From: Roseateles toxinivorans
GTDB lineage: Bacteria; Pseudomonadota; Gammaproteobacteria; Burkholderiales; Burkholderiaceae_C
Direction of reading: 5' to 3'
NCBI RefSeq assembly: GCF_004362525.1
Contig: NZ_SNXS01000002.1
Span: 744,001-808,000 of the forward strand
DNA: 64,000 nucleotides
Made by a program: the position numbers and the translations under genes. Shown here in pieces: positions 1 to 64,000 of this stretch. The number at the start of each line of letters is the position of its first letter. Positions within the stretch are counted from its first letter, which is position 1. The notes below the pieces were generated by a model. The model did no database searches. It was given only the letters and a program-made list of their open reading frames with translations, and was not told the origin of the DNA.

Positions 1-89
1 GGCGAGGTGTTCATGCGACATCTTGATGCATTCCGGGGCGCGTATTATTCGTCGCACCCGAATATCCGGGGCGGTTCAGGGAGTGGATC

Positions 90-1118
90 ATGGGACTGAT
101 GGATTTCATCAAGAAACAGTTCATCGACATCATCGAATGGACGGAGGCTGGCGACGGTGTGCTGGCCTGGCGCTTCCCCATCGCCGACCGCGAAATCCAG
201 TATGGCGCATCGCTGACGGTGCGCGAGTCCCAGCTGGCGGTGTTCGTCAACGAGGGCAAGGTCGCCGATGTGTTCGGCCCCGGCATGCACAAGCTGACGA
301 CGCAGACCCTGCCGGTGCTGACCTATCTGAAGAACTGGGACAAGCTGTTCGAGTCCCCGTTCAAGAGCGACGTCTATTTCGTCAGCACCCGCCAACAGAT
401 CGACCAGCGCTGGGGCACCACCCAGCCGGTGACGATACGCGACAAGGACTTCGGCGCCGTGCGCCTGCGCGCCTTTGGCAACTATGCCTACAGCGTTGTC
501 GATGCCAAGCTGTTCCATACCCAGATCTCGGGCACCCGCGACACCTACACGGTGGCCGACCTCGAAGGCCAGCTGCGCGGCCTGATGCTGCAGCACATAA
601 GCGATGCGGTGGCGGGAAGCGGCATCCCCTTCCTGGACCTGGCCGCCAACCAGATCGAGTTTGCCAAGCAGCTGCAGGAGGCGAACCAACCCGAGTTCGC
701 CAAGCTGGGCCTGCGCCTGGACGCGGTGACGGTGCAGAGCGTATCGCTGCCCGAGGAGCTGCAGAAAATCCTCGACCAGAAGATAGGCATGGGCATGGTC
801 GGCAACGACATGGGCAAGTTCATGCAGTACCAGACCGCGCAATCGCTGCCCAAGTTCGCCGAGGGCGCGGGCCAGGGCGGCGTGGTCGGCGACGCGATGG
901 GCCTGGGGGCAGGTGTTGCCCTGGGCCAGGTGATGGCCCAGCAGCTGAATCAGGGTCTGCAGGGCGCGCCTGCCGCTGCGGCCGCGGCGCCGGCCAGCCT
1001 GCGGCCCGACGAGGTGATGGCCACGCTGGAGAAACTGGCCGATCTGAAGAGCAAGGGCATCCTGACCGAGGAAGAGTTTTCGGCCAAGAAGGCGGAGCTA
1101 CTCAAGAAGCTGGTCTGA
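90..1118 (+). CDS. SPFH/Band-7 domain protein (YdjI/virion-core-like) with C-terminal SHOCT domain
   Basis: A 342-residue protein whose first two thirds read as an SPFH/Band-7 fold of the YdjI type. A low-complexity Ala/Gly-rich linker follows, then a SHOCT-like tail of about 30 residues (LADLKSKGILTEEEFSAKK) at roughly 310-340. SPFH proteins scaffold membrane microdomains; SHOCT segments are short oligomerisation or membrane-associated tails. No signal peptide or transmembrane helix is obvious, so it probably associates with the membrane peripherally. The ATG follows an AGGGAG ribosome-binding site. It is the first gene of a tight five-gene operon (next start 10 bp on) with DUF4178, DUF350 and a polyamine-synthase-like enzyme. 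That context is known from envelope-stress and PspA-associated gene clusters, so a membrane-stress role is inferred. Confidence 0.85.
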   Translation: MGLMDFIKKQFIDIIEWTEAGDGVLAWRFPIADREIQYGASLTVRESQLAVFVNEGKVADVFGPGMHKLTTQTLPVLTYLKNWDKLFESPFKSDVYFVSTRQQIDQRWGTTQPVTIRDKDFGAVRLRAFGNYAYSVVDAKLFHTQISGTRDTYTVADLEGQLRGLMLQHISDAVAGSGIPFLDLAANQIEFAKQLQEANQPEFAKLGLRLDAVTVQSVSLPEELQKILDQKIGMGMVGNDMGKFMQYQTAQSLPKFAEGAGQGGVVGDAMGLGAGVALGQVMAQQLNQGLQGAPAAAAAAPASLRPDEVMATLEKLADLKSKGILTEEEFSAKKAELLKKLV

Positions 1119-1128
1119 GGCCTGATCG

Positions 1129-2721
1129 TTGGCCTCCGAACCGTCCCCGCAACGCAGCTATCGTGCCGCCTGCCCCAATTGCGGGGCACCGGTGGACTTT
1201 CGCTCGGCCGCCTCGGCCAGCGCCGTCTGCAGCTTTTGCCGCAGCACGCTGCTGCGCGAGGGCGATGCGCTGCGCCGCATCGGCCTGAGCGCCGAGCTGT
1301 TCGACGACCACTCGCCGCTGCAGTTGGGGGCGTCGGGCCGCTACCAGGGCGCGGCGTTCATGCTGGTCGGGCGGCTGCAGTACGGCTATGCCGAGGGCAC
1401 CTGGAACGAATGGCATGCGCTGTTCGACAGCGGTGGTGCGCAGAAATCGGGCTGGCTGTCCGAGGACAACGGCGCCTATGTGCTCAGCTTCGAGGCGCCG
1501 CTCAGCGGCGAGGTGCCCACTGCTGATGAGCTGAGCGCCGGCGAGCGCCGGCTCGTCGCCGGTGTTGCCTGGGATGTGGCCTCGGTCACCCGCGCCAAGT
1601 TGCTGGCGGCGCAGGGCGAGCTGCCGCATGCGCCTAACCTGAGCGGCGAGTTCGTCGTTGCGGATCTGCGCAACGAGCGCGCCGAGGTCGGCACGCTGGA
1701 CTATGCCGATCCGGCGCAGCCGACTTGGAGCGTGGGCCGGGCGGTCGCGCTGTCCGAGCTGGCGATGACCGGCCTGGCCGAGGGCACCGAGAAGACGCTG
1801 AAGGGCCGCTCGGCCGAATGCCCCAGCTGCGGCACCTCCTTGCAGATCACGCTGGACAGCACCCAGTCCATCGTCTGCCAGCAATGCCATGCGGTGGTCG
1901 ATCTGTCGCAGGGTATCGGCGCCGATCTGAAGCACTATGCCCAGGCCGCCAACACGCTGGAGCCACTGCTGCCGCTGGGCAGCAGCGGCGTGCTGACTTT
2001 CGGCAAGCTGGGCCCGCTGCCTTGGGCAGTCGTCGGCTATATGGAGCGCTGCGACGTCCCCGATGGCGACGACGAGCAGACCTTCTGGCGCGAGTACCTG
2101 CTCTATAACCAGCGTGCCGGCTTTGCCTTTCTGGTGGACACCGAGGACGGCTGGTCCTGGGTGCGGCCGCTGACCGGCACACCCACCGGCCGTGGCGACC
2201 GACTGCAGTTCGAGGGCGACAGCTACCAGAAGCGCTACAGCTACCCGGCCAAGGTGACCTATGTGCTGGGCGAGTTCTACTGGCGCGTCACACGCGACCA
2301 GCGCAGCCTCAACACCGACTACCAGGGCACGGGCAGCGCCGCGCGCAAGCAGCTCAACCGCGAGGAGACCGGCAACGAGGTCACCTGGTCGGCCGGCGAG
2401 AAGCTGGACGCCAGCGCAGTCGCTCGCGCCTTCAAGCTGCCCGACGATCGCCTGGCCGCGCTGCAGCGCGATGCCGCACCCACCGGCCTGGGCGATCTGA
2501 TGGGCTCTGCAGGCGGCCTGCTCAAGCCGTTCCTGATCTTCGGCCTGCTGGTGATCGTCATCATCGCCGTCACCCGCTGCGGCAGCGACGACTGTGACGC
2601 CTACCGCAACACCTATGGCGTCGACAGCGCCGAATACAAGCAATGCCAGCGAGGCGGCGGCACGCGCACCAGCGGCGGCTCCTACGGCGGCTTCAGCAGC
2701 AGTGGCGGCGGCCACAAATAG
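1129..2721 (+). CDS. DUF4178 domain protein with zinc ribbons and C-terminal membrane anchor
   Basis: A 530-residue protein starting at TTG, 10 bp after the SPFH gene. Two CxxC...CxxC zinc-ribbon-like units are visible, one near residues 15-37 and another near 230-253. Each precedes a DUF4178-type beta-rich segment (GRLQYGYAEGTWNEWHALF and later EQTFWREYLLYNQRAGFAF). A single hydrophobic helix (FLIFGLLVIVIIAV) lies near residues 468-486, followed by a Gly/Ser-rich tail, so it is probably a tail-anchored inner-membrane protein. DUF4178 genes usually sit with DUF350, polyamine-synthase-like and Band-7 genes, as here. The biochemical function is unknown. Confidence 0.8.
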   Translation: MASEPSPQRSYRAACPNCGAPVDFRSAASASAVCSFCRSTLLREGDALRRIGLSAELFDDHSPLQLGASGRYQGAAFMLVGRLQYGYAEGTWNEWHALFDSGGAQKSGWLSEDNGAYVLSFEAPLSGEVPTADELSAGERRLVAGVAWDVASVTRAKLLAAQGELPHAPNLSGEFVVADLRNERAEVGTLDYADPAQPTWSVGRAVALSELAMTGLAEGTEKTLKGRSAECPSCGTSLQITLDSTQSIVCQQCHAVVDLSQGIGADLKHYAQAANTLEPLLPLGSSGVLTFGKLGPLPWAVVGYMERCDVPDGDDEQTFWREYLLYNQRAGFAFLVDTEDGWSWVRPLTGTPTGRGDRLQFEGDSYQKRYSYPAKVTYVLGEFYWRVTRDQRSLNTDYQGTGSAARKQLNREETGNEVTWSAGEKLDASAVARAFKLPDDRLAALQRDAAPTGLGDLMGSAGGLLKPFLIFGLLVIVIIAVTRCGSDDCDAYRNTYGVDSAEYKQCQRGGGTRTSGGSYGGFSSSGGGHK

Positions 2722-2755
2722 TTTTCAACCCAAGCATCTTTCCAAGGAGAAGGCT

Positions 2756-2980
2756 ATGGAAGGCTTTGAATGGCTCAAACCCGGCATCGTGCTGGGCTCC
2801 ATCCTCTACGCCCTGATCGGCGTGCTGGTGTTCTGGATCAGCTTCATCATCATCGACAAGCTGACCCCCTACAAGCTGTGGGACGAGATCGTGCACCACA
2901 AGAACGTCGCCCTGGCCATAGTCGTCGGCGCGATGTGCATCTCGATCGGGCAGATCGTCGCCGCGGCGATACATGGCTGA
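2756..2980 (+). CDS. DUF350 family small membrane protein
   Basis: A 74-residue protein with two hydrophobic helices (IVLGSILYALIGVLVFWISF and NVALAIVVGAMCISIG), typical of the DUF350/YjfL family of inner-membrane proteins. An upstream extension of the frame to 2594 exists, but this start is preferred because an AAGGAGAAGG ribosome-binding site lies immediately before the ATG and the extension overlaps the preceding gene. The gene overlaps the next start by 8 bp. Its partners (DUF4178, spermidine-synthase-like, Band-7) are the usual ones for this family. The molecular function is unknown. Confidence 0.88.
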   Translation: MEGFEWLKPGIVLGSILYALIGVLVFWISFIIIDKLTPYKLWDEIVHHKNVALAIVVGAMCISIGQIVAAAIHG

Positions 2981-4562
2981 GGAGGGACCGGTGCCACCGG
3001 TGGAGGCTGAGGCACCCGCCAACCCCGGGCGTGCCTCCCTGCCCGAGGTGCTGCTGCTCGCCAGCGTCTTCGTCATTGCCGCTTGCGGCCTGATCTACGA
3101 GCTGGCTGCCGGTGCGCTGGCCAGCTATCTGCTAGGCGATTCGGTGCTGCAGTTCTCCACCGTCATCGGCACCTATCTGTTCGCGATGGGTATCGGCTCG
3201 TGGCTGTCGCGCTTTGTCGAGCGGCAGCTGGTGGCGCAGTTCCTGCGCATCGAGCTGCTGGTGGGCGTGATCGGCGGGCTGATGCCGGCGGCGCTGTTTG
3301 CCGCGCACAGTCTCCTGCCCAGCGCAGCGACGGGCGCCTTCCGGGCGCTGCTGTACGGGCTTGTGCTGCTCGTTGGTGCGCTGGTGGGGCTGGAGATTCC
3401 GCTGGTGATGCGCATCCTGAAGCGCCATTTCCGCGAGCGCTATGCCTTGAAGCATCTGGTCTCGCAGGTGCTGACCTTCGACTATCTGGGCGCGCTGGTG
3501 GTGGCGCTGGCCTTCCCGCTGCTGCTGGTGCCGCAGCTGGGGCTGATACGCACCGGCCTGCTGTTCGGCCTGCTCAATGTGGGCGTGGCGGTGTGGGCGC
3601 TGTGGCTGTTCCGCGGTGAACTGCGGCGCTTGAGCAGCCATGTGCTGGCCTGTGCCGCATCGGCGGCGGTGCTGGGTGTGGGCCTGGTCTGGGCCGACCG
3701 GCTGACCACCTGGGCCGAGGACCGCTTCTACGGCGAGAACATCATCCTGCGCCAGAGCAGCGACTACCAGCGCATCGTCGTCACCAGCGGGCCGGCCGGG
3801 GTGCGCCTGTTCCTGAACGGCAATCTGCAGTTCCACTCGCGCGACGAGTACCGCTACCACGAGGCCCTGGTGCACCCGGCCATGGCCGCCCACGGTGCGC
3901 CGCGCCAGGTGCTGGTGCTGGGCGGCGGCGACGGTCTGGCGGTGCGCGAGATCCTCAAGTACAGGAGCGTCGAGCAGGTCACCCTGGTCGAGCTGGACCC
4001 GCGCATGACGCGGCTGTTCTCCGAGCAGCCGCTGCTGCGTACGCTGAACCAGGACGCCCTGCGCTCGCCCAAGGTCAGGATCGTCAATGACGATGCCTTC
4101 ACCTGGCTGGAGCAGCACCAGAAGAGCTTTGACGTGATCGTCATCGACTTCCCCGACCCGACCAATTTCTCGCTGGGCAAGCTCTACACCACCAGCTTCT
4201 ACCAGCTGATCGACCAGCACCTGTCGGCCGATGGCTATGCGGTGGTTCAGACCACCTCGCCCCTGGTCGCGCGGCGCAGTTTCTGGACCGTGGCCACGAC
4301 GATAGAGACGGTGGGCCTGAGCGCCACGCCGTACCACGCCCATGTGCCCAGCTTCGGCGAATGGGGCTTCATCATGGCCAGCCACCGGCCCTGGCACCGG
4401 CCAGCGGCCCTGCCCGAGGGGCTGCGCTTTGTCACCCTGTCCGGCCTGCCGGCGCTGTTCGACTTCCCGCCCGATATGGAGCGGGTGCCGGCTGAGGCGA
4501 ATCGCCTGTCCAGCCAGGTGCTGGTCCACACCTTCGAGGAAGAGTGGGGGAAGGTGCATTGA
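2973..4562 (+). CDS. Membrane-embedded spermidine-synthase-like aminopropyltransferase
   Basis: A 529-residue protein. Residues of about 25-230 form roughly seven hydrophobic helices. The C-terminal half is a spermidine-synthase-fold methyltransferase-like domain with the nucleotide-binding loop VLVLGGGDGLAVREILKY near residue 312 and the DFPDPTNFSLGKLYT active-site loop near 390. Soluble SpeE transfers aminopropyl from decarboxylated SAM to putrescine. The membrane-fused form is a recognised variant whose substrate is not firmly established. The gene overlaps DUF350 by 8 bp and the next gene by 4 bp (TTGA). No SAM decarboxylase gene is present in this operon. Confidence 0.88.
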   Translation: MAEEGPVPPVEAEAPANPGRASLPEVLLLASVFVIAACGLIYELAAGALASYLLGDSVLQFSTVIGTYLFAMGIGSWLSRFVERQLVAQFLRIELLVGVIGGLMPAALFAAHSLLPSAATGAFRALLYGLVLLVGALVGLEIPLVMRILKRHFRERYALKHLVSQVLTFDYLGALVVALAFPLLLVPQLGLIRTGLLFGLLNVGVAVWALWLFRGELRRLSSHVLACAASAAVLGVGLVWADRLTTWAEDRFYGENIILRQSSDYQRIVVTSGPAGVRLFLNGNLQFHSRDEYRYHEALVHPAMAAHGAPRQVLVLGGGDGLAVREILKYRSVEQVTLVELDPRMTRLFSEQPLLRTLNQDALRSPKVRIVNDDAFTWLEQHQKSFDVIVIDFPDPTNFSLGKLYTTSFYQLIDQHLSADGYAVVQTTSPLVARRSFWTVATTIETVGLSATPYHAHVPSFGEWGFIMASHRPWHRPAALPEGLRFVTLSGLPALFDFPPDMERVPAEANRLSSQVLVHTFEEEWGKVH

Positions 4563-6118
4563 GCTTCAGTCGGCGGGGCCTGCTGCTCGGCACGGTGGCA
4601 GGTCTGCTGGGCTGCCGCCCGGACGCCGTGGCGCTGCAGGGTGAGTGGGTCGGTGCCTCGCATGCCCGTGGCCACCGGCTGCGCGAGCTGAAGTCCGGTG
4701 CGCTGCCTGCGCCGCAGGTCCGGCACCGCGCCCAGGTGCTGATACTCGGTGCCGGGGTGTCAGGTCTTGCTGCCGCGCGCGGTTTCACGCGGGCCGGCGT
4801 CGGCGATGTGCATCTGCTGGAACTGGAAGACCAGGCCGGCGGCAACTCGCGCGGCCACCAAATGGGCGGCCTGCGCTGCCCGCTGGGCGCGCACTACCTG
4901 CCCTTGCCTGGTGAGCAGGCACCCGAGGTGGTCGAGCTGCTGGAGGAGCTGGGGCTGTCCAGGGTGGAGTCCGGCCGCCGCGTCTATGACGAGCGCCATC
5001 TGTGCCACAGCCCTCAGGAGCGGCTGTTCTACCAGGGTGCCTGGGTCGAGGGTCTGCTTCCGCCGGCCGAGGGCGATGCCGCCACCCTCGATCAGTACCG
5101 GCGCTTTGCGCGCCTGGTCGAGCAGGTGCGCAGCGAGCTGAGCTTTGCCATGCCCAGCCTGCGCGCCCGCGGCTCGGCCGGGCTGGCGCGGCTGGATGCG
5201 ATGACGTTTGCCCATTGGCTGCAGCGCGAAGGCCTGAGCGACGCCAAGCTGCGCTGGTACCTGGACTATTGCTGCCGCGACGACTACGGGGCGGGCCCCG
5301 AGACGGTCTCGGCCTGGGCCGGCCTGCACTACTTCGCCAGCCGCCATGGCTTCCATCCCCCGAGCGAGGAGACCGAACCCGAGCCGGTGCTGACTTGGGC
5401 CCAAGGCAATGCCTGGCTGACCGAGCGCCTGGCCATGCCGCAGCGCGAGCGCCTGCATACCGGCATGACGGTGCTGCAGGTGGAGGAGCAGCGCCATCAG
5501 GTCGAGGTGCTGGCCTGGAACGAAGGGATGCAGCGCGTCGAACAATGGACGGCGCGGACGGTGGTGTTCGCGCTGCCGCTGTTCATCGCCAAGCGCCTGC
5601 TGCGCACAACGCTGCCGGCACTCCAATCAGCCGCCGAGAAAATGCGTTATGCACCCTGGTTGGTGGCCAATCTTCGCTTGCGCGAGCCGCTGCTGCAGCG
5701 CATCGGTGCACCGCCGGCCTGGGACAATGTGGCCTATGGCGGCGGCGCCACCGCGCTGGGCTACGTCGATGCCTCGCACCAGGGCCTGCGGCCACAGGCC
5801 GGGCCGACGGTGCTGACCGCCTATCACGCGCTGCCTGCGTCGCAGCGCGGTGCGCTGCTGAGCGAGCCCTGGTCCGTCTGGGCCGAGCGGGTGCTGGGCG
5901 ATCTGCTTGCTGTGCACCCGGATCTGTCGGCCAAGACCGAGCGCATCGATCTGATGCGCTATGGCCATGCGATGAGCATGCCGGTGCCGGGCCTGCATAC
6001 CGATGCGGCGCTGCAATCGCTGTCTGCGCTGAAGGGCCGGCTGCGCTTTGCCCATGCCGACCTGGCCGGCTATTCGGTGTTCGAGGAAGCGTTCTGCCGG
6101 GGTATGGCGGCAGCCTAG
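4559..6118 (+). CDS. Tat-exported FAD-dependent amine oxidase-like protein
   Basis: The frame opens at a GTG (4544), but the TTG at 4559 is preferred: it overlaps the upstream stop as TTGA and has GGGGGAAGG just upstream. This start gives an N-terminus MSFSRRGLLLG, a twin-arginine signal, followed by AGLLGC, a possible lipobox. The Rossmann FAD motif ILGAGVSGLAAARG sits near residue 60, and the remainder reads as an NAD(P)-binding/amine-oxidase fold of about 519 residues. In an operon with a spermidine-synthase-like enzyme, oxidation of a polyamine or aminopropylated product is a reasonable inference, not shown. Its stop overlaps the convergent GGDEF gene by 4 bp. Confidence 0.8.
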   Translation: MSFSRRGLLLGTVAGLLGCRPDAVALQGEWVGASHARGHRLRELKSGALPAPQVRHRAQVLILGAGVSGLAAARGFTRAGVGDVHLLELEDQAGGNSRGHQMGGLRCPLGAHYLPLPGEQAPEVVELLEELGLSRVESGRRVYDERHLCHSPQERLFYQGAWVEGLLPPAEGDAATLDQYRRFARLVEQVRSELSFAMPSLRARGSAGLARLDAMTFAHWLQREGLSDAKLRWYLDYCCRDDYGAGPETVSAWAGLHYFASRHGFHPPSEETEPEPVLTWAQGNAWLTERLAMPQRERLHTGMTVLQVEEQRHQVEVLAWNEGMQRVEQWTARTVVFALPLFIAKRLLRTTLPALQSAAEKMRYAPWLVANLRLREPLLQRIGAPPAWDNVAYGGGATALGYVDASHQGLRPQAGPTVLTAYHALPASQRGALLSEPWSVWAERVLGDLLAVHPDLSAKTERIDLMRYGHAMSMPVPGLHTDAALQSLSALKGRLRFAHADLAGYSVFEEAFCRGMAAA

Positions 6119-8169
6119 ACTGCCCAACCGGTACTGAGCGTGCTGCGCACCGGCCCGACGATCTGCTGCAGCTCGACCAGACCGTTCTGGCGCGCCTGCT
6201 CGAAGTCTGACTCGATGGCCTGCAGCTTGCCGGCCTCGTGCACATGGACGCTGCTGATGCCGATGGCGCGGTTGCGGCCCTGGCTCTTGGCGGTGTAGAG
6301 CGCCATGTCCACCAGATTGACCGCCTGTTCCCAGCGCAGCGGCACCTGGTGCGGGGGCAGCGGGAAGCGGGCGAAACCGATAGACACGGTGATATCCAGC
6401 GGCCCGGTGTCCAGCGTCGCCGGCGTGTCGCAGATCTTGAACAGCACGCGCTCGGCCAGCAGCTCCAGCTGGTCGGCGGGCACGTCCGGGGCGAAGATCA
6501 GGAATTCCTCGCCGCCCCAGCGCACCACCAGGTCCTCGGTGCGCACCGCCTCGTTGAGGCGCCTGGCCACCTCGCAGATCACCACGTCGCCGGCCGCATG
6601 GCCGTGACGGTCATTGACATGCTTGAAGTGGTCGATGTCCACCATCAGCAGTGCTCCCTCGAAGTGCGCGGCGGCCTGTTGCTCCATCACCGCCATGAAG
6701 TGACGGCGGTTGGCCAGGTCGGTGAGCGGGTCACGCTCGCTTTGCGCGCGCAGCAGTGCATGGCTGGCAGCCAGGCGGCGATTGGCCTCGCGTACGCGCT
6801 TGACCATGATCACGGCCAGCACCACCGACAGCGCCATCAGCAGGGCCACCGCCATCCAGGCCTGGCGGGCCAGCTGGTGGTTGGCCAGTGCCTCGGCCTG
6901 CAGCATACGGTCACGCTGCAGCAGGTCGAGATCGGCGGCCAGGCGCAGGCTGTCGTACTTGATGCCCAGTTCCTGCATGGCGCTCGCGCGCAGGGCTTCA
7001 TGCGCCTTGGCGCTGAGGGCGCGCTCCTCGTGGTACAGCGCCAAGGCCTGCCTGTGCTGGCCCGCCCGCGCCATCGCTTCGCCCAGTTCACGCAACTCCA
7101 GCGCCTGCCTGCCCACCGCCTTGCCAGGGTCACCCAGCGAGCGCCCTTTGTTCATCTCGGTCAGGGCCGAAGCGATCTGGCCCATGGCCGTGTAGGACAT
7201 GGCCATGTTCAGGCGCAAGGTGCGTTCTATGCGTTGGTCCTGGAACTCCAGCACCACCGGCAGCGCCCGCCGGGCTTCAATGAGGGCTTCCGCCGGTCGG
7301 TGCAGCTTGAGGTAGTTGTCGCTGGCGTTGACTCGTTGCATCGCCGCCAGCCGCACGGCGCCGGCCTTTTCTGCCAGGCTCACGGCCTCCAGTCGGGCGC
7401 GCAGGCTGGCCTCGATCTGTCCCTTGATGTCGCTCATCAGCGCCTGCGCCATCTTCACCAGGGCCAGCGCGTGGGGATCCTCGCCGGCCAGCGCCTGGGC
7501 GCGCACCATCAGGTTTTCGGCAGCAGCATTCTCATGCTGGCGCAGCAGAGCAACGGCCTGCGCGCCCAGCGACTGGATCAGTCGGAAGTCATCCCCGGCC
7601 CGCTCGGCCAGGGTGAGCGAGCGCCCCAGCAGCGCGTCGGACTGGGCGCGTGCGCCGGTGCTGGCACGGAAGCGTTCCGACATGCGCAGCGCGCGCCAGA
7701 CCGAGCGGTAGTCGCAGGCCTCCGGCAGCGCGCCCGTGCCGCCGCAGTCGGGCTCAAGCACCGCCAGCGCCCGCTCGGACAGCCCGCCGGTGGTATCGAT
7801 CTGCCCTGCGGTCTCAGCCACCATCGCGCCGACGAGATCGGCCCAGGCGGCCAGCGCCGGCAGCTTGGCTTCCGAGGACTGGGCCCGCAACCGGTCGGCC
7901 AGCGCGCGGGCCTTGGCCGCGCCGCTGCCGCGCGAGGCCTCGATCTGCGCCTGGGCGTACCAGGCCAGGCGCTGGGTGTGTGGCGTGCGTTCGAGTTCCG
8001 GGCGCAGGGCCTGCAGCTGGGCCAGCGCGGCCTCCGGCTGTTCATTGCCCTGGAGTACCAGGCGATCGAGCCTTGCCTCGAGATTCGCTTCGGCATGGGC
8101 CATCTGCAGTGGCAGCAGGCCCAGCCAAGCCGCCTGCATCAGTGCGCCTTGCCAGCCGAGGCGCATCAT
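6115..8169 (-). CDS. Diguanylate cyclase with periplasmic TPR-like sensor region
   Basis: A 684-residue protein. An N-terminal signal or anchor (GALMQAAWLGLLPLQMAHA) is followed by about 400 residues of helical TPR-like repeats, one transmembrane helix (AWMAVALLMALSVVLAVIMV, about 435-455), a short coiled coil and a GGDEF domain. The active-site loop is GGEEF near residue 550, preceded at the right spacing by RTED, an intact product-inhibition I-site. It should make cyclic di-GMP under feedback control. The ATG at 8169 overlaps the stop of the upstream gene (ATGA), showing translational coupling; the frame extends further upstream but only inside that gene. Confidence 0.9.
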   Translation of the reverse strand: MMRLGWQGALMQAAWLGLLPLQMAHAEANLEARLDRLVLQGNEQPEAALAQLQALRPELERTPHTQRLAWYAQAQIEASRGSGAAKARALADRLRAQSSEAKLPALAAWADLVGAMVAETAGQIDTTGGLSERALAVLEPDCGGTGALPEACDYRSVWRALRMSERFRASTGARAQSDALLGRSLTLAERAGDDFRLIQSLGAQAVALLRQHENAAAENLMVRAQALAGEDPHALALVKMAQALMSDIKGQIEASLRARLEAVSLAEKAGAVRLAAMQRVNASDNYLKLHRPAEALIEARRALPVVLEFQDQRIERTLRLNMAMSYTAMGQIASALTEMNKGRSLGDPGKAVGRQALELRELGEAMARAGQHRQALALYHEERALSAKAHEALRASAMQELGIKYDSLRLAADLDLLQRDRMLQAEALANHQLARQAWMAVALLMALSVVLAVIMVKRVREANRRLAASHALLRAQSERDPLTDLANRRHFMAVMEQQAAAHFEGALLMVDIDHFKHVNDRHGHAAGDVVICEVARRLNEAVRTEDLVVRWGGEEFLIFAPDVPADQLELLAERVLFKICDTPATLDTGPLDITVSIGFARFPLPPHQVPLRWEQAVNLVDMALYTAKSQGRNRAIGISSVHVHEAGKLQAIESDFEQARQNGLVELQQIVGPVRSTLSTGWAV

Positions 8170-10259
8170 GTCAGCGCCTCGGTTTGCGGGCCCTGCAGCG
8201 CACGCAGGCCGACCCGGCCCTCGCGCCACGCCGCATCCATGCCCTGGGCCAGTTCATCGAGCGCCGACTCGTCCTGCACGTCGAGCTGGTCGATGCCGTA
8301 GGCGCGGTTGCGGCCATGGGCCTTGGCCATATACATCACGGTGTCCACCAGATTGATGGCTCGCTCCCAGTTGACCGCCAGGTCATGGGGCGCAATGGGA
8401 AAGCTGGCGAAGCCTATCGACGCCGTGACGGTGATCGCCTGGCCGGCGTAGCTGACCGGCGGCTTGCCAATCATGTCCAGCAGGCGCTGGGCCAGGGCCT
8501 GCACCGTCTCGGCGCTGCGTGACTCGACGACGATCAGGAACTCCTCGCCGCCCCAGCGCACCACCAGGTCGTCGGCGCGCACCGCCTCACGCAGGCGGTG
8601 CGACACGTCGACCAGCACCGCATCGCCGGCGGCATGGCCGAAGCGGTCGTTGATGCGCTTGAAGTGGTCGATGTCGATCAGGAACACGGTGCCGCGCAGT
8701 TTGCCGTCGTCGGCCAGACGCTTGATGGCGAGCTGGAAGTGCCGCCGGTTGGCCAGGCCGGTGAGCGGGTCGATCTCGCTCTGTATCTTCAGCTGCTCGT
8801 TGCTGGTAGCCAGCGCCGCATTGGTCTTGCGCACGCGCTGGTAGAGCAGGGCCAGCAGGATGCCGGAGACGACGAAACAGCCGGCCAGCAGGGCCCACAG
8901 GCGCATCTGCAGATTGCCGCGGCGCAGCTGTTCGGCGGCGATGCCGTTGTCGCGATTGAGCAGCTCGATCTCCTTGGCGCGGCGTTCGCTGTCGAAGCGC
9001 TCCTGGGCTTCCAGAATCGCCTTGCGGTCCTCCTGCTGCAGGTCCTCGTCGGAGATCTGGCGATAGGCGTGATAGGCCTCTATCGCCCCGGCGGCATCTC
9101 CGGCGCGCTCGAGGTAGATGCCCAGCTCGTTCAGGGTGTCGCCGACCGAGCTGACACCGCCGCCCTGCTTGTCCATGACCATCGCCTGCTCGACGAAGCG
9201 CTTGCCCTCGGCGATCTGGCCCAGCGAGATCTTGGCCAGGCCGATATTGGTCAGTGCCACCAGCTCGCCGGTGCGATCCTTGGCCTGGCGGGCCAGCGGC
9301 AAGGCTTCTTCCGACAGCGTCAGCGCGTGCGCAAAGTCGGCCTTGCGCAGATAGTTGTCGGCCAGATTGGCCAGGCTCAGCGCCAGATCACGGGGCGAGT
9401 TGGCCTCGCGGGCGTAGCGGATGGCGGCCTCGGCCGAACGCAGCGATTCCTCGGGCTTTTCGAGCTGCGCATAGACGATGCCGCGCTGGGTGTAGACGCG
9501 CAGCAGGGTGATCGCGTCACGGTCCTGCTCCGCCAGCCGCGTCGCCTCATCCACCATGGACAGTGCGCGGTCGGGTTGCTGGGCATGCAGATAGGCCTGG
9601 GCCAGTTCGCCGCGGCACAGCGCCTGCAGCCAGCGTTGACCGCTTTGCTCGGCCAGCGCCAGCGCCTGCAACTGCAGCGAGATCGCGTCCTCGATGCGCC
9701 CCGAGCCGTCCTTGAGGCGACCCAGCGCGCGCAGAAAGCGCATGCGCAGCGGCGGCGGGGCATTGCTCAGTTGCTGCTTGTCGATGCCATCCATCATCAA
9801 CTCTGCTTCGCGCAGATTGTTGGCCGCCCAGAGTTGGCGGGCGCGCAAGAAGCTGACCGTCGCCCGGGCGGTCTCGGTCAGCTGTGGATTGGGCCAGTTC
9901 TCCAGCCGGGTGACGACGTCGGCGAGGGCCGCATCATCGCGCGCCTCGGCCAGCAGAGCGCCTTGCACACTGAGGATGTCCAGGGCGCTGAAGCTGCCCT
10001 GCGGCGCATTTTCGTACAGCGCCTTGGCCTTCTCGGCGGCGGCGGCCGGGGCGGCTGTGCCGGTACGCTCCAGCTGCTCCAGCTCGGGCGAGCCGGAGGC
10101 AAACTGGCCGGCGGCCGGGGTGTCGGGCGCCGGGCTGCAGGCCACCAGGCATGCGGAGCACAGAATGACGATGTGGCGCAGATGGCGTTGTATGCACAGC
10201 GACTCGCTCAAGCCCGAACCCTTTGTCCACCCCAAAGCACGCACCCAGACCCTTAGCAT
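8166..10259 (-). CDS. Diguanylate cyclase, lipoprotein-like TPR sensor, paralogue of the next gene
   Basis: A 697-residue paralogue of the following gene. The N-terminus contains ILCSACLVACSPAPD, a convincing lipobox, but no in-frame ATG lies close to it, so the true start may be a TTG/GTG downstream of 10259. About 400 residues of TPR-like helices follow, then a helix near 455-475 and a GGDEF domain with GGEEF near 569 and an I-site RADD before it. A conventional signal peptide plus a later transmembrane helix places the TPR region in the periplasm and the cyclase in the cytoplasm. It is co-transcribed with the adjacent cyclase. Confidence 0.88.
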   Translation of the reverse strand: MLRVWVRALGWTKGSGLSESLCIQRHLRHIVILCSACLVACSPAPDTPAAGQFASGSPELEQLERTGTAAPAAAAEKAKALYENAPQGSFSALDILSVQGALLAEARDDAALADVVTRLENWPNPQLTETARATVSFLRARQLWAANNLREAELMMDGIDKQQLSNAPPPLRMRFLRALGRLKDGSGRIEDAISLQLQALALAEQSGQRWLQALCRGELAQAYLHAQQPDRALSMVDEATRLAEQDRDAITLLRVYTQRGIVYAQLEKPEESLRSAEAAIRYAREANSPRDLALSLANLADNYLRKADFAHALTLSEEALPLARQAKDRTGELVALTNIGLAKISLGQIAEGKRFVEQAMVMDKQGGGVSSVGDTLNELGIYLERAGDAAGAIEAYHAYRQISDEDLQQEDRKAILEAQERFDSERRAKEIELLNRDNGIAAEQLRRGNLQMRLWALLAGCFVVSGILLALLYQRVRKTNAALATSNEQLKIQSEIDPLTGLANRRHFQLAIKRLADDGKLRGTVFLIDIDHFKRINDRFGHAAGDAVLVDVSHRLREAVRADDLVVRWGGEEFLIVVESRSAETVQALAQRLLDMIGKPPVSYAGQAITVTASIGFASFPIAPHDLAVNWERAINLVDTVMYMAKAHGRNRAYGIDQLDVQDESALDELAQGMDAAWREGRVGLRALQGPQTEALT

Positions 10260-10356
10260 CAGTTTTTATCGACGCCCCTGCGGCGTGACTTGAGCCAGTG
10301 ACGCGGATCGATTTGTGCAGATTGTCTCAGGAGCGAGCGCTTGTTCGCCTATGCGC

Positions 10357-11253
10357 TTACCCGAGGTAGGGGGCGACTTGCAGGTGGGTCAGCACGGCGG
10401 TGGCCACCTGCGGATCGGCCAGCAAGCGGCGGTGTCCCAGGCCCCGGGTGATTTGCAAACGGGCCTGCGGCAGGCTGCGGGCGATCAGCCTCGAGTTGGC
10501 CAGCGGCGCCGCGCGGTCCTGCTCGTCATGCAGTATCAAGGTCGGCTGACTCAGGCGCCGAGCCAGCCAGGCGGGCTCGAACTGCTGCAGAGGCACGCCC
10601 TCGCGGGCCTCGATCTTCTGCACCATATGCTGCAAGGTGGCCGGCCTCAAGCCGAAGGCCTGGGCAAACCACGTCAACACCTGGCTCGGGGCGGAAGAGG
10701 GGGCCAGCAGCACCAGGCGCTGCACCGGCCAGCCCTGGGCGGCCGCGTGCATGGCCGCTACCGCGCCCAGCGAATGTGCGACCACCCCATGCAACGGGCC
10801 CAGCCGGGACGTGGCGGCATGCAGGGCGCGGCCGAACTGCGGCAGGGTGCTGCTCCAGCCCCGGCTGCGGCCATGGGCGGGCAGGTCCAGCATCACCGGA
10901 TTGAGGCCGGCGCCCCAGAGCGCGTCGGCCAGCGGGCGCATTTGTTGTGCGTCGCCGGCCCAGCCATGCACCAACAACACGGTAGGACGCCCCTCGATGG
11001 ACCCGGCCTCGCGCTGCCAGGCGGTCAGCGACACGCCCTCGAACAGCCATTGGCTGGCGCGCCAGTCGGCGGGCACCGGGCGCCGCCGTGCCGCCCACTT
11101 GCTCGGCAGCGGCGTGAAGAACAGCTTCAGCGCCGCAGCGCTGGCGGCGTTGGTGCCGAGCGCCTGGCTGGCACGCAACAGGCCCGCCAGGGCCCGCGCC
11201 AACGGGTTGGCGCCATAGAACAGGGTGCTCGGATTCGCAGGGGTGGCAGGCAT
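10357..11253 (-). CDS. Alpha/beta-hydrolase fold protein
   Basis: A 298-residue alpha/beta hydrolase. Oxyanion-hole region LLVHGWAGDA, nucleophile elbow VAHSLGAVAA, acidic residue in LILHDEQDRAAP and catalytic His in GLGHRRLL are all present in order, so it should be an active esterase or lipase-like enzyme; the substrate is unknown. The ATG at 11253 is preferred over an upstream TTG because it lies 2 bp after the stop of the preceding 41-residue gene. It is co-transcribed with that gene, and the promoter carries a palindrome matching one in front of the nearby TetR gene, which suggests TetR control. Confidence 0.87.
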   Translation of the reverse strand: MPATPANPSTLFYGANPLARALAGLLRASQALGTNAASAAALKLFFTPLPSKWAARRRPVPADWRASQWLFEGVSLTAWQREAGSIEGRPTVLLVHGWAGDAQQMRPLADALWGAGLNPVMLDLPAHGRSRGWSSTLPQFGRALHAATSRLGPLHGVVAHSLGAVAAMHAAAQGWPVQRLVLLAPSSAPSQVLTWFAQAFGLRPATLQHMVQKIEAREGVPLQQFEPAWLARRLSQPTLILHDEQDRAAPLANSRLIARSLPQARLQITRGLGHRRLLADPQVATAVLTHLQVAPYLG

Positions 11254-11255
11254 GG

Positions 11256-11381
11256 TCAATCCAGTACAAAGTCGTCGTTGCTATCGGGCACGCCGGTCAT
11301 CAGACGGTTGAGGCGGCTGAGGGCCACCACCGGCAGCGCCAGCGCGGAAAAACCCAGGAAGATGAAGAACAGTGGGGCCAT
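11256..11381 (-). CDS. Small membrane protein (41 residues)
   Basis: A short gene encoding one hydrophobic segment (PLFFIFLGFSALALPVVALS) followed by a charged tail ending DSNDDFVLD. A good ribosome-binding site (AAGGAG) lies 6-7 bp before the ATG, and the stop is 2 bp from the start of the alpha/beta-hydrolase gene, so it is very likely translated and co-expressed. No family was recognised. A regulatory or partner peptide for the hydrolase, or a small stress membrane protein, are possibilities. Confidence 0.6.
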   Translation of the reverse strand: MAPLFFIFLGFSALALPVVALSRLNRLMTGVPDSNDDFVLD

Positions 11382-11470
11382 GGTGGTGCTCCTTGAGCGT
11401 GAGGGGGTATCCAGTCCATTCAAGAGTCGTGCCAGCTTTTGTGCAGCGCAGCAAAATGAGTATTAATTTG

Positions 11471-11484
11471 CGCACGATCGTGCG
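11471..11484. promoter_or_regulatory. Candidate TetR operator, hydrolase operon
   Basis: Perfect 14-bp palindrome CGCACGATCGTGCG followed by AAA, about 90 bp upstream of the 41-residue gene. The same 12-bp core plus GAAA recurs at 12144, just upstream of the tetR-type gene between them. Confidence 0.6.
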
Positions 11485-11527
11485 AAATTGCGGCGAGGCA
11501 GGGCGGCATCTGGTCATTCCTCGGGGT

Positions 11528-12130
11528 TCAGTCGGGGGATTTGCCGATCAGGCGGCGGTAGGCCCGCAGCGAGCGCAGCAGCGCCTGGGGATTGCGCATG
11601 AAGCGTGCCTCGCGCATCAGGGCCACGAACAGGCCATCCAGCTCATAGGCCAGCTGTTCGGCGTCGGTGTCGGCGGGCAGATGACCTTCGCCAATGGCCT
11701 GCTGCACGGTGCGCAGCAAGGCCTGGCGCCAGCGCAGCAGATTGCCCAGCAGCAGCTCGCGCAGCGGGCCCTCGACATCGTCCAGCTCGAAGGCGCCCGA
11801 GCAGTACAGGCAGGTGCCATAGGTCTCGTCATCGACGGCGCGGCGGAACAGGCGCTGCACCATCATGTCCAGCCGGGGCAGGCCGCGCGGCTGCTGCAGC
11901 GCCGGCGTCATCACATCCGCCACAAAGCGCCGGTTGAATTCGTCGAGCACCGCGCATTGCAGGGTCTCGCGCGAGCCTATGCGCGAGAACACGCCGCTCT
12001 TGGACAGATTGAGACGTTTGGCCAGCTCGCCTATGCTGAGGCTCTCCAGACCCTCGTTGCAGGCCATCACCAGCGCGGCATCGACGATGGCCTGCTGGGT
12101 GAGTTCGCTGCGCTGGGTCTTGGCTTCCAT
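11528..12130 (-). CDS. TetR/AcrR family transcriptional regulator
   Basis: A 200-residue one-domain repressor. The N-terminal helix-turn-helix reads ESLSIGELAKRLNLSKSGVF at roughly residues 29-48, the usual TetR position, followed by an all-helical ligand/dimer domain. It sits between its own promoter, which carries the palindrome GCACGATCGTGC, and the promoter of the small-protein/hydrolase operon, which carries the same core. This suggests autoregulation plus repression of the hydrolase unit. The ligand is unknown. Confidence 0.9.
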   Translation of the reverse strand: MEAKTQRSELTQQAIVDAALVMACNEGLESLSIGELAKRLNLSKSGVFSRIGSRETLQCAVLDEFNRRFVADVMTPALQQPRGLPRLDMMVQRLFRRAVDDETYGTCLYCSGAFELDDVEGPLRELLLGNLLRWRQALLRTVQQAIGEGHLPADTDAEQLAYELDGLFVALMREARFMRNPQALLRSLRAYRRLIGKSPD

Positions 12131-12143
12131 GGGGTGTAATTTA

Positions 12144-12155
12144 GCACGATCGTGC
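12144..12155. promoter_or_regulatory. Candidate TetR operator, autoregulatory
   Basis: Palindrome GCACGATCGTGC followed by GAAA, 14 bp upstream of the TetR-family start codon. It is identical in core and right flank to the site at 11472-11483. Confidence 0.6.
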
Positions 12156-12175
12156 GAAACGGCAGGTTCTGCATG

Positions 12176-12200
12176 AAAAAAAGGGGCCGCAGCCCCTTTT
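12176..12200 (-). terminator. Intrinsic terminator of the chemoreceptor gene
   Basis: Stem AAAAGGGGC/GCCCCTTTT (12179-12187 with 12192-12200), loop of 4 nt. On the minus strand it is followed by a run of T residues, 20 bp beyond the stop of the chemoreceptor gene. Confidence 0.75.
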
Positions 12201-12220
12201 CACAGGAGGGCCAGCGTCGC

Positions 12221-13780
12221 CTAGCGGGTTTGAAACCGCGTCAGCATCTGCACCAGATTGGCCGCCTGCATCTTCATCGAATCGGTGGCCGCGGCCGCCT
12301 CCTCGACCATGGCGGCGTTCTGCTGCGTCGAGCGGTCCATCTCGGCCACCGCCTCGTTGACCTGGGCAATGCCATGGGCCTGCTCTTCGGTGGCGCGGGC
12401 GATGTCGTCCACCGTCTGCGTCACGCGCGAGATCGCCTGCTCGATGCGACCCATGGTCTGGCCGGCCTGCTGAACCTTGCCGACGCCGGAGTCGATCTGC
12501 TCGACCGAGGAACTGATCAGGGTGCGTATCTCCTTGGCCGCCCCGGCGCTGCGCTGGGCCAGTGTGCGCACCTCCTGGGCCACCACGCTGAAGCCGCGGC
12601 CATGCTCACCGGCGCGGGCCGCTTCCACGGCTGCATTCAGCGCCAGGATATTGGTCTGGAAGGCGATGCCGTCGATGGTGCCTATGATCTCGCCGATCTT
12701 CTTGGCCTGGGCGTTGATCGCGCCCATGGTGGTGACGACATCGGCCACGACCGTGCCTCCTTCGGCGGCCACGCTGGACGCATCGCGCGCCAGCCGGTTG
12801 GCCTCGCGGGCGTTCTCGGCGCTCTGCTTGATCGTGGCCGACAGCTGCTCGATCGACGCCGCCGTTTCCTCCAGCGCCGAGGCGGTGCTCTCGGTGCGCG
12901 ATGACAGATCGGAGTTGGCGCTGGCGATCTCGTTGGAGGCGGTGCTGATCTGGTCGGCCGTGGTGCGCACATTGGTGACGATGCCGCTCAGGCCGCTGGC
13001 CACATCCTGCAAGGCGGTGAGCACGCGGCCGGTGGCATCGGTCGAGGCATCGACTTGCTGCGGCCGCAGATCACCCTGGGCGACGCCGGCGGCGATGCGC
13101 GAAGCCTCACTCAAGGGTGCATTGATGGCCCGCGCACAGAACAGGGTCAGGCCAGCGGCCAGGACCACGGCCAGCACGAAGGAGCCGAGCATGATGGCGG
13201 TCTGGCGCGAGGCCATGGTGCTGGCCTCGTCAACCGTGGCTTCGGTGCGCTTGCGCTCGCCGGCCACGAAACTGCGCACCGCGTTCATGCAGTCCTTGTA
13301 GGCCTCATCCATCGTGGTGACGAAGCTGGCGGCGGTGGCCACACCGGCGCTCTTGATGTCCAGCGTGTCCTTGGCGGCCTTCACATAGACGGCATAGGAC
13401 TTGGCGAAGCGTTTCAGGATGTCGCGCTGCGCGGCCTCCACGGCACTGTCATCGGCGCTGGCGTTGACCGACTTGGCGAAGGCGTCAAGCTCCTTCATCA
13501 GGCTGTCGTCCAGGGCCTTGATCTTGGCCGGGTTTTGACCGATGGCCTCCCACGTCAGGCTGGTCATCAGCTGGATCTGCAGGCCCTGCAACTGTTCGCT
13601 CATGGCCTGGGCGTTGAGGAGGCGTTCCACACCTTCGCCGCCCACCGCCTTCAGCTCCTGAGTCAGACTGCGGTTGCCCATATAGGACAGCAGCGCCACC
13701 AGGGCCAGGCAGACGATGGCGAACAGCGGTGCCAAGGACACCTTCACGCCCACCGGGGCGTTGCGAAACAGATTGCTCAT
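12221..13780 (-). CDS. Methyl-accepting chemotaxis protein
   Basis: A 519-residue chemoreceptor. The first transmembrane helix is at about 15-35 ([20 protein letters not shown]), followed by a helical periplasmic domain of about 155 residues and a second helix near 195-215. A HAMP-like segment and a long coiled signalling domain follow. The conserved tip [20 protein letters not shown] is near residue 380, with the family-typical [13 protein letters not shown] after it. The start at 13780 gives the signal-anchor directly; the longer frame overlaps the upstream gene. No C-terminal CheR-tethering pentapeptide is seen. It lies 13 bp behind a Cache-domain gene. Confidence 0.92.
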
Positions 13781-13793
13781 GGCGTGCCGAGTG

Positions 13794-14258
13794 TCAGCGG
13801 TAGATGCCCACGCCGACGAAGCCGTCCGGGCTGGCGATCTTGCGCACATAGGACGACTTCGGCTCGATCTTCTTGCTGACCGGGTGGGCCCAGTCATAGT
13901 CGACCCAGCCGTCCTTGCCGGCGCTGGTGAGCTTGATCATCTCGACGATGATGGGCTTGCCGTTCGAGTCCTTGACCTGGCCCATGTCCTTGCCGACCAG
14001 TTTCTCGTTCGCGCCGTGAGCCAGGCACAGGCCCTTCATGTCATAGGCGAACACGTACAAGTCCTTCTTCGACCATTTGGCCTTGTCGGTGGTGAAGTCC
14101 TTCATGGCCTGCGCGCCGCCGACCTTCTTCACATGCTCAACCGCGGCATCGACCATGGCCTTTGCCTCGTCCTTGCTGCCATGCTCCTGGGCCAGGGCGG
14201 TGGTGGTCAGGCTCAGGGCGGCAATGCTCGCCAACATCCAGTGCATCAAGATCTTCAT
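13794..14258 (-). CDS. Secreted Cache-domain protein
   Basis: A 154-residue protein with a clear Sec signal peptide ([20 protein letters not shown]) followed by a single Cache-like domain; motifs such as [17 protein letters not shown] and [14 protein letters not shown] are typical of the small-molecule-binding sCache type 2 fold. The start is the ATG at 14258; the TTG six codons upstream looks less likely. It is cotranscribed with the chemoreceptor immediately downstream, so it may act as its soluble periplasmic ligand-binding partner. The ligand is unknown. Confidence 0.85.
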
Positions 14259-14390
14259 GATGTTTCGTCCGATCAAATGGAGGGTAGGTAAGGGCGCACC
14301 GGGCCAGGCCCCAGCGCGGGTCAGTTGTTATCGACGTTCAAAGTCGATTCTTGACCGGTGGGCCGATGACGAAGTGATGAATAGAACGCA

Positions 14391-14412
14391 AAAAAGGCGG
14401 CCAAGGCCGCCT
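14391..14412 (-). terminator. Intrinsic terminator of the peptide ABC transporter operon
   Basis: Stem AGGCGGCC/GGCCGCCT (14395-14402 with 14405-14412) followed on the minus strand by TTTTTT, 30 bp past the stop of the ABC ATPase. Confidence 0.75.
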
Positions 14413-14441
14413 CTTCTCGCAAAGCGTGACTTTGTGCCCGC

Positions 14442-16184
14442 TCAGGCCGCGGCGGCTTCCTGGTAGCCACGCGGAATCGCGCCCAGCAGCCGGCGGGTGT
14501 ACTCCTGCTTCGGGTGGGCCAGGATCTCCTGCGCGCTGGCCTGCTCGACCACTTCGCCGTCCTTCATCACCAGCACCTCGTCGGCCATGAAGCGCACTAC
14601 GGCCAGGTCGTGGCTGATGAAGATATAGGCCAGACCCAGCTCGTCCTGCAGGTCCTTCAGCAGGTTCAGCACCTGGGCCTGCACCGACACGTCCAGCGCC
14701 GACACCGCCTCGTCCAGCACCAGCACCTCGGGGTCCAAGGTCAGGCAGCGCGCGATGGCCACGCGCTGGCGCTGGCCGCCGGAGAACTCGTGCGGATACT
14801 TGTGCATCGCCGAGGCATCGAGCCCGACCTTGACCAGCAGCGCGCGGGCGCGCTGCTCGCGCTCGGCGTCATTTGCGCCGATGTTGTGGATCTGCATCGG
14901 CTCGATCAGGGTCTGGCCGACGGTGAAGCGGGGGTTCAGCGAGGCATAGGGGTTCTGGAACACGATCTGGATGCGCCGGCGCATCGGCAGCCAGTCGGCC
15001 TTGCTGAGCTTCATCAGGTCGTGCGAACCGTCGGCGCCGTGGAACACCACCTGCCCCCCGGCCGCGCCGCCATTGGGTTCGTGCAGGCGCAGCAGGGCCA
15101 GGCCCATCGTCGTCTTGCCCGAGCCGGACTCGCCGACCACCCCAAGCGTGTGGCCGCGCCGCAGCTGGAAGCTGACACCCCGGCCCTCGCGGCCGACGGC
15201 CTTGAATTCCTTGCGGCCGAACACGCCGCTCTTCAGCCAGAAGCTCTTGGTCAGCGCTGTGGCCTCGACCAGCACCGGCGCATTCGCATCCTTGGCCTTG
15301 CCCTGCACGGCAGCGGCCGTGGCGCCGCCCTGCTGCACGGCGATGTGGTCGTCGATGACCATCAGCCGCGCGGCCTTGTTGTCCAGGGTCGGGCGGCAGG
15401 CCAGCAGCGCGCGGGTGTAGCTGTCCTGCGGGTTGTTGAAGATGTCCCTGACCGCGCCCTGCTCGCGCACGGTGCCGCTGCGCATCACCACCACATGGTC
15501 GGCAATCTCGCCCACCACGCCCAGGTCATGGCTGATGAACAGCATGCTCATGCGGTGCTTGTCTTTCAGCTTGGCGAGCAGCTCCATGATCTGGCGCTGT
15601 ATGGTCACGTCCAGCGCCGTGGTCGGCTCGTCGGCGATCAGCAGCTTGGGCTCGCAGGCCAGGGCCATGGCAATCATCACGCGCTGCTGCTGGCCGCCGG
15701 ACAGCTCATGCGGATAGGCCTTCAGCCGGCGCTTGGGCTCGGGCAGGCCGACCTCGGCGAACAGGCTCTCGGCCTTGGCCAGCGCCTCGCGGCGGTTCAT
15801 GCCCAGATGGCGCACCAGGGTCTCGACGATCTGGTCGCCGACGGTGAACACTGGATTCAGCGAGGTCATCGGGTCCTGGAACACGCAGGCGATCTCCTTG
15901 CCGCGCAGCGCCTGCAACTCGGCCAGCGAGGTCTTCAGCAGGTCACGACCCTGGAAGTTGATAGCCCCAAGTCGTTCGGCATTGGTCGGCAGCAGGTTCA
16001 GTATGGACATGGCGGTGACGCTCTTGCCCGAACCCGACTCGCCGACCAGCGCGACGGTGCCGTTCTCGGGGATGTCGAAGCTCACGCCCACATCACCCCG
16101 ACCCACCGCCTGTGCATAGGTCTGCACGCCATCGTTCTTGCCCATGCGGAACTGCACGCGCAGGTCTTTGATACTCAACAACAT
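14442..16184 (-). CDS. Oligopeptide ABC transporter, fused double ATPase (YejF-like)
   Basis: A 580-residue protein with two complete ABC ATPase cassettes. The first has Walker A GESGSGKS (about 49-56), LSGGQQQR (about 165) and [12 protein letters not shown]. The second has GESGSGKTT near 351, FSGGQRQR near 465 and [12 protein letters not shown]. Each cassette is followed by oligopeptide-transporter-type C-terminal sequence. A fused dual-ATPase subunit behind two permeases is the YejBEF/microcin-C-type arrangement. It powers import of peptides or peptide-like solutes delivered by periplasmic binding proteins, presumably the four encoded at 18587-25889. Confidence 0.92.
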
Positions 16185-16203
16185 AGTCGTCCCAATCGGT
16201 AGT

Positions 16204-16250
16204 CGTAGCCCGGATGAAATCCGGGATCCCCGGATTGCATCCGGGCTACG
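16204..16250. repeat. REP-like palindromic element between transporter genes
   Basis: CGTAGCCCGGAT (16204-16215) is matched by the perfect reverse complement ATCCGGGCTACG (16239-16250), with a second internal inversion ATCCGGGATCCCCGGAT. This resembles the dispersed REP/BIME-type palindromes of betaproteobacteria. Its position inside the operon suggests it may alter mRNA stability between permease and ATPase. Confidence 0.6.
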
Positions 16251-16256
16251 GAAAGA

Positions 16257-17315
16257 TCATTCCAATCCACGCAACTTCGGATCCAGCGCATCGCGCAGCG
16301 CGTCGGTGAACAGCGAGAAGGCCGTCACGAACACCGCCATGAAGGCGGTCACGGCGACCAGCTGCCACCAGTGGCCCAGGATCAGCTCGGACTGCGCCTC
16401 GGCCAGCATCGTGCCCCAGGAGACCTGGTCCACGCCGACGCCCAGGCCCAGATAGGACAGGATCACTTCCGACTTGATGAAGCCCACCACATGCAGCGAC
16501 AGCTGCACCAGGGCCACATGGGACACATTGGGCAGGATGTGCTTGAACATGCGCGACATCTGGCTGGCGCCGATGGCCTCGGCCGAGCGCACATAGTCAC
16601 GCACCGAGTGCTTCAGGAACTCGGCTCGAATCAGGCGGTAGATGCCGGTCCAGCCGGCCAGGCCCAGGATCAGCGCCACCGACATCACGCCGCGGCCGAA
16701 GATCACCGCGAAGGCGAAGATCAGCAGAATGCCGGGGATGGCGGTGAAGACGTTGTAGATCCACTCCAGCAGATCGCCGATCTTGCCGCCGAAGAAGCCG
16801 CTGATGGCACCCAGCACGGTGCCGATCAAGGTCGCCAGCAGGGCGGCGAGCAGGCCCACCAGGATGGAGACCTCGGCACCCTTGACGGCCTTGGCCAGCA
16901 CGTCGCGGCCCAGACGGTCAGCGCCGAAGGGCAGGGTGTCGGCCTTGACGCTGTCGGACGTCTTGAACTTCGCGGCGCGCTCGGCCCATTCCTTGTAGCG
17001 GGGGGCCAGCGGGTCAATGTCGGTCAGGTCGACATTCGGGCCCGTGGGCACGGCAATGGTGCCGGTGGCGTCCTTGGGCGTCGGGCCCATGAAGGTCGGC
17101 TGCGCATTGGGCACGGCCACTTCCTTGGTCCAGTCTGCCGCCACCAGACCGGTGCCGGCCAGCAGCATCAAGAGGATGAAGGCGCCGACGATGGCCATGC
17201 TGAACATGCCCACCTTGTCGGCGCGCAGGCGGCGCCAGGCGGCGTGCCACACGCCCTCCGAGCGTTGAGAGCCATTGCTCGGCACCGGGGTGTTGGTAGA
17301 AAGAACTGCGCTCAT
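16257..17315 (-). CDS. Oligopeptide ABC transporter permease (YejE/DppC-like)
   Basis: A 352-residue inner-membrane permease. One N-terminal helix (VGMFSMAIVGAFILLMLLAG) is followed by a long periplasmic segment and then the BPD-transport core with several helices. The EAA loop that contacts the ATPase is visible as VRSAEAIGASQMSRMFKHIL. It overlaps the upstream permease by 4 bp (ATGA). A REP-like palindrome separates it from the ATPase gene. Confidence 0.9.
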   Translation of the reverse strand: MSAVLSTNTPVPSNGSQRSEGVWHAAWRRLRADKVGMFSMAIVGAFILLMLLAGTGLVAADWTKEVAVPNAQPTFMGPTPKDATGTIAVPTGPNVDLTDIDPLAPRYKEWAERAAKFKTSDSVKADTLPFGADRLGRDVLAKAVKGAEVSILVGLLAALLATLIGTVLGAISGFFGGKIGDLLEWIYNVFTAIPGILLIFAFAVIFGRGVMSVALILGLAGWTGIYRLIRAEFLKHSVRDYVRSAEAIGASQMSRMFKHILPNVSHVALVQLSLHVVGFIKSEVILSYLGLGVGVDQVSWGTMLAEAQSELILGHWWQLVAVTAFMAVFVTAFSLFTDALRDALDPKLRGLE

Positions 17316-18250
17316 TTCAGCACCACCCGCGGGTCAACAAGCTTGTACATCACGTCGGTCAAGAGATTGATCACCATCGTGATCACGGCGATATAGATGG
17401 CGAAGGCCTGGATGACCGGATAGTCGCTGCGGTTCACCGCCAGCAGGATCTCGCGGCCCAGGCCCGGGATCGAGAAGAACACCTCGAGCAGGAAGCTGCC
17501 TACGAACACGCCGGGCAGGGCCACGGCGACGTTGGTGAGGATGGGGATCATCGCGTTGCGCAGCACATGGCGCAGCAGGATGGTCTTCTCGGTCAGGCCC
17601 TTGGCACGGGCGGTGCGCACATAGTCCTGGCCGATCTCGTCCAGGAAGAAGGTGCGGTACAGGCGCGTGTAGGGTGACAGCGCCACGAACACCGCCACCA
17701 GCACCGGCAGCGGCGCGTAGGTCGTCAAATTGGTCCAGAAGCTGTCGGTCCAGCCCTGCACCGGGAACCAACCCAGGCGGAAGGCAAATACATACTGGCC
17801 GACGATCACATAGACCAGCAGCGAGATTGACACGGCCACGGTGGTCAGAATCATCACCACGCGGTCGCTCAGCGAGCCGCGCACATAGGCCACGCCCAGG
17901 GCCAGCGGAATCGCCACCAGCACCTCGAGGATCAGGATCGGCATCATCACCGTCAAGGTCGCCGGCAGGCGGCTGGAGAACAGGCTGGCGACCGACTCAT
18001 TGGTGGCCCAGCTCTTGCCCCAGTCGAAGGTGACGATCTGCTGGATGAAGATCCACAGCTGCTCCCAGACCGGCTTGTTCAGGCCCAGCTGCTCGCGGAT
18101 CGACTGGATCTGCTCGGGCGAGGCGTTCAGGCCACCGAGGATTTCGGCAGGATCGCCGCCGAAATATTTGAAGAGAAAGAACACCAGCAGCACGACGCCG
18201 AGCAAGGTCGGGATCATTTGCCACAGGCGCCGTATGAGGTATGCCGCCAT
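17312..18250 (-). CDS. Oligopeptide ABC transporter permease (YejB/DppB-like)
   Basis: A 312-residue permease, first gene of the transporter operon. The ATG at 18250 gives MAAYLIRRLWQMIPTLLGVV, the canonical DppB/OppB N-terminus; a longer frame to 18328 adds an uncharacteristic tail and is not used. The EAA loop reads VRTARAKGLTEKTILLRHVL, and the C-terminal LVDPRVVLK is also typical. The substrate is likely oligopeptides or peptide conjugates. It is divergent from the four binding-protein genes. Confidence 0.92.
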   Translation of the reverse strand: MAAYLIRRLWQMIPTLLGVVLLVFFLFKYFGGDPAEILGGLNASPEQIQSIREQLGLNKPVWEQLWIFIQQIVTFDWGKSWATNESVASLFSSRLPATLTVMMPILILEVLVAIPLALGVAYVRGSLSDRVVMILTTVAVSISLLVYVIVGQYVFAFRLGWFPVQGWTDSFWTNLTTYAPLPVLVAVFVALSPYTRLYRTFFLDEIGQDYVRTARAKGLTEKTILLRHVLRNAMIPILTNVAVALPGVFVGSFLLEVFFSIPGLGREILLAVNRSDYPVIQAFAIYIAVITMVINLLTDVMYKLVDPRVVLK

Positions 18251-18586
18251 TGCTGTCGGGTCTCCAAAGGGACGTCGTGGTTTCGACAAGACTGCGAGCC
18301 CGGCGGCTTGTGGCATCCGGGCAGGCAAGATTTAAGCAGGCGCGAGTCTAGACCAGTTGCCCGCGGCAGCCACTCACGTTTGCCCGCAATGGCTACGGGT
18401 TACACCCTAGATGAGGGACGTTGGGCTCGAAATAATGCCCCTCGGCCATGGCCTAAGGGCTTGCACGGCGTAGGCGGCGGGCCGCGGGGGCACTAGACTC
18501 CGCGCCTTGGACGGTCGGCGGCCTCAACTGCCGCGATCGGATGAAAGCGCCCACAAGGCGCGGCCCAGGACAAGGATGAAGAAGTA
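18251..18586. other. Divergent intergenic region between transporter and binding-protein genes
   Basis: A 336-bp gap that must hold the promoters of both the permease operon and the first binding protein. Small palindromic stretches are visible (for example ACCCTAGATGAGGG near 18403), but no convincing -35/-10 pair or known operator was identified. AAGGATGAAGAAG just before 18587 is the ribosome-binding site. Confidence 0.5.
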
Positions 18587-20416
18587 ATGCGAGCTCGTGT
18601 CAACAAAGCGCTCAGCGCCCTGATAGTCGGCCTGATGCTGGCCAGCGGCCTGCCGGCAGCGGCCCAAGGCGACGCCGCCCCGGCGACCAAGACCCTGCGC
18701 TATGCCTTTCTGATTGCCGAGACCGGTTTCGACCCGGCCCAGATCACAGATCTGTACTCGCGCACCGTGGCCTCGGGCATCTTCGAGGCGCCGCTGCAGT
18801 TCGAGTATCTGGCGCGGCCCTTCCGCATGAAGCCGGCCACCGCGGCAGAGATGCCCGAGATCTCTCCCGACTTCAAGACCTTCACCTTCAAGATCAAGCC
18901 GGGCATCTATTTCTCGGACGATCCGGCCTTCAAGGGCCGGAAGCGTGAGCTGGTGGCGGCCGACTATATCTACTCGCTGAAGCGCCACTACGACCCGCAG
19001 TGGAAGAGCGGCAATCTCTACATCCTGGAGAGCGCCAAGATCCTCGGCCTGTCCGAGCTGCGCAAGGAGCTGATGGCGGCCAAGAAGCCCTTCGACTACG
19101 ACCGCGAGGTCGAGGGTCTGAAGCTGATCGACCGCTACACCTTCCAGATCAAGCTGGGTGAGCCCACGCCGCGCTTCCTCTACAACTTTGCCGACGGCTC
19201 CTTCACCGGCGCCGTGGCGCGCGAGGTGGTCGAGATGTATGGCGACAAGATCATGGCCCACCCGGTGGGCACCGGCGCCTGGCGCCTGGCGGACTGGCGC
19301 CGCAGCTCGCGCATCGTGCTCGAGAAGAACCCAAACTACCGCGACGAGTTCTACGACGAGCAGGTGCCCGATGACGCGCCGGCCGCGATCAAGGCCCAGG
19401 TCGCCCAGCTCAAGGGCCGCAAGCTGCCGATGCTGGACCGGGTGGAGATCTCCATCATCGAAGAGGCCCAGCCGCGTTGGCTGAGCTTTCTGAACAAGCA
19501 GGGCGACATGCTGGATCAGCTGCCCGCCGAGTTCGCCACCATCGCCATACCGAACAACAAGCTGGCGCCGAATCTGGCCAAGCAGGGCATACAGATGGTG
19601 CGTTACCCTCGCGCCGATGTGTCGGTGTCCTACTTCGGCATGGAGAACCCGGTGGTTGGCGGCTACACGCCCGACAAGGTGGCGCTGCGCCGCGCGATCT
19701 CGCTGGCCATCGACCTGGACAAGGAGATCCGCATCCTGCGCCGCGGCCAGGCCATACCCGGCCAGTCGGTGATCAGCCCCGGCGCCTGGGGCTACGAGTC
19801 GGGCTTCAAGTCGGAGATGAGCGACTACGACCTGGAGCGCGCCCGTGCCCTGCTCGACACCTTCGGCTATGTGGACAAGGACGGCGATGGCTGGCGCGAC
19901 CTGCCCGATGGCTCGCCGCTGCTCTTGACCTATCACACCCAGCCCGATCAGGTCTCGCGCCAGTCCAACGAGCTGTGGCGCAAGAACATGGACGCGATCA
20001 AGATCAAGATCGAATTCAAGACCGCCAAATGGCCCGAGAACCTGAAGTCCTCGCGCGCCGGCAAGCTGATGATGTGGGGCGTGGGCTGGAGCGCCGGCGC
20101 GCCCGACGGCGACACCTTCCTGGCCCTGGGCTATGGCCCGAACAAGGGGCAGGCCAACCATGCCCGCTTCGACCTGCCGGCCTTCAACGGCCTGTATGAA
20201 AAGCAGCGCGCCCTGCCCGATGGCCCCGAACGTCTGCAGGCGATGACCGAGGCGAAGAAGCTGATGGTCGCCTATATGCCCTACAAGGTCCATGCCCACC
20301 GCACCTTCACCGACATGGCCCATCCCTGGGTGAAGGGCTATCAGCGCAATATCTTCATGCGCGATTTCTGGCGCTTCGTTGACATCGACACGGCGGCCCA
20401 GCCCAAGCAGCAGTAA
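18587..20416 (+). CDS. Peptide ABC transporter substrate-binding protein 1 (SBP_bac_5)
   Basis: A 609-residue secreted receptor. It has a signal peptide (ALIVGLMLASGLPAAAQG), then the family-5 extracellular solute-binding fold. Landmarks shared with the three following paralogues are LRYAFLIAETGFDPAQI, YFSDDPAFKGRKRELVAADY, RAISLAIDLDKEIR and GYVDKDGDGWRDLPDGSP. It captures peptide-like solutes in the periplasm for the YejBEF-like permease encoded divergently. It is the first of four tandem copies. Confidence 0.9.
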   Translation: MRARVNKALSALIVGLMLASGLPAAAQGDAAPATKTLRYAFLIAETGFDPAQITDLYSRTVASGIFEAPLQFEYLARPFRMKPATAAEMPEISPDFKTFTFKIKPGIYFSDDPAFKGRKRELVAADYIYSLKRHYDPQWKSGNLYILESAKILGLSELRKELMAAKKPFDYDREVEGLKLIDRYTFQIKLGEPTPRFLYNFADGSFTGAVAREVVEMYGDKIMAHPVGTGAWRLADWRRSSRIVLEKNPNYRDEFYDEQVPDDAPAAIKAQVAQLKGRKLPMLDRVEISIIEEAQPRWLSFLNKQGDMLDQLPAEFATIAIPNNKLAPNLAKQGIQMVRYPRADVSVSYFGMENPVVGGYTPDKVALRRAISLAIDLDKEIRILRRGQAIPGQSVISPGAWGYESGFKSEMSDYDLERARALLDTFGYVDKDGDGWRDLPDGSPLLLTYHTQPDQVSRQSNELWRKNMDAIKIKIEFKTAKWPENLKSSRAGKLMMWGVGWSAGAPDGDTFLALGYGPNKGQANHARFDLPAFNGLYEKQRALPDGPERLQAMTEAKKLMVAYMPYKVHAHRTFTDMAHPWVKGYQRNIFMRDFWRFVDIDTAAQPKQQ

Positions 20417-20437
20417 GAAGAAGACAGGAAGTCGTCC

Positions 20438-22252
20438 TTGTTCGCCGTCAACTCAATCCGCCTGCGCCAGGCCCTGGCGGCCCTGTTGCTGGCCGCCACC
20501 TCGCTGGGTGGCCATGCCGCCGAACCCAAGGTGCTGCGCTATGCCTTCCCTGTGGCCGAGATCGGTTTCGATCCGACCCAGCTGTCCGACATCTACTCGC
20601 GCACCGTCACCGCCCACATTTTCGAGGCGCTGTATGCCTATGACCATCTGGCCCGGCCGATCAAGTTCAAGCCGCTGATCGCGGCCGCGCTGCCCGAGAT
20701 CTCGCCCGACTTCAAGACCTTCGTCGTGCGTCTGCGGCCCGGCATCTACTTCGCCGACGACGCGGCCTTCAAGGGGAAAAGACGCGAGGTGGTGGCGCAG
20801 GATTTCGTCTACAGCTTCAAGCGTTTTGCCGATCCGGCCTTGAAGGCGCAGGGCTGGAGCACCTTTGAAGAGGCCGACTTCGTGGGCCTGACGGCGCTGC
20901 GCAAGCAGGCCATCGCCGACAAGACGCCGTTCGACTACGAGCGGGAGATCGACGGCATCAAGGCGCTGGACCGCTACACGCTGCAGTTCAAGGTCGTGAA
21001 TCCGCGCCCGCGCCTGCTGCAGTCCGTACTGGCCGGCAATGACCTGCGCGGCGCCGTCGCGCGCGAGGTGGTTGAGTTCTACGGCGACAAGATCATGGGG
21101 CATCCGGTCGGCACCGGCCCGTTCCAGTTGAAGAGCTGGACGCGTTCGTCGCGCATGGTGCTGGAGCGCAACCCGGACTACCGCGAGCGCTTCTACGACG
21201 CCGAGCCAGCCGCCAATGACGCGGAGGGGCAGGCCTTGTTGGCCCGCTTCAAGGGGCGCCGCCTGCCCATGGTCGACCGGGTGGAGATTGCCATCGTCGA
21301 GGAAGTGCAGCCGCGCTGGTTGTCGTTCCTGAACGATGAGAGCGACTTCGCGGAGCGCGTGCCCAACGAGTTCATCACGCTTGCGATGCCGGGCGGCAGG
21401 CTGGCACCGAACCTGGCCAAACGCGGCATGCACAGCGTGCGCACGGTTGGGGCCGAGCAGGTGCTGACGGTCTTCAACCTCGACGATCCGGTCGTCGGCG
21501 GCTACTCGGCGGACAAGGTGGCGCTGCGCCGCGCGATCGGCCTGGGCATCGACGTCGAGCGCGAGATCCGGCTGGCGCGCCGCGGTCAGGCGATCCAGGC
21601 CCAGTCGCAGATCGTGCCGCACACGACCGGTTACTCCGAGACCTTCAAGTCCGAGATGGGCGACTTCGATACCGCACGCGCCAAGGCCTTGCTGGACATG
21701 TTCGGCTATGTCGACAAGGACGGCGACGGCTGGCGCGACCAGCCCTCCGGAGCGCCGATGCTGCTGGTGCGCAACACCCAGCCCGACAACGCGTCGCGCC
21801 AGCTCGACGAGTTGTGGCAGAAGAACCTGGCGGCGATAGGCATCAAGATCGAGTTCAAGACCGCCAAGTGGCCCGAGAATCTGAAGAGCGCACGCAGCGG
21901 CAAGTTCATGATCTGGGGCGTGGGTTCGTCGGCCGACCGGCCCGACGGCCAAAGCGCGCTGCAGCGTCTGTACGGCCCGTCGACCGGCACTCAGAACCTG
22001 GCGCGCTTCAAGCATGCCGAGTTCGATGCGCTGTACGACCGCATGCAGGGCATGCCCGATGGCCCGGAGCGCGATGCGCTGTTCCTGCAAGCCAAGCGCA
22101 TCGGTGTTGCCTTCATGCCTTACAAGGTGCATCTGCACCGCATCCATACCGATATGTCGCAACGGTGGATGAGCGGTTTCCGCCGCCCGCTGTTCTGGCA
22201 GGACTGGTGGCAGTACGTGGACATCGACGCCGACCACCGGCAGTCGCACTGA
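20438..22252 (+). CDS. Peptide ABC transporter substrate-binding protein 2 (SBP_bac_5)
   Basis: A 604-residue paralogue of the preceding gene, 21 bp downstream, starting at a TTG with ACAGGAAG ahead of it. Signal peptide ALAALLLAATSLGGHAAE. It shares the same landmark motifs (VLRYAFPVAEIGFDPTQL, GYVDKDGDGWRDQPSGAP). Several positions differ in the central region, so ligand preference may differ. It is presumably cotranscribed with the others and uses the same membrane components. Confidence 0.88.
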   Translation: MFAVNSIRLRQALAALLLAATSLGGHAAEPKVLRYAFPVAEIGFDPTQLSDIYSRTVTAHIFEALYAYDHLARPIKFKPLIAAALPEISPDFKTFVVRLRPGIYFADDAAFKGKRREVVAQDFVYSFKRFADPALKAQGWSTFEEADFVGLTALRKQAIADKTPFDYEREIDGIKALDRYTLQFKVVNPRPRLLQSVLAGNDLRGAVAREVVEFYGDKIMGHPVGTGPFQLKSWTRSSRMVLERNPDYRERFYDAEPAANDAEGQALLARFKGRRLPMVDRVEIAIVEEVQPRWLSFLNDESDFAERVPNEFITLAMPGGRLAPNLAKRGMHSVRTVGAEQVLTVFNLDDPVVGGYSADKVALRRAIGLGIDVEREIRLARRGQAIQAQSQIVPHTTGYSETFKSEMGDFDTARAKALLDMFGYVDKDGDGWRDQPSGAPMLLVRNTQPDNASRQLDELWQKNLAAIGIKIEFKTAKWPENLKSARSGKFMIWGVGSSADRPDGQSALQRLYGPSTGTQNLARFKHAEFDALYDRMQGMPDGPERDALFLQAKRIGVAFMPYKVHLHRIHTDMSQRWMSGFRRPLFWQDWWQYVDIDADHRQSH

Positions 22253-22282
22253 CATCAGCGCCACAACACCCGAGGAAGCCGC

Positions 22283-24100
22283 ATGCGTCGCACGTCGTTG
22301 TTGAAACTGGCCGCCGGTGTGGCCTTCGGATTCATTCTTGGCCTGACGCCGTGTGCCCGCGCCGCCGAACTCAAGGTACTGCGCTATGCCTTCCCGATCG
22401 CCGAGACCGGTTTCGATCCGGCGCAGATCTCCGATCTGTACTCGGCCACCGTGGTCTCGAACATCTTCGAGTCGCCGCTGACCTACGACTATCTGAGCCG
22501 GCCGATACGGCTCAAGCCGCAGACCCTGCAGGCCATGCCGGAGGTCAGCGCCGACTTCAGGACCTTCACACTGCGCGTCAAGCCGGGCATCTACTTCTCC
22601 GACGATGCGGCCTTCAAGGGCCAGAAGCGGGAGTTGGTGGCGGCCGACTATGCCTACTCGCTGAAGCGCCACTACGACCCGCGCTGGAAGAGCCCGCGCT
22701 ATGCGGCGCTGCAGGGCGAGAAGATCAGCGGCATGGACGAGTTGCGCCAGCGTGCCACCAAGTCCAACCAGCCGTTCGAGTACGACACGCCGGTCGCCGG
22801 CCTGCAGGTGCTTGACCGTTACACGCTGCGCATCCAGCTCGACCGGCCGAGCCCGCGCTTCGAGCACAACCTGGCGCACAGCGGCATCTCGGGTGCGGTG
22901 GCCCGCGAGGTGGTCGAGGCCTATGCCGACACCATCATGGCCCACCCGGTGGGCACAGGCCCCTTCTATCTGGCCAAATGGCGGCGCTCGTCGCAGATGG
23001 TGCTGGAGCGCAACCCCAACTTCCGCGAGGTCTATTACGACGAGCAGCCGGCCGCCGGTGACGCCGAGGCCCAGGCGATCGCACTCAAGCTGAAAGGCAA
23101 GCGCCTGCCGCTGCTGGACCGAGTCGAGATATCCATCATCGGTGAGTCGCAGCCGCTGTGGCTGGCCTTCCAGGCCGGCGACTTCGACCTTGTTGCCGTG
23201 CCCTACGACTATGCCAATCTGGCCGCGCCGGGGGGCAAGCTGGCGCCCAATCTGGCCAAGCGCGGCATGCGCCTGCACAAGGCACTGCGCGCCGATCTGG
23301 TGTTCACCATCTTCAATATGGAGGACCCTGTGGTTGGTGGCTACAGCCCCGAGAAGGTGGCGTTGCGCCGAGCCATCTCGCTGGCCTATGACACCGACGA
23401 GGAGATACGCCGCCTGCGCAAACAGCTGGCCGTGCCCGCCCAGGGCCTGGCGCCGCCGGAGACCTTCGGCTACGCGGCCGACTTCAAGTCCGAAATGAGC
23501 GAGTACAGCCCGGCCAAGGCCAAGGCCCTGCTCGATATGTATGGCTACGTCGACAAGGACGGCGACGGCTGGCGTGACCTGCCCGATGGCTCGCCGCTGG
23601 TGCTGCAGCAATACACCCAGCCCGACAGCAGCTCGCGCCAGTTCAGCGAGCAGTGGAAGAAGCATATGGATGCGGTGGGTCTGCGCATCCACTTCAACAT
23701 CAGCCAGTGGCCCGAGCAGCTCAAGCAGGCGCGCGCCGGCCAGCTGATGATGTGGAATCTGGGCAATACCTCGACCCGGCCTGATGCCGAGGAGTCCCTG
23801 GTGATGGCCTATGGCCCGGCCAAGGGCGAGGACAATCTGGTGCGCTTCGCCCTGCCCGACTACGACCGCCTGATCGAGAGGATGCGGGCACTGCCCGACG
23901 GCTCCGAGCGTGCCGCCTTGATCAAGGAGGCCAACCGCCTGCTGGTGGCCTATATGCCGATCAAGGCACATGTGCACCGCATCGGGCTGAGCCTGACCCA
24001 GCCCTGGCTGACCGGGCTCAAGCCCCATCCCTTCATGAACGGTTTCTGGCGCTTCATCGACGTGCAGGCCCCGGCCGGCCGCGACAAGCCGCAGGGCTGA
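22283..24100 (+). CDS. Peptide ABC transporter substrate-binding protein 3 (SBP_bac_5)
   Basis: A 605-residue paralogue with N-terminus MRRTSLLKLAAGVAFGFILG and signal cleavage after ARAA. Motifs VLRYAFPIAETGFDPAQI, YFSDDAAFKGQKRELVAADY and GYVDKDGDGWRDLPDGSP match copy 1 most closely. CGAGGAAGCCGC before the ATG supplies the ribosome-binding site. It is the third of four tandem receptors. Confidence 0.9.
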   Translation: MRRTSLLKLAAGVAFGFILGLTPCARAAELKVLRYAFPIAETGFDPAQISDLYSATVVSNIFESPLTYDYLSRPIRLKPQTLQAMPEVSADFRTFTLRVKPGIYFSDDAAFKGQKRELVAADYAYSLKRHYDPRWKSPRYAALQGEKISGMDELRQRATKSNQPFEYDTPVAGLQVLDRYTLRIQLDRPSPRFEHNLAHSGISGAVAREVVEAYADTIMAHPVGTGPFYLAKWRRSSQMVLERNPNFREVYYDEQPAAGDAEAQAIALKLKGKRLPLLDRVEISIIGESQPLWLAFQAGDFDLVAVPYDYANLAAPGGKLAPNLAKRGMRLHKALRADLVFTIFNMEDPVVGGYSPEKVALRRAISLAYDTDEEIRRLRKQLAVPAQGLAPPETFGYAADFKSEMSEYSPAKAKALLDMYGYVDKDGDGWRDLPDGSPLVLQQYTQPDSSSRQFSEQWKKHMDAVGLRIHFNISQWPEQLKQARAGQLMMWNLGNTSTRPDAEESLVMAYGPAKGEDNLVRFALPDYDRLIERMRALPDGSERAALIKEANRLLVAYMPIKAHVHRIGLSLTQPWLTGLKPHPFMNGFWRFIDVQAPAGRDKPQG

Positions 24101-24107
24101 TCGGGCG

Positions 24108-25889
24108 ATGCGGCGCCGCACCCTGCTGGCCCAGGCCGGCGCCCTGAGCTTGGCCCCGAGGCTGACCGCCGCGGCCGCTGAGCCGGGCCTGAAGACCCTG
24201 CGCGTGGCCTTCAACACCGGCGAGGTCGGCTTCGATCCGCCGCTGGTGTCTGACCAGGCCTCGGTAGTCATCAACGCACACATCTTCGAGTCGCTGCTGA
24301 CCTATGACTGCCTGGCCCGGCCGGCCCTGCTGCGACCGTTGACGGCGGCGGCCATGCCCGAAGTTTCGGCCGACTTCAAGCGGCTGGTGTTCACCGTGCG
24401 GCCGGGCATCTTCTTTGCCGACGATCCGGCCTTCAAGGGCAGGCCGCGTGAGCTGGTGGCGGCCGACTATGTGTACAGCATCAAGCGCTACTACGACCCC
24501 CAGGTGCGCACAGAACATCTGTACCAGTTCGAGAACGCCAAGTTGCTCGGCCTGTCCGAGCTGCGCCGACGCGCGCAGAAGAGCAAGCAGCCCTTTCCGT
24601 ACGACGAGCCGGTGGCCGGCCTGCGTCTGCTCGACCGCTACCGCTTCGAGGTCAATCTGGCAGAGCCCGACCCGCGCTTCGTTCATGTGTTCGCCGCGCC
24701 GGGTTATAGCGGCGCGGTGGCACGTGAGGTGGTCGAGGCCTATGGCGATGAGTTGATGGCCCATCCGGTCGGCACCGGGCCGTTCCGGCTGAAGACATGG
24801 CGGCGCGGCTCCAGCGTGGTGCTGGAGCGCAACCCTGGCTTTCGCGAGCAGATCTTCGACAGTCTGGCGCCGCCCGGCGATGCCCAGGCCGAGGCGATGG
24901 CCGTCCACCTGCGCGGACGCCGGCTGCCGCTGGTCGATCGCGTCGAGGTCAGCATCATCATCGAGAGTCAGCCGCGCTGGCTGGCCTTTCTGGGCGGCGA
25001 ACTCGACCAGCTGCTGCTGCCCTCCGAGTTCGCCACGCTGGCCATGCCTGGCGGCAAGCTGGCGCCCTATCTGGCCCAGCGCGGTGTGCAGGCGCGCAGC
25101 CAGGTGGGTGCCGAGATCAAGCACAGCTATTTCAACTTCGATGACCCGCAGGTCGGCGGCTACACGCCGGAGAAGGTGGCGCTGCGCCGTGCCATGGCCC
25201 TGGCCTACGACGCTCCGACCGAGGCGCAGCGGGTCTACCAGGGCCGGGCGGTGGCCGCGCAGTCGCTGCTGGTGCCGCACACCTATGGCTATGACCCGGT
25301 GTTGAAGACCGAGCTGAGCGGCAGCGACCGGGCCCGGGCCAATGCGCTGCTGGACCTCTACGGCTATGCCGACCAGGACGGCGACGGCTACCGCGAGAAC
25401 CCCGACGGCAGCCCGTTGACGCTGCGTATGGCCGCCACCAGCAGCCAGCGCCAACGCCAGATCAACGAGCTGTGGAAGAAGAGCATGGACTCGGTGGGTC
25501 TGCGCATCCAGTTCGAGGATGGCACCTTCGGCGAGCTGATCAAGCGGGCGCTGGCCGGCAAGCTGATGATGTGGGGCTTCACCTGGACGGCCGGCACGCC
25601 CGACGGCGACTTCTTCCTGGGCATGGGTTACGGGCCCAATGCCGAGCAGTCCAACGACGCCCGCTTCCGCCTGTCCGCCTTCGACAAGCTCTACGAACGC
25701 CAGCGCCGTCTGCCCGACGGCCCCGAGCGTCTGGCCCTGATGCAGCAGGCCAACAAGCTGCTGCTGGCCTATATGCCCTATATCCCGCACCTGCACACGA
25801 TCAACACCGATCTGTGCCAGCCGCGCGTGCGCGGCTTCATGCGGCACCCGTTTGCGCGGGACTACTGGCGCTACGTGGACCTGGTCTGA
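24108..25889 (+). CDS. Peptide ABC transporter substrate-binding protein 4 (SBP_bac_5)
   Basis: A 593-residue receptor, the most divergent of the four (LRVAFNTGEVGFDPPLV, GYADQDGDGYRENPDGSP). The signal sequence is MRRRTLLAQAGALSLAPRLT. It begins 7 bp after the previous stop. The last 19 bp overlap the convergent PEP-CTERM gene. It is likely to bind a related but distinct peptide ligand. Confidence 0.88.
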   Translation: MRRRTLLAQAGALSLAPRLTAAAAEPGLKTLRVAFNTGEVGFDPPLVSDQASVVINAHIFESLLTYDCLARPALLRPLTAAAMPEVSADFKRLVFTVRPGIFFADDPAFKGRPRELVAADYVYSIKRYYDPQVRTEHLYQFENAKLLGLSELRRRAQKSKQPFPYDEPVAGLRLLDRYRFEVNLAEPDPRFVHVFAAPGYSGAVAREVVEAYGDELMAHPVGTGPFRLKTWRRGSSVVLERNPGFREQIFDSLAPPGDAQAEAMAVHLRGRRLPLVDRVEVSIIIESQPRWLAFLGGELDQLLLPSEFATLAMPGGKLAPYLAQRGVQARSQVGAEIKHSYFNFDDPQVGGYTPEKVALRRAMALAYDAPTEAQRVYQGRAVAAQSLLVPHTYGYDPVLKTELSGSDRARANALLDLYGYADQDGDGYRENPDGSPLTLRMAATSSQRQRQINELWKKSMDSVGLRIQFEDGTFGELIKRALAGKLMMWGFTWTAGTPDGDFFLGMGYGPNAEQSNDARFRLSAFDKLYERQRRLPDGPERLALMQQANKLLLAYMPYIPHLHTINTDLCQPRVRGFMRHPFARDYWRYVDLV

Positions 25890-26707
25890 CGCCTCCGGGC
25901 CAGCCCGCCGAGCAAAGCCAATCCGGCAACGGCGAGCAGCGCGCTCGCCGGTTCCGGCACGGCCGCCAGCGGTTCGGCGTAGAGGAAGTCGTCCATCACG
26001 ACCACATCGTCGTTCGGATTGCCGAGCACACCGTTGGCGACGATGGTGTTCAGGCCCGAGGTGATGCGCACCCGGCTGATGGCGCCGCCGCTGACCGTGG
26101 CGCCGAGAAAGCTCAGACCCTGGTTGCCGGCCACCATCGCGTCACGCGAGTAGATCAGCGCATTGTTGGCGTCGAAGAACTCCAGCTTGCTCAGGCCGCC
26201 GACCTCGACGTCGACGAAGACCAGGCCGAAGGCCGTGGTGGTGGCCGCCTGCGCGGTACCGGCCACGAAGAAGTTCACATCGGTGACATTGCTGTTGACG
26301 GCGGTGAACAGCTTTTGCGCACTGAAGGCCTGGAAGTCGTTGGGGAAGCCGAACAGCACGGGCGCGGCCCCGCCGGCATTGGCGCTGACCAGGAAGCCGG
26401 TGCCCGGTGTGCTGAAGACTGCACCGCGCGGCGAGTTGACGTTGAAGAAGTTGGCCGCCAAGGGATTCGGGTCACTGCTGCCTGCGGGCACGCCGTCCCA
26501 GTTGATCTCGCGCCGCAGCCCGCCGAACGAGCCGTTGGCCCCGGCGACGGCGCCGCCGCCGACGGCGACGCGGAAGGCGTCGCGCGTGGCCGTGATGGCC
26601 GCGGCGTTGGCGCCTGCGGCTTCGAAGGTGGTGATCACCGGCACGGCCGAGGCCGTGGTGCCCAGCAGAGATCCGGCCAGCGCGGTAAGTCCAATCAGTC
26701 GCTTCAT
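25871..26707 (-). CDS. PEP-CTERM sorting-domain protein
   Basis: A 278-residue exported protein. It has an N-terminal signal (MKRLIGLTALAGSLLGTTAS) and a C-terminal PEP-CTERM tripartite tag: VPEPAS, a hydrophobic helix (ALLAVAGLALLGGLA) and the basic tail RRRQTRST. Such proteins are processed by exosortase and placed on the envelope or in extracellular polymer; no exosortase gene is in the window. The body is Gly/Ala/Asn-rich and beta-like with no recognised enzymatic domain. The start with GGGAGATGAC upstream is chosen over a long upstream extension. Confidence 0.85.
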   Translation of the reverse strand: MKRLIGLTALAGSLLGTTASAVPVITTFEAAGANAAAITATRDAFRVAVGGGAVAGANGSFGGLRREINWDGVPAGSSDPNPLAANFFNVNSPRGAVFSTPGTGFLVSANAGGAAPVLFGFPNDFQAFSAQKLFTAVNSNVTDVNFFVAGTAQAATTTAFGLVFVDVEVGGLSKLEFFDANNALIYSRDAMVAGNQGLSFLGATVSGGAISRVRITSGLNTIVANGVLGNPNDDVVVMDDFLYAEPLAAVPEPASALLAVAGLALLGGLARRRQTRST

Positions 26708-26879
26708 GTCATCTCCCGGCAAACAAGTGGCAAGTCCAGCGGCGGAGCGTACGACCGCAGTCGCGAAAAGGCCAGTTCGCCGGCCCCCTAGGTTCGCAGG
26801 GGGTCGGGGCTGTACGGTGAGAGCACAACCGGCATCTTTCCCGCTTGACCCGCGCGGCGGCGGGGGCGAAGCTGAGCGC

Positions 26880-28928
26880 ATGACGCTGCCCATCCCCCAC
26901 ATCACCCGCTACCAGGACTGGCTGGCCCGCACGCGCGGCCTGCACTTCGATGGCTATGACGCGCTATGGCAGTGGTCCGTCACCGAGCTGGACGCCTTCT
27001 GGCTCAGTATCTGGGACTATTTCGAGCTGCAGTCGGCCACGCCCTTCGAGCGGGCCCTGTGCGAAGAGAGGATGCCCGGCGCGCGCTGGTTCGAGGGTGC
27101 GAGCCTGAACTACGCGGCCCAGGTGCTGCGCCATGCCGACGCGGCCCATGCGGCCGGCCACCCGGCCATCGTCTGGGCCAACGAGGCGATGCTGGCGCAG
27201 GGCCCGTCCTGTGCCTTGGGCGAGCTGAGCTGGCCCGAGCTGCGCCGCCAGGTCGGCACCTTGGCCGCCTCGCTGCGGCGCCTGGGCGTGCAGCGGGGCG
27301 ACCGCGTCGTCGCCTTCCTGCCCAATATCCCGCAGACCGCGGTGGCCTTTCTGGCCGTGGCCAGCCTGGGTGCGATCTGGTCGGTCTGTTCGCCTGACAT
27401 GGGGCCGGTGGCGGTGCTGGACCGCTTCAGCCAGATCGAGCCCAAGGCCCTGATCACCGTCGACGGCTATGTCTATGGTGGTCAGGGCTTCGACCGCATG
27501 CCGCTGCTGCGGCAGCTGCTGGCGGCCCTGCCCAGCGTGCGCGATGTCGTGCTGCTGCCCTGTCTGGACGCCCAGGCCGAGGCGCAGTTGCTGGCCGGGC
27601 CGGCGCGGGCGGCGCACGCCTTTGCCGACCTGGTGGCACCGGGCCTGCCGCAGCTGGCGCCGGAGCCCATGCCCTTCGATCACCCGCTGTGGATCGTCTA
27701 CTCCAGCGGCACCACCGGCCTGCCCAAGCCCATCGTCCACGGCCACGGCGGCGTGGTGCTGGAGGCGCTGAAGATGGGCAGGCTGCACAACAATGTCGGC
27801 GCCAGCGCGCAGGACGGCGACCGCTTCCACTGGTACAGCTCGACCGGCTGGATCATGTGGAACTGCCAGATCGCCGGGCTGCTGAGTGGCACGACGATCT
27901 GCCTGTTCGACGGCAACCCGGGCGGTACGCGCGAGCATCCGGACTGGAGCACGCTGTGGCGCTTCGCCGCGCAGGCCGGCGTGACCTTCTTCGGTGCCGG
28001 CGCGGCCTTCTATGCCAACTGCCTGAAGGCCGGCGTGCGGCCGCAGCAGGGCACCGATCTGTCGCGGCTGCGTGCCGTCGGCTCGACCGGCTCGCCGCTG
28101 GCCGACGAGTGCTATGACTGGATCTGGAGCAGCCTGCCCCAGGTCGAGGGCAGGCCGATCTGGATCAGCTGCATCAGCGGCGGCACCGACTTTGCCGGCG
28201 CCTTCCTGGCGGGCGTGCCCACCCTGCCGGTGCACCGCGGCCAGATGCAATGCCGCTGCCTGGGTGCTTCCGTGCAGGCCTTCGGTGAGCCTGATGCGCA
28301 GGGCAGGGGCCAGGTCTTGATCAACGAGGTCGGTGAGCTGGTGTGCACCCGGCCGATGCCGTCGATGCCACTGATGTTCTGGAATGATCCCGGCAACGCA
28401 CGCTACCTGGAGAGCTACTTCGACATGTACCGCGGCGCGCAGGGCGAGGGCATCTGGCGCCATGGCGACTGGCTGAAGATCACACCCGAGGGCGGGGCCA
28501 TCATCTACGGCCGGTCGGATGCGACCATCAACCGCCATGGCATTCGCATGGGCACGGCCGAGCTGTACCGTGCCGTTGAGGCCCTGCCCGAGGTGCTGGA
28601 CAGCCTGGTCGTCGATCTGGAGTATCTCGGCCGCGACAGCTATATGCCGCTGTTCGTCGTGCTGCGCGAGGGCCTGGTGCTTGACGAGACACTGACCCGC
28701 CGCCTGCGCGAGGCCATCAGGCAGGCGCTGTCGGCCCGCCATGTGCCCAACGAGATCTTCCAGGTGGCGGCGATTCCGCGCACCCTGTCGGGCAAGAAGA
28801 TGGAGCTGCCGGTGAAGAAGCTGCTGCAGGGCGCCAGCGCCGACGCGGTGCTCAAGCGCGACGCGATGGCCAACGCCGAATGCGTGGACTGGTTCGTGGC
28901 GTTTGCGGCGCAGCGCGCCGGGCTTTGA
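26880..28928 (+). CDS. aacS: Acetoacetyl-CoA synthetase
   Basis: A 682-residue AMP-forming acyl-CoA ligase. The ATP motif IVYSSGTTGLPKPIVHGHGG, the acetoacetate-CoA ligase signature HWYSSTGWIMWN and the C-terminal GRSDATINRHGIRMGTAELY and LSGKKMELPVKK (catalytic Lys) are present. Length and motif set fit acetoacetate-CoA ligase rather than acetyl-CoA synthetase. It activates acetoacetate for PHB turnover or ketone-body use. The ATG at 26880 starts at the expected N-terminus (LPIPHITRYQDWLA); an in-frame extension to 26163 overlaps the opposite PEP-CTERM gene and is rejected. Confidence 0.92.
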   Translation: MTLPIPHITRYQDWLARTRGLHFDGYDALWQWSVTELDAFWLSIWDYFELQSATPFERALCEERMPGARWFEGASLNYAAQVLRHADAAHAAGHPAIVWANEAMLAQGPSCALGELSWPELRRQVGTLAASLRRLGVQRGDRVVAFLPNIPQTAVAFLAVASLGAIWSVCSPDMGPVAVLDRFSQIEPKALITVDGYVYGGQGFDRMPLLRQLLAALPSVRDVVLLPCLDAQAEAQLLAGPARAAHAFADLVAPGLPQLAPEPMPFDHPLWIVYSSGTTGLPKPIVHGHGGVVLEALKMGRLHNNVGASAQDGDRFHWYSSTGWIMWNCQIAGLLSGTTICLFDGNPGGTREHPDWSTLWRFAAQAGVTFFGAGAAFYANCLKAGVRPQQGTDLSRLRAVGSTGSPLADECYDWIWSSLPQVEGRPIWISCISGGTDFAGAFLAGVPTLPVHRGQMQCRCLGASVQAFGEPDAQGRGQVLINEVGELVCTRPMPSMPLMFWNDPGNARYLESYFDMYRGAQGEGIWRHGDWLKITPEGGAIIYGRSDATINRHGIRMGTAELYRAVEALPEVLDSLVVDLEYLGRDSYMPLFVVLREGLVLDETLTRRLREAIRQALSARHVPNEIFQVAAIPRTLSGKKMELPVKKLLQGASADAVLKRDAMANAECVDWFVAFAAQRAGL

Positions 28929-29028
28929 CCCTGATCAAACCCGGGCCACGGGCCGCCCGCCCGTTCAGCTTCGGTTCACCTCTGCTGCGCATGCTGGGCG
29001 CCCACCCTGCACCGCCATCGGAGGCCCT

Positions 29029-30102
29029 ATGCCCAGACTCACCCCACTCGCATCGCTGACGGCGATGTCCCTGCTGCTGCCGCTGATGGCCCAGGCCTCG
29101 GTGTTCGGCACCTTGGGCAACTTCGACGTCGTCAATGACACCGGGCACACGGCCCACGGCTTCGAGATCGAGCTCGAGGGCCTGCATCTGTCCGACATCA
29201 CCGACACCTTCGGCGGCGCCGGCCGCGGCTTCCCGACCACCGTGGAGCGCTACGGCTCACCCGAGGTCAGCGAGTACAGCCTCGGTGGCGTGTCCGGCGT
29301 GCACGTCACCTACAGGGCCACGTTCGCCGGCGGCGTGTGGAATGTGGGCACGCCCAGCGGCGTGTTCAACACGCCCGGCGAGAGTTGCTGGACCGGCGGC
29401 GGCATCGGTTACGGGCCCGACACGCCCTGCGACCATTTCGGTGTCGGCACCGTGGGCAATGCCAGCAAGGTCGGCTACAGCTGGCTGGTCGAGGCCGCGC
29501 CCGGCTCGGGCCTGCTGACGCCGGTGGCCGCCGCGCTGCCGGCGCCGCTGTGGGTGGTCACGCCCTCGCCGCTGCCGGCCCAGCCGCCGATCGTGGTGGC
29601 GCGCATACAGGCGCCCAAGGTCGAACCCGGCGAGCCGCAGTTCGGCCTGCCGATCTGGGTCAAGGTCTACACCACCGAGACCGAGGGCCCGGTGGGCCTC
29701 GAAGAGCTGGTCGGCAATGGCGAGAAGATCGAGATCGCCAAGAGCCATACCGAGATCGAGTGGCAGCTGCTGCAGACCGACCCCGGCAACCCCGACTCGG
29801 GCGTGCTGGAGAACGGCGGCCTGGCGCCCATCGGCGAGCATGCCGAGGCGGTGGTGCGGCGCTACGAGTTCTTCCACTACACCGGTGCGCTCAAGGCCGA
29901 GGACAACGAGGCCCTGCCGATCTTCGGCGACTCCCATCCCGACCCCAGCGAGATCGGCGACTATATGGGCGCGCAGAACGCGGCCATCAATCTCAATGGC
30001 AATATCCCCGCCGTGCCGGAGCCGGCCACGGGCCTGCTGCTGGCGCTGGGCCTGGGCAGCCTGGGACTGCTGCGGCGGCGCGGACAGGCCGAGCGCCCTT
30101 GA
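29029..30102 (+). CDS. PEP-CTERM sorting-domain protein
   Basis: A 357-residue exported protein with a signal peptide (AMSLLLPLMAQASVFG), a beta-rich body, and the C-terminal tag VPEPATGLLLALGLGSLGLL followed by RRRGQAERP. Good ribosome-binding site ATCGGAGG before the ATG. No catalytic motif is recognised. It ends 44 bp before the response-regulator gene and may be transcribed with the two-component system. Confidence 0.85.
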   Translation: MPRLTPLASLTAMSLLLPLMAQASVFGTLGNFDVVNDTGHTAHGFEIELEGLHLSDITDTFGGAGRGFPTTVERYGSPEVSEYSLGGVSGVHVTYRATFAGGVWNVGTPSGVFNTPGESCWTGGGIGYGPDTPCDHFGVGTVGNASKVGYSWLVEAAPGSGLLTPVAAALPAPLWVVTPSPLPAQPPIVVARIQAPKVEPGEPQFGLPIWVKVYTTETEGPVGLEELVGNGEKIEIAKSHTEIEWQLLQTDPGNPDSGVLENGGLAPIGEHAEAVVRRYEFFHYTGALKAEDNEALPIFGDSHPDPSEIGDYMGAQNAAINLNGNIPAVPEPATGLLLALGLGSLGLLRRRGQAERP

Positions 30103-30145
30103 CGCCGATGAAGCAGCCCTGCCGCCGCGGTGCGATGATCGCGGC

Positions 30146-30793
30146 ATGCAGATCCTGCTGCTTGAGGACGATATCGATCTGGGCCAGGCGGTGGTCGAGC
30201 ACCTGGAGGCGGCCGGCCATGGCGTGCACTGGTGCAAGCTGCTGGCCCAGGCGCCTGGCGCCGCCAGTCCGCCCGATCTGGCCCTGCTCGACCTGAACCT
30301 GCCCGATGGCGACGGCCTGGACCTGCTGCGCGCCTGGCGCAGCGCCGGCCTGAGCCTGCCGGTGCTGGTGCTGACCGCGCGGGACCAGATATCCGACCGG
30401 GTGCGCGGCCTGCGTGCCGGCGCCGACGACTATCTGGTCAAGCCCTTTGATCTGGACGAGATGCTGGCCCGCGTCGAGGCTCTGTGGCGCCGTGGCCGCC
30501 CCTTGCCGCTGCTGCAGCTGGGCGATCTGACCCTGGACCTGGGCCAGCATGTGGCCCGACGCGAGGGCCTGCCGGTGGAGTTGACCGCGATGGAGTGGGC
30601 CCTGCTGGCCGTGCTGGCCGCCCCGCCCGGACGCATCTGTCCGCGCGGTCAGCTGGACGAGGCGCTGGCGCCGCACCAGCTGGCCCAGTCCGGCGGCAGC
30701 TCCCTCGAAGTGATGATCAGCCGCCTGCGCAAGAAGCTGGGCGCGCGGCGCATCAGCACCCACCGTGGGCTGGGGTATCGCTTTGAGCGCTGA
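30146..30793 (+). CDS. OmpR-family response regulator (QseB/TctD-like)
   Basis: A 215-residue response regulator. The receiver domain has acidic residues LLEDD near the N-terminus, the phospho-acceptor Asp in LLDLNLPDGDG (about 50) and Lys in YLVKPFD. The C-terminal winged-helix DNA-binding domain ends RISTHRGLGYRFER, typical of OmpR/PhoB. Its 3-prime end overlaps the sensor kinase gene, so the two form a cotranscribed pair. The stimulus is unknown. Confidence 0.93.
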   Translation: MQILLLEDDIDLGQAVVEHLEAAGHGVHWCKLLAQAPGAASPPDLALLDLNLPDGDGLDLLRAWRSAGLSLPVLVLTARDQISDRVRGLRAGADDYLVKPFDLDEMLARVEALWRRGRPLPLLQLGDLTLDLGQHVARREGLPVELTAMEWALLAVLAAPPGRICPRGQLDEALAPHQLAQSGGSSLEVMISRLRKKLGARRISTHRGLGYRFER

Positions 30794-32075
30794 CAGTCCC
30801 GGTGCCTGGCGTCTGGAACGCCGCCTGCGCGGCCGTCTGGCGGCCCTGCTGCTCGCGGCCTGGACCCTGGGCACCGGCCTGGCGCTGTTCAGCGTGCAGG
30901 AGGAAACCGACGAGGTACTGGACAGCGCCCTGATCGAAACGGCACAAGTCCTGCTCAGCTTGCCCGATGCCGCCTTCGACAGCGGCCCCGACGGGCGGGT
31001 GCCGGCCGGTTTCGGCCCTCACCGCGAGTACCTGGTCTACCAGGTGTTCGACGGCCAGGGCCGTATGCGCCTGCGTTCGCATCAGGCGCCGCTGCAGCCC
31101 TTGGCGCCGCTGCCGGCCACGGGTTTGAGCGAGCAGGGCGTCTGGCGGGTAGCGGCGCTGCAGGTCGGTCCGCGCCGTGTGCTGGTGGCCGAGCCGCTGG
31201 CGCACCGCCGTGAGGTCATCTGGGAGACCTGTCTGTGGCTGCTGCTGCCCTTGCTGCTGGTGTTGCCGCTGGGCGCGGTGGCCCTGCACCGGGTGCTGCG
31301 CAGTGTGTTCGGGGCCCTGCGTCCGGCCCGGCAGGCGCTGGAGCGGCGTGAGGAGCTGCCCCTGCGGGGAATGCCCGAGGAGTTGCTGCCGCTGCTTGGC
31401 GCCGTCAACGAGATGCGCCGGCGCCTGCAGGAGCAGGTCGAGACGGAACGCGCTTTCGCCGCGCAGATGGCGCATGAGCTGCGCACGCCGCTGGCCGCGG
31501 CGCGGGCCCATGCCCAGCGCCTGCTGGGCGAAACCGACGCCCGGCAGGCGCGTCAGCGTGCGCAGGTGCTGCTGCGCCAGATCGACCGCGTCACCGCGCT
31601 GGCCAGCCGGCTGCTGCAGATGGCGCGGGTCGACGCCGGTCTGGCGCTGCGCCGCGAGGCCGTCGATCTGCGGCTGCTGGCTCGAATGGTGCTCGACGAG
31701 TTTGCCGCCGACCAGCAGGCCGCGCGCTTGCGCCTGCACGCCGGCGAGCAGGACTGCGTGGTGCAGGCCGATCTCGATGCGCTGGGCATCGCCCTGCGCA
31801 ATCTGGTCGACAACGCGCTGCACCATGGCGGGCCTGCGGCCCATGTCGATGTGTTCGTCGAGCCGACGGGGCTGCGGGTCTGCGACGACGGGCCAGGCAT
31901 GGACGCGCAGTCGCTGCAACAGCTGAATGCGGGGCTGGCGCCGGCCCGGGGGCGCTCCGGGCTGGGCCTGCCCCTGGTGCGCAAGATTGCCCAGCAGTCC
32001 GGCGCCCGGTTGAGCCTGCGTTCGCCGCTGCAGCAGGGCGCGGGCTTCGAGGCGGCGCTGCGCTTCGACCCCTAG
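30783..32075 (+). CDS. Sensor histidine kinase (QseC/TctE-like)
   Basis: A 430-residue membrane kinase. The TTG at 30783 overlaps the regulator gene by 11 bp and begins SADSPGAW; an in-frame GTG at 30765 is an alternative. Two transmembrane helices (about 20-40 and 150-180) frame a short periplasmic domain. The HisKA box is QMAHELRTPLAAARAHAQR with the phospho-accepting His. The ATPase domain has LRNLVDNALHHG (N box), VCDDGPGMD (G1) and GRSGLGLPLV (G2). It should phosphorylate the upstream regulator. Confidence 0.93.
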   Translation: MSADSPGAWRLERRLRGRLAALLLAAWTLGTGLALFSVQEETDEVLDSALIETAQVLLSLPDAAFDSGPDGRVPAGFGPHREYLVYQVFDGQGRMRLRSHQAPLQPLAPLPATGLSEQGVWRVAALQVGPRRVLVAEPLAHRREVIWETCLWLLLPLLLVLPLGAVALHRVLRSVFGALRPARQALERREELPLRGMPEELLPLLGAVNEMRRRLQEQVETERAFAAQMAHELRTPLAAARAHAQRLLGETDARQARQRAQVLLRQIDRVTALASRLLQMARVDAGLALRREAVDLRLLARMVLDEFAADQQAARLRLHAGEQDCVVQADLDALGIALRNLVDNALHHGGPAAHVDVFVEPTGLRVCDDGPGMDAQSLQQLNAGLAPARGRSGLGLPLVRKIAQQSGARLSLRSPLQQGAGFEAALRFDP

Positions 32076-32163
32076 CCAGACGTCCTTGACCTGACTCAAT
32101 ACGCGACCTAGTGTGAACTTTCGAGGTTTGTCATCGTTCAATTCCCAGTTGCCGGAGGGCGGC

Positions 32164-32580
32164 ATGAAGGCATTCACTTTCACAGAGGGTCTGCGTCTGG
32201 CCACCGCCGCGGCCGCACTGTTCACTTTGCAGGCCGGCGCCATGGCTGAAAATGGTTATGTGACCACCAAGGAAGCCAAGCTGGACACGATCTTCTGGCA
32301 GGCCGGCTTTGCCGCCGCCGACTGAACCAAGCCTACTGGCCTGGCCGGCAATCTGGCCGGCCATGAGCTGGGTCACCACCTCAGCCTTCCCCACCTTGCG
32401 CCGGACGACGCGACCTATCTGATGAACGACACCCGCTCGACCAGATCCAAGCTGAAGGCCGGCCAGATCACCGCCAGCCTCGCCGGTGCCGTGGTACGGA
32501 GCGACGGCGCGGGCAAGTTCATCACCATCCAGCCGTTTGCGGTGCTGGGCGCCGCGCCCGTTCCAGAGCCAGCCGAATAG
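32164..32580 (+). pseudogene. Remnant of a metzincin-like PEP-CTERM metalloprotease
   Basis: The frame starts with a good signal peptide (GLRLATAAAALFTLQAGAMA) but meets a TGA at 32323 after 53 codons. Continuing in the same frame gives AGHELGHHLSLPHL, a metzincin-type HExxHxxxxxH zinc site (usual Gly replaced by Ser), then YLMND, which fits the Met-turn. It closes with APVPEPAE just before a TAG at 32578, where PEP-CTERM proteins usually have Trp. Both stops and the short spacing between signal and zinc site point to a decayed, internally deleted protease. Readthrough of the TGA is unlikely given the other lesions nearby. Confidence 0.65.
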
Positions 32581-32957
32581 GCCCTGCTGCTGCGGGTGCC
32601 GGCCGGGCTGACGCAGCAGGCCGGTGGCATTGATTCAAGTGCCGGCTGGCTGCTCGGCGATGCGCTGCGGATCGACTATGACCTGGGCATCCATGCCGCC
32701 CCCTGATTCCGCGCGAAGGCACCAGCGACCGAGAAGAGCGCGCCGTGGTCGTCGATGGCCGACCGGCGCGCCCGGTCAGCCGGCGGGTCGAGCGGCCGGT
32801 GCCCGCCCGCCACTTCATCGGTCTGCACCTGCCCCAGGTCGGAGACTCGGTGATGGGCCCGATCCGGTTGACGCTGCTGGCCCAGACGCCGGACCCCGCC
32901 CGGCTGGCCGAGGCCCAGGCCATGCTGCTGAGCCTGCGGCTGGCACCGCGGCATTGA
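32581..32957 (+). pseudogene. Frameshifted C-terminal fragment of an unidentified protein
   Basis: The first 120 bp read ALLLRVPAG...LRIDYDLGIHAAP and stop at 32704-32706. Shifting one frame there continues smoothly as LIPREGTSDREERAVVVDGR and on to TLLAQTPDPARLAEAQAMLL, ending at 32957. The smooth continuation suggests one coding sequence broken by a single frameshift and joined to the protease remnant. The parent family was not recognised. Confidence 0.45.
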
Positions 32958-32981
32958 TATCCCGCTGCAGCTGCCGATCTC

Positions 32982-33524
32982 CTACGGGGCGCCTCGACCC
33001 GCCCCGGGCTCCTCTATCGGGCTTGCCATGCTGCGCAGGAAGGCAGCCATCTGGCGTGCCTCCTCGTCCGACAGGCGGATCGGCTGGCGATTGGCCACGG
33101 ACGCGCCGTCGCGTGCGAGCTCGGTCCGCCCGGTCGCGGCGGCCGGCGAGCGCCGGCATCGGCCGCGAGTTTGGCCAGCATAGGGATCGGCCCGAACACC
33201 ATCTCGTAGTCCGCCCGGTGGTGGGCCTGCAGCTGCTGCACCAGGCGCGCTCGGTTGCTGCCGTGCTCCAGACCGTCCTCCAGGGGCCCGAGCGCCGGTG
33301 ACCAGAGGCTGTCCTTGCGGCCATCCCAGAAGAACCAGGGGCCGTGGGCGGTGGCCGGCGCGGGCATGGTCCGGCGCAGGACACCTTGCCGTCACGAGAC
33401 AGGCGTGTATAGACGACCAGCTGTCGATGCGGGAGGTGACGCCATCCTGGCTCCAGCCGAAACCGAGGAGGGCGGGCAGCATCATGGCCAGGGCCAGCAT
33501 TGCCAACCGGGCCGCCTGTGTCAC
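32982..33524 (-). pseudogene. Remnant of a di-haem cytochrome c peroxidase (CcpA/MauG family)
   Basis: Pieces of one protein lie in three minus-strand frames, in order: a signal peptide (AMLALAMMLPALLGFG), YTRLSRDGKVSCAG (normally followed by the first CxxCH haem site, lost here), HGPWFFWDGRKDSLWSPALG and LEDGLEHGSNRARLVQQLQA, then IRLSDEEARQMAAFLRSM. These are hallmarks of the di-haem peroxidase family. At least two frameshifts and large deletions make it non-functional. Confidence 0.7.
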
Positions 33525-33695
33525 TCGTTGCTTGATGCCTTCTCCTGCGCACGACGAAGCATGGTGATGACTCCTGTGACGGATGGATAGCGCGATAAAA
33601 GTGCGCATCACCGTGCGGCCGCCAGCGGCGGCTGCTGCGTCGAATCACCAGCCAGGCGGAGCCCGGCCATGGAAGAAATGCGATACGCGAGTCGA

Positions 33696-34052
33696 TCAGC
33701 CGGCAGCGTCGATCAGGTGCTGCAGATCCGGAGGGATGGGCATTGGCTTGAGCGCGCTGACGTTGGCGCCGCCGGTATTGCCCCGCGGGACCGCGCCCCA
33801 AACCGTCTTGGTGGCGGCGCCGAGAATCCGCAGCAGCTGACCAAAGGCCTCCCGTCCAACGCCTTGACGAACCGCCCAGCCGAGCATCGCCATGTGCACG
33901 CGGACGTGCTCGCGGGTGCTCGCCTGGCCGAGCACGTGGGCGCGCTCGAGCCGGCCAAAGGCCGACGCGAACTCGCCGCGAGACTCGAGGGTACGAGCCG
34001 CATCGAGTTCGACTTGGACGAAGGGGCGGATGCGCTGTGAGAAGGTATTCAT
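33696..34052 (-). CDS. DUF3703 family protein
   Basis: A 118-residue protein matching the DUF3703 pattern: RIRPFVQVELDAARTLESRG, RAHVLGQASTREHVRVHMAM and the C-terminal GNTGGANVSALKPMPIPPDL. These proteins are often found next to metal or transport genes, and their function is unknown. The gene appears intact, unlike its left neighbours. No clear Shine-Dalgarno was seen before the ATG. Confidence 0.8.
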   Translation of the reverse strand: MNTFSQRIRPFVQVELDAARTLESRGEFASAFGRLERAHVLGQASTREHVRVHMAMLGWAVRQGVGREAFGQLLRILGAATKTVWGAVPRGNTGGANVSALKPMPIPPDLQHLIDAAG

Positions 34053-34154
34053 CGGAGGGTCCCTATGCAGTGCTTGCTGAGCGTGATTCTTCGCAAAACC
34101 CGGCTGGGCGGCTTGAACAAAGGGGCTGACCTTGCATATGGCTGCTGCCGCAAC

Positions 34155-35138
34155 TCAGGTGCTGGTGCCGACCTGCTCGCGATAGCTGCCGGGCGTTGAC
34201 CCGACTTGCCGCATGAAGGCACGATGCAGTGCGTCGGAGCTGCCGAAGCCAGCGCGCTGGGCCACTCTCGCCAGGGGCCAGGCGGCCGACTCCAGATAGG
34301 CCTTGGCGCGCTCCACACGCACGGCTTCGACAAACCGGGCCGGGGTGCAGCCGGTGGCCTTTCTGAAGCTGCGCGAGAAGGTTCGCTCAGACATGCCGAC
34401 CCGGTCGGCCAGGACGGGGCCGCGCAGGTCGGCCGCCGGCTGGTCAACGATCTCGGACAGCAGCGTCAACAGGCGGGGGGCCGCGTTCGCCTGGGCCTGC
34501 AGTCCGACGCTGATTTGCGACTGGCCGCCAGGCCTTCGCATGAACAGCACCAGGTCTTTTGCGACGGCCGATGCGACGTTGCGGCCCCGGTCCTGCTCGA
34601 CGAACTGAAGACACAAGTCGGTCGCCGCCGTCATGCCTGCACAGGTATAGAACGGCGGCTCCGCGATGAATATCGGGTCCGCATCGACCGTGATGGCGGG
34701 ATGCCCCGTCTGAAGCAAGGGGCACAGACTCCAGTGCGAGGTCGCTCGTCTGCCGCCCAGCAACCCCGCATCGGCCAGAAGCCGGACACCGGAATTGAGG
34801 CCGGCGACGCGCCGCGACGCAGCGGCTCGTCGCTTCAACCAGGAGGCCACCCTCGTGGGCGAGGCGTCGATGCGCATCGCATCCGGGCTGCCACCCGCAA
34901 TGATGAGGGTGTCGATCTCATCCGGCAGCGCTTCCATGGGCAAGGTGCTGGCCAGACGCAGGCCTGAGCGGGTCGAGATCTCGCCTCCGGCTGGCGTGAC
35001 CAGGGTGAGCCTGTAGGGTCTGAGATCTGCGGTCGCGCGTGTGTTGGCCGCCGCGAAGATATCCATGGCGCCGGCCACATCCAGCGCTTGAACGCCGTCC
35101 ATGGCCATGATGGCGACTTCCAGGAAGTTCTTTTGCAT
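34155..35138 (-). CDS. GlxA-type transcriptional regulator (DJ-1/PfpI domain + AraC helix-turn-helix)
   Basis: A 327-residue regulator. The N-terminal ~190 residues are a DJ-1/PfpI-like domain. The nucleophile-elbow position, usually a Cys in this superfamily, reads GLNSGVRLLADAG here, so the domain is likely a ligand sensor and not an enzyme. The C-terminal AraC domain has ADRVGMSERTFSRSFRKATG and the second helix-turn-helix ARVAQRAGFGSSDALHRAF. It starts 10 bp from the neighbouring solute receptor and may regulate the amino-acid/keto-acid genes to its right. Confidence 0.88.
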   Translation of the reverse strand: MQKNFLEVAIMAMDGVQALDVAGAMDIFAAANTRATADLRPYRLTLVTPAGGEISTRSGLRLASTLPMEALPDEIDTLIIAGGSPDAMRIDASPTRVASWLKRRAAASRRVAGLNSGVRLLADAGLLGGRRATSHWSLCPLLQTGHPAITVDADPIFIAEPPFYTCAGMTAATDLCLQFVEQDRGRNVASAVAKDLVLFMRRPGGQSQISVGLQAQANAAPRLLTLLSEIVDQPAADLRGPVLADRVGMSERTFSRSFRKATGCTPARFVEAVRVERAKAYLESAAWPLARVAQRAGFGSSDALHRAFMRQVGSTPGSYREQVGTST

Positions 35139-35148
35139 GGCAGTGCCC

Positions 35149-36114
35149 CTACTCAGGAATGACGCCAGCCTTGCGCGCGACCTCTGCCCAGTGCGCCACC
35201 TCGCTGCGCATGAAGCTGCGCAGCTCGGTGGGGCTCGAACCCTTGAGTTCGATGTTCAGCGCGTTGAGACGCTCCCGCGTGCCCGGATGGGCCAGTGCAG
35301 CCAGCACCTCCTTGTTGAGCCTCTGCACGATCTCGACCGGCGTGGTGGCGGGGGCCACCACGGCCCACCACTGATTGAACTGCATGCCCGGAATGCCAAC
35401 TTCGGATGCGGTGGGAACGTCGGGCATGCCGGCAAAGCGGGACGAGCCCGTCACCACCAATGCCGACAGCTTGCCGGCGCTCAGCAGCGAGGCCCCGCTG
35501 GCCAGCGTCGAGAAATGGCCGACCACCAGGCCTGCCGCCACGTCGGTGAGGGCGGGTGCCGAGCCCCGGTACGGGATGGCGTCGATCTTGATGCGCGACG
35601 CCGCCGCGAACAACTCGCCGGACAGGTGACTGATGGAACCGTTGCCGCTGTGCGCGATCGGCCAGGGCTTCTTGCTGGCGCGTCCGTCGGCGATGAAGCC
35701 CTTGATGTCGCCGGTCTTGTACTGCGATGAGTTGACGAACAGCATCAGTGGCGAGGTGCCGATCATCGAGACAGGCGTGAAGTCGCGCAGCAGGTCATAG
35801 GGCACCTTGAGCAGCACCGCCGGCGCGATGGCGTGCGGCAACTCGATGATGTTGATGGTGTAGCCATCGGGCGGCGCCTTGGCGGCCGCCTCGGTGCCGA
35901 TGCGGCCGGAGGCGCCGGAGCGGTTGTCCACCACCACCGTGGTGCCCATGGTCTCGCCCATGCGCTGGGCGATGGCCCTGGCCACGGCATCGGTGCTGCC
36001 GCCCGCCGCCCAAGGAACGATGAGGTGGATGGGCTTGTCAGGATAGGCGGCGTGCGCGCTTGCGCTCAGCAGGGCGGCGGCAAGAACAAGGGATTGGAGC
36101 GGTCGGGTCAGCAT
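35149..36114 (-). CDS. Bug/TctC family tripartite tricarboxylate transporter receptor
   Basis: A 321-residue periplasmic receptor. The signal peptide (LQSLVLAAALLSASAHA) is followed by YPDKPIHLIVPWAAGGSTD, the definitive Bug-family start. The ATG at 36114 has GGGGAAA as ribosome-binding site; the ATG at 36126 is an alternative. Bug receptors bind carboxylates or amino acids; they often lack a cognate TctAB in the same locus, as here. Transcribed with the PLP enzyme upstream, it may import the enzyme's substrate. Confidence 0.9.
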   Translation of the reverse strand: MLTRPLQSLVLAAALLSASAHAAYPDKPIHLIVPWAAGGSTDAVARAIAQRMGETMGTTVVVDNRSGASGRIGTEAAAKAPPDGYTINIIELPHAIAPAVLLKVPYDLLRDFTPVSMIGTSPLMLFVNSSQYKTGDIKGFIADGRASKKPWPIAHSGNGSISHLSGELFAAASRIKIDAIPYRGSAPALTDVAAGLVVGHFSTLASGASLLSAGKLSALVVTGSSRFAGMPDVPTASEVGIPGMQFNQWWAVVAPATTPVEIVQRLNKEVLAALAHPGTRERLNALNIELKGSSPTELRSFMRSEVAHWAEVARKAGVIPE

Positions 36115-36146
36115 GGATTTCCCCATTGAACGGTAAAGAAGTGGAT

Positions 36147-37343
36147 TCAACAAGCGACGTCGAATGTGTCGCGGTCGCCCTTGGCGGTGAGCAGCAGCAG
36201 GGCATGTTCCGAGGGCAAGATCTGTCCCCGGTCGCAGAGGCTGCGCAACGCCGCAAGGCAGGCTCCGGCGCACAGCTCGACCCACAATCCCTGGCCGGCC
36301 AACTGAACGGCGCCTCGGGTGGCCTCCGCGTCGCTGGTGGCGACGGCCCCGCCCCCAGACATCTCGACTGCCAGCTTTTGCTGCAGCGTGACCGTGCTGC
36401 CGGCAATCGAGAACTGCGCGGTCTGCCCCTCGAACTCCGCTTGAAGCGAGGCGCCGGCCAGCACCCGGCTGAGGCGCGGGAAGGGTTCGATGGCCCAAAG
36501 CCGCGGCATGTGCGGGATCAGGCCGGCGGCGAGCAGGTCGCGCAGGCCGCTGTACAGACCCCAGAGCAGATCGCCCCGCGAGGTCGGCACCAGGATGTGA
36601 TCGGGCAGGCAGCCATCGGCCGCCAGCTCCAGCGCCACCGCGCGGTAGCCTTCCACGCCGAACACGGGGCTGCCGACGGCCGGGACGCAGTAGTTGGTGA
36701 GCGCAAAAGCGCCTTCACGCTCCACCTGCTGGCGCACATAGCTCCAGCGGTCCAGGCTGCGCTTGAAGGTGACGCGCTTGGTTCCAAAGCGATGCAGGGC
36801 ACGGGCATAGGGCTCCGGCATATGGCCGTAGGTGGCGACCTCGCAACGCAGGCCGGCGACCGCGCAATAGGCAGCGGCCGAGACCGCGGCGTTGCCGCTG
36901 GAGGCCAGCACGATGGTCCGGGCGCCGATATCCAGCGCCCGGCTGATGCCCTGAGCGGACATGCGGTCCTTGTGCGAGCCGGTGGGGTTCATGCCCTCAT
37001 GCTTGGCCGTCAGCTGCCGGATGCCGACCTCGGCCGCCAGCCTGGGCAGGTCCAGGCAGGGGGTGTTCCCCTCGTTCAGGGTCAGGCCGTGGGTGTAGGG
37101 CAGCCAGGCGCCAAACTTATAGCCTGAGCTGGCGGATAGGAGTGATGTCGGCAGTTCGCGAAACGTCGCCTCGACACTGGCCGGCGTGCCGATGTCCGCG
37201 CAGCGCGGGCAACCTGTCGGCATCTCCTGGACCGGGTACGCCTCGCCGCAACCTATGCAGCGCAGGCCGTGCATCGATGCATTGAGCCGTATCAGAGGCC
37301 GTGGGAGCGGGTTCGTCCCGGCCGTGGAAGAAAGTTGATTCAT
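36147..37343 (-). CDS. Threonine-synthase-like PLP-dependent enzyme
   Basis: A 398-residue fold-type II PLP enzyme. An N-terminal zinc-ribbon-like segment (LRCIGCGEAYPV...GCPRC) is followed by the cofactor-binding Lys in NPTGSHKDRM (about residue 122) and the phosphate-binding loop LASSGNAAVS. It ends TAKGDRDTFDVAC. The closest general match is threonine synthase, but the catabolic setting (receptor, LysR gene and a 2-oxoacid dehydrogenase E1 nearby) makes a lyase or dehydratase role equally possible. Divergent from the LysR gene, 73 bp apart. Confidence 0.8.
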   Translation of the reverse strand: MNQLSSTAGTNPLPRPLIRLNASMHGLRCIGCGEAYPVQEMPTGCPRCADIGTPASVEATFRELPTSLLSASSGYKFGAWLPYTHGLTLNEGNTPCLDLPRLAAEVGIRQLTAKHEGMNPTGSHKDRMSAQGISRALDIGARTIVLASSGNAAVSAAAYCAVAGLRCEVATYGHMPEPYARALHRFGTKRVTFKRSLDRWSYVRQQVEREGAFALTNYCVPAVGSPVFGVEGYRAVALELAADGCLPDHILVPTSRGDLLWGLYSGLRDLLAAGLIPHMPRLWAIEPFPRLSRVLAGASLQAEFEGQTAQFSIAGSTVTLQQKLAVEMSGGGAVATSDAEATRGAVQLAGQGLWVELCAGACLAALRSLCDRGQILPSEHALLLLTAKGDRDTFDVAC

Positions 37344-37416
37344 GAACGAATAGTAGGAAGATTGCCCCCCTTGTGGTCTCATCTGTTTGTCGATCAGAAT
37401 AAGTAGAACTTATTGA

Positions 37417-38337
37417 ATGGGCGGGCTGATGCAGGACTTGAGAGACGTCAGTGCACGACAGATAGACGTGTTTCGCATGGTCATGCGGCTCGGCACCACC
37501 AACCGCGCTGCGGCCGCGCTGCACGTCAGCCAGCCGGCGGTGACGCAGATACTTCAGCAGTTCGAGGCCCGCGCGGGGCTGAAGCTGTTCGAGCGAGCCA
37601 GGGGCAAGCTGGTGCCGACGCCGGAGGCCCATGCGCTGATGGAGGAGGTCGAGCGGGTCTATCTGGGGCTGGATGCGGTGCAGCGAAAGATCGCGGCGCT
37701 GCAGTCCCACGAAGAAACCGTCTTGAGGGTGGGCGCGCTGCATGCGCTGGCGGCCAGCGTCATGCCCTGGGCCCTGGCCGAATTCCAGCGCAGCTATGCC
37801 AGAACCCGCTGCCAGCTGCTGGTGGACAGCTCCAAGGCGCTGCGGGAGGCCCTGTTTCAGGGCGTTGTGGACCTGGCGTTTCTTGGCGATGAGGCCGACA
37901 CCAGTGGCCTGAACTCCTCGGTCTTCTACGAGGTGCCGGCCGTGTGCGCGATGCCGGCGGCCCATCCGCTGGCGCGCAAGACAGCGTTGCAGATCCATGA
38001 TCTGCGGGAGGTGCCACTGATCGGCCTGTCGTCGCGTGACCCGGCGCAGCAGCGCCTGGAGTCAGCGTTTGCGCAGGCCGGCATCGCCCCCCGCTTTGCC
38101 ATTGAAACGCCCTACAGTGCCACCCAGTGCGCGCTGGTGCTGGCCGGCGCCGGCCTGGCGGTGACCAACCCGCTGGTGGCGCGCGAGTACATCGCGCTGG
38201 GCCTGCGTTGCGTACCGCTGACGTTCGACCTGACGTTTCGCGCCCTGCTGGCCTTCAATCCCCGCCAGGCTCAATCACGCGCGGCCCAGGAATTTGTAAG
38301 CCTGTGCCGCCGCCATATCGCGCGCAATCTGCCTTAG
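37417..38337 (+). CDS. LysR family transcriptional regulator
   Basis: A 306-residue regulator. The N-terminal winged helix (RQIDVFRMVMRLGTTNRAAA, then LHVSQPAVTQILQQFEARAG) is followed by the periplasmic-binding-like effector domain. The start is 37417 or the ATG at 37429. It is divergent from the PLP-enzyme/Bug operon and convergent with the E1 gene (4-bp overlap of stops), so it most likely controls the catabolic genes around it. Confidence 0.92.
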   Translation: MGGLMQDLRDVSARQIDVFRMVMRLGTTNRAAAALHVSQPAVTQILQQFEARAGLKLFERARGKLVPTPEAHALMEEVERVYLGLDAVQRKIAALQSHEETVLRVGALHALAASVMPWALAEFQRSYARTRCQLLVDSSKALREALFQGVVDLAFLGDEADTSGLNSSVFYEVPAVCAMPAAHPLARKTALQIHDLREVPLIGLSSRDPAQQRLESAFAQAGIAPRFAIETPYSATQCALVLAGAGLAVTNPLVAREYIALGLRCVPLTFDLTFRALLAFNPRQAQSRAAQEFVSLCRRHIARNLP

Positions 38338-40967
38338 GCCAGCTGTGCAAGTGCCGCCTTGACGATGCTGGCCGCATCCACGCCGAAGAAGGCGCGCAGC
38401 GCGGCGCGCGTGTCGCTGCGGCCGAAGCCGTCCGTGCCCAGGGTGAGGTAGTCACGCTCCGCGGGTATGAAGGCGCGCACGCTCTCGGGCACGGCACGCA
38501 CATAGTCCGTGGCCGCGATGATGGGCCCGCCGCTTTCGAGCAGCAGGCGGGAGATGAAGGGCAGGGGCTGCGAGCAGGCCTGCCCTTCGCGAGCGAGTTC
38601 GCTCCAGCTGGTGACGCTGAACACCGTGGCCGAGATGCCCTGTCGGGCCAGCTGCTGCGCGGCCTTGATGACTTCAAGAAGGATCGCCCCGGAACCCATC
38701 AAGGTCACTTCACCGGATGCTTGCGCGCCACCTGCCTCATCCGCGGTGCCCACGTAGCTCGCAAACCTGTAGCCCCCTCGAATCACGTCCTGTGCCACGC
38801 CGACGGGCAGGCTGGGCTGGGCATAGTTCTCGTTCATCAGGGTGACGTAGTAGAAAACGTCCTGCTGCTCGACCAGCATCTCGCGCATGCCATGGTCGAT
38901 GATCACGGCCAGCTCGCCGGCAAAGGCCGGGTCATAGGCCTTGCAGTTCGGAATCGTCGCGGCCACCAGATGGCTGCTGCCGTCCTGGTGCTGCAGCCCC
39001 TCGCCGCCGAGCGTGGTGCGACCCGAGGTGGCGCCGAGCAGAAAGCCGCGCGCCCGCTGATCGGCGGCCGCCCAGATCTGGTCACCGACGCGCTGAAAGC
39101 CGAACATCGAGTAGTAGATGTAGAAGGGCAGCATCGCCAGCCCGTGCACGCTGTAGCTGGTGGCCGCCGCCGTCCAGCTGGCCAGGGCGCCCGCCTCGGA
39201 GATGCCCTCCTCGAGAATCTGCCCGTCCATCGCCTCGCGGTAGCTCAGCACCGAGCCGATGTCTTCGGGCGCATAACGCTGGCCCACGCTGGAGTAGATG
39301 CCGACCTGCTTGAACAGATTGGCCATGCCGAAGGTGCGGGCCTCGTCGGCCACGATGGGCACCACACGCGGGCCCAGCGCCGGGTCCTTGAGCAGATTGC
39401 CCAGCATGCGCACAAAGCCCATCGTCGTGCTCATCTCCTTGCCCTCGGCCTGCAGGGCAAACTGGGCGTAGCTGGCAAGGTCCGGCACCGGTACCTGGGC
39501 GCAGTCGGTGTAGCGCCTGGGCAGGTAGCCGCCCAGCTTGTGCCGCTGCGCCTGCAGGTACTGCATTTCCGGGCTGTCGGCCGCCGGCCGGTAGAAGCTC
39601 AGTGAGGTGACCTGCTCATCGCTCAGCGGCAGCTGGAAGCGGTTGCGGAACGCGATCAGATCGGTTTCGTCGAACTTCTTCTGGCTGTGCGTCGTCATCT
39701 TGCCCTGGCCGGCGCTGCCCATGCCGTAGCCCTTCTTGGTGTGCGCCAGTATCACGGTGGGCTGGCCCCGGTGCTGCGCCGCGGCGGCATAGGCGGCGTG
39801 GATCTTCACCATGTCGTGGCCGCCCCGCTTCAGACCGTCGATCTGCTCGTCGGTCATGCCGCGGACCAGGGCCGCCAGCGCCTCGTTCTGGCCGAAGAAG
39901 GTCTCGCGGTTGTAGCGCCCGTCCTTGGCGGCAAAGGTCTGCATCTGGCCATCGACGGTGTTGGCAAAGGCCTTGGCCAGTGCGCCGGTCAGGTCCCGCG
40001 CAAAGAGGCCGTCCCAGTCGCTGCCCCAGACCAGCTTGATGACATGCCAGCCGGCGCCGGCGAAGAGCTGCTCCAGCTCGTCGATGATGCGGCCATTGCC
40101 GCGCACCGGCCCGTCGAGCCGCTGCAGATTGCAGTTGACGACCCACACCAGGTTGTCCAGCTTCTCTCGGGCGGCCAAGGTCAGCGCACTCATGCTCTCG
40201 GGCTCGTCCATCTCGCCGTCGCCGAACACGCCCCAGACCTTTCGCGCCGAGCAGTCCAGCAGCTGGCGATGGCTGAGGTAGCGCATGAAGCGTGCGTGGT
40301 AGATGGCACTGATCGGGCCTATGCCCATCGAGCCGGTCGGGAACTGCCAGAAGTCCGGCATCAGATAGGGGTGCGGATAGCTGCACAAGCCTCGCGGGCC
40401 CTGGGCGCCGTTGGCTGCCGGCGCGGTCAGCTCCTGCCGGTAGTAGCCCAGGTCTTCGGCGCTCAGCCGGCCCTCGAGATAGGCCCGCGCATAGACCCCC
40501 GGCGCGCTGTGCGGCTGGAAGAACACCAGGTCGCCCAGCTGCCGGCGCCCGGGTTCGTCGCAGCGGGCATGGAAGAAGTGGTTGTAGCCGGTCTCGAACA
40601 GATCGGCCGCGCTGGCATAGCTGGCAATATGGCCCCCCAGTTCGCCATAGGCCTGGTTGGCCCGCACCACCATGGCCAGTGCGTTCCAGCGTATCAGCGA
40701 CGCCAGGCGTTCTTCCATGTCCAGATCGCCGGGGAAGACCGGCTGCTGATGTTCGGCAATGGTGTTGACGTAGGGTGTGCCGCGGGCGGGCTGCCAGGCG
40801 ATCTTCGGGTCGCGCCCCATTGCTGCAAGCATGTCGAGCAGCTGGCGTGCACGCTCCGGCCCGGATGCCTGCAGCACCGACGCGAGTGCATCGCGCCATT
40901 CGGCGCTTTCCAAGGGGTCTGGATCGGCGGACTCCACCGGGCAGTGGGGGGCAGCTTGCTGATGCAT
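38334..40967 (-). CDS. aceE: Pyruvate dehydrogenase E1 component, homodimeric type
   Basis: An 877-residue thiamine-diphosphate enzyme of the AceE type. Visible features are the N-terminal ESADPDPLESAEWRDAL, the ThDP motif VFGDGEMDEPESMSAL (about residue 250) and the C-terminal transketolase-like part ending GTDGFGRSDTRAALRAFFGV. It decarboxylates a 2-oxoacid and passes the acyl group to an E2, which is not encoded here. A lone AceE beside amino-acid genes recalls MdeB-type 2-oxobutyrate dehydrogenases, so the substrate may be 2-oxobutyrate. The ATG at 40967 is used; a TTG at 41003 is possible. The Tn7-like insertion begins 130 bp upstream. Confidence 0.9.
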   Translation of the reverse strand: MHQQAAPHCPVESADPDPLESAEWRDALASVLQASGPERARQLLDMLAAMGRDPKIAWQPARGTPYVNTIAEHQQPVFPGDLDMEERLASLIRWNALAMVVRANQAYGELGGHIASYASAADLFETGYNHFFHARCDEPGRRQLGDLVFFQPHSAPGVYARAYLEGRLSAEDLGYYRQELTAPAANGAQGPRGLCSYPHPYLMPDFWQFPTGSMGIGPISAIYHARFMRYLSHRQLLDCSARKVWGVFGDGEMDEPESMSALTLAAREKLDNLVWVVNCNLQRLDGPVRGNGRIIDELEQLFAGAGWHVIKLVWGSDWDGLFARDLTGALAKAFANTVDGQMQTFAAKDGRYNRETFFGQNEALAALVRGMTDEQIDGLKRGGHDMVKIHAAYAAAAQHRGQPTVILAHTKKGYGMGSAGQGKMTTHSQKKFDETDLIAFRNRFQLPLSDEQVTSLSFYRPAADSPEMQYLQAQRHKLGGYLPRRYTDCAQVPVPDLASYAQFALQAEGKEMSTTMGFVRMLGNLLKDPALGPRVVPIVADEARTFGMANLFKQVGIYSSVGQRYAPEDIGSVLSYREAMDGQILEEGISEAGALASWTAAATSYSVHGLAMLPFYIYYSMFGFQRVGDQIWAAADQRARGFLLGATSGRTTLGGEGLQHQDGSSHLVAATIPNCKAYDPAFAGELAVIIDHGMREMLVEQQDVFYYVTLMNENYAQPSLPVGVAQDVIRGGYRFASYVGTADEAGGAQASGEVTLMGSGAILLEVIKAAQQLARQGISATVFSVTSWSELAREGQACSQPLPFISRLLLESGGPIIAATDYVRAVPESVRAFIPAERDYLTLGTDGFGRSDTRAALRAFFGVDAASIVKAALAQLA

Positions 40968-41091
40968 GGGGGTTCGTTGCGAAGGAGTGAAGGGCTCCGC
41001 CAATCTAGGGCCAAGTCGGCGGACGTGCTGGCGTGAATGGCCGCAGTTTCAGCCATTCGGCGGCGAAACAGGGATTGGAGCCAAATCCGGG

Positions 41092-41096
41092 CCGAC
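41092..41096. repeat. Target-site duplication, left copy
   Basis: CCGAC directly abuts the left terminus TGTCGAAA of the mobile element and is repeated immediately outside the right terminus at 62994-62998. Five-bp duplications are characteristic of Tn7/Tn5053-type transposition. Confidence 0.85.
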
Positions 41097-41230
41097 TGTC
41101 GAAATTCATTGAAGTCTGAACCGCGCTCTTGAGCGAATCAACGACTTGCGCGTTTCGTGCGCATTGAAGTCTGTCGCCTCCATTCATTCAAGTCTGAACT
41201 TTTCAGGTTCTTTGTCACTTAAGTCTGAAC
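41097..41230. repeat. Left transposon end: terminal sequence plus four TnsB-type boxes
   Basis: Terminus TGTCGAAA followed by boxes CATTGAAGTCTGAAC (41107), CATTGAAGTCTGTC (41162), CATTCAAGTCTGAAC (41185) and CACTTAAGTCTGAAC (41216), all in one orientation. Unequal spacing and multiple copies match TnsB-binding-site arrays of Tn7-like elements. Confidence 0.85.
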
Positions 41231-41863
41231 TTCTCCAGAATTGGGGGCCAGGTTTGGCCCTTGATTCTGTGGACGCTAGGCCACCCTCTATGGGCCGTCC
41301 CGCTCAAGAACTTGCACCACCTCCTGGGACATCACATCTTGCCCATCGAGCGCACGCAGCGGCAGATGTCATTCGATTGAGCAACCTTATCGGCCCCGGC
41401 CAGTCTGATCCCGATGTTCGCTGGGCTGCGGCTCCGCAGCGGTTGCAGTCAGTGGCCATTGCTGTGCGGACTTGCGCTAACTGGTACCAAGCGGTCGTTC
41501 GGCTCGGCGATAGACGCCGGCTTGAATGCCGCCACTGCGAGGTATTGCAGTCGTAGGGCGCTCAAATGTCGAATTGCGCCTCGCCTGAGACCGTTTCTCT
41601 ACTACCGCTGCCTGCTGTCGGTCGGGAGTTCGGCGGCATGGGGTGCTCGATCCCGCAGGTTGTCAGGCCATCGGAACAGCTCGCGGGTGTCTTGCTGACG
41701 TTAAAGTCCTAGAGCAGCTGCCGCTTCAGTTCAAGATGTCCATCTGACATCGGCGTTGAATGGAACCACGGTTGAGCCCAGCTAGTTGCGCGCAAAAAGG
41801 CACTCCTGCATGCCTACGCCGGGCCTGAGAATGCAACTACCCCAACGACCTCAGGAGCAAGTC
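41231..41863. other. Gene-poor stretch inside the left end of the transposon
   Basis: Open frames here (for example 41146-41556) start inside the terminal repeat array and show no recognisable protein family or convincing ribosome-binding site. Nothing else supported was seen. AGGAG at 41853-41857 is the ribosome-binding site of the next gene. Confidence 0.4.
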
Positions 41864-42100
41864 GTGAACCGCACACCCAATCAGATGCTGGAGACAGTTG
41901 ACTCTGCGCGAGCGGTCGCGGAACAACTTCTGATGCGACTATCGACGGAGCGCGGTGTCATGGACGTGGGCGACCTCGCGCACATTCAAACCACAGTCAG
42001 GAAGATCGAAGAGCTTCTCGGAGTTGCGGCGGAGTACGAGGAAATTCTTCGCAACCGACTGGAGCGGACCGAGGCCAGGATCGGCAAGGCACCGGTTTAG
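41864..42100 (+). CDS. Small coiled-coil hypothetical protein
   Basis: A 78-residue protein from a GTG with AGGAG 6 bp upstream. The sequence is helical and charged (VDSARAVAEQLLMRLSTERG, VRKIEELLGVAAEYEEILRN), suggesting a coiled coil. No family recognised. It is the first plausible gene in the element; an antitoxin remnant begins just after it. Confidence 0.5.
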   Translation: MNRTPNQMLETVDSARAVAEQLLMRLSTERGVMDVGDLAHIQTTVRKIEELLGVAAEYEEILRNRLERTEARIGKAPV

Positions 42101-42111
42101 ATGTCGCAGTT

Positions 42112-42228
42112 ACTCCGCACTGTCAGCTTGGCCTGCTCAAAGGCAAGCTCAAAGTGTCTGCAGACTTTGATGCGCCCGTGCCCGACGATATTCTGAACGA
42201 TTTCGAAGGGCGCCGTCCTGTGAGTTAA
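42112..42228 (+). pseudogene. C-terminal remnant of a Phd/YefM-type antitoxin
   Basis: The frame ends LGLLKGKLKVSADFDAPVPD followed by DILNDFEGRRPVS and a stop. The GKLKVPxDFDAPLPDDxLxxFEG pattern is the toxin-binding tail of Phd-family antitoxins. No start codon or DNA-binding domain is left upstream and no PIN-type toxin was found downstream, so it is a fossil of a toxin-antitoxin pair. Confidence 0.55.
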
Positions 42229-42884
42229 AGGCGCTGGCAAAGCAGGTCTGGCTGGCCTGGGATACTGGCAATCGGCAATTACCGCTGCATTGCTGCTCAC
42301 TGCCAACGGGATGTAGGTTCTAGGCTGGCCGCCGTCCTACGCAGCATGAATCTGAACGGCAACTCCGTGCCGATTCTGTTGAAGAACTCGATTCAGAAGG
42401 CCACTCGCCGGAACTCCTTTTCCATGTCACAAGCCGGGCGCGCCTCGCTGGTCCCTACCGAGGCCACGGAAAGGATCAATGCCGCGTTTTCTATCGCAGC
42501 ACGCCCGGCGGGACGACAGGTGAAGCGGCAACGCCTCTAAAGCCCGATTTGCTCGGGCAACGCAGGCAAATCCGAGTTTTTCAACAGAATATGCCTATAG
42601 CCGTCGTCCGGTTTACTGGCCGCATGGCTAGCGGGGACGATCGCCGGGCTGTTGCTTTTGATTTGCTTGGTCGCAGCACGCACACGAGTTCACCTCAGCC
42701 GCGTCACTTCCCATTGACCGCTCCAATGCGGCAAGCGGCCGTTCGAAGGCGATACACGCACAGGTCCAGCGGCGTCACGGCCAAACGGCAGCATCTGCGG
42801 GTGCTGACCAGACGCTACCGACCCTGAGCCGATATCCCGCGCCCTGATCTCACGGCACGCGAACTGCCGGTCGAGTCCGTAGCT
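42229..42884. other. Gene-poor stretch
   Basis: No convincing coding region: the short frames at 42346-42540 and 42549-42827 lack ribosome-binding sites and family resemblance. A hairpin-like GCCCGATTTGCTCGGGC at 42542 is the only local structure noted. Confidence 0.4.
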
Positions 42885-45401
42885 TCAATCTGGGTCACTC
42901 CAAGTTGAAAAGCTGGACATGCTAAAAATCTTCTCAGGTGAATTTAGGTTGACAGCATCAATCTCAACAATACCTTCCAGAAGACTGGACCAAGCGAAAT
43001 CATGGGTCGACAACCACATTTTGCTAGCCTGTCTGACTAACGCAGCGGCGATCGGTCCGATCTTCAAGCTGAATTCGCCCCACCCTTCAACCGACGAGAT
43101 CCTTGCGATTCGACCGGGCGGCGTGGCCAGTATCACGGGGTGCTGGTCGGAAAGAAAGGTCGGCTGTGCGACACTGAGCCAAATATCGTAATACCCTGCC
43201 TTTTGAGCTTTGGTCAAACTATCCCAAGCATCGAGCATATCCTCGTCATCGTAGAACATTGCCGTTTGCCCTTCAACGCTCGCCGCAGAACACCCGTCTA
43301 TTAAGATCGCGGTCGCGAGCAGTCCATATTTTGGTAGGTCCTTATTCGCTGCATCGTAGATTCGCTGCAACGCGATGGTGTTTGGTATCCCTGTCGGCTC
43401 GCGATCTCCCCCAGCCTGGAGGCCCGACGCCAACTCACCTGCATCACTGGGATATTCGATCTTTACGCCTTGAAAGCTTTCGATGTCGAAGCTGCCTCCC
43501 ATCAACTCATCAACTTCTTCCTTGAAATTTCCCGTGATTATGTAGGGATGGCCATCTGCGCCGAGGGCACTATGTCCTACGTAGTACAGTGCAATAGCAT
43601 CCAATCCTAGGCTTCTGGCTTCCTCCTTTGCTTCCCGAACGAGTTGGAGCACCTCCTTCTCACTCCAAGTTCGTAGAGCCCGTTTCTGAGATTGCAGCCT
43701 TTTTGCGCCGAGTGCTTCAAACACGCCGACCACTGTCTCGATGCTGGCTCGGGCAGCCGGCAGATCACCTAGGTTGGTGCTGCGAAATGATTCAGTACCA
43801 AACGCCATAAACCCAACCTTCAGACCAGTTGCGGGTATCAGTCCGTCTGTCTGCACCGAGTCAGGTGCATCCATTGGTTGAAGTTGCACCTCAGTGGGCA
43901 GCCCCGGACCAAGGCTTTCGGTTATGTATTTGACAGTCGAAGTTTCATAGGCAACTATCAATCTCTCTTTAGATGTTATTACCAAAGTGCCATCCGGCAA
44001 CTGCTTTGCACCTCTTGCCTTGGCTTGAGCTAAGAATTCGCTCATTTCCGGCGGCGGCGCCTGGAGGGAAATTATTAGAGAAGCTTCCAGCGCCCGCGTC
44101 ACAACCTCAGTAGCGATGCCGTTTTTTCTCTGCCGCAGGACGGTCTCATCCTTGAGAAGCAGTGAACGCAGATTCTCCAACCCCTGAGGCACCTCTAGCA
44201 CGATTGGACTGGTAAGCCTTATCGTGCCCTGTGTTCGGCCTGTTGGCCTTGTTGTGAACTGTGAAGCGCCGAAAACTGCCCAATCTAGATCAGGAAGGTC
44301 GAGCACAACTTCGACCGGGGTCGCGCCAGTCGCTGTTTGGGCGCTTGGTCTTATGGTGTCGAATGTGCCGTCGGGTCTGCGGACTAGAAGCGTTCCCGGC
44401 AGCCGACCTGCCGCTGGAGGCAAGTTCAAATTAATTCTTTGTGGGGTCGTTTGCAGAATGCGGGATAGCACTTCTTTTGCGTTGGAAGTTCCTGCAGGGG
44501 AACGCTGAAGTAATGGGCGAAACTTGGTTTCATAGAAATCGACCACCAGAGAATGAGAAGGGTGCGCTGAGCGATCGGGCTTAACTATGCTGAAGTGATC
44601 GGTATCCGGCACGATGCGAAAAGCGCCAAAGTAAGAGGCCGTATCCTCCGCCTTAACGAGGCGTTCACTGTCTAAGAAGCCAAAGAAGCCTTTAATGATG
44701 AATTTATTCTCGAATGCGTCGACGCCTGCCATCAACGGAATAGTCTTGTCGTCCACGAGTTTTGAAAAACGGCGGTCCAGATCCATAACCAATTCGCCGT
44801 CGCGCGCAAGATTCCCGGCCATGCGATTGCCAAACACTGAGCGAATCGCTTCGAGCCGGTTGCTCCACGCTGACCCCCTGGATGGCGACGCCATCAGAAC
44901 CAGACCGACCCGCTTGGTTTTGAACTGCTCTCGATGCTTTTCTATCATGTACCGCACCACAAGCCCGCCGGTGCTGTGCGCGATAAAGACGATGTTGGAC
45001 TTGCGTAGCACTGCCTCTTCGCCCTTAGGGCCTGTCGAGCGGAGAGATTGAAGCAGATCGTCCGCTGCTTGAGGGACGTCATAGATGCTGCTTGAGGGGG
45101 CCGTGTAGTAGCCGCCGAGATATATGGCGGGGGCAACACCGTTTTCGTGGAATCTCGTGTCCGATCCGAGAAGTTGCGGCCAAAAGGTTCCATTCTCTGC
45201 CGTGAATGCCTCGGTTGAGTTCGAAAATAATCCATGCACAAAAACGAAAGCCGTATTGCCACTCGTTTCCTTGAACCATCGTGTATTTTCGGTGCGCTGA
45301 GCGCTTGCACTGCCGATAGCAAATGCAAATGCACCCAAACCGAACACGATTTGGAAGGATAGGCGAGCAAACCCTCGCCGAATTTTGTTTGTAAGACTCA
45401 T
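42885..45401 (-). CDS. Secreted alpha/beta-hydrolase fused to a caspase-fold peptidase
   Basis: An 838-residue protein. A signal peptide (VFGLGAFAFAIGSASA) comes first. A lipase-like hydrolase follows, with VFVHGLFSNSTEAF (about 55), the nucleophile elbow FIAHSTGGLVVRYM (about 142) and a His in PDTDHFSIVKP. A ~300-residue linker leads to a caspase/C14-like domain with His in LYYVGHSALG (about 612) and Cys in AILIDGCSAASVEG (about 703), the spacing expected for a caspase dyad. Two effector domains in one exported protein on a mobile element suggest a defence, toxin or cell-lysis function. The longer upstream frame lacks a signal peptide and is not used. Confidence 0.75.
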   Translation of the reverse strand: MSLTNKIRRGFARLSFQIVFGLGAFAFAIGSASAQRTENTRWFKETSGNTAFVFVHGLFSNSTEAFTAENGTFWPQLLGSDTRFHENGVAPAIYLGGYYTAPSSSIYDVPQAADDLLQSLRSTGPKGEEAVLRKSNIVFIAHSTGGLVVRYMIEKHREQFKTKRVGLVLMASPSRGSAWSNRLEAIRSVFGNRMAGNLARDGELVMDLDRRFSKLVDDKTIPLMAGVDAFENKFIIKGFFGFLDSERLVKAEDTASYFGAFRIVPDTDHFSIVKPDRSAHPSHSLVVDFYETKFRPLLQRSPAGTSNAKEVLSRILQTTPQRINLNLPPAAGRLPGTLLVRRPDGTFDTIRPSAQTATGATPVEVVLDLPDLDWAVFGASQFTTRPTGRTQGTIRLTSPIVLEVPQGLENLRSLLLKDETVLRQRKNGIATEVVTRALEASLIISLQAPPPEMSEFLAQAKARGAKQLPDGTLVITSKERLIVAYETSTVKYITESLGPGLPTEVQLQPMDAPDSVQTDGLIPATGLKVGFMAFGTESFRSTNLGDLPAARASIETVVGVFEALGAKRLQSQKRALRTWSEKEVLQLVREAKEEARSLGLDAIALYYVGHSALGADGHPYIITGNFKEEVDELMGGSFDIESFQGVKIEYPSDAGELASGLQAGGDREPTGIPNTIALQRIYDAANKDLPKYGLLATAILIDGCSAASVEGQTAMFYDDEDMLDAWDSLTKAQKAGYYDIWLSVAQPTFLSDQHPVILATPPGRIARISSVEGWGEFSLKIGPIAAALVRQASKMWLSTHDFAWSSLLEGIVEIDAVNLNSPEKIFSMSSFSTWSDPD

Positions 45402-45947
45402 GGCTGACCGTGCTCGCGTGTGAGTAATCTTTGTCGCCCTCGGCCCCGCGGACAGGGCCAAGATTGCTGGCGGTCGGCGCTCGGGCTGCTTCCCGTCAAC
45501 TTCAGATAGTGCAATGCCACGTGGCTGCTGTGAAGTGGCATGAACGAGCATTTGGCCGAACGAAGGATGCGGCGCTCCGCTGAAGGCGTCCTTTCTATAC
45601 ATCAGGCGCCGTTGGACCAAGTTGGCTCCAAGACGGCGGCCCGCCGCTGAGAGTCAGCGCATCTGATCGGAAACGAAGTGCCGTAGAAGGGCCCTTAAGA
45701 ACGCCGCCTGTGCAGGTTACATGGGGCGCGCGCTGCGTTGCGGTGGTCGAAGTTGGGGGCGGGTGATCGGCCTGCGAACACGTCGGTGTCGCAGCAAGCT
45801 GCCGGTTTCCAAGGGCTGCTCATGATCGAAGCAGCCGCTGAGGCCGCCAGACTCGAATTACCCTGATCAGCCTGTTGCTGTCGCGGAACTGCAGCAATAG
45901 TTGCGGGCGCACCTCTGCGCCGACGCTAGCAGCGACACCACGCGCAT
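45402..45947. other. Gene-poor stretch upstream of the hydrolase-caspase gene
   Basis: Must contain the promoter of the hydrolase-caspase gene. No complete gene, hairpin or promoter was recognised. The 45820-46044 minus frame has no support. Confidence 0.4.
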
Positions 45948-45984
45948 ATTCGGGCATCCGCCGGGTCAGTCGGGCAATAGCCGG
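45948..45984. repeat. Internal repeat, ATTCGGGCA family (far copy)
   Basis: ATTCGGGCATCCGCCGG followed by TCAGTCGGGCA. Twenty-five of 29 positions match the copy at 47135. It has the same orientation as the cluster in front of the tns genes. Confidence 0.6.
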
Positions 45985-46158
45985 TGAAGCCCGACTCCAG
46001 CGGACACTAGTGTGGTGATGGTTCTGACACAGACCTGGTCGCAAACACGAAGCACCTCGTCCGCCTTGAACGCGTCGTTATGAATTAGCTGGAGACTCCG
46101 GCAGTACTTTGAGCCGGTGTCGAGTGCGAAAATCAGGTCAGGGTGTGCCTGTGCTCAT

Positions 46159-46260
46159 TTAGAGCACGACGACGCCGCGGCCGTCGTGTTTCTCTTGTCC
46201 GTAGAGACCAAGCAGTTGGTTGACCATCGGCTGGATGCCGCGCTGCTGTTTGGTATTCAT
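46159..46260 (-). CDS. Small hypothetical protein (33 residues)
   Basis: MNTKQQRGIQPMVNQLLGLY continues to a stop after 33 codons. The ATG overlaps the stop of the preceding 43-residue frame as ATGA, which argues that both are translated. No family recognised. A further frame (ALDTGSKYCRSLQLIHNDAF...) follows down to about 45966 but is out of frame with any start, so a decayed third gene may exist. Confidence 0.45.
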   Translation of the reverse strand: MNTKQQRGIQPMVNQLLGLYGQEKHDGRGVVVL

Positions 46261-46388
46261 GGGAGCGCCTCGAAGTCGCCCAGCAATTCGTCCAACTTTG
46301 CCTTGTGGGCCTTCGCCGCAGCGTGGTCCGGGATTCGCCAATCCGGGAAGCAGCAGCTGAACCCGTGGAGGTCGCCGGCCTTGGCCAT
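46257..46388 (-). CDS. Small hypothetical protein (43 residues)
   Basis: MAKAGDLHGFSCCFPDWRIP continues to AKLDELLGDFEALP and a stop that overlaps the next start (ATGA). The composition looks like a real protein with a CC motif. Function and family unknown. Confidence 0.45.
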   Translation of the reverse strand: MAKAGDLHGFSCCFPDWRIPDHAAAKAHKAKLDELLGDFEALP

Positions 46389-46548
46389 GCACGCGGTCGC
46401 GCATTGCGTCCCGGGCGCAGCGTGTGAAGCCTCAAGTGAGACTACGACGGCAATGACGGCTCGTCCTCGGCGCTGACCTATTCGTCGTTGAAGCCGCCTG
46501 CGAATGCCGGATACAGGAGATTGTTCCGGGTCAGACTGCGCGGCAAGA

Positions 46549-46806
46549 TCAGAGCCGCTTCCTCGGCTGTACAGGCATGTCTTCAGAAATGCTGACCCCG
46601 CGTAGGAATCGCCCCTTCAGCTCGGGATCGAAAACGCCAACACCGTTGCGGCGGTCTTTGTCCATCAGGCGCTCAAAGTCTGGGCTACCAAACTCGCGCC
46701 CGACAGGACGCATGTTGTCCCAAAGCCAGTCTTCGTCTGCGCCGCTCGCGATCCTTCCAAGCAGTGATCGGCAGAGGGCAATCTTTCGCTTTCGCATGGA
46801 AGTCAT
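46549..46806 (-). CDS. Hypothetical protein, possibly frameshift-truncated
   Basis: An 85-residue protein starting MTSMRKRKIALCRSLLGRIA, with GAGG 6 bp before the ATG. It contains DEDWLWDNMRPVGREF and ends DMPVQPRKRL. In the adjacent frame the sequence continues smoothly as TAEEAALILPRSLTRNNLLY up to FNDE, hinting that the original protein was longer and a frameshift cut it. No family recognised. Confidence 0.5.
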   Translation of the reverse strand: MTSMRKRKIALCRSLLGRIASGADEDWLWDNMRPVGREFGSPDFERLMDKDRRNGVGVFDPELKGRFLRGVSISEDMPVQPRKRL

Positions 46807-47308
46807 TCAGTGCCTCACTGGATCATGGCGTCTTCTCGCCGAAGCCCTGCCCGTCAACGCAACCCAGTGCTTCGCCTTCGGCTGCTGTCGAAGCTGACCC
46901 CCCGTCGCGAACTTCACGGCGGACTTTGGCGCAGCAACGACCACACTGAATTCACCTTCGCGCCTACGTGATTTCTGAAGACTCCAATTGTTCCCTGAGC
47001 CCGAGTTGGCGCTGGCGCTCCGAAATACTGAAGTATTGGGCATCAACAGCTATTGCTGACTAATTTTAGTCACATTCGAATCGCAAGTGACCTTCATGGC
47101 GTTCGCCATTGGCAAAATTGCGTGATTTCACATCATTCGGGCATATGCCGGATTAGTCGGGCATGAAGTATCGATGCCCGAATATCAGCGCGCACTTTCT
47201 TATAGTACTAATTTGCGCCATTCGGGGATCGAGACTAATATCGCGGCCAGTCAATCCCGGCTGCGTGAGCTATTCGTCACATCTCTGTACATGGTGGTAT
47301 GAATTGGT
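46807..47308. other. Intergenic region in front of the tns module
   Basis: The minus frame at 46807-47046 lacks a ribosome-binding site and family match and is not called. AT-rich stretches with the ATTCGGGCA repeat cluster (47135-47227) occupy the rest and probably include the promoter of the HTH gene. Confidence 0.45.
47135..47227. repeat. Internal repeat cluster, ATTCGGGCA family, upstream of the tns operon
   Basis: Four related units: ATTCGGGCATATGCCGG (47135), AGTCGGGCAT (47155), the inverted ATGCCCGAAT (47174) and CATTCGGGG (47219). TCGGGCAT and ATGCCCGA form an inverted repeat around 9 bp. They lie 80-170 bp upstream of the HTH gene, as expected for its operator or for transposase-binding sites. 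Confidence 0.6.
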
Positions 47309-47557
47309 ATGGCTAAGTTCAATAGCAGTGATTTGACACGTGTTCGCGACGAGTTCTACATGCGTGGTCTGTCGGTCGCCGCATGGGCTCGGGATCACAG
47401 CTTTGATCCGAACTTGGTCTATCAAGTGCTTAGCGGGCGCTGCCATGCACAGCGAGGCGTCTCACACGAAATCGCGCTTGCCTTGGGGCTCAAGACCCAA
47501 TGCAAGCAGGGCAATTTAAGTAAGGAAGTACCAACATCTAAGGAGATGGAGATGTAG
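47309..47557 (+). CDS. Small helix-turn-helix DNA-binding protein
   Basis: An 82-residue protein starting MAKFNSSDLTRVRDEFYMRG. The segment LSVAAWARDHSFDPNLVYQV followed by LSGR resembles the helix-turn-helix of small Ner/Nlp- or phage-type regulators. It opens the transposition module, separated from tnsA by two hairpins including an intrinsic terminator. It probably regulates the tns genes through the ATTCGGGCA repeats just upstream (inferred). Confidence 0.6.
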   Translation: MAKFNSSDLTRVRDEFYMRGLSVAAWARDHSFDPNLVYQVLSGRCHAQRGVSHEIALALGLKTQCKQGNLSKEVPTSKEMEM

Positions 47558-47565
47558 AAAAGAAA

Positions 47566-47595
47566 ACGCCGACCGATCTTTCGAAGGGTCGGCGT
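47566..47595. other. Strong hairpin after the HTH gene
   Basis: Stem ACGCCGACC/GGTCGGCGT with an internal CTT-TCG-AAG mini-stem. No T-run follows on the plus strand, but the minus strand has TTTTCTTTTC next to it. It may stall or bidirectionally terminate transcription. Confidence 0.5.
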
Positions 47596-47655
47596 GGGGT
47601 CGTAGAACGACCGTAGGCAACGTAAGTTTCTACCTCCCCGTGCCCCCCGTCAAGT

Positions 47656-47687
47656 CCCCGGCAATCGCCGGGGTGGATATTTTTTTG
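47656..47687 (+). terminator. Intrinsic terminator immediately before tnsA
   Basis: Stem CCCCGGC-AATC-GCCGGGG (47656-47673) followed by TGGATATTTTTTT. It lies only 14 bp before the tnsA ATG. It could separate expression of the HTH gene from tnsABC or act as an attenuator. Confidence 0.75.
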
Positions 47688-47700
47688 CCTGTTCGGGGAT

Positions 47701-48378
47701 ATGAAGCCAGCTCGCCAAATCATTACGACGTCACCGCATCGGTCGGTAGGGGCCGTGCATGCATCTTGGCTTCAGGATGACCCTATCCATCACGAGTCAT
47801 TTCTGGAGAAGGGCGGCATTGAGATACTGCTGTTGATGCCGATGGCGGCGCACATTAAATCTCAGCCAATTAAGTTGATCTATGTGTCGGAAGGTAAGGA
47901 GCGCACCCACTACCCAGACTTCCAGGTGCGACTCAAGGACGGGCGTCACATCATCGTGGAGGTCAAGCCCTCGGTTTTTGTGGACGAACACCGGCACAAG
48001 TTCAACAGTTGTTCCGCGCAGTTGGCCCGCGCTGGGATTGAGTACTACGTCTGTACCGAAAAGTCCTTAGACGCAGAGCGTGTGGGTCGCGCGGAAAACC
48101 TGCGAGACCAAGCTAGGCGCGCCGCACCATCGGATGAGTTGGCCGAACTGCTGCATGCGGTGCGCTTGGGCGGGCATCTCTTGATTGCTGACGCACTCGC
48201 GCAGGGGTTCAACCCTCAAGTGATTGGTCACGCAGTTGGACGTCGGCTATTGACGGTTGGCCCCAGCCTAGAGCTCTCCCCAACGAACAGGCTCAGACTC
48301 ATGGAGAACGAGGATGGGCACTTACGTTGTAGCGATTGGATTGGTAGTCCGCCATGGGGAGCGCACGTGGCGATTTGA
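47701..48378 (+). CDS. tnsA: TnsA-like transposon endonuclease
   Basis: A 225-residue TnsA-type protein. The restriction-endonuclease-fold catalytic residues are visible: FLEKGGIE (Glu36), HYPDF (Asp73) and VEVK (Glu87, Lys89). TnsA cuts the non-transferred strand at the 5-prime ends of the element, so a heteromeric cut-and-paste mechanism is expected and not the replicative route of tnsA-less elements. The C-terminal part interacts with TnsC in Tn7. The gene overlaps tnsB by 65 bp. Confidence 0.9.
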   Translation: MKPARQIITTSPHRSVGAVHASWLQDDPIHHESFLEKGGIEILLLMPMAAHIKSQPIKLIYVSEGKERTHYPDFQVRLKDGRHIIVEVKPSVFVDEHRHKFNSCSAQLARAGIEYYVCTEKSLDAERVGRAENLRDQARRAAPSDELAELLHAVRLGGHLLIADALAQGFNPQVIGHAVGRRLLTVGPSLELSPTNRLRLMENEDGHLRCSDWIGSPPWGAHVAI

Positions 48379-50329
48379 GCGAGAGGTCAACGACGCGGCA
48401 AAGACGCTTGTCTTCGTCGATCAGGTCACGGGCGCACCGCGAACGATGACCTTGGCTACGTTGCAGCGCGACGTGCTCGCCAAGCGCTTGGTCGTTGTCA
48501 CTGGTGAAAGCCCAACGCTGGCCAGCCCGACGGCTCGGCCGGTCAGCTTGGTCACGACCCTGGAAGATATCGCCCCGAAGCATCGAGCGGAGATCTCCCG
48601 CCGCCGCGCCTACATCACGTATCTGCACCGCCAAGGGCTGACTCGCGGCCAACGTCGCCAAATCGCTGCGGCAATTCGCAAGCTTCAGGGCAAAGTTCCC
48701 ATGCAGGCCGATGTCCAGGATGGCAAGCCGGACAACTCAGTGCCATCGACGTCAACGGTGATGGAATGGATGCGTCGATGGGACCTGAGTGGTGGAAGTG
48801 TCGCCGCGCTCATGAACCGTGCCGCGAATCGGCGATCAAGCCGGCGGGTTCATCCGTCAGTGCTGTCGACGGGTCGTGAGTTCATCCGCACTCACTACTG
48901 TCAGCAGACACGCCCCCCGCTGGCGGAAACCAAGCTGTTCGTTGATCGAAAGCTCGAGGCGCTGGCTGCGGCGCAGCAGATCCCGCAGGCGGCCGCCCAA
49001 ATCAGCATGTCGACACTACAACGGCTCGCGAAGGAGATTGATCCCTTCGCGCTTGATCTCGCCCGGTACGGACCCAGCTACGCAAACAACGAGTGGCGCT
49101 ATTCACTTGAGGGCATCAATGCAGCCCGAGTGATGCAACGCTACGAAATCGATCACACCATTGTCGATGTGGTGGTCATCAGCGATGCTAACGGCATGCC
49201 GCTCGGGCGTCCGACGATTACTGTTGTCGTTGACTCGCACAGCGGCTATGTCTGCGGGTTCTTCATCAGTTTCTGGGGGACAGGACTTGCATCGACGCTC
49301 TCTGCCCTCAAGGTTGCAATCTCCCCTAAGGGCGATCTGACGGAGGGTCAGGGACTGTCAAACCCGTGGTTGGCCTACGGCATTCCGATGATGTTCGTGG
49401 TTGACAACGGGTTGGAGTTCCACTCGCCGCAGTTCCATTCGGTGGCCATGCACCTCAACGCCGACTTGCTGTTCTGCGCAGTTCGCCGGCCATGGTTGAA
49501 GCCATTTGTGGAGCGAACCCTTGGCTCCTATTTGCGGTACTTGCCGGCGGCCGGCCGCGTCGAGAAGCCCAAGACCAATTACCTGCCGCTGAAGCCGGAC
49601 AAGACTGCTGTTGTTACCTTCGGCGCCCTGTGCACCGGCTTGCTCAAAGCCTTTGTCGACATCCTCCCGATCGAGATCAATCAACGTAGTCTTTCCCTGC
49701 CCTTCGACAAGTTTGGTGATGGGATGGCAAAGCTGCTCCCCCCCGCGCTGCCGACAAGCACAGAAGAACTGGACATCATCGTTGCTGCCAGCAAGTCGTT
49801 GACCGTCACCGGCGAGGGGGTCGTGTCTGACTATCTCCGCTACAACTCGCTGGAACTCAAGGATCTGTGGCGGGCGACGCGCAGTACGTTCAAGACAGTC
49901 GTCAAGTTCAACCCCGAGGATCTCAGCTACGTGCATGTGCAGGACCCTCGGACCAAGGGATGGCTGCGAGTTCCCAGCTGCCTGCCTGAGTACACCGACG
50001 ACCTTTCCCTGGTGCAGCACAGGGCGATCAGGGAGCGGATTAAAGGCGAGCTGGACAGACGAAAGATTCCGGAATTGCTGGTCGCATCCAAGTTGGAGCT
50101 GCTTGACATGTGGAGCGCGCAGGCCGTGAGCGGCAAGCGCTTGAAACAGGCGCAGCTGCGCGCTCTAGGAGGCCTGACCTCGGCACATGTCTACCGGCCA
50201 CCGGGGCGGGAAACGCCTTCAGCAACACCGCCCAAGACACGGATGATTTCCGTCAGTGAGATGGAAGTGCCCGCATTTCAGATTCCGGCGTTCGATACCC
50301 TTTCCTTCAATGGGGGGCGCCATGTTTGA
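48314..50329 (+). CDS. tnsB: TnsB-like DDE transposase
   Basis: A 671-residue retroviral-integrase-fold transposase. The catalytic triad is EIDHTIVDVVVIS (Asp about 280), FVVDNGLEFHS (Asp about 363) and KPFVERTLGSYLR (Glu about 399). An N-terminal helix-turn-helix segment and a C-terminal Mu/TnsB-like beta-barrel follow the usual order. It binds the repeats at the element ends and joins 3-prime ends to target DNA with 5-bp staggering, consistent with the observed CCGAC duplication. It begins inside tnsA and its stop overlaps tnsC by 8 bp. Confidence 0.92.
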   Translation: MGTYVVAIGLVVRHGERTWRFEREVNDAAKTLVFVDQVTGAPRTMTLATLQRDVLAKRLVVVTGESPTLASPTARPVSLVTTLEDIAPKHRAEISRRRAYITYLHRQGLTRGQRRQIAAAIRKLQGKVPMQADVQDGKPDNSVPSTSTVMEWMRRWDLSGGSVAALMNRAANRRSSRRVHPSVLSTGREFIRTHYCQQTRPPLAETKLFVDRKLEALAAAQQIPQAAAQISMSTLQRLAKEIDPFALDLARYGPSYANNEWRYSLEGINAARVMQRYEIDHTIVDVVVISDANGMPLGRPTITVVVDSHSGYVCGFFISFWGTGLASTLSALKVAISPKGDLTEGQGLSNPWLAYGIPMMFVVDNGLEFHSPQFHSVAMHLNADLLFCAVRRPWLKPFVERTLGSYLRYLPAAGRVEKPKTNYLPLKPDKTAVVTFGALCTGLLKAFVDILPIEINQRSLSLPFDKFGDGMAKLLPPALPTSTEELDIIVAASKSLTVTGEGVVSDYLRYNSLELKDLWRATRSTFKTVVKFNPEDLSYVHVQDPRTKGWLRVPSCLPEYTDDLSLVQHRAIRERIKGELDRRKIPELLVASKLELLDMWSAQAVSGKRLKQAQLRALGGLTSAHVYRPPGRETPSATPPKTRMISVSEMEVPAFQIPAFDTLSFNGGRHV

Positions 50330-51266
50330 GCTTGACGCCGACATTGACACCGACGAGTTTGAGCGCAAAGTCGCAGAGCGTCGCCAGAAGACCTATAGCC
50401 CCGACGCGATCCGGCGCGGCTCGGAAATCGACGTGGCCATCGTCCTTCATGGATCGTTCCAGGCGGCTCTGGGGGCCGCAGATCGCGTATTTCAACTTGG
50501 CACTGCACTCAGCGTTCCAGCCGGCCTGCGCCTCATCGGGCCGCCCGGGTCTGGGAAGACAACCCTTCTCCGCTACTACGCTGATTCGGTCCCACGCAGC
50601 GCACTGTTTGATCGAGGTTTGGGCGCGATCAGAATCCGACTGCGCAAGCGGCCGTCGCTCGGCCATACAGTCGAATCCGTGCTGAGAGCGTTGCGGCATC
50701 CCTTCCCGAAAGTCAGTAGTCAGACGGTCGGGATGAAGCGAGACATCTCGATTGATGCGCTCAAGCAGAGGCGTACGCACCTCCTGCTCGTCGACGAGGC
50801 GCACAACCTATGCAGTCGTGCGGGCGGGTGGCGGGCAGGCAGTGATGAGGGCAACGAAACCACTGAATATCTGCGAGAAATCATGGATGCGCAGATCGGT
50901 TTGATTCTGGCGGGTGGCACCGGACTGGAGCAGCTGCAGGAGCGTGACAAGTATCTCCACAGCCGCTGCGCCGCCAAAGCCACGCTCGGCGACTTTGCCC
51001 TCGATAACGCCTGGGCCGGCATCGTGCATGGCTTGGCGGGGCACAACCAACATCATTGCTTGAAGTTCCTCACCGACTCGCGGCAGATTGTGTTGCTTCA
51101 TCGAGCAACTCGGGGCAACTTGCGCACGCTGAAGATGCTCGTGGTTGAAGCCATCTTGATCGCGGCCGACTCAAGCCGAAGCGACTTGTGTGCCGCCGAC
51201 TTGCGAAGTGGCTTTGGCCTTGCATTGAACGGGCTCGTTGACATTGCCAATCCGTGGGGTGCATAG
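50322..51266 (+). CDS. tnsC: TnsC/TniB-like AAA+ ATPase
   Basis: A 314-residue AAA+ regulator. Walker A GPPGSGKTTLL is near residue 73 and Walker B LLLVDEAHNL near 155. It polymerises on target DNA and links the target selector (TniQ) to the transposase. The ATG at 50322 overlaps the tnsB stop; the frame extends to 50256 but only within tnsB. Confidence 0.92.
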   Translation: MFELDADIDTDEFERKVAERRQKTYSPDAIRRGSEIDVAIVLHGSFQAALGAADRVFQLGTALSVPAGLRLIGPPGSGKTTLLRYYADSVPRSALFDRGLGAIRIRLRKRPSLGHTVESVLRALRHPFPKVSSQTVGMKRDISIDALKQRRTHLLLVDEAHNLCSRAGGWRAGSDEGNETTEYLREIMDAQIGLILAGGTGLEQLQERDKYLHSRCAAKATLGDFALDNAWAGIVHGLAGHNQHHCLKFLTDSRQIVLLHRATRGNLRTLKMLVVEAILIAADSSRSDLCAADLRSGFGLALNGLVDIANPWGA

Positions 51267-52229
51267 ATGCTGCCCCTCCCGATGACAAAGCCGCCGGAAC
51301 GGGCCGAATCGGCCTCCGGATACATGCTTCGCTTGCTGAGCTTGAACGGTGTCGGCGTCAGGGAGGCGCTAGCGCTGTGCCGGGCTACGCGCCGTAGGGT
51401 TCCGCAAGCTGCTGATACAGATCTGCTCTCCGGCCTCGCTGGCATATCTGCGGAGTGGTTCGACCATCGGACGCCAAGACCCTATGTCCGAGATCAGTGG
51501 AATGAGGTTGCCTTGTTCGGGTTCACCTGGAGAGACGCGTGGCTGTTGCGCGGTTTCCGCCAACAGGTGTGTCCACTGTGTATTCGTGAGCAAGGCATTG
51601 CTCGGCTGGAGTGGGACTTGGTCGCCTATCCGGTGTGTCACATCCACGGAATTGTTCTGCAAGACGCTTGCCGAATCTGCGGAAAAGGCCTCAGTCCCAA
51701 TCGCCCCGCGCTGGACGTTTGCGGTTGTGGTGGCTACTTCGCCGCTCGTGATAACGAGACAAGCGCTGCTACCCCATCCGTGAAGGCATGGACGGTATGG
51801 CTCTCGCAGCAATTGCTGGCGGACGCCGGCATCGCCCAACAGAGCGGCTTGCTGCCATTCGCCCCCCAGCTCCATGGCGCGAGCCCGGACGGCGCCTACC
51901 GGCTGATTTGTGCCTACGCGGGCGGGGCAAAGGCCTTTCGTGGAGAACTGATCCTCGCGGGCAGGCCGTGGCTCAGTAGCCATCAAGTCAGTCGTTTGAT
52001 CGCTCAAGGGTTAGATGCCCTACATGCGGCGGCAGGAGGCGCCCAGACTTCGATAGGTCTGGGGAGCGGCACGCCGTATGCGCTTGCTGAACAGGCGGTT
52101 GCGGGCATCACTGCATGGGATCGCGCTGTTGCCTCCCGCGAAATGCTCCGCTTGAGGCTCGGGCGACGCTGGCGCAATGCGCTGCCTCGATGCCCGAGTC
52201 AGCAAGAGCTGTTTGCGGACGTATCGTGA
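51267..52229 (+). CDS. tniQ: TniQ family target-selection protein 1
   Basis: A 320-residue TniQ protein. The N-terminus ESASGYMLRLLSLNGVGVRE is typical. The zinc-finger region reads CPLCIREQGIARLEWDLVAY, with CHIHGIVLQDACRICGKGL after it. TniQ/TnsD proteins choose the insertion site or recruit TnsC. The ATG directly follows the tnsC stop. It differs in sequence and length from the second copy, so each may serve a different targeting pathway. Confidence 0.9.
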   Translation: MLPLPMTKPPERAESASGYMLRLLSLNGVGVREALALCRATRRRVPQAADTDLLSGLAGISAEWFDHRTPRPYVRDQWNEVALFGFTWRDAWLLRGFRQQVCPLCIREQGIARLEWDLVAYPVCHIHGIVLQDACRICGKGLSPNRPALDVCGCGGYFAARDNETSAATPSVKAWTVWLSQQLLADAGIAQQSGLLPFAPQLHGASPDGAYRLICAYAGGAKAFRGELILAGRPWLSSHQVSRLIAQGLDALHAAAGGAQTSIGLGSGTPYALAEQAVAGITAWDRAVASREMLRLRLGRRWRNALPRCPSQQELFADVS

Positions 52230-52314
52230 GCATGCCAAACATGGTGAGACACGATAAGAGGCCGGACAGCAATGGTATGAAACGCGGGCTCTGTCCGTTG
52301 CTTGGAGATTCACT

Positions 52315-53151
52315 GTGTTGTTGACCAAGGTCCGTCAATTGGCTTATGTGCCGACAGCGGCGCAAGGCGAGTCGCCCAGTTCCTGGATCACTCGCGCCGC
52401 GCTTTCGCAGGGCGTCCGTATCCGTGCATTCACGAACTTCCTGGGATGGAAATTCGCGTATGACTGGGACCAGGACATCCTTTTCACCCGGGCATTTGGT
52501 CATGAGGTAGCGACGATGCCTGAGCTCGTCGGATTGAGTGAGGCGACCAACTTGATCAGCGCGCTCCTTGTGGCGAGGGCGTTTCGAGGATCGCACCTGC
52601 TCTATAGAAGCAGCGGCGCGGGTCGATCAGCCCCTTTCTCACGATACTGCGTGGAATGCTTGGAGGAGGCCGTGTCGCCGTTCTTCAGGGTGCAATGGCG
52701 CTTTCAGAACTGGAGATACTGCCCTAAGCATGAGTGCCTGCTGGAAGACGCTTGCCCCAGTTGTGGCATTCCTCCTTGCCTTCCAATCAGCATGATGTGT
52801 GCGAAGCGGCAAGGCGGCATCCTCAGAAGCCTCAAGCATTGCGGAAAGTGCGGGCTGTTGCTTACCAAGCTAGCACCCGTCACGCTGCAGCAAGCAAGGC
52901 TCGCAGGCATCTCCGATGCGGATCTAGCCACCATGCAAAGAGTCCAAGCTCATATCGAAGAAATCTCCCATTCCGGATCTTCCGACGCGGACTTGCCTCA
53001 TCGCATGTCGGCGCGGAAGCCGGAAGTCTTCGTCGAGTCTTTTTCCATGCCAAGCACGATCATCGACGCCACACAAGCGCGACGCAGGCTTGGCCTGCTG
53101 CCGCCAGTCGCGATGCCTGCGGTTTATCCATACCCGGTTGCAGACAGATAG
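52315..53151 (+). CDS. tniQ: TniQ family target-selection protein 2
   Basis: A 278-residue second TniQ, starting at GTG with TTGGAG 7 bp upstream. It has QGESPSSWITRAALSQGV at the N-terminus and a zinc finger CPKHECLLEDACPSCGIP, with a second pair HCGKCGLLL. Paired TniQ genes are known in several Tn7-like groups where one targets a chromosomal site and the other mobile DNA. The carboxyl tail is shorter than TnsD, so sequence-specific DNA binding is not obvious. Confidence 0.88.
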   Translation: MLLTKVRQLAYVPTAAQGESPSSWITRAALSQGVRIRAFTNFLGWKFAYDWDQDILFTRAFGHEVATMPELVGLSEATNLISALLVARAFRGSHLLYRSSGAGRSAPFSRYCVECLEEAVSPFFRVQWRFQNWRYCPKHECLLEDACPSCGIPPCLPISMMCAKRQGGILRSLKHCGKCGLLLTKLAPVTLQQARLAGISDADLATMQRVQAHIEEISHSGSSDADLPHRMSARKPEVFVESFSMPSTIIDATQARRRLGLLPPVAMPAVYPYPVADR

Positions 53152-53167
53152 AGATTCCGTGCCCGGG

Positions 53168-53437
53168 CCATTCGCCCGAATCGACATGTTGAACAGCAAC
53201 GAAATGCTTCAAGCGCATGTGCGAAAGCGGAGACCGGTCCATGCTGGCGCAGGCCCACCGGGGACTGCAGAAGGTAGACCGACCCGGCAAATGCCCGAAT
53301 GGCGACGTATCGAACAAGGGAACGCTGGTCAACGGGCAATCGTTGGCTGACCACAGCGCCTGCGCAGCGGTATTAGTATCCCGCGGCGATGTCCATCGCT
53401 ATCCGGCCAACCCGGCATTTGCCCGAATAGATGCCGG
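53168..53437. repeat. Internal repeats, ATTCGGGCA family, downstream of the tns operon
   Basis: Inverted relative to the left cluster: a degenerate copy CCATTCGCCCGAATCGA (53168), then near-identical direct repeats CCCGGCAAATGCCCGAAT (53283) and CCCGGCATTTGCCCGAAT (53411). They lie between tniQ2 and the exonuclease gene and help bracket the tns module. Confidence 0.6.
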
Positions 53438-53462
53438 CTCTGCGCCGTTGCTCGTTGCTTCG

Positions 53463-53951
53463 TCAAATGCACTCGTTACCTTTTGCCGATTGCTGCCAAG
53501 CGAAGCAGAGCGCCTTGGCGTCGTGCAGCGCATGGTGATCGCGGCGACCGTTAAGCCGCCAATACTCTTCAATGTCGCGCGGATCGATGCTCGATCTGAT
53601 CGACTGGCCCCTTATCCAGTCGGGCACCTTCAAGGTGTCCTCGTCGCGGGCCAGATAGGTGAATAGCTCCCAATCAGTTGGATGGTCGACGCTGACAAGC
53701 ACCTGGCCGGCATGTTCGAACTTCGCCAACCACGCTTTGAGCCGGGTAGAAAGCTCGGCCTCGGTGCAAATTGCTGCCTGCTCGGAGCCAAGCAGGGGCA
53801 ACACGGCCACGCGGCAGAAATCACTGCACTGCGCGAGATCGGCGTCGCTCCGCTCAGCGTAGAACTCCTGGCCATCTTCGGTCACGATGCCGATAGACAG
53901 CAACTCGCAATGCAGCAAGTCGGTGAATTCGGTATCGAGAAACAAATGCAT
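53463..53951 (-). CDS. Rv2179c-like 3'-5' exonuclease (DEDD family)
   Basis: A 162-residue exonuclease-fold protein. Exo I has MHLFLDTEFTD (Asp, Glu). SVDHPTDWELFTYLARDEDT fits the second acidic block, and the C-terminal HHALHDAKALCFAW carries the last Asp. The family includes DNA/RNA exonucleases such as Rv2179c, and mobile defence islands often carry them. An in-frame GTG 96 bp upstream is possible. Divergent from the deaminase gene. Confidence 0.78.
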   Translation of the reverse strand: MHLFLDTEFTDLLHCELLSIGIVTEDGQEFYAERSDADLAQCSDFCRVAVLPLLGSEQAAICTEAELSTRLKAWLAKFEHAGQVLVSVDHPTDWELFTYLARDEDTLKVPDWIRGQSIRSSIDPRDIEEYWRLNGRRDHHALHDAKALCFAWQQSAKGNECI

Positions 53952-54034
53952 GGGCGCAGTATCGTATTTGAAATAAGTGGCGATGACCTGCATAGGGTTC
54001 GACCCCAGGGCACATTTGATGGACAAACGCAAAT

Positions 54035-54111
54035 AATCCTCCGACACAAGCGCCGCGGCAAGTAGCCCAATCCTCTAGTGGCTAATCTTCGACGCGCAGC
54101 TCAGGAGGATT
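54035..54111 (+). promoter_or_regulatory. Possible ribosome-binding-site sequestration upstream of the deaminase
   Basis: GGAGGATT (54104-54111), the Shine-Dalgarno of the deaminase gene, is exactly complementary to AATCCTCC at 54035-54042 and to AATCCTC at 54069-54075. Pairing would hide the start codon. In the AvcID system a noncoding RNA upstream of avcD restrains the enzyme, so a regulatory leader RNA is a fitting but untested idea. Confidence 0.4.
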
Positions 54112-54112
54112 C

Positions 54113-55786
54113 ATGTCTGCACTGGCCGCTGAGGCGCCTCCGGCGCCAAGCAAGCAATCGATGTCGGTCGATGCTACTGAGGAAGCTATTGAAAGCCTTA
54201 CTCCTGAGTTGGTAATTGCGCTCTGCGGTCCGATCGGATCGCCACTCCACGAGACAGCGACTCAGATTGAAAACACCTTGCGTGAATTCAACTACAAGAC
54301 CGAGACTGTTCGCCTGAGCAATCTGATTCGGCTGAATGCCAAGAAGGTAAGCAAGGCCATTGATACCTCTTCAAAATTTCGGGAGATCAAGGCGCTCATT
54401 GAGATTGGCGACCAGCTCCGTGACCAGTACGGCAGCGACGTGCTGGCAAAGCTTGCGATCGCCAAGATCGGCGCAGACCGAAAGAAGAGCTATGGCGCGT
54501 TCGAGGATGTGGCAGCCGAGGGCGCCAAGCCGAACGACCAGAAAATTCGCAACCAACGCATTTGCCACGTCATTGACTCGATAAAAAACAAGGCCGAGCT
54601 AGATCTGCTGCGGTTGATTTATGGAGACGCACTATTCGCAGTAGGAGTCTTTTCCCCTCTTGAGCTTCGCAAGATCAACTTGGAGCGTCCGGGTAAGCTC
54701 TCAAAAGATGAAATCGGCCTGTTGATTGATACCGATTCAGGAGAGGAATTTGCTCATGGCCAGTCCGTTCGGGATACCTTCCCGCGATGCGACTTCTTCC
54801 TCAGAGTTGACCATGCAGTGGTTGGCCCTTCAGAGCCAAAAGCGGTTGGGCAGCTAAACGAGCGAATTCGCCGTTTTTTCGATCTGATTTTTAGAACCGC
54901 AGTTGTCACTCCCTCCGCTGAAGAGAGTGCTATGTACGCTGCAGCCTCTGCCGCAAGAAATTCAGCTTGCATGTCTCGCCAGGTGGGTGCCGCGGTGACA
55001 AGCTCGACTGGCGAGTTGCTAGCCGTTGGATGGAATGATGTACCGCAAAGCGGCGGCGGCCTGTATGGCATGAAGCCGATCGCTGCAAGAATCGTTCAGC
55101 AAGCTCAAGCGGAAGACCAACGCTGCTTCGCGCAGACCGGAAGGAAGTGTCGAAATGATGAGGAAAAGAGTGCCATAGCTGATAAGGTCGTCGAGAGCTT
55201 GATACAGGGGGGCGTCCTGTCTGCCGAGTCCAAGGAGGCGGCGATCGATGCCATTCTTGGTGACACTCGGGTCAAGGATCTGATTGAGTTTTCCCGCGCC
55301 GTGCATGCTGAGATGCATGCGATCCTGGGCGCAAGCAGAGTTGCGGGCGACCGAGTGGTAGGGGGCAGTATCTACGTGACCACCTATCCGTGCCATTCCT
55401 GCGCCAGGCATTTGGTCGCAGCAGGCATTGCCGAAGTTCACTACATCGAGCCATACCGCAAGAGTCTTGCGACACGACTCCACGAGGACGCTCTCACCGA
55501 ATCCACTGATGCCCAGGGCAAAGTCCAGGTACGGCAGTTCGACGGTATCGCGCCACGTCGCTTCATCGAGATGTTCGAAGGAGGCTCTCGGAAGAAGGCG
55601 GGAGTGTTAGCATTGAAAAGTCGGATCCAGGCGATCCCCCTGACCCAGGTCAGCCTTAAGGCTATTCCTCGGCTCGAAGAGGTGGTAGTCGCAGAAATCG
55701 AGACCAAGGACCTTCAGCTCCACAGTCTTCTTCCGAGTGAGATTAACGATGGCAAAGCCCCAGGACAAGACAACACAGCAGCTTGA
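54113..55786 (+). CDS. AvcD-like antiviral cytidine/dCTP deaminase
   Basis: A 557-residue protein. The N-terminal ~230 residues resemble a P-loop-like kinase fold (ELVIALCGPIGSPLHETATQ; the lysine of a normal P-loop is missing). The C-terminal half is a zinc-dependent deaminase with AVHAEMHAI (His/Glu, about residue 397) and TTYPCHSCARHL (PCxxC, about 427). This architecture matches the antiphage deoxycytidylate deaminases of the AvcD type, which deplete dCTP/dCMP during infection. The start has AGGAGGATT upstream. A 70-residue frame overlaps its 3-prime end. Confidence 0.85.
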   Translation: MSALAAEAPPAPSKQSMSVDATEEAIESLTPELVIALCGPIGSPLHETATQIENTLREFNYKTETVRLSNLIRLNAKKVSKAIDTSSKFREIKALIEIGDQLRDQYGSDVLAKLAIAKIGADRKKSYGAFEDVAAEGAKPNDQKIRNQRICHVIDSIKNKAELDLLRLIYGDALFAVGVFSPLELRKINLERPGKLSKDEIGLLIDTDSGEEFAHGQSVRDTFPRCDFFLRVDHAVVGPSEPKAVGQLNERIRRFFDLIFRTAVVTPSAEESAMYAAASAARNSACMSRQVGAAVTSSTGELLAVGWNDVPQSGGGLYGMKPIAARIVQQAQAEDQRCFAQTGRKCRNDEEKSAIADKVVESLIQGGVLSAESKEAAIDAILGDTRVKDLIEFSRAVHAEMHAILGASRVAGDRVVGGSIYVTTYPCHSCARHLVAAGIAEVHYIEPYRKSLATRLHEDALTESTDAQGKVQVRQFDGIAPRRFIEMFEGGSRKKAGVLALKSRIQAIPLTQVSLKAIPRLEEVVVAEIETKDLQLHSLLPSEINDGKAPGQDNTAA

Positions 55787-55961
55787 GTTGCGGCTGCTCG
55801 TGGATATCAATGGCCGGACTGGCACTATCGGTGCCGTCGCAGCAACCGATGTCGTAGAGGGACGCTCTGAGGTAGCTCTGGACCAAGCTGCATCCGATAG
55901 AGACATGGATGTCTACAAGCAGATGTCCGGGAATTACTTCAGCAGCCTTCAGAAGGTGTGA
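55749..55961 (+). CDS. Small partner protein overlapping the deaminase gene
   Basis: A 70-residue protein starting MAKPQDKTTQQLELRLLVDI, overlapping the deaminase by 38 bp in another frame and followed 18 bp later by a terminator. The overlap implies co-translation. No known family was recognised. A modulator or antitoxin of the deaminase is a reasonable inference. Confidence 0.55.
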   Translation: MAKPQDKTTQQLELRLLVDINGRTGTIGAVAATDVVEGRSEVALDQAASDRDMDVYKQMSGNYFSSLQKV

Positions 55962-55978
55962 GTGCTCGCATTCATGTA

Positions 55979-56005
55979 AAAAACGCCGGCAATGCTGGCG
56001 TTTTT
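55979..56005 (+). terminator. Intrinsic terminator of the deaminase operon
   Basis: Stem AAAAACGCC/GGCGTTTTT with an inner GGC/GCT extension and loop AAT, ending in a T-run, 18 bp after the small partner gene. Confidence 0.85.
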
Positions 56006-56293
56006 CGTTTCAGCTCGTTCCCGGTACAGCGTCGAATCCCAGATCTACCGGCCTCGCCGGTAGAGTTCGAACGACGCCATTCCCCAAAGACAATTCTGGG
56101 GCGATTCATCCATCGAAACCTACTCGATCGAACGCTACAGGATACGTGAGGTAGAGCCCGCATGCCGCTGAGCTGGAGCGAGATACGAACAAGAGCTTTT
56201 GTGACGCCTTCTTCCATGCCTCCTAACCCGCAAGGGGTGCTAAAAGACTGATTTTGAGCCAGAAGCCATAACAAATAAAGGGAGTGGATTGAC
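56006..56293. other. Intergenic region before the RuvC-like/kinase pair
   Basis: Contains the inverted repeat CTACCGGC-CTC-GCCGGTAG at 56046-56064 and a purine-rich AAAGGGAGTGG ribosome-binding site at the end. No gene was found. A TTCGAA string beside the repeat superficially resembles a tRNA T-loop but no cloverleaf can be drawn. Confidence 0.45.
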
Positions 56294-56761
56294 ATGACTA
56301 AGCATAGAGCTGGGGTTGTAGTCGTTGGTGATACCGTGACCGTTGTGCTCGCAGAATTGCCAACCGACACCAGCTCGCCAGTCAGCATCATTTCGGACAG
56401 CAACTGGGTCCTTCAGAAGGGCGATCGCGGTCCCGCGCTAGCCGTACTGCATCAACGATGCGCCGACTTCTTCCGCCAGAATGCGGTCGATTCAGTCGTT
56501 GTCAAGGCGAGCGCTGTCCCCCAGGGCTCTGTGAAGCTTGCAGTGCTGGAGAGCGCGGAAGTCAGGGGTGTGATCATCGCCGCGGCGTCGTCGGCGACGA
56601 AGGTTTCTTGCTTGTCAAAGGCTGTCATCAGCCGAACGTACGGCAACCGAAAGGTTGACGAGTACCTGAAGGATGACGGGTTCTGGGGAGAACAGACGAT
56701 CGGAGAGAAGCTGAAGAAGTCCAGCCGTGAGGCCGCGATGCTTATCCTTGCGACGAGGTGA
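56294..56761 (+). CDS. RuvC/RNase H-like fold protein of unknown function
   Basis: A 155-residue protein. The pattern GVVVVGDTVTVVLAEL, VDSVVVKASAVPQGSVKLAV and LESAEVRGVIIAAA (Glu at the expected second strand) resembles RuvC-like/DUF3010-type RNase H folds, but the acidic catalytic set is incomplete by eye. Its stop lies 5 bp before the preferred kinase start. Being paired with a kinase on a mobile island suggests a phosphorylation-controlled effector (inferred). Confidence 0.5.
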   Translation: MTKHRAGVVVVGDTVTVVLAELPTDTSSPVSIISDSNWVLQKGDRGPALAVLHQRCADFFRQNAVDSVVVKASAVPQGSVKLAVLESAEVRGVIIAAASSATKVSCLSKAVISRTYGNRKVDEYLKDDGFWGEQTIGEKLKKSSREAAMLILATR

Positions 56762-56766
56762 ATCGG

Positions 56767-57798
56767 ATGGCCACGGTGATCCCTCAACTTAGGCTCGGCG
56801 CGAAGCTCGGCAGCGGCCATTTTGGAGAAGTCTTCCTTGGCCATGACAGCGTCCACGGCGAGGTGGCAGTCAAGGTAATTGCGCGCAATGTCGGAGAGAG
56901 CGACGGCGCCTGGTTGGCTCGCAGGGCCGGGCTGCTTGCAGAGGCTCGGAATCTCTCGAAGGCCAGCCATGACAACGTAGTTCAGGTTTACAGCATCCAC
57001 GAGTTACCTGACGGCAGCAGCGTCCGCTTCTGCATGGCCTACTGCCCGGGGGGATCACTTCAGAGCGCGTTCGATGCTGGCCCGACAGCTCTACTGCGCG
57101 TGCGCAAAGTCGCAACAGAGGTCGCCATCGGCCTCGAAGCGCTGCACGCGCGGGACATGCTCCACCGCGATATCAAGCCGGGAAATATATTGCTTAACCG
57201 ATCGGGCGTCGCTCAACTTGGTGACTTTGGGCTCGTGACCGACGACCTGATCTTGGGGTATGGGTCACAGGCCGGCTACTCGGATCACATCGCGTACGAA
57301 GTCTGGCATGGGCGCGGGACGAGTCGCAAGACCGACATCTGGGCGCTTGGCATGACGCTCTACCGGCTATTGCATGGCAAGACCTGGTACGAACTTGCTC
57401 CATCTCCTGTGGACTTGGTCAAACATGGCGGATTTAGCGACTCGCTCCGCTGGCTTCCCCACGTTCCGAAATCCTGGCGTCGGGTGATCCGGAAGATGCT
57501 CAATGATGATTCGGACCTTAGATACCAGTCTGCTTCGCAGGTTCTGAACGCGCTTTCCGGTCTTCCTACGCCAGCCTGGGCGACCCAGGTCACTCCCGGG
57601 CGTGTCAGTTGGGAACAAACGATGGGTGACAGGCGCAGGATCGTAGAGTGGACTGAGCACTCAGCCAGGAAGCATGAGTGGAAAGCTTGGAGCGAACCGG
57701 TCGGAAAGCTCGGCCGAAAGATGTCGCTCGCTGGTTCGACAGGCGTAGTTTCGAAGAGTCAGTTGCTCCGCGAACTAGACGCCTTCTTCGAGGGGTAA
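56767..57798 (+). CDS. Hanks-type serine/threonine protein kinase
   Basis: A 343-residue soluble kinase. Gly-rich loop LGSGHFGEVFLG (about 14-25), VAVKVI with the ATP-binding Lys, catalytic loop LHRDIKPGNILL (about 132-143), DFG at about 152 and the lobe DIWALGMTLYRLLHG are all present, so it should be active. No transmembrane segment or extracellular PASTA domain exists. The ATG at 56767 has GAGGTGA upstream; the GTG at 56758 is less well placed. It forms a two-gene unit with the RuvC-like protein. Confidence 0.88.
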   Translation: MATVIPQLRLGAKLGSGHFGEVFLGHDSVHGEVAVKVIARNVGESDGAWLARRAGLLAEARNLSKASHDNVVQVYSIHELPDGSSVRFCMAYCPGGSLQSAFDAGPTALLRVRKVATEVAIGLEALHARDMLHRDIKPGNILLNRSGVAQLGDFGLVTDDLILGYGSQAGYSDHIAYEVWHGRGTSRKTDIWALGMTLYRLLHGKTWYELAPSPVDLVKHGGFSDSLRWLPHVPKSWRRVIRKMLNDDSDLRYQSASQVLNALSGLPTPAWATQVTPGRVSWEQTMGDRRRIVEWTEHSARKHEWKAWSEPVGKLGRKMSLAGSTGVVSKSQLLRELDAFFEG

Positions 57799-57802
57799 CA
57801 GC

Positions 57803-58024
57803 TCAAAAGGCGCGAAGCGCGCGGGGCAAGATGTAAGGTCCACTCATATCTGCAGGCGTTAGCGGTTTGAGACCAAGCGACGCTGCGGCAATGGCGCGGC
57901 GAGAGTCCGCGCAGCTAGAGCAATAGGAAGAACTGGCAACGATACCGTCTTCCGGCGTCCAGTAGCGCTTGCAGAAGCGGCACTGAGGACGCACTAGGCT
58001 GAGGCTCCCGGACCTTTTGCGCAT
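57803..58024 (-). CDS. Small zinc-finger protein
   Basis: A 73-residue protein with CRFCKRYWTPEDG and later YCSSC: two CxxC pairs consistent with one zinc site. The ATG at 58024 is preferred because GGGAGAA precedes it. It ends 4 bp from the kinase gene (convergent). Likely nucleic-acid or protein binding; no family recognised. Confidence 0.55.
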   Translation of the reverse strand: MRKRSGSLSLVRPQCRFCKRYWTPEDGIVASSSYCSSCADSRRAIAAASLGLKPLTPADMSGPYILPRALRAF

Positions 58025-58208
58025 AGCGTTCTCCCGCGGCATTTCGTTGCAGTTCCTCGAATCGAGGACCATGGTATCTGTTTATTTATACAGTATAAGC
58101 CTTGGGCCGCGCCTGTGCAATGCCCTAAATGTCGGCACATAAGTTCGCTAGAGCGGACATCTGAGATATGCCGAATTGAAGCAGGGACCGGTCAACCGGC
58201 CCTAGAGG

Positions 58209-58847
58209 TCAAACGGCCATGGGATGCTGACTAGGCGGCGTCGGCGTGTCAGCAGCCTGCGCTTGGAGTCCGATATCCACCGTCATAAGCTGCAGCTGCT
58301 GCAGGCGAATAGACATCGCCTGCTCACTTACCTCAAAATTCCGAGCAAGCGATGCTACTGAGATCTCGTCAAAAAGATCTCGCTCAAGGGCGGCACGAAT
58401 GACGTGGTGAGTTGGCATCAGTAGGCATGCCGCAAATGCATTTGCTTCACGCTCTTGCTGAACAGTCGTTTGCGAGCCTTCTTGCTGGTAGACGGCAGAA
58501 CTCGCCTCGCCTACTCGTTGATAGACCCGAATTTGGCGATCGATATACATGCGTTGACCGGACGCATCGCCGTTCGTTTCATCATCGTGAAGCACTAGAT
58601 GCCCCAGCTCGTGAGCGATCGTGAATCGCCGTCGATTGTGAGGATGATCCTTGTTCACAAGGACATGGCGCTCTTCGCCTTTGACGATGAGTACGCCTGC
58701 CGTTTCAGCGTCCATTTCTTCATCATGAAGACGAACGTTTAGGTTTTGAAGGACCTTGTCGAGGTCTACAGGGATCGTCAGCGCACCTGCGTTACGCAAC
58801 ACCTGTTGGGCCTTGCGCTCGACTACTTCGGCGTTGATTCGACTCAT
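58209..58847 (-). CDS. ImmA/IrrE-type zinc metallopeptidase
   Basis: A 212-residue protein. The zinc motif AHELGH (His79, Glu80, His83) and the downstream EREANAFAACLLMP (third ligand Glu) are the ImmA/IrrE signature. Such peptidases cleave a partner XRE repressor to relieve repression on stress. The start overlaps the upstream XRE stop by 4 bp (ATGA), fixing the pair. It likely controls the cargo around it, including the divergent ubiquitin-like operon. Confidence 0.9.
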   Translation of the reverse strand: MSRINAEVVERKAQQVLRNAGALTIPVDLDKVLQNLNVRLHDEEMDAETAGVLIVKGEERHVLVNKDHPHNRRRFTIAHELGHLVLHDDETNGDASGQRMYIDRQIRVYQRVGEASSAVYQQEGSQTTVQQEREANAFAACLLMPTHHVIRAALERDLFDEISVASLARNFEVSEQAMSIRLQQLQLMTVDIGLQAQAADTPTPPSQHPMAV

Positions 58848-59206
58848 CGCTGTTCTTTCATTTCAAGGATGGCAGCAATTTTCTGCAGAGTCTTCTGTGG
58901 GGCGACGTAGGTCTTACCCCCAAACTCCAGTGCGGTCATCTCTGGCAGGGCCTTCTCTTGCACAACCTCCGCAGGCCTAGGCAAGATGTCAAGCACATTG
59001 GCATCAAAAACCTCGCAGATTTTATAAAGCACGTGAAGGCTGACCTTCTGCGCACCCTTCTCGATATTAGTGATGGAAGTTCGCTCCAAGTCCACCATCG
59101 CAGCTAGTCCGGCCTGAGTCATTCGACCCTCAGGAGTCTCAAACCCCTCGCGAAGCTTGCGTATGCGTTCGCCAAGGAGTTGGTAGAGGCGCGCCTCATT
59201 GATCAC
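58844..59206 (-). CDS. XRE family transcriptional regulator
   Basis: A 120-residue repressor-like protein. The helix-turn-helix is MTQAGLAAMVDLERTSITNI, then EKGAQKVSLHVLYKICEVF, typical of XRE. It is the first gene of the XRE/ImmA pair. A perfect palindrome (AATGTCAA-N5-TTGACATT) overlaps the -35 region of its predicted promoter, implying autorepression. The C-terminal half is the probable ImmA cleavage target. Confidence 0.88.
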   Translation of the reverse strand: MINEARLYQLLGERIRKLREGFETPEGRMTQAGLAAMVDLERTSITNIEKGAQKVSLHVLYKICEVFDANVLDILPRPAEVVQEKALPEMTALEFGGKTYVAPQKTLQKIAAILEMKEQR

Positions 59207-59236
59207 TTTGATTCTTCCCGCGGTTCCTGTGCTCGG

Positions 59237-59278
59237 ATTTTAGATCGACAACGTGAAAATGTCAATATCTTTGACATT
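59237..59278 (-). promoter_or_regulatory. Sigma-70 promoter with overlapping palindromic operator for the XRE gene
   Basis: On the minus strand TTGACA (59265-59260) is separated by 17 bp from TAAAAT (59242-59237), 30 bp upstream of the XRE start. The palindrome AATGTCAA-TATCT-TTGACATT (59258-59278) covers the -35 element. A half-site AATGTCATTGA lies at about 59299, toward the ubiquitin-like operon. Confidence 0.7.
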
Positions 59279-59432
59279 GAAGAGAACCTCTAAAGTCAAA
59301 TGTCATTGAAAATCACATGCATGGCCGCATATGCCAACACAGTTGGCGATTTATTGCTGGCATGTGGTAGCATTGCTGTGCTGATGAATAGCAAACGGCG
59401 CTCGGGACGTGTGAACTGACCGGGTGGAGACG

Positions 59433-59455
59433 AAAAAAAGCGCCTTGAGGGCGCT
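59433..59455 (-). terminator. Intrinsic-terminator-like hairpin facing the XRE gene
   Basis: Stem AGCGCC/GGCGCT (59439-59444 with 59450-59455), loop TTGAG, followed on the minus strand by seven T residues. It may block antisense transcription coming from the ubiquitin-like operon, or act on the leader. Confidence 0.5.
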
Positions 59456-59516
59456 GAGGAGGTGCGATGAAGCAGTTGGAATGAAACAAGGGGTCTTACC
59501 TGGACGGCAAGACCCC
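59456..59516 (+). promoter_or_regulatory. Leader of the ubiquitin-like operon: strong SD, 5-codon ORF and hairpin
   Basis: GAGGAGG (59456-59462) precedes a mini-ORF ATG-AAG-CAG-TTG-GAA-TGA (59467-59484). Its TGA overlaps an ATG (59481) in frame with the Ubl gene. The hairpin GGGGTCTT/AAGACCCC (59490-59516) follows at once. The arrangement resembles a translational-control or attenuation leader. Confidence 0.4.
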
Positions 59517-59666
59517 CTGAGTGGACTCGTTGAACAACACTCGTCCGGTTTGGCGACCATGAGTGTCAGCGAATCCAGTTCAGGCGTCAACCGCCCAAGT
59601 AAAGGCCGTAGGTCAGTCGGAGTGAATTCCGACCGCATGGATCCTTTCTTAAATACGGAGATTCCG

Positions 59667-60374
59667 TTGAACACTTCGCACATTCATATCGCTGGCAAAA
59701 AGCTGGCAACTTCCCCTGGCGCCAAGCGCGGCCAGGATCTCATCAACATGGGCAAGCTGGTACCTCCCGAGCAACTGGTGCTCGAGGTGGACGGCGACGT
59801 TGACATCGCGATCAGCCCGGACGACGTCATCGTCATCCGTGGCGGTGAGCGATTCAGCGTTGGCGATGGCAGCCCCCAACTCCCCGACAACCCGGTGATG
59901 CGCAAGCCGATCGCAGCGACGCTGAACGAGCAGCCGTTGTCGAACTTCGGTGGCGGCCGGCACGGCAAGGCGTCTGTCGCGGAGTTGGTGATCTGGGCCG
60001 GTGGTGGCAGTCAAGACATCTGGATTGACCTCGATGGCCTGGCCGACGAACTGCTACAGCCGACCGATCGTGTCGTGGTCCAACCCGCGGACCACTACAT
60101 CTCGGTGCCGCGTGAAGAAGAAGACCGGCTGTACGAGGTCACGGTCATCCTCGACGGCGAGGACAAGGCCCGGCGCTTCCCAGCCGCCATGACCGTGCTG
60201 CAGGCCATCCGCCGCAGTCTGCCGCCTCGTGACCGGCCGAACGCCTCTGACTTCGACATGGTGGATGGCAATCTCGGCACCTCTGCGCTCGACGTCAATC
60301 TCACGTTGAAGGCGGCGGGCGTGCGCGATGGCCATGTCCTGTCCATCACCAAAAAGAACGGCGGCGGCGGGTGA
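59667..60374 (+). CDS. Multi-ubiquitin-like protein (three Ubl repeats, GG-type C-terminus)
   Basis: A 235-residue protein with three tandem ubiquitin-like segments: SHIHIAGKKLATSP onward, KPIAATLNEQPLSNFGGGRH onward, and YEVTVILDGEDKARRFPAAM onward. The C-terminus is KKNGGGG, the kind of Gly-Gly end used for conjugation. The TTG at 59667 is chosen because CGGAG lies 6 bp upstream; the ATG codons at 59637 and 59481 are longer alternatives. It leads a four-gene operon of overlapping genes encoding E2-like, JAMM and E1-like proteins, a known prokaryotic Ubl operon type (multi-Ubl, E2, JAB, E1). Confidence 0.75.
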   Translation: MNTSHIHIAGKKLATSPGAKRGQDLINMGKLVPPEQLVLEVDGDVDIAISPDDVIVIRGGERFSVGDGSPQLPDNPVMRKPIAATLNEQPLSNFGGGRHGKASVAELVIWAGGGSQDIWIDLDGLADELLQPTDRVVVQPADHYISVPREEEDRLYEVTVILDGEDKARRFPAAMTVLQAIRRSLPPRDRPNASDFDMVDGNLGTSALDVNLTLKAAGVRDGHVLSITKKNGGGG

Positions 60375-60853
60375 GCGCGGCGGTCATCGTCAACCCGAAA
60401 CTGGCCGCGGCCAGTTTCGGGAAGGCGATCCAGCCGCTGCTCACCGGACGGGAACGATACGCAATGCTCGGGGTTCGCCTCGTAGCGTACGCGTTCCCGT
60501 TCCTCGACGTGGAGCTGGACTGGTCCGCCCATGGGCGGACCATCCGACTCCGCGTTGACGGTACGGACTATCCGTACCGACCGGTGGGCGGCTGGTGGAT
60601 CGATGCATCCGGCGAGCGCCTGATGCCGGGTCAACAGGCGGTACCGGCGAGCAACGGCTTTCACCTGAACAAACAGGACGGCACCACGCCGGCGCCCTGG
60701 TTCTGCTTCATGGGTTGGAGGGAATACCACGACCATCAGGGCCATCAGGAGGTGTCCTGGGCCTCGATTCGCAACGTGCCGCGGTACTCCGTCCTACAAC
60801 TGATCGTGCAGCTCCAGCGAGAGCTGAACAAGACGGGGGTCACACTGGGATGA
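60371..60853 (+). CDS. Prokaryotic E2-like ubiquitin-conjugating protein
   Basis: A 160-residue protein starting at GTG in GTGA overlap with the Ubl stop. It matches the prokaryotic E2-family pattern by context and by the LRVDGTDYPYRPVGGWWIDA and APWFCFMGWREYHDHQGHQE blocks; Cys in WFCF (about 113) is the candidate catalytic residue. It would take activated Ubl from the E1-like partner and pass it to a target. The identity rests strongly on operon context. Confidence 0.65.
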   Translation: MSAAVIVNPKLAAASFGKAIQPLLTGRERYAMLGVRLVAYAFPFLDVELDWSAHGRTIRLRVDGTDYPYRPVGGWWIDASGERLMPGQQAVPASNGFHLNKQDGTTPAPWFCFMGWREYHDHQGHQEVSWASIRNVPRYSVLQLIVQLQRELNKTGVTLG

Positions 60854-61329
60854 AGATCAAACAATGGAAGATTGGCAGCGACGTGCTGGTTCAGACTGAG
60901 GCGGCATTTCGCGCCGGGGCACATGAAGTGTTCGCCATCTGGTCCGCCGAGCATGTCAAGGCTGAGGTCCTCGAGGAGCTGCAAGTTGACGGCTGCATTG
61001 TGCCCACACAGACGCCGGGGGTGACCGCGGAAGGGGTCTGGGTGCATATCGAAGGCCGCGAGCTTCAGCGCATTCAACTGGACAACTTCAAGGCCGGGCG
61101 CCGCAGCGTAATCCAGCTTCATACGCATCCAAGCGCAAACGTGCGGATGTCGCAGCTGGACCGCGCTTGGGAGGTCGTGCGCCATGTCGGCGCACTCAGC
61201 ATCATCGTGCCGCACTACTGCCGGTTCGGCTTGCAGCTTGGGGCCGATGCAAATGTCTACGAGCGCGAGGAGAACGATTGGCGACTGTGGTCGCCAGCGG
61301 AAGCGCGGGAAAGGCTGGTGATCGTATGA
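60850..61329 (+). CDS. JAB/JAMM metallopeptidase (deubiquitinase-like)
   Basis: A 159-residue MPN-fold peptidase. The JAMM zinc motif is complete: Glu26 in AHEVFAIW, LHTHPSANVRMSQLD with His91, His93 and Asp104 as ligands at the expected HxH-x7-S-x2-D spacing. It should process the Ubl precursor or remove Ubl from targets. Start ATG overlaps the E2 stop by 4 bp (ATGA). Confidence 0.85.
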   Translation: MKIKQWKIGSDVLVQTEAAFRAGAHEVFAIWSAEHVKAEVLEELQVDGCIVPTQTPGVTAEGVWVHIEGRELQRIQLDNFKAGRRSVIQLHTHPSANVRMSQLDRAWEVVRHVGALSIIVPHYCRFGLQLGADANVYEREENDWRLWSPAEARERLVIV

Positions 61330-62783
61330 GCGCCGCTGAAAAAAATCGCCAGGCGTTGCTGGCGCTCTTTGGTGACGACGCGCTCGTGTTGAAGCTGTCC
61401 AGCACGCGCATCGCCTTGGCGCTTCCGTCGGCCAACACCCCACCCAGTGCAGTGCTGCTGGCCACAGTGCTGGCCGATGTCCTAGGCCGCCTTTGGCCGA
61501 ACATCGACTTCTTCGGTGAGATCGCTGAAGTCGCGCTCGCCGTCAGCCACGATGCCGCCAGCTCAGGTGGTGCGCCTGTCGACGGCATGAAGGTGGGCTG
61601 GGCGCCGCCGTACGATATGGTGATCAGCGTCGGCGCAGCTGCGCCCGACGCGACATCGCCTTGCATCCGGGTGGGCGCTGATGGATGGCAGGTGCAGTTC
61701 GGCGACGAAGCCACTTGCGGTGACAGCATGAACCCAGTAGGACCTGCGTTTGCCGCCGGCCTGGCGGCTGCGCAGTTGTTCTCGGTCTGCTTTTCTGCCG
61801 CATTGGAAGGCTCAGGCCTCCGACCCATCGGCGATTGGGGCACCGACGTGAGGGGGCTATTTGAAGCACCGGGGCTCGAATTTCGCGCCTTCGACATTCA
61901 GGAAACGCACGTCTTTGGAGTTGGCGCAGTCACCCACGCGTTGGTATGGCTGATTGAGAACTGGCCGGAGCCCGTTTCAGGCGAACTGCACCTGGTGGAC
62001 GGCGACGCCTATGGTGAAGGCAACGGTCAGCGGTACGCATTTATGAAGCCGGGCAGCATCGGTACGTCCAAGGTGGAGGCGGTCGCGACGCGCTTGAAAT
62101 CAATGCACCTGGCGGCAGAACCGCATAGCAAGGGCATGAATGACTACTGCGAGGAACGTGGGCACGACCGGCCCTTGCTGCGCGTCATTGCGGGATTGGA
62201 CTCAGAAGAGTCTAGGCGCCAGGCGGGGCTGAAAGACCCCGAGCGCGCCATCAACATGTGGACGAGCGGAAGCTATATCGGTGCGGGTCAATATGTTCCA
62301 GGGCATGGGCGCGGCTGCCTAGTCTGCGCCTATCCTGAGTCAATTGAGGCGCCGCTGGACGAGGTGGCAAAGTTTCACAAGCAGACGGGTCTGTTGCCGG
62401 ATGTGGTTCGTGAACTGTTGGATTCCGCCCGCGGGCTGACCGCGGAAGAAGCTCATAAGGTCGCGCAGGCGAAAGGCGTCCCGGCCGAACGAATCGTCGG
62501 CGAACCATTGCGCTCCGTCATCCCTGTGCTCTGCGCGACCGGCAAGGTGCCATTGAGCGAAGCCAAGGAGGCGGTCGACGTGCCCTTCGCCTTTTCCTCG
62601 CTACTTGCTGGGGTGGCCGGCTTCGTCATGCTGCTTCGCGACGTGCAGATTCGCGGCGAAACAAGCGTGTGCTGGACCCAGCATGTCTTTAAGCGACCTT
62701 CGCCTTCGATGTTGAAGGTCGAGGGAAGGCATGCGCGGTGCGTCAGGTGCGATGCCGCTGAACTGGTGGACGAGCCCGCGTGA
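61326..62783 (+). CDS. E1-like Ubl-activating enzyme (ThiF family)
   Basis: A 485-residue protein. The N-terminal ~180 residues are a separate accessory domain. The ThiF/Rossmann core begins THVFGVGAVTHAL (about 195) and LHLVDGDAYGEGNGQRYAF, the equivalent of the E1 adenylation motif. CLVCAYPE (about 329) and CVRCDA at the C-terminus form two CxxC zinc pairs as in other E1s. It adenylates the Ubl C-terminus and loads the E2-like protein. Its ATG overlaps the JAMM stop (ATGA). Last gene of the operon. Confidence 0.82.
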   Translation: MSAAEKNRQALLALFGDDALVLKLSSTRIALALPSANTPPSAVLLATVLADVLGRLWPNIDFFGEIAEVALAVSHDAASSGGAPVDGMKVGWAPPYDMVISVGAAAPDATSPCIRVGADGWQVQFGDEATCGDSMNPVGPAFAAGLAAAQLFSVCFSAALEGSGLRPIGDWGTDVRGLFEAPGLEFRAFDIQETHVFGVGAVTHALVWLIENWPEPVSGELHLVDGDAYGEGNGQRYAFMKPGSIGTSKVEAVATRLKSMHLAAEPHSKGMNDYCEERGHDRPLLRVIAGLDSEESRRQAGLKDPERAINMWTSGSYIGAGQYVPGHGRGCLVCAYPESIEAPLDEVAKFHKQTGLLPDVVRELLDSARGLTAEEAHKVAQAKGVPAERIVGEPLRSVIPVLCATGKVPLSEAKEAVDVPFAFSSLLAGVAGFVMLLRDVQIRGETSVCWTQHVFKRPSPSMLKVEGRHARCVRCDAAELVDEPA

Positions 62784-62855
62784 TGTGAGAGGTGAGATCC
62801 GCCGGCCTCCGGCTCCAGTGGGTCCGACCTGGTGATGCCGTGCACACACCGAGTA

Positions 62856-62882
62856 CGCTGGCCTTGCATTAAGCAAGGCCAG
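62856..62882. other. Perfect hairpin downstream of the ubiquitin-like operon
   Basis: GCTGGCCTTGC (62856-62866) and its exact complement GCAAGGCCAGC (62872-62882) around ATTAA. There is no T-run, so it is more likely a pause or processing site than an intrinsic terminator. Confidence 0.55.
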
Positions 62883-62947
62883 CGGCTCACCCCTCGGCAC
62901 ATGACATTTCGGGCGCGTCGCGCGCGCCGTCAGGATCGCCTCCAAAA

Positions 62948-62993
62948 GTTCAGACTTGAGTGAACAAAGTTCAGAGTTGAATGGTTTTCGACA
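62948..62993. repeat. Right transposon end: two TnsB-type boxes plus terminus
   Basis: GTTCAGACTTGAGTG (62948) and GTTCAGAGTTGAATG (62969) are inverted copies of the left-end box; the terminus reads TTTTCGACA. The end mirrors the left end TGTCGAAA. Confidence 0.85.
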
Positions 62994-62998
62994 CCGAC
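62994..62998. repeat. Target-site duplication, right copy
   Basis: CCGAC, identical to 41092-41096, directly after the terminal ACA. Confidence 0.85.
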
Positions 62999-63029
62999 CG
63001 AAAAGAGCCCCCCCGCGACTGCGCACCTG

Positions 63030-63070
63030 TTGACAGGTGGCACCTAGGTGTACTACTGTATTGGTACACC
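63030..63070 (+). promoter_or_regulatory. Promoter and operator of the GntR-type gene
   Basis: A -35-like TTGACA (63030-63035) is followed by the inverted repeat GGTGTAC-N10-GTACACC (63047-63070), which spans the expected -10 region (TACTGT at 63054). It lies 20 bp before the regulator start and is a strong candidate autoregulatory site. Confidence 0.65.
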
Positions 63071-63089
63071 AACGTAACCCCCGTCACCC

Positions 63090-63491
63090 GTGCCTGCCCT
63101 GGACCTCTTCCACATCAACACCGGCTCCACCGAACCGATCTACCGCCAGTTGGTGGAGCTGGTGCGGCGGCTGGTGGCCAGCGGGCAGCTTAAGGCCGGC
63201 GACGAGATTCCTTCGGTGCGCGAGCTGGCCCAGGGCCTGGTCGTGCACCCGATGACGATTTCCAAGGCCTATGGCCTGCTGGAGGCCGAGGGCCTGCTGG
63301 AGCGCCGTCGCGGCCTGGCCATGCGTGTGGCCGCCCAGCATCGGCGGGCCCAGGCGCCGCTGGACCGGGCCGAGCTGCTGCGGCCCAGCCTTGAGCGCGC
63401 CGCCCAGGAAGCACGCCAGCTGGAGCTGTCCACGGCGCAGGCCCTGGCCCTGTTCAAAGAGATTCTTCAGGCGGAGGAGCCGCAGTCATGA
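63090..63491 (+). CDS. GntR family regulator (YtrA-type)
   Basis: A 133-residue regulator starting at GTG. The winged helix matches the GntR/YtrA N-terminal domain (EPIYRQLVELVRRLVASGQL, IPSVRELAQGLVVHPMTISK). The effector tail is very short, as in YtrA. It precedes, with a 4-bp overlap, an ABC exporter ATPase gene, the usual YtrA neighbour, so it probably represses that operon. Confidence 0.9.
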   Translation: MPALDLFHINTGSTEPIYRQLVELVRRLVASGQLKAGDEIPSVRELAQGLVVHPMTISKAYGLLEAEGLLERRRGLAMRVAAQHRRAQAPLDRAELLRPSLERAAQEARQLELSTAQALALFKEILQAEEPQS

Positions 63492-64000
63492 ACACAAGCT
63501 TGTCAATCGCCGCCGACGGTGGCCTGGCCCTGCAAGCCGGCGCACCGGCGGCCTCGGTGCAGCTCAGAGGCCTTTGTCTGAGCTATGGCGGCCAGTCCGT
63601 GCTCCAGGGCCTGGACTGGGCCCTGCAGCCGGGCCAGGTGATAGGCCTGCTGGGCCGCAACGGGGCCGGCAAGACCAGCTTGCTGGAGAGCCTGCTGGGC
63701 CTACGCGAGCCCGATGCCGGCGAGGTCAAGCTGTTCGGTCAATCGGTCGCCGGGCTGGACGATGGCCTGCGGTCCCGCATCGGCTATGTGCCACAGCAGT
63801 CAGATCTGTTCGAGGGCTTCACCGCCGGCCAGTTGCTGGCCTACTTTCGCAGCTTCTATCCGCGCTGGAACGAGGCCAAGGTGGAGGGCCTGATGTCGCG
63901 CTGGGAGGTGCCGCGCGACCGGCTCATCGCCAAGCTCTCGGGCGGCCAGCAGCAGCGCCTGTCCATCATCCGCGCGCTGGCCCATGAGCCCGATCTGCTG
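63488..64000 (+). CDS. ABC transporter ATP-binding protein (partial, cut by window end)
   Basis: First 171 codons of an ABC ATPase. Walker A GLLGRNGAGKTSLL, the Q-loop region GYVPQQSDLF and the signature [10 protein letters not shown] are present. It resembles the YtrB/bacitracin-type exporter ATPases that sit beside GntR/YtrA regulators. The remainder lies beyond 64000. Confidence 0.88.
   Translation, partial: MNTSLSIAADGGLALQAGAPAASVQLRGLCLSYGGQSVLQGLDWALQPGQVIGLLGRNGAGKTSLLESLLGLREPDAGEVKLFGQSVAGLDDGLRSRIGYVPQQSDLFEGFTAGQLLAYFRSFYPRWNEAKVEGLMSRWEVPRDRLIAKLSGGQQQRLSIIRALAHEPDLL

Follow-up and report, generated by a model that had tools for sequence, protein, structure and literature searches.

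A membrane aminopropyltransferase operon of Roseateles toxinivorans with a predicted Tat-exported, SpdH-like redox partner

By searching the open reading frames of a 64,000-nt window (the whole stretch of Roseateles toxinivorans contig NZ_SNXS01000002.1 that was analysed) with Pfam and NCBIfam profiles, we confirmed five plus-strand genes at 90-6118. An earlier note on this DNA had placed here a five-gene operon ending in an oxidase, and both the operon and its limits proved right. The five genes are:

90..1118, plus strand: SPFH protein (Band_7_1, 1e-75) with a C-terminal SHOCT domain, 342 aa; no transmembrane (TM) segment by hydropathy (Pfam, hydropathy)
1129..2721, plus strand: DUF4178 protein (4e-28), TTG start, one C-terminal TM segment at residues 463-481 (Pfam, hydropathy)
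2756..2980, plus strand: short DUF350 membrane protein (2e-13), 74 aa, two TM segments (Pfam, hydropathy)
2973..4562, plus strand: membrane polyamine aminopropyltransferase (NF002956, 1e-207), a TM part, probably of seven segments, followed by a Spermine_synth domain (NCBIfam)
4559..6118, plus strand: putative SpdH-like FAD enzyme (Amino_oxidase PF01593, 6e-17) with predicted Tat signal and lipobox (Pfam, alignments)

The DUF350 and transferase genes overlap by 8 bp, and the likely oxidase start, TTG 4559, overlaps the transferase stop TGA 4560-4562; the oxidase frame is also open from GTG 4544. Zinc-ribbon-like stretches in the DUF4178 protein score below the curated Pfam/NCBIfam cut-offs. 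Upstream of the operon lies a divergent gene for a UbiH-like FAD monooxygenase (named by eye), and a promoter and terminator scan returned one site each, not tellingly above shuffles. On the minus strand, 6115-10259 holds two long genes that overlap each other and run towards the operon, each with a C-terminal GGDEF-like sequence (by eye). Further along the window, a transposon-like region at 48314-57798 carries TnsB-like and TniB genes and two for TniQ, and behind these lie genes for a dCTP-deaminase defence-like protein (PADLOC dCTPase, 1e-163) and a protein kinase; GC content at 42-60 kb of the window is low, 0.55-0.61 compared to about 0.67.

Searching 399 genomes of the order with the oxidase (P0005) at 1e-20 and the transferase (P0004) at 1e-60, we found the oxidase in 70, the transferase in 69 and both in 68, so that the oxidase is conserved with the operon in other genomes, a point on which the earlier reading of the locus had hinged. 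The genomes with a single gene (oxidase alone in G195 and G337, transferase alone in G159) are fragmented assemblies of 440 to 680 contigs. The oxidase gene starts within 400 bases 3' of the transferase gene, on the same strand, in 51 of the 68 genomes. The other 17 pairs are separated (nine on one contig at <25 kb, three at >25 kb and five on different contigs), and 15 of these 17 have their closest oxidase relative within the top three for the transferase. Protein distances of the oxidase and the transferase correlate with an r of 0.925 (68 genomes, 0/999 shuffles), a value computed with no host-tree control and behind much of which vertical descent alone could stand.

The orientation of DUF350 varies among the 69 transferase loci: 30 carry it on the transferase strand and 28 on the other strand, while 11 have no DUF350 match within the stretch. 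A colinear arrangement, the one seen in the window, thus recurs alongside a divergent one. An SPFH match was present in 45 of 85 loci, which makes SPFH the less constant part. By clustering 6147 ORFs of the 85 loci with blastp, we obtained 16 clusters present in at least eight loci, six of them holding core genes and five consisting of frames that overlap core genes. Of the five remaining clusters, four could be named, each from one or two members: an ABC ATPase in 17 loci, a PAS-GGDEF-EAL protein in 11, and an aldo/keto reductase and a response regulator in 8 each; the fifth, in 10 loci, has no Pfam match in its single tested member. No extra neighbour recurs near core frequency among these clusters; clusters 0 and 1 are mixtures, so that a small extra gene could be missed. 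A Pfam search of 18 ORFs in four loci gave two DUF4178 proteins and ten members of other families (amidase, GatB, FtsX, ABC, SRP54 etc.), with six ORFs unmatched.

The earlier note had also taken the lack of an AdoMet (SAM) decarboxylase as a clue. No such gene is among the five of the operon, but this absence is only local: the genome encodes a decarboxylase of 124 aa, as a lone gene, at C2:718369-718725, 25 kb upstream of the window start, next to ABC exporter-like genes and an aldo/keto reductase-like gene (by eye). Moreover, PF02675 was found in 140 of the 399 order genomes, that is in 70/70 with the oxidase compared to 70/329 without it, and the clue falls away. The decarboxylase gene is at most 12 kb from the oxidase or the transferase gene in 42 of the 70 oxidase genomes, and within 1 kb of one of them in 10. 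In two genomes of one genus (L117 4585-8427 and L115 9713-14262), two DUF4178 genes flank the decarboxylase, beside the oxidase. When ten of the 70 decarboxylase genomes without oxidase were tested, all ten had a SpeE-like gene, beside the decarboxylase by coordinates, with scores of 188-249 bits that stay under the curated cut-off (249.55). Mutual exclusion between soluble SpeE and the membrane transferase was rejected as a rule, since a soluble SpeE-like gene also occurs close to the decarboxylase in two of five further oxidase genomes (5 of 69).

Across the phylum, the oxidase profile at 1e-40 matched 13 of 397 genomes, 11 of the order and two (G421 and G611) of another family; in both of the latter the operon is complete and the decarboxylase gene comes right after it. 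The transferase profile at 1e-80 matched 28 of 279 phylum genomes, nine of them among the 13 with the oxidase. Whole-genome searches of the other 19 with a positive-controlled oxidase query gave no match at 1e-10. Eight of these 19 have partial, weaker transferase matches, and one, G471, has no oxidase match yet carries SPFH, DUF4178, DUF350, the transferase and the decarboxylase. The 19 genomes imply that the transferase works without the oxidase elsewhere, and the survey as a whole indicates that the oxidase was added, at the level of a clade, to a transferase system of wider distribution.

The following sites of the oxidase (residues numbered from GTG 4544) bear on its export and chemistry:

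4571..4576, plus strand: twin arginine R10 R11, kept in 68/68 complete N-termini
4613..4615, plus strand: lipobox Cys24, with Cys in this alignment column in 55/68 and absent in 13/68
4673..4675, plus strand: His44 in a GHxLR motif, aligned with SpdH haem ligand His54 (alignments; H44 in 69/69)
5669..5671, plus strand: Asn376 in a PWxxxN motif, at the place of Lys445 of Pseudomonas aeruginosa SpdH (PaSpdH) (alignments)
5966..5968, plus strand: His475 in a GHAM motif, aligned with SpdH haem ligand His562 (alignments; H475 in 70/70)

The N-terminus reads SFSRRGLLLG, then a lipobox-like GLLGC (residues 20-24). The N-terminal counts leave out L125 and L126, whose N-termini are incomplete, and L127 was dropped because it overlaps L100; a regular-expression scan for the lipobox gave 54/68, with two sequences read from an earlier RR. 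The twin arginine is also present in 5/5 SpdH homologues with an N-terminus in the alignment. From these signals we infer a Tat-exported, usually lipid-anchored enzyme, as the lipoprotein-like exported partner of the earlier note would have it. Export by Tat would fit, because the enzyme would be cofactor-loaded.

The same note had called this protein an FAD amine oxidase. The FAD-binding Rossmann motif is there, but the enzyme does not look like a typical amine oxidase. PF01593 matches 45 of 58 members at 0.001 in an alignment (A1) of 58 of the 70 oxidases with less than 80% mutual identity (L125 and L126 left out); forty columns of this alignment are invariant, which indicates strong constraint. 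With the oxidase profile searched against PDB, the best matches were near 1e-10, and those to P. aeruginosa SpdH reached about 4e-10 (7d9f, 7d9i and 7d9j) and 3e-9 (7d9h). Two non-SpdH chains, 2b9w and 4e0v, ranked above SpdH, matched over two short stretches; SpdH was matched over three, from N- to C-terminus. Counting residues in the printed alignment pairs SpdH His54 with H44 and His562 with H475. The stretch with His562 has only 5.9 bits alone, so that its pairing rests on hhalign. For this we compared the 58 oxidases with seven SpdH homologues, one from G030 (654 aa, 518 bits to 7d9i) and six plasmid-borne (L201 left out as distant), and obtained Prob 99.8 and E 3e-28 over 513 columns with about 21% identity; a comparison with a single SpdH homologue (Prob 98.1) gave the identical histidine pairing. 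As controls, two other PF01593 proteins of the genome align over 57 and 70 columns only, in the FAD-binding fold, and seven others score 14.7-22.4 bits compared to 644.8 for the window oxidase.

In the available text of PMC12564564, which cites Che et al., the haem b ligands of SpdH are His54 and His562. Only two histidines are invariant in the seven SpdH homologues, and by hhalign both align with the invariant oxidase histidines H44 and H475, the first pair in similar motifs (GHxLRD in the oxidases, AHxxRDG in the SpdH homologues). This argues against a reading in which H44 and H475 are not haem ligands and the enzyme is a plain FAD protein or performs another flavin reaction such as desaturation. 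The low identity to SpdH (about 21%), the shorter chain (524 compared to 654 aa in the G030 homologue) and three further conserved histidines (H117 in 70/70, H262 in 69/69, H504 in 70/70) speak in favour of such a non-haem enzyme, which we nevertheless consider rather unlikely.

Amine oxidases of the PAO/MAO/LSD1 type have an active-site lysine near the flavin, and no lysine is invariant in the 58 oxidases. At the place of PaSpdH Lys445, which we take to be the PAO lysine position, 67 of the 70 oxidases have Asn and three Ser, and the seven SpdH homologues have Asn (five) or Thr (two). PaSpdH Tyr443 corresponds to Val374 in the window oxidase, hence a different substrate site; residue 443 is Tyr in 7d9i and Ala in the 7d9j chain, and was probably mutated by the structure authors. 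AlphaFold models of the oxidase and the transferase were poor (pLDDT 45.5 and 50.1, from three-row alignments with two relatives). On the strength of the alignments we infer that the exported "amine oxidase" is SpdH-like, a predicted flavo-haem dehydrogenase rather than a typical polyamine or FAD amine oxidase. On a Duffyella plasmid (L197 2198-2472), the gene after an SpdH homologue encodes a c-type cytochrome, which could plausibly accept electrons from enzymes of the SpdH class.

The transferase scores 690 bits against NF002956 (curated cut-off 472), and its G317-G321 (GGGDG) and the paired Asp motif (D392 and D395) are invariant in the 35 sequences of alignment A2 (35 of 69 transferases). 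It is the sole strong Spermine_synth match of the genome (133 bits, the others 40.5 and 32.7). With TM limits set from hydropathy and the helices of the poor AlphaFold model, we counted charges in the loops of the 69 orthologues. First, loops 2, 4 and 6 have 1.84, 2.33 and 2.43 K+R compared to 0, 0 and 0.46 in loops 1, 3 and 5; loop L0 is empty for these orthologues, their N-termini being trimmed. Second, the stretch after TM7 has 0.94 K+R compared to 3.68 D+E. Third, 21 homologues from outside the order follow the same pattern in the loops (even 1.76, 1.38 and 2.86, odd 0.38, 0.05 and 0.05) and the same trend, less clear, after TM7 (1.86 K+R, 2.81 D+E). Provided that each of the seven segments crosses the membrane, the pattern puts the N-terminus inside and the transferase domain outside. 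The charge statistics of the 69 orthologues thus suggest seven TM helices with an outside catalytic domain, and the catalytic domains of oxidase and transferase may both face the periplasm. Chemistry at the outer face of the membrane, as the earlier note proposed, is favoured by these statistics together with the twin arginine and lipobox of the oxidase.

These loop charges, in the orthologues and in the outside-order homologues, speak against the alternative of a cytosolic transferase domain like that of soluble SpeE, with only the product moved out by the TM part before oxidation. However, TM2 and TM6 reach the hydropathy threshold in only 9% and 59% of the 69 orthologues, so that the number and parity of crossings are not secure, and the first 22 residues of the window transferase are net acidic (1 K+R, 4 D+E), which disfavours an inside N-terminus. 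A periplasmic domain would moreover need decarboxylated AdoMet outside, for which we know of no precedent and no exporter, and the cytosolic origin of this donor again favours a cytosolic domain. We regard the cytosolic arrangement as a real possibility, somewhat short of even. Cysteine depletion was tried as a periplasmic sign (0.155% in the 69 transferase domains, 1.0% in 10 soluble SpeE) and given no weight, because the SPFH protein is Cys-poor as well (0.013%) whereas the exported oxidase is not (0.995%).

Gene content, co-occurrence, the twin arginine, the SpdH relationship and the aligned histidines are read directly from the sequences, and they lead us to propose a module that is anchored in the membrane, transfers aminopropyl groups and works with an exported redox partner; to the full scheme we give a probability of about 0.55. 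First, a cytosolic AdoMet decarboxylase, encoded outside the window, would make decarboxylated AdoMet. Second, the membrane aminopropyltransferase would use it to put an aminopropyl group on an acceptor. Third, on the outer side of the inner membrane, the Tat-exported, usually lipid-anchored enzyme would oxidise a C-N bond of this product, and FAD would hand the electrons to a surface haem b with His44 and His475 as ligands, from which they would reach a respiratory carrier. The substrate may be a lipid, a polyamine of the envelope or some other molecule. The SPFH, DUF4178 and DUF350 proteins would probably serve as a membrane scaffold or sensor. The scheme thereby predicts haem, dehydrogenase chemistry, a shared substrate, periplasmic catalytic domains, an electron acceptor and the scaffold role. 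Since SpdH splits spermidine into 1,3-diaminopropane and an aminoaldehyde, as stated in the available text of PMC7576179, an analogous reaction would remove or trim the aminopropylated product. The oxidase could erase, mature or merely recycle this product, alternatives that are not separable by sequence. A bolder version, which we hold with considerable doubt, has the transferase as a periplasmic aminopropyl "writer" that takes decarboxylated AdoMet, or just the aminopropyl group from it, across to the outer face and there modifies a lipid or envelope molecule, and the lipid-anchored flavo-haem dehydrogenase as a likewise periplasmic "eraser" coupled to the respiratory chain that would remove or mature the decoration, so that envelope charge would follow redox state.

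SpdH also oxidises free spermidine and spermine, according to the text available of PMC12564564 and PMC7576179, and this favours a rival view in which the oxidase is an ordinary dehydrogenase of polyamines, exported to scavenge them from outside, while the operon merely co-regulates stress genes and the two enzymes share no substrate. The oxidase genes away from the transferase (17/68) and the transferases without an oxidase match in the phylum (19/28) point the same way. Such a scavenger would not need pairing, yet 68 of the 71 order genomes with either gene have both, even when the genes are apart, and we judge it distinctly unlikely. In the preferred reading of a transfer module with a redox partner, an exported protein kept with the transferase in 68 genomes narrows the product search to periplasm-reachable products. 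Moreover, the oxidase is a purifiable enzyme with a predicted haem signature, and its substrate would reveal the transferase product.

A system described by Li et al. in Biochem J in 2019 reportedly combines AdoMetDC with an MFS-SpdSyn fusion and DUF350, and its fusion protein is said not to make spermidine. AdoMet decarboxylase, membrane-fused aminopropyltransferase and DUF350 would be common to that system and the window system; we know of no exported oxidase partner in the former.

The association of SPFH, DUF4178, DUF350 and spermidine-synthase-like genes had been called known at the outset, and the core association is already in print, in the available part of Ravi et al. 2024 (PMC11237479), as is a "polyamine oxidase" in a related operon variant. 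The PSP-linked operons described there share the 7TM-fused spermidine synthase, DUF350 and DUF4178 with the window operon. In that text, the group with the 7TM synthase includes a CesT/Tir-PspA dyad and a Ctha_1186 lipoprotein, neither of which is among the five window genes; for the dyad of this second group, the five belong to other families. A 2TM band-7 protein accompanies the polyamine-oxidase variant, which is placed in an ATP-grasp ligase group. The available part of Ravi 2024 raises the question of the target of membrane-fused aminopropyltransferases and is silent on SpdH and haem, on export by Tat and on the membrane side involved. In the accessible texts of the literature searched, we found no statement that the oxidase partner is of SpdH type, binds haem or is a Tat lipoprotein, and its predicted SpdH-like identity appears to be new here.

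Among the closest known systems is P. aeruginosa SpdH (PDB 7D9F-7D9J), which the window oxidase resembles in an end-to-end profile match, a twin-arginine N-terminus, the FAD motif and both haem-ligand histidines. It differs from SpdH in sequence (about 21% identity by hhalign), in length (about 100 aa shorter) and at the substrate site, with Asn in place of Lys445 and Val in place of Tyr443. Unlike P. aeruginosa SpdH, the window oxidase is linked to an aminopropyltransferase.
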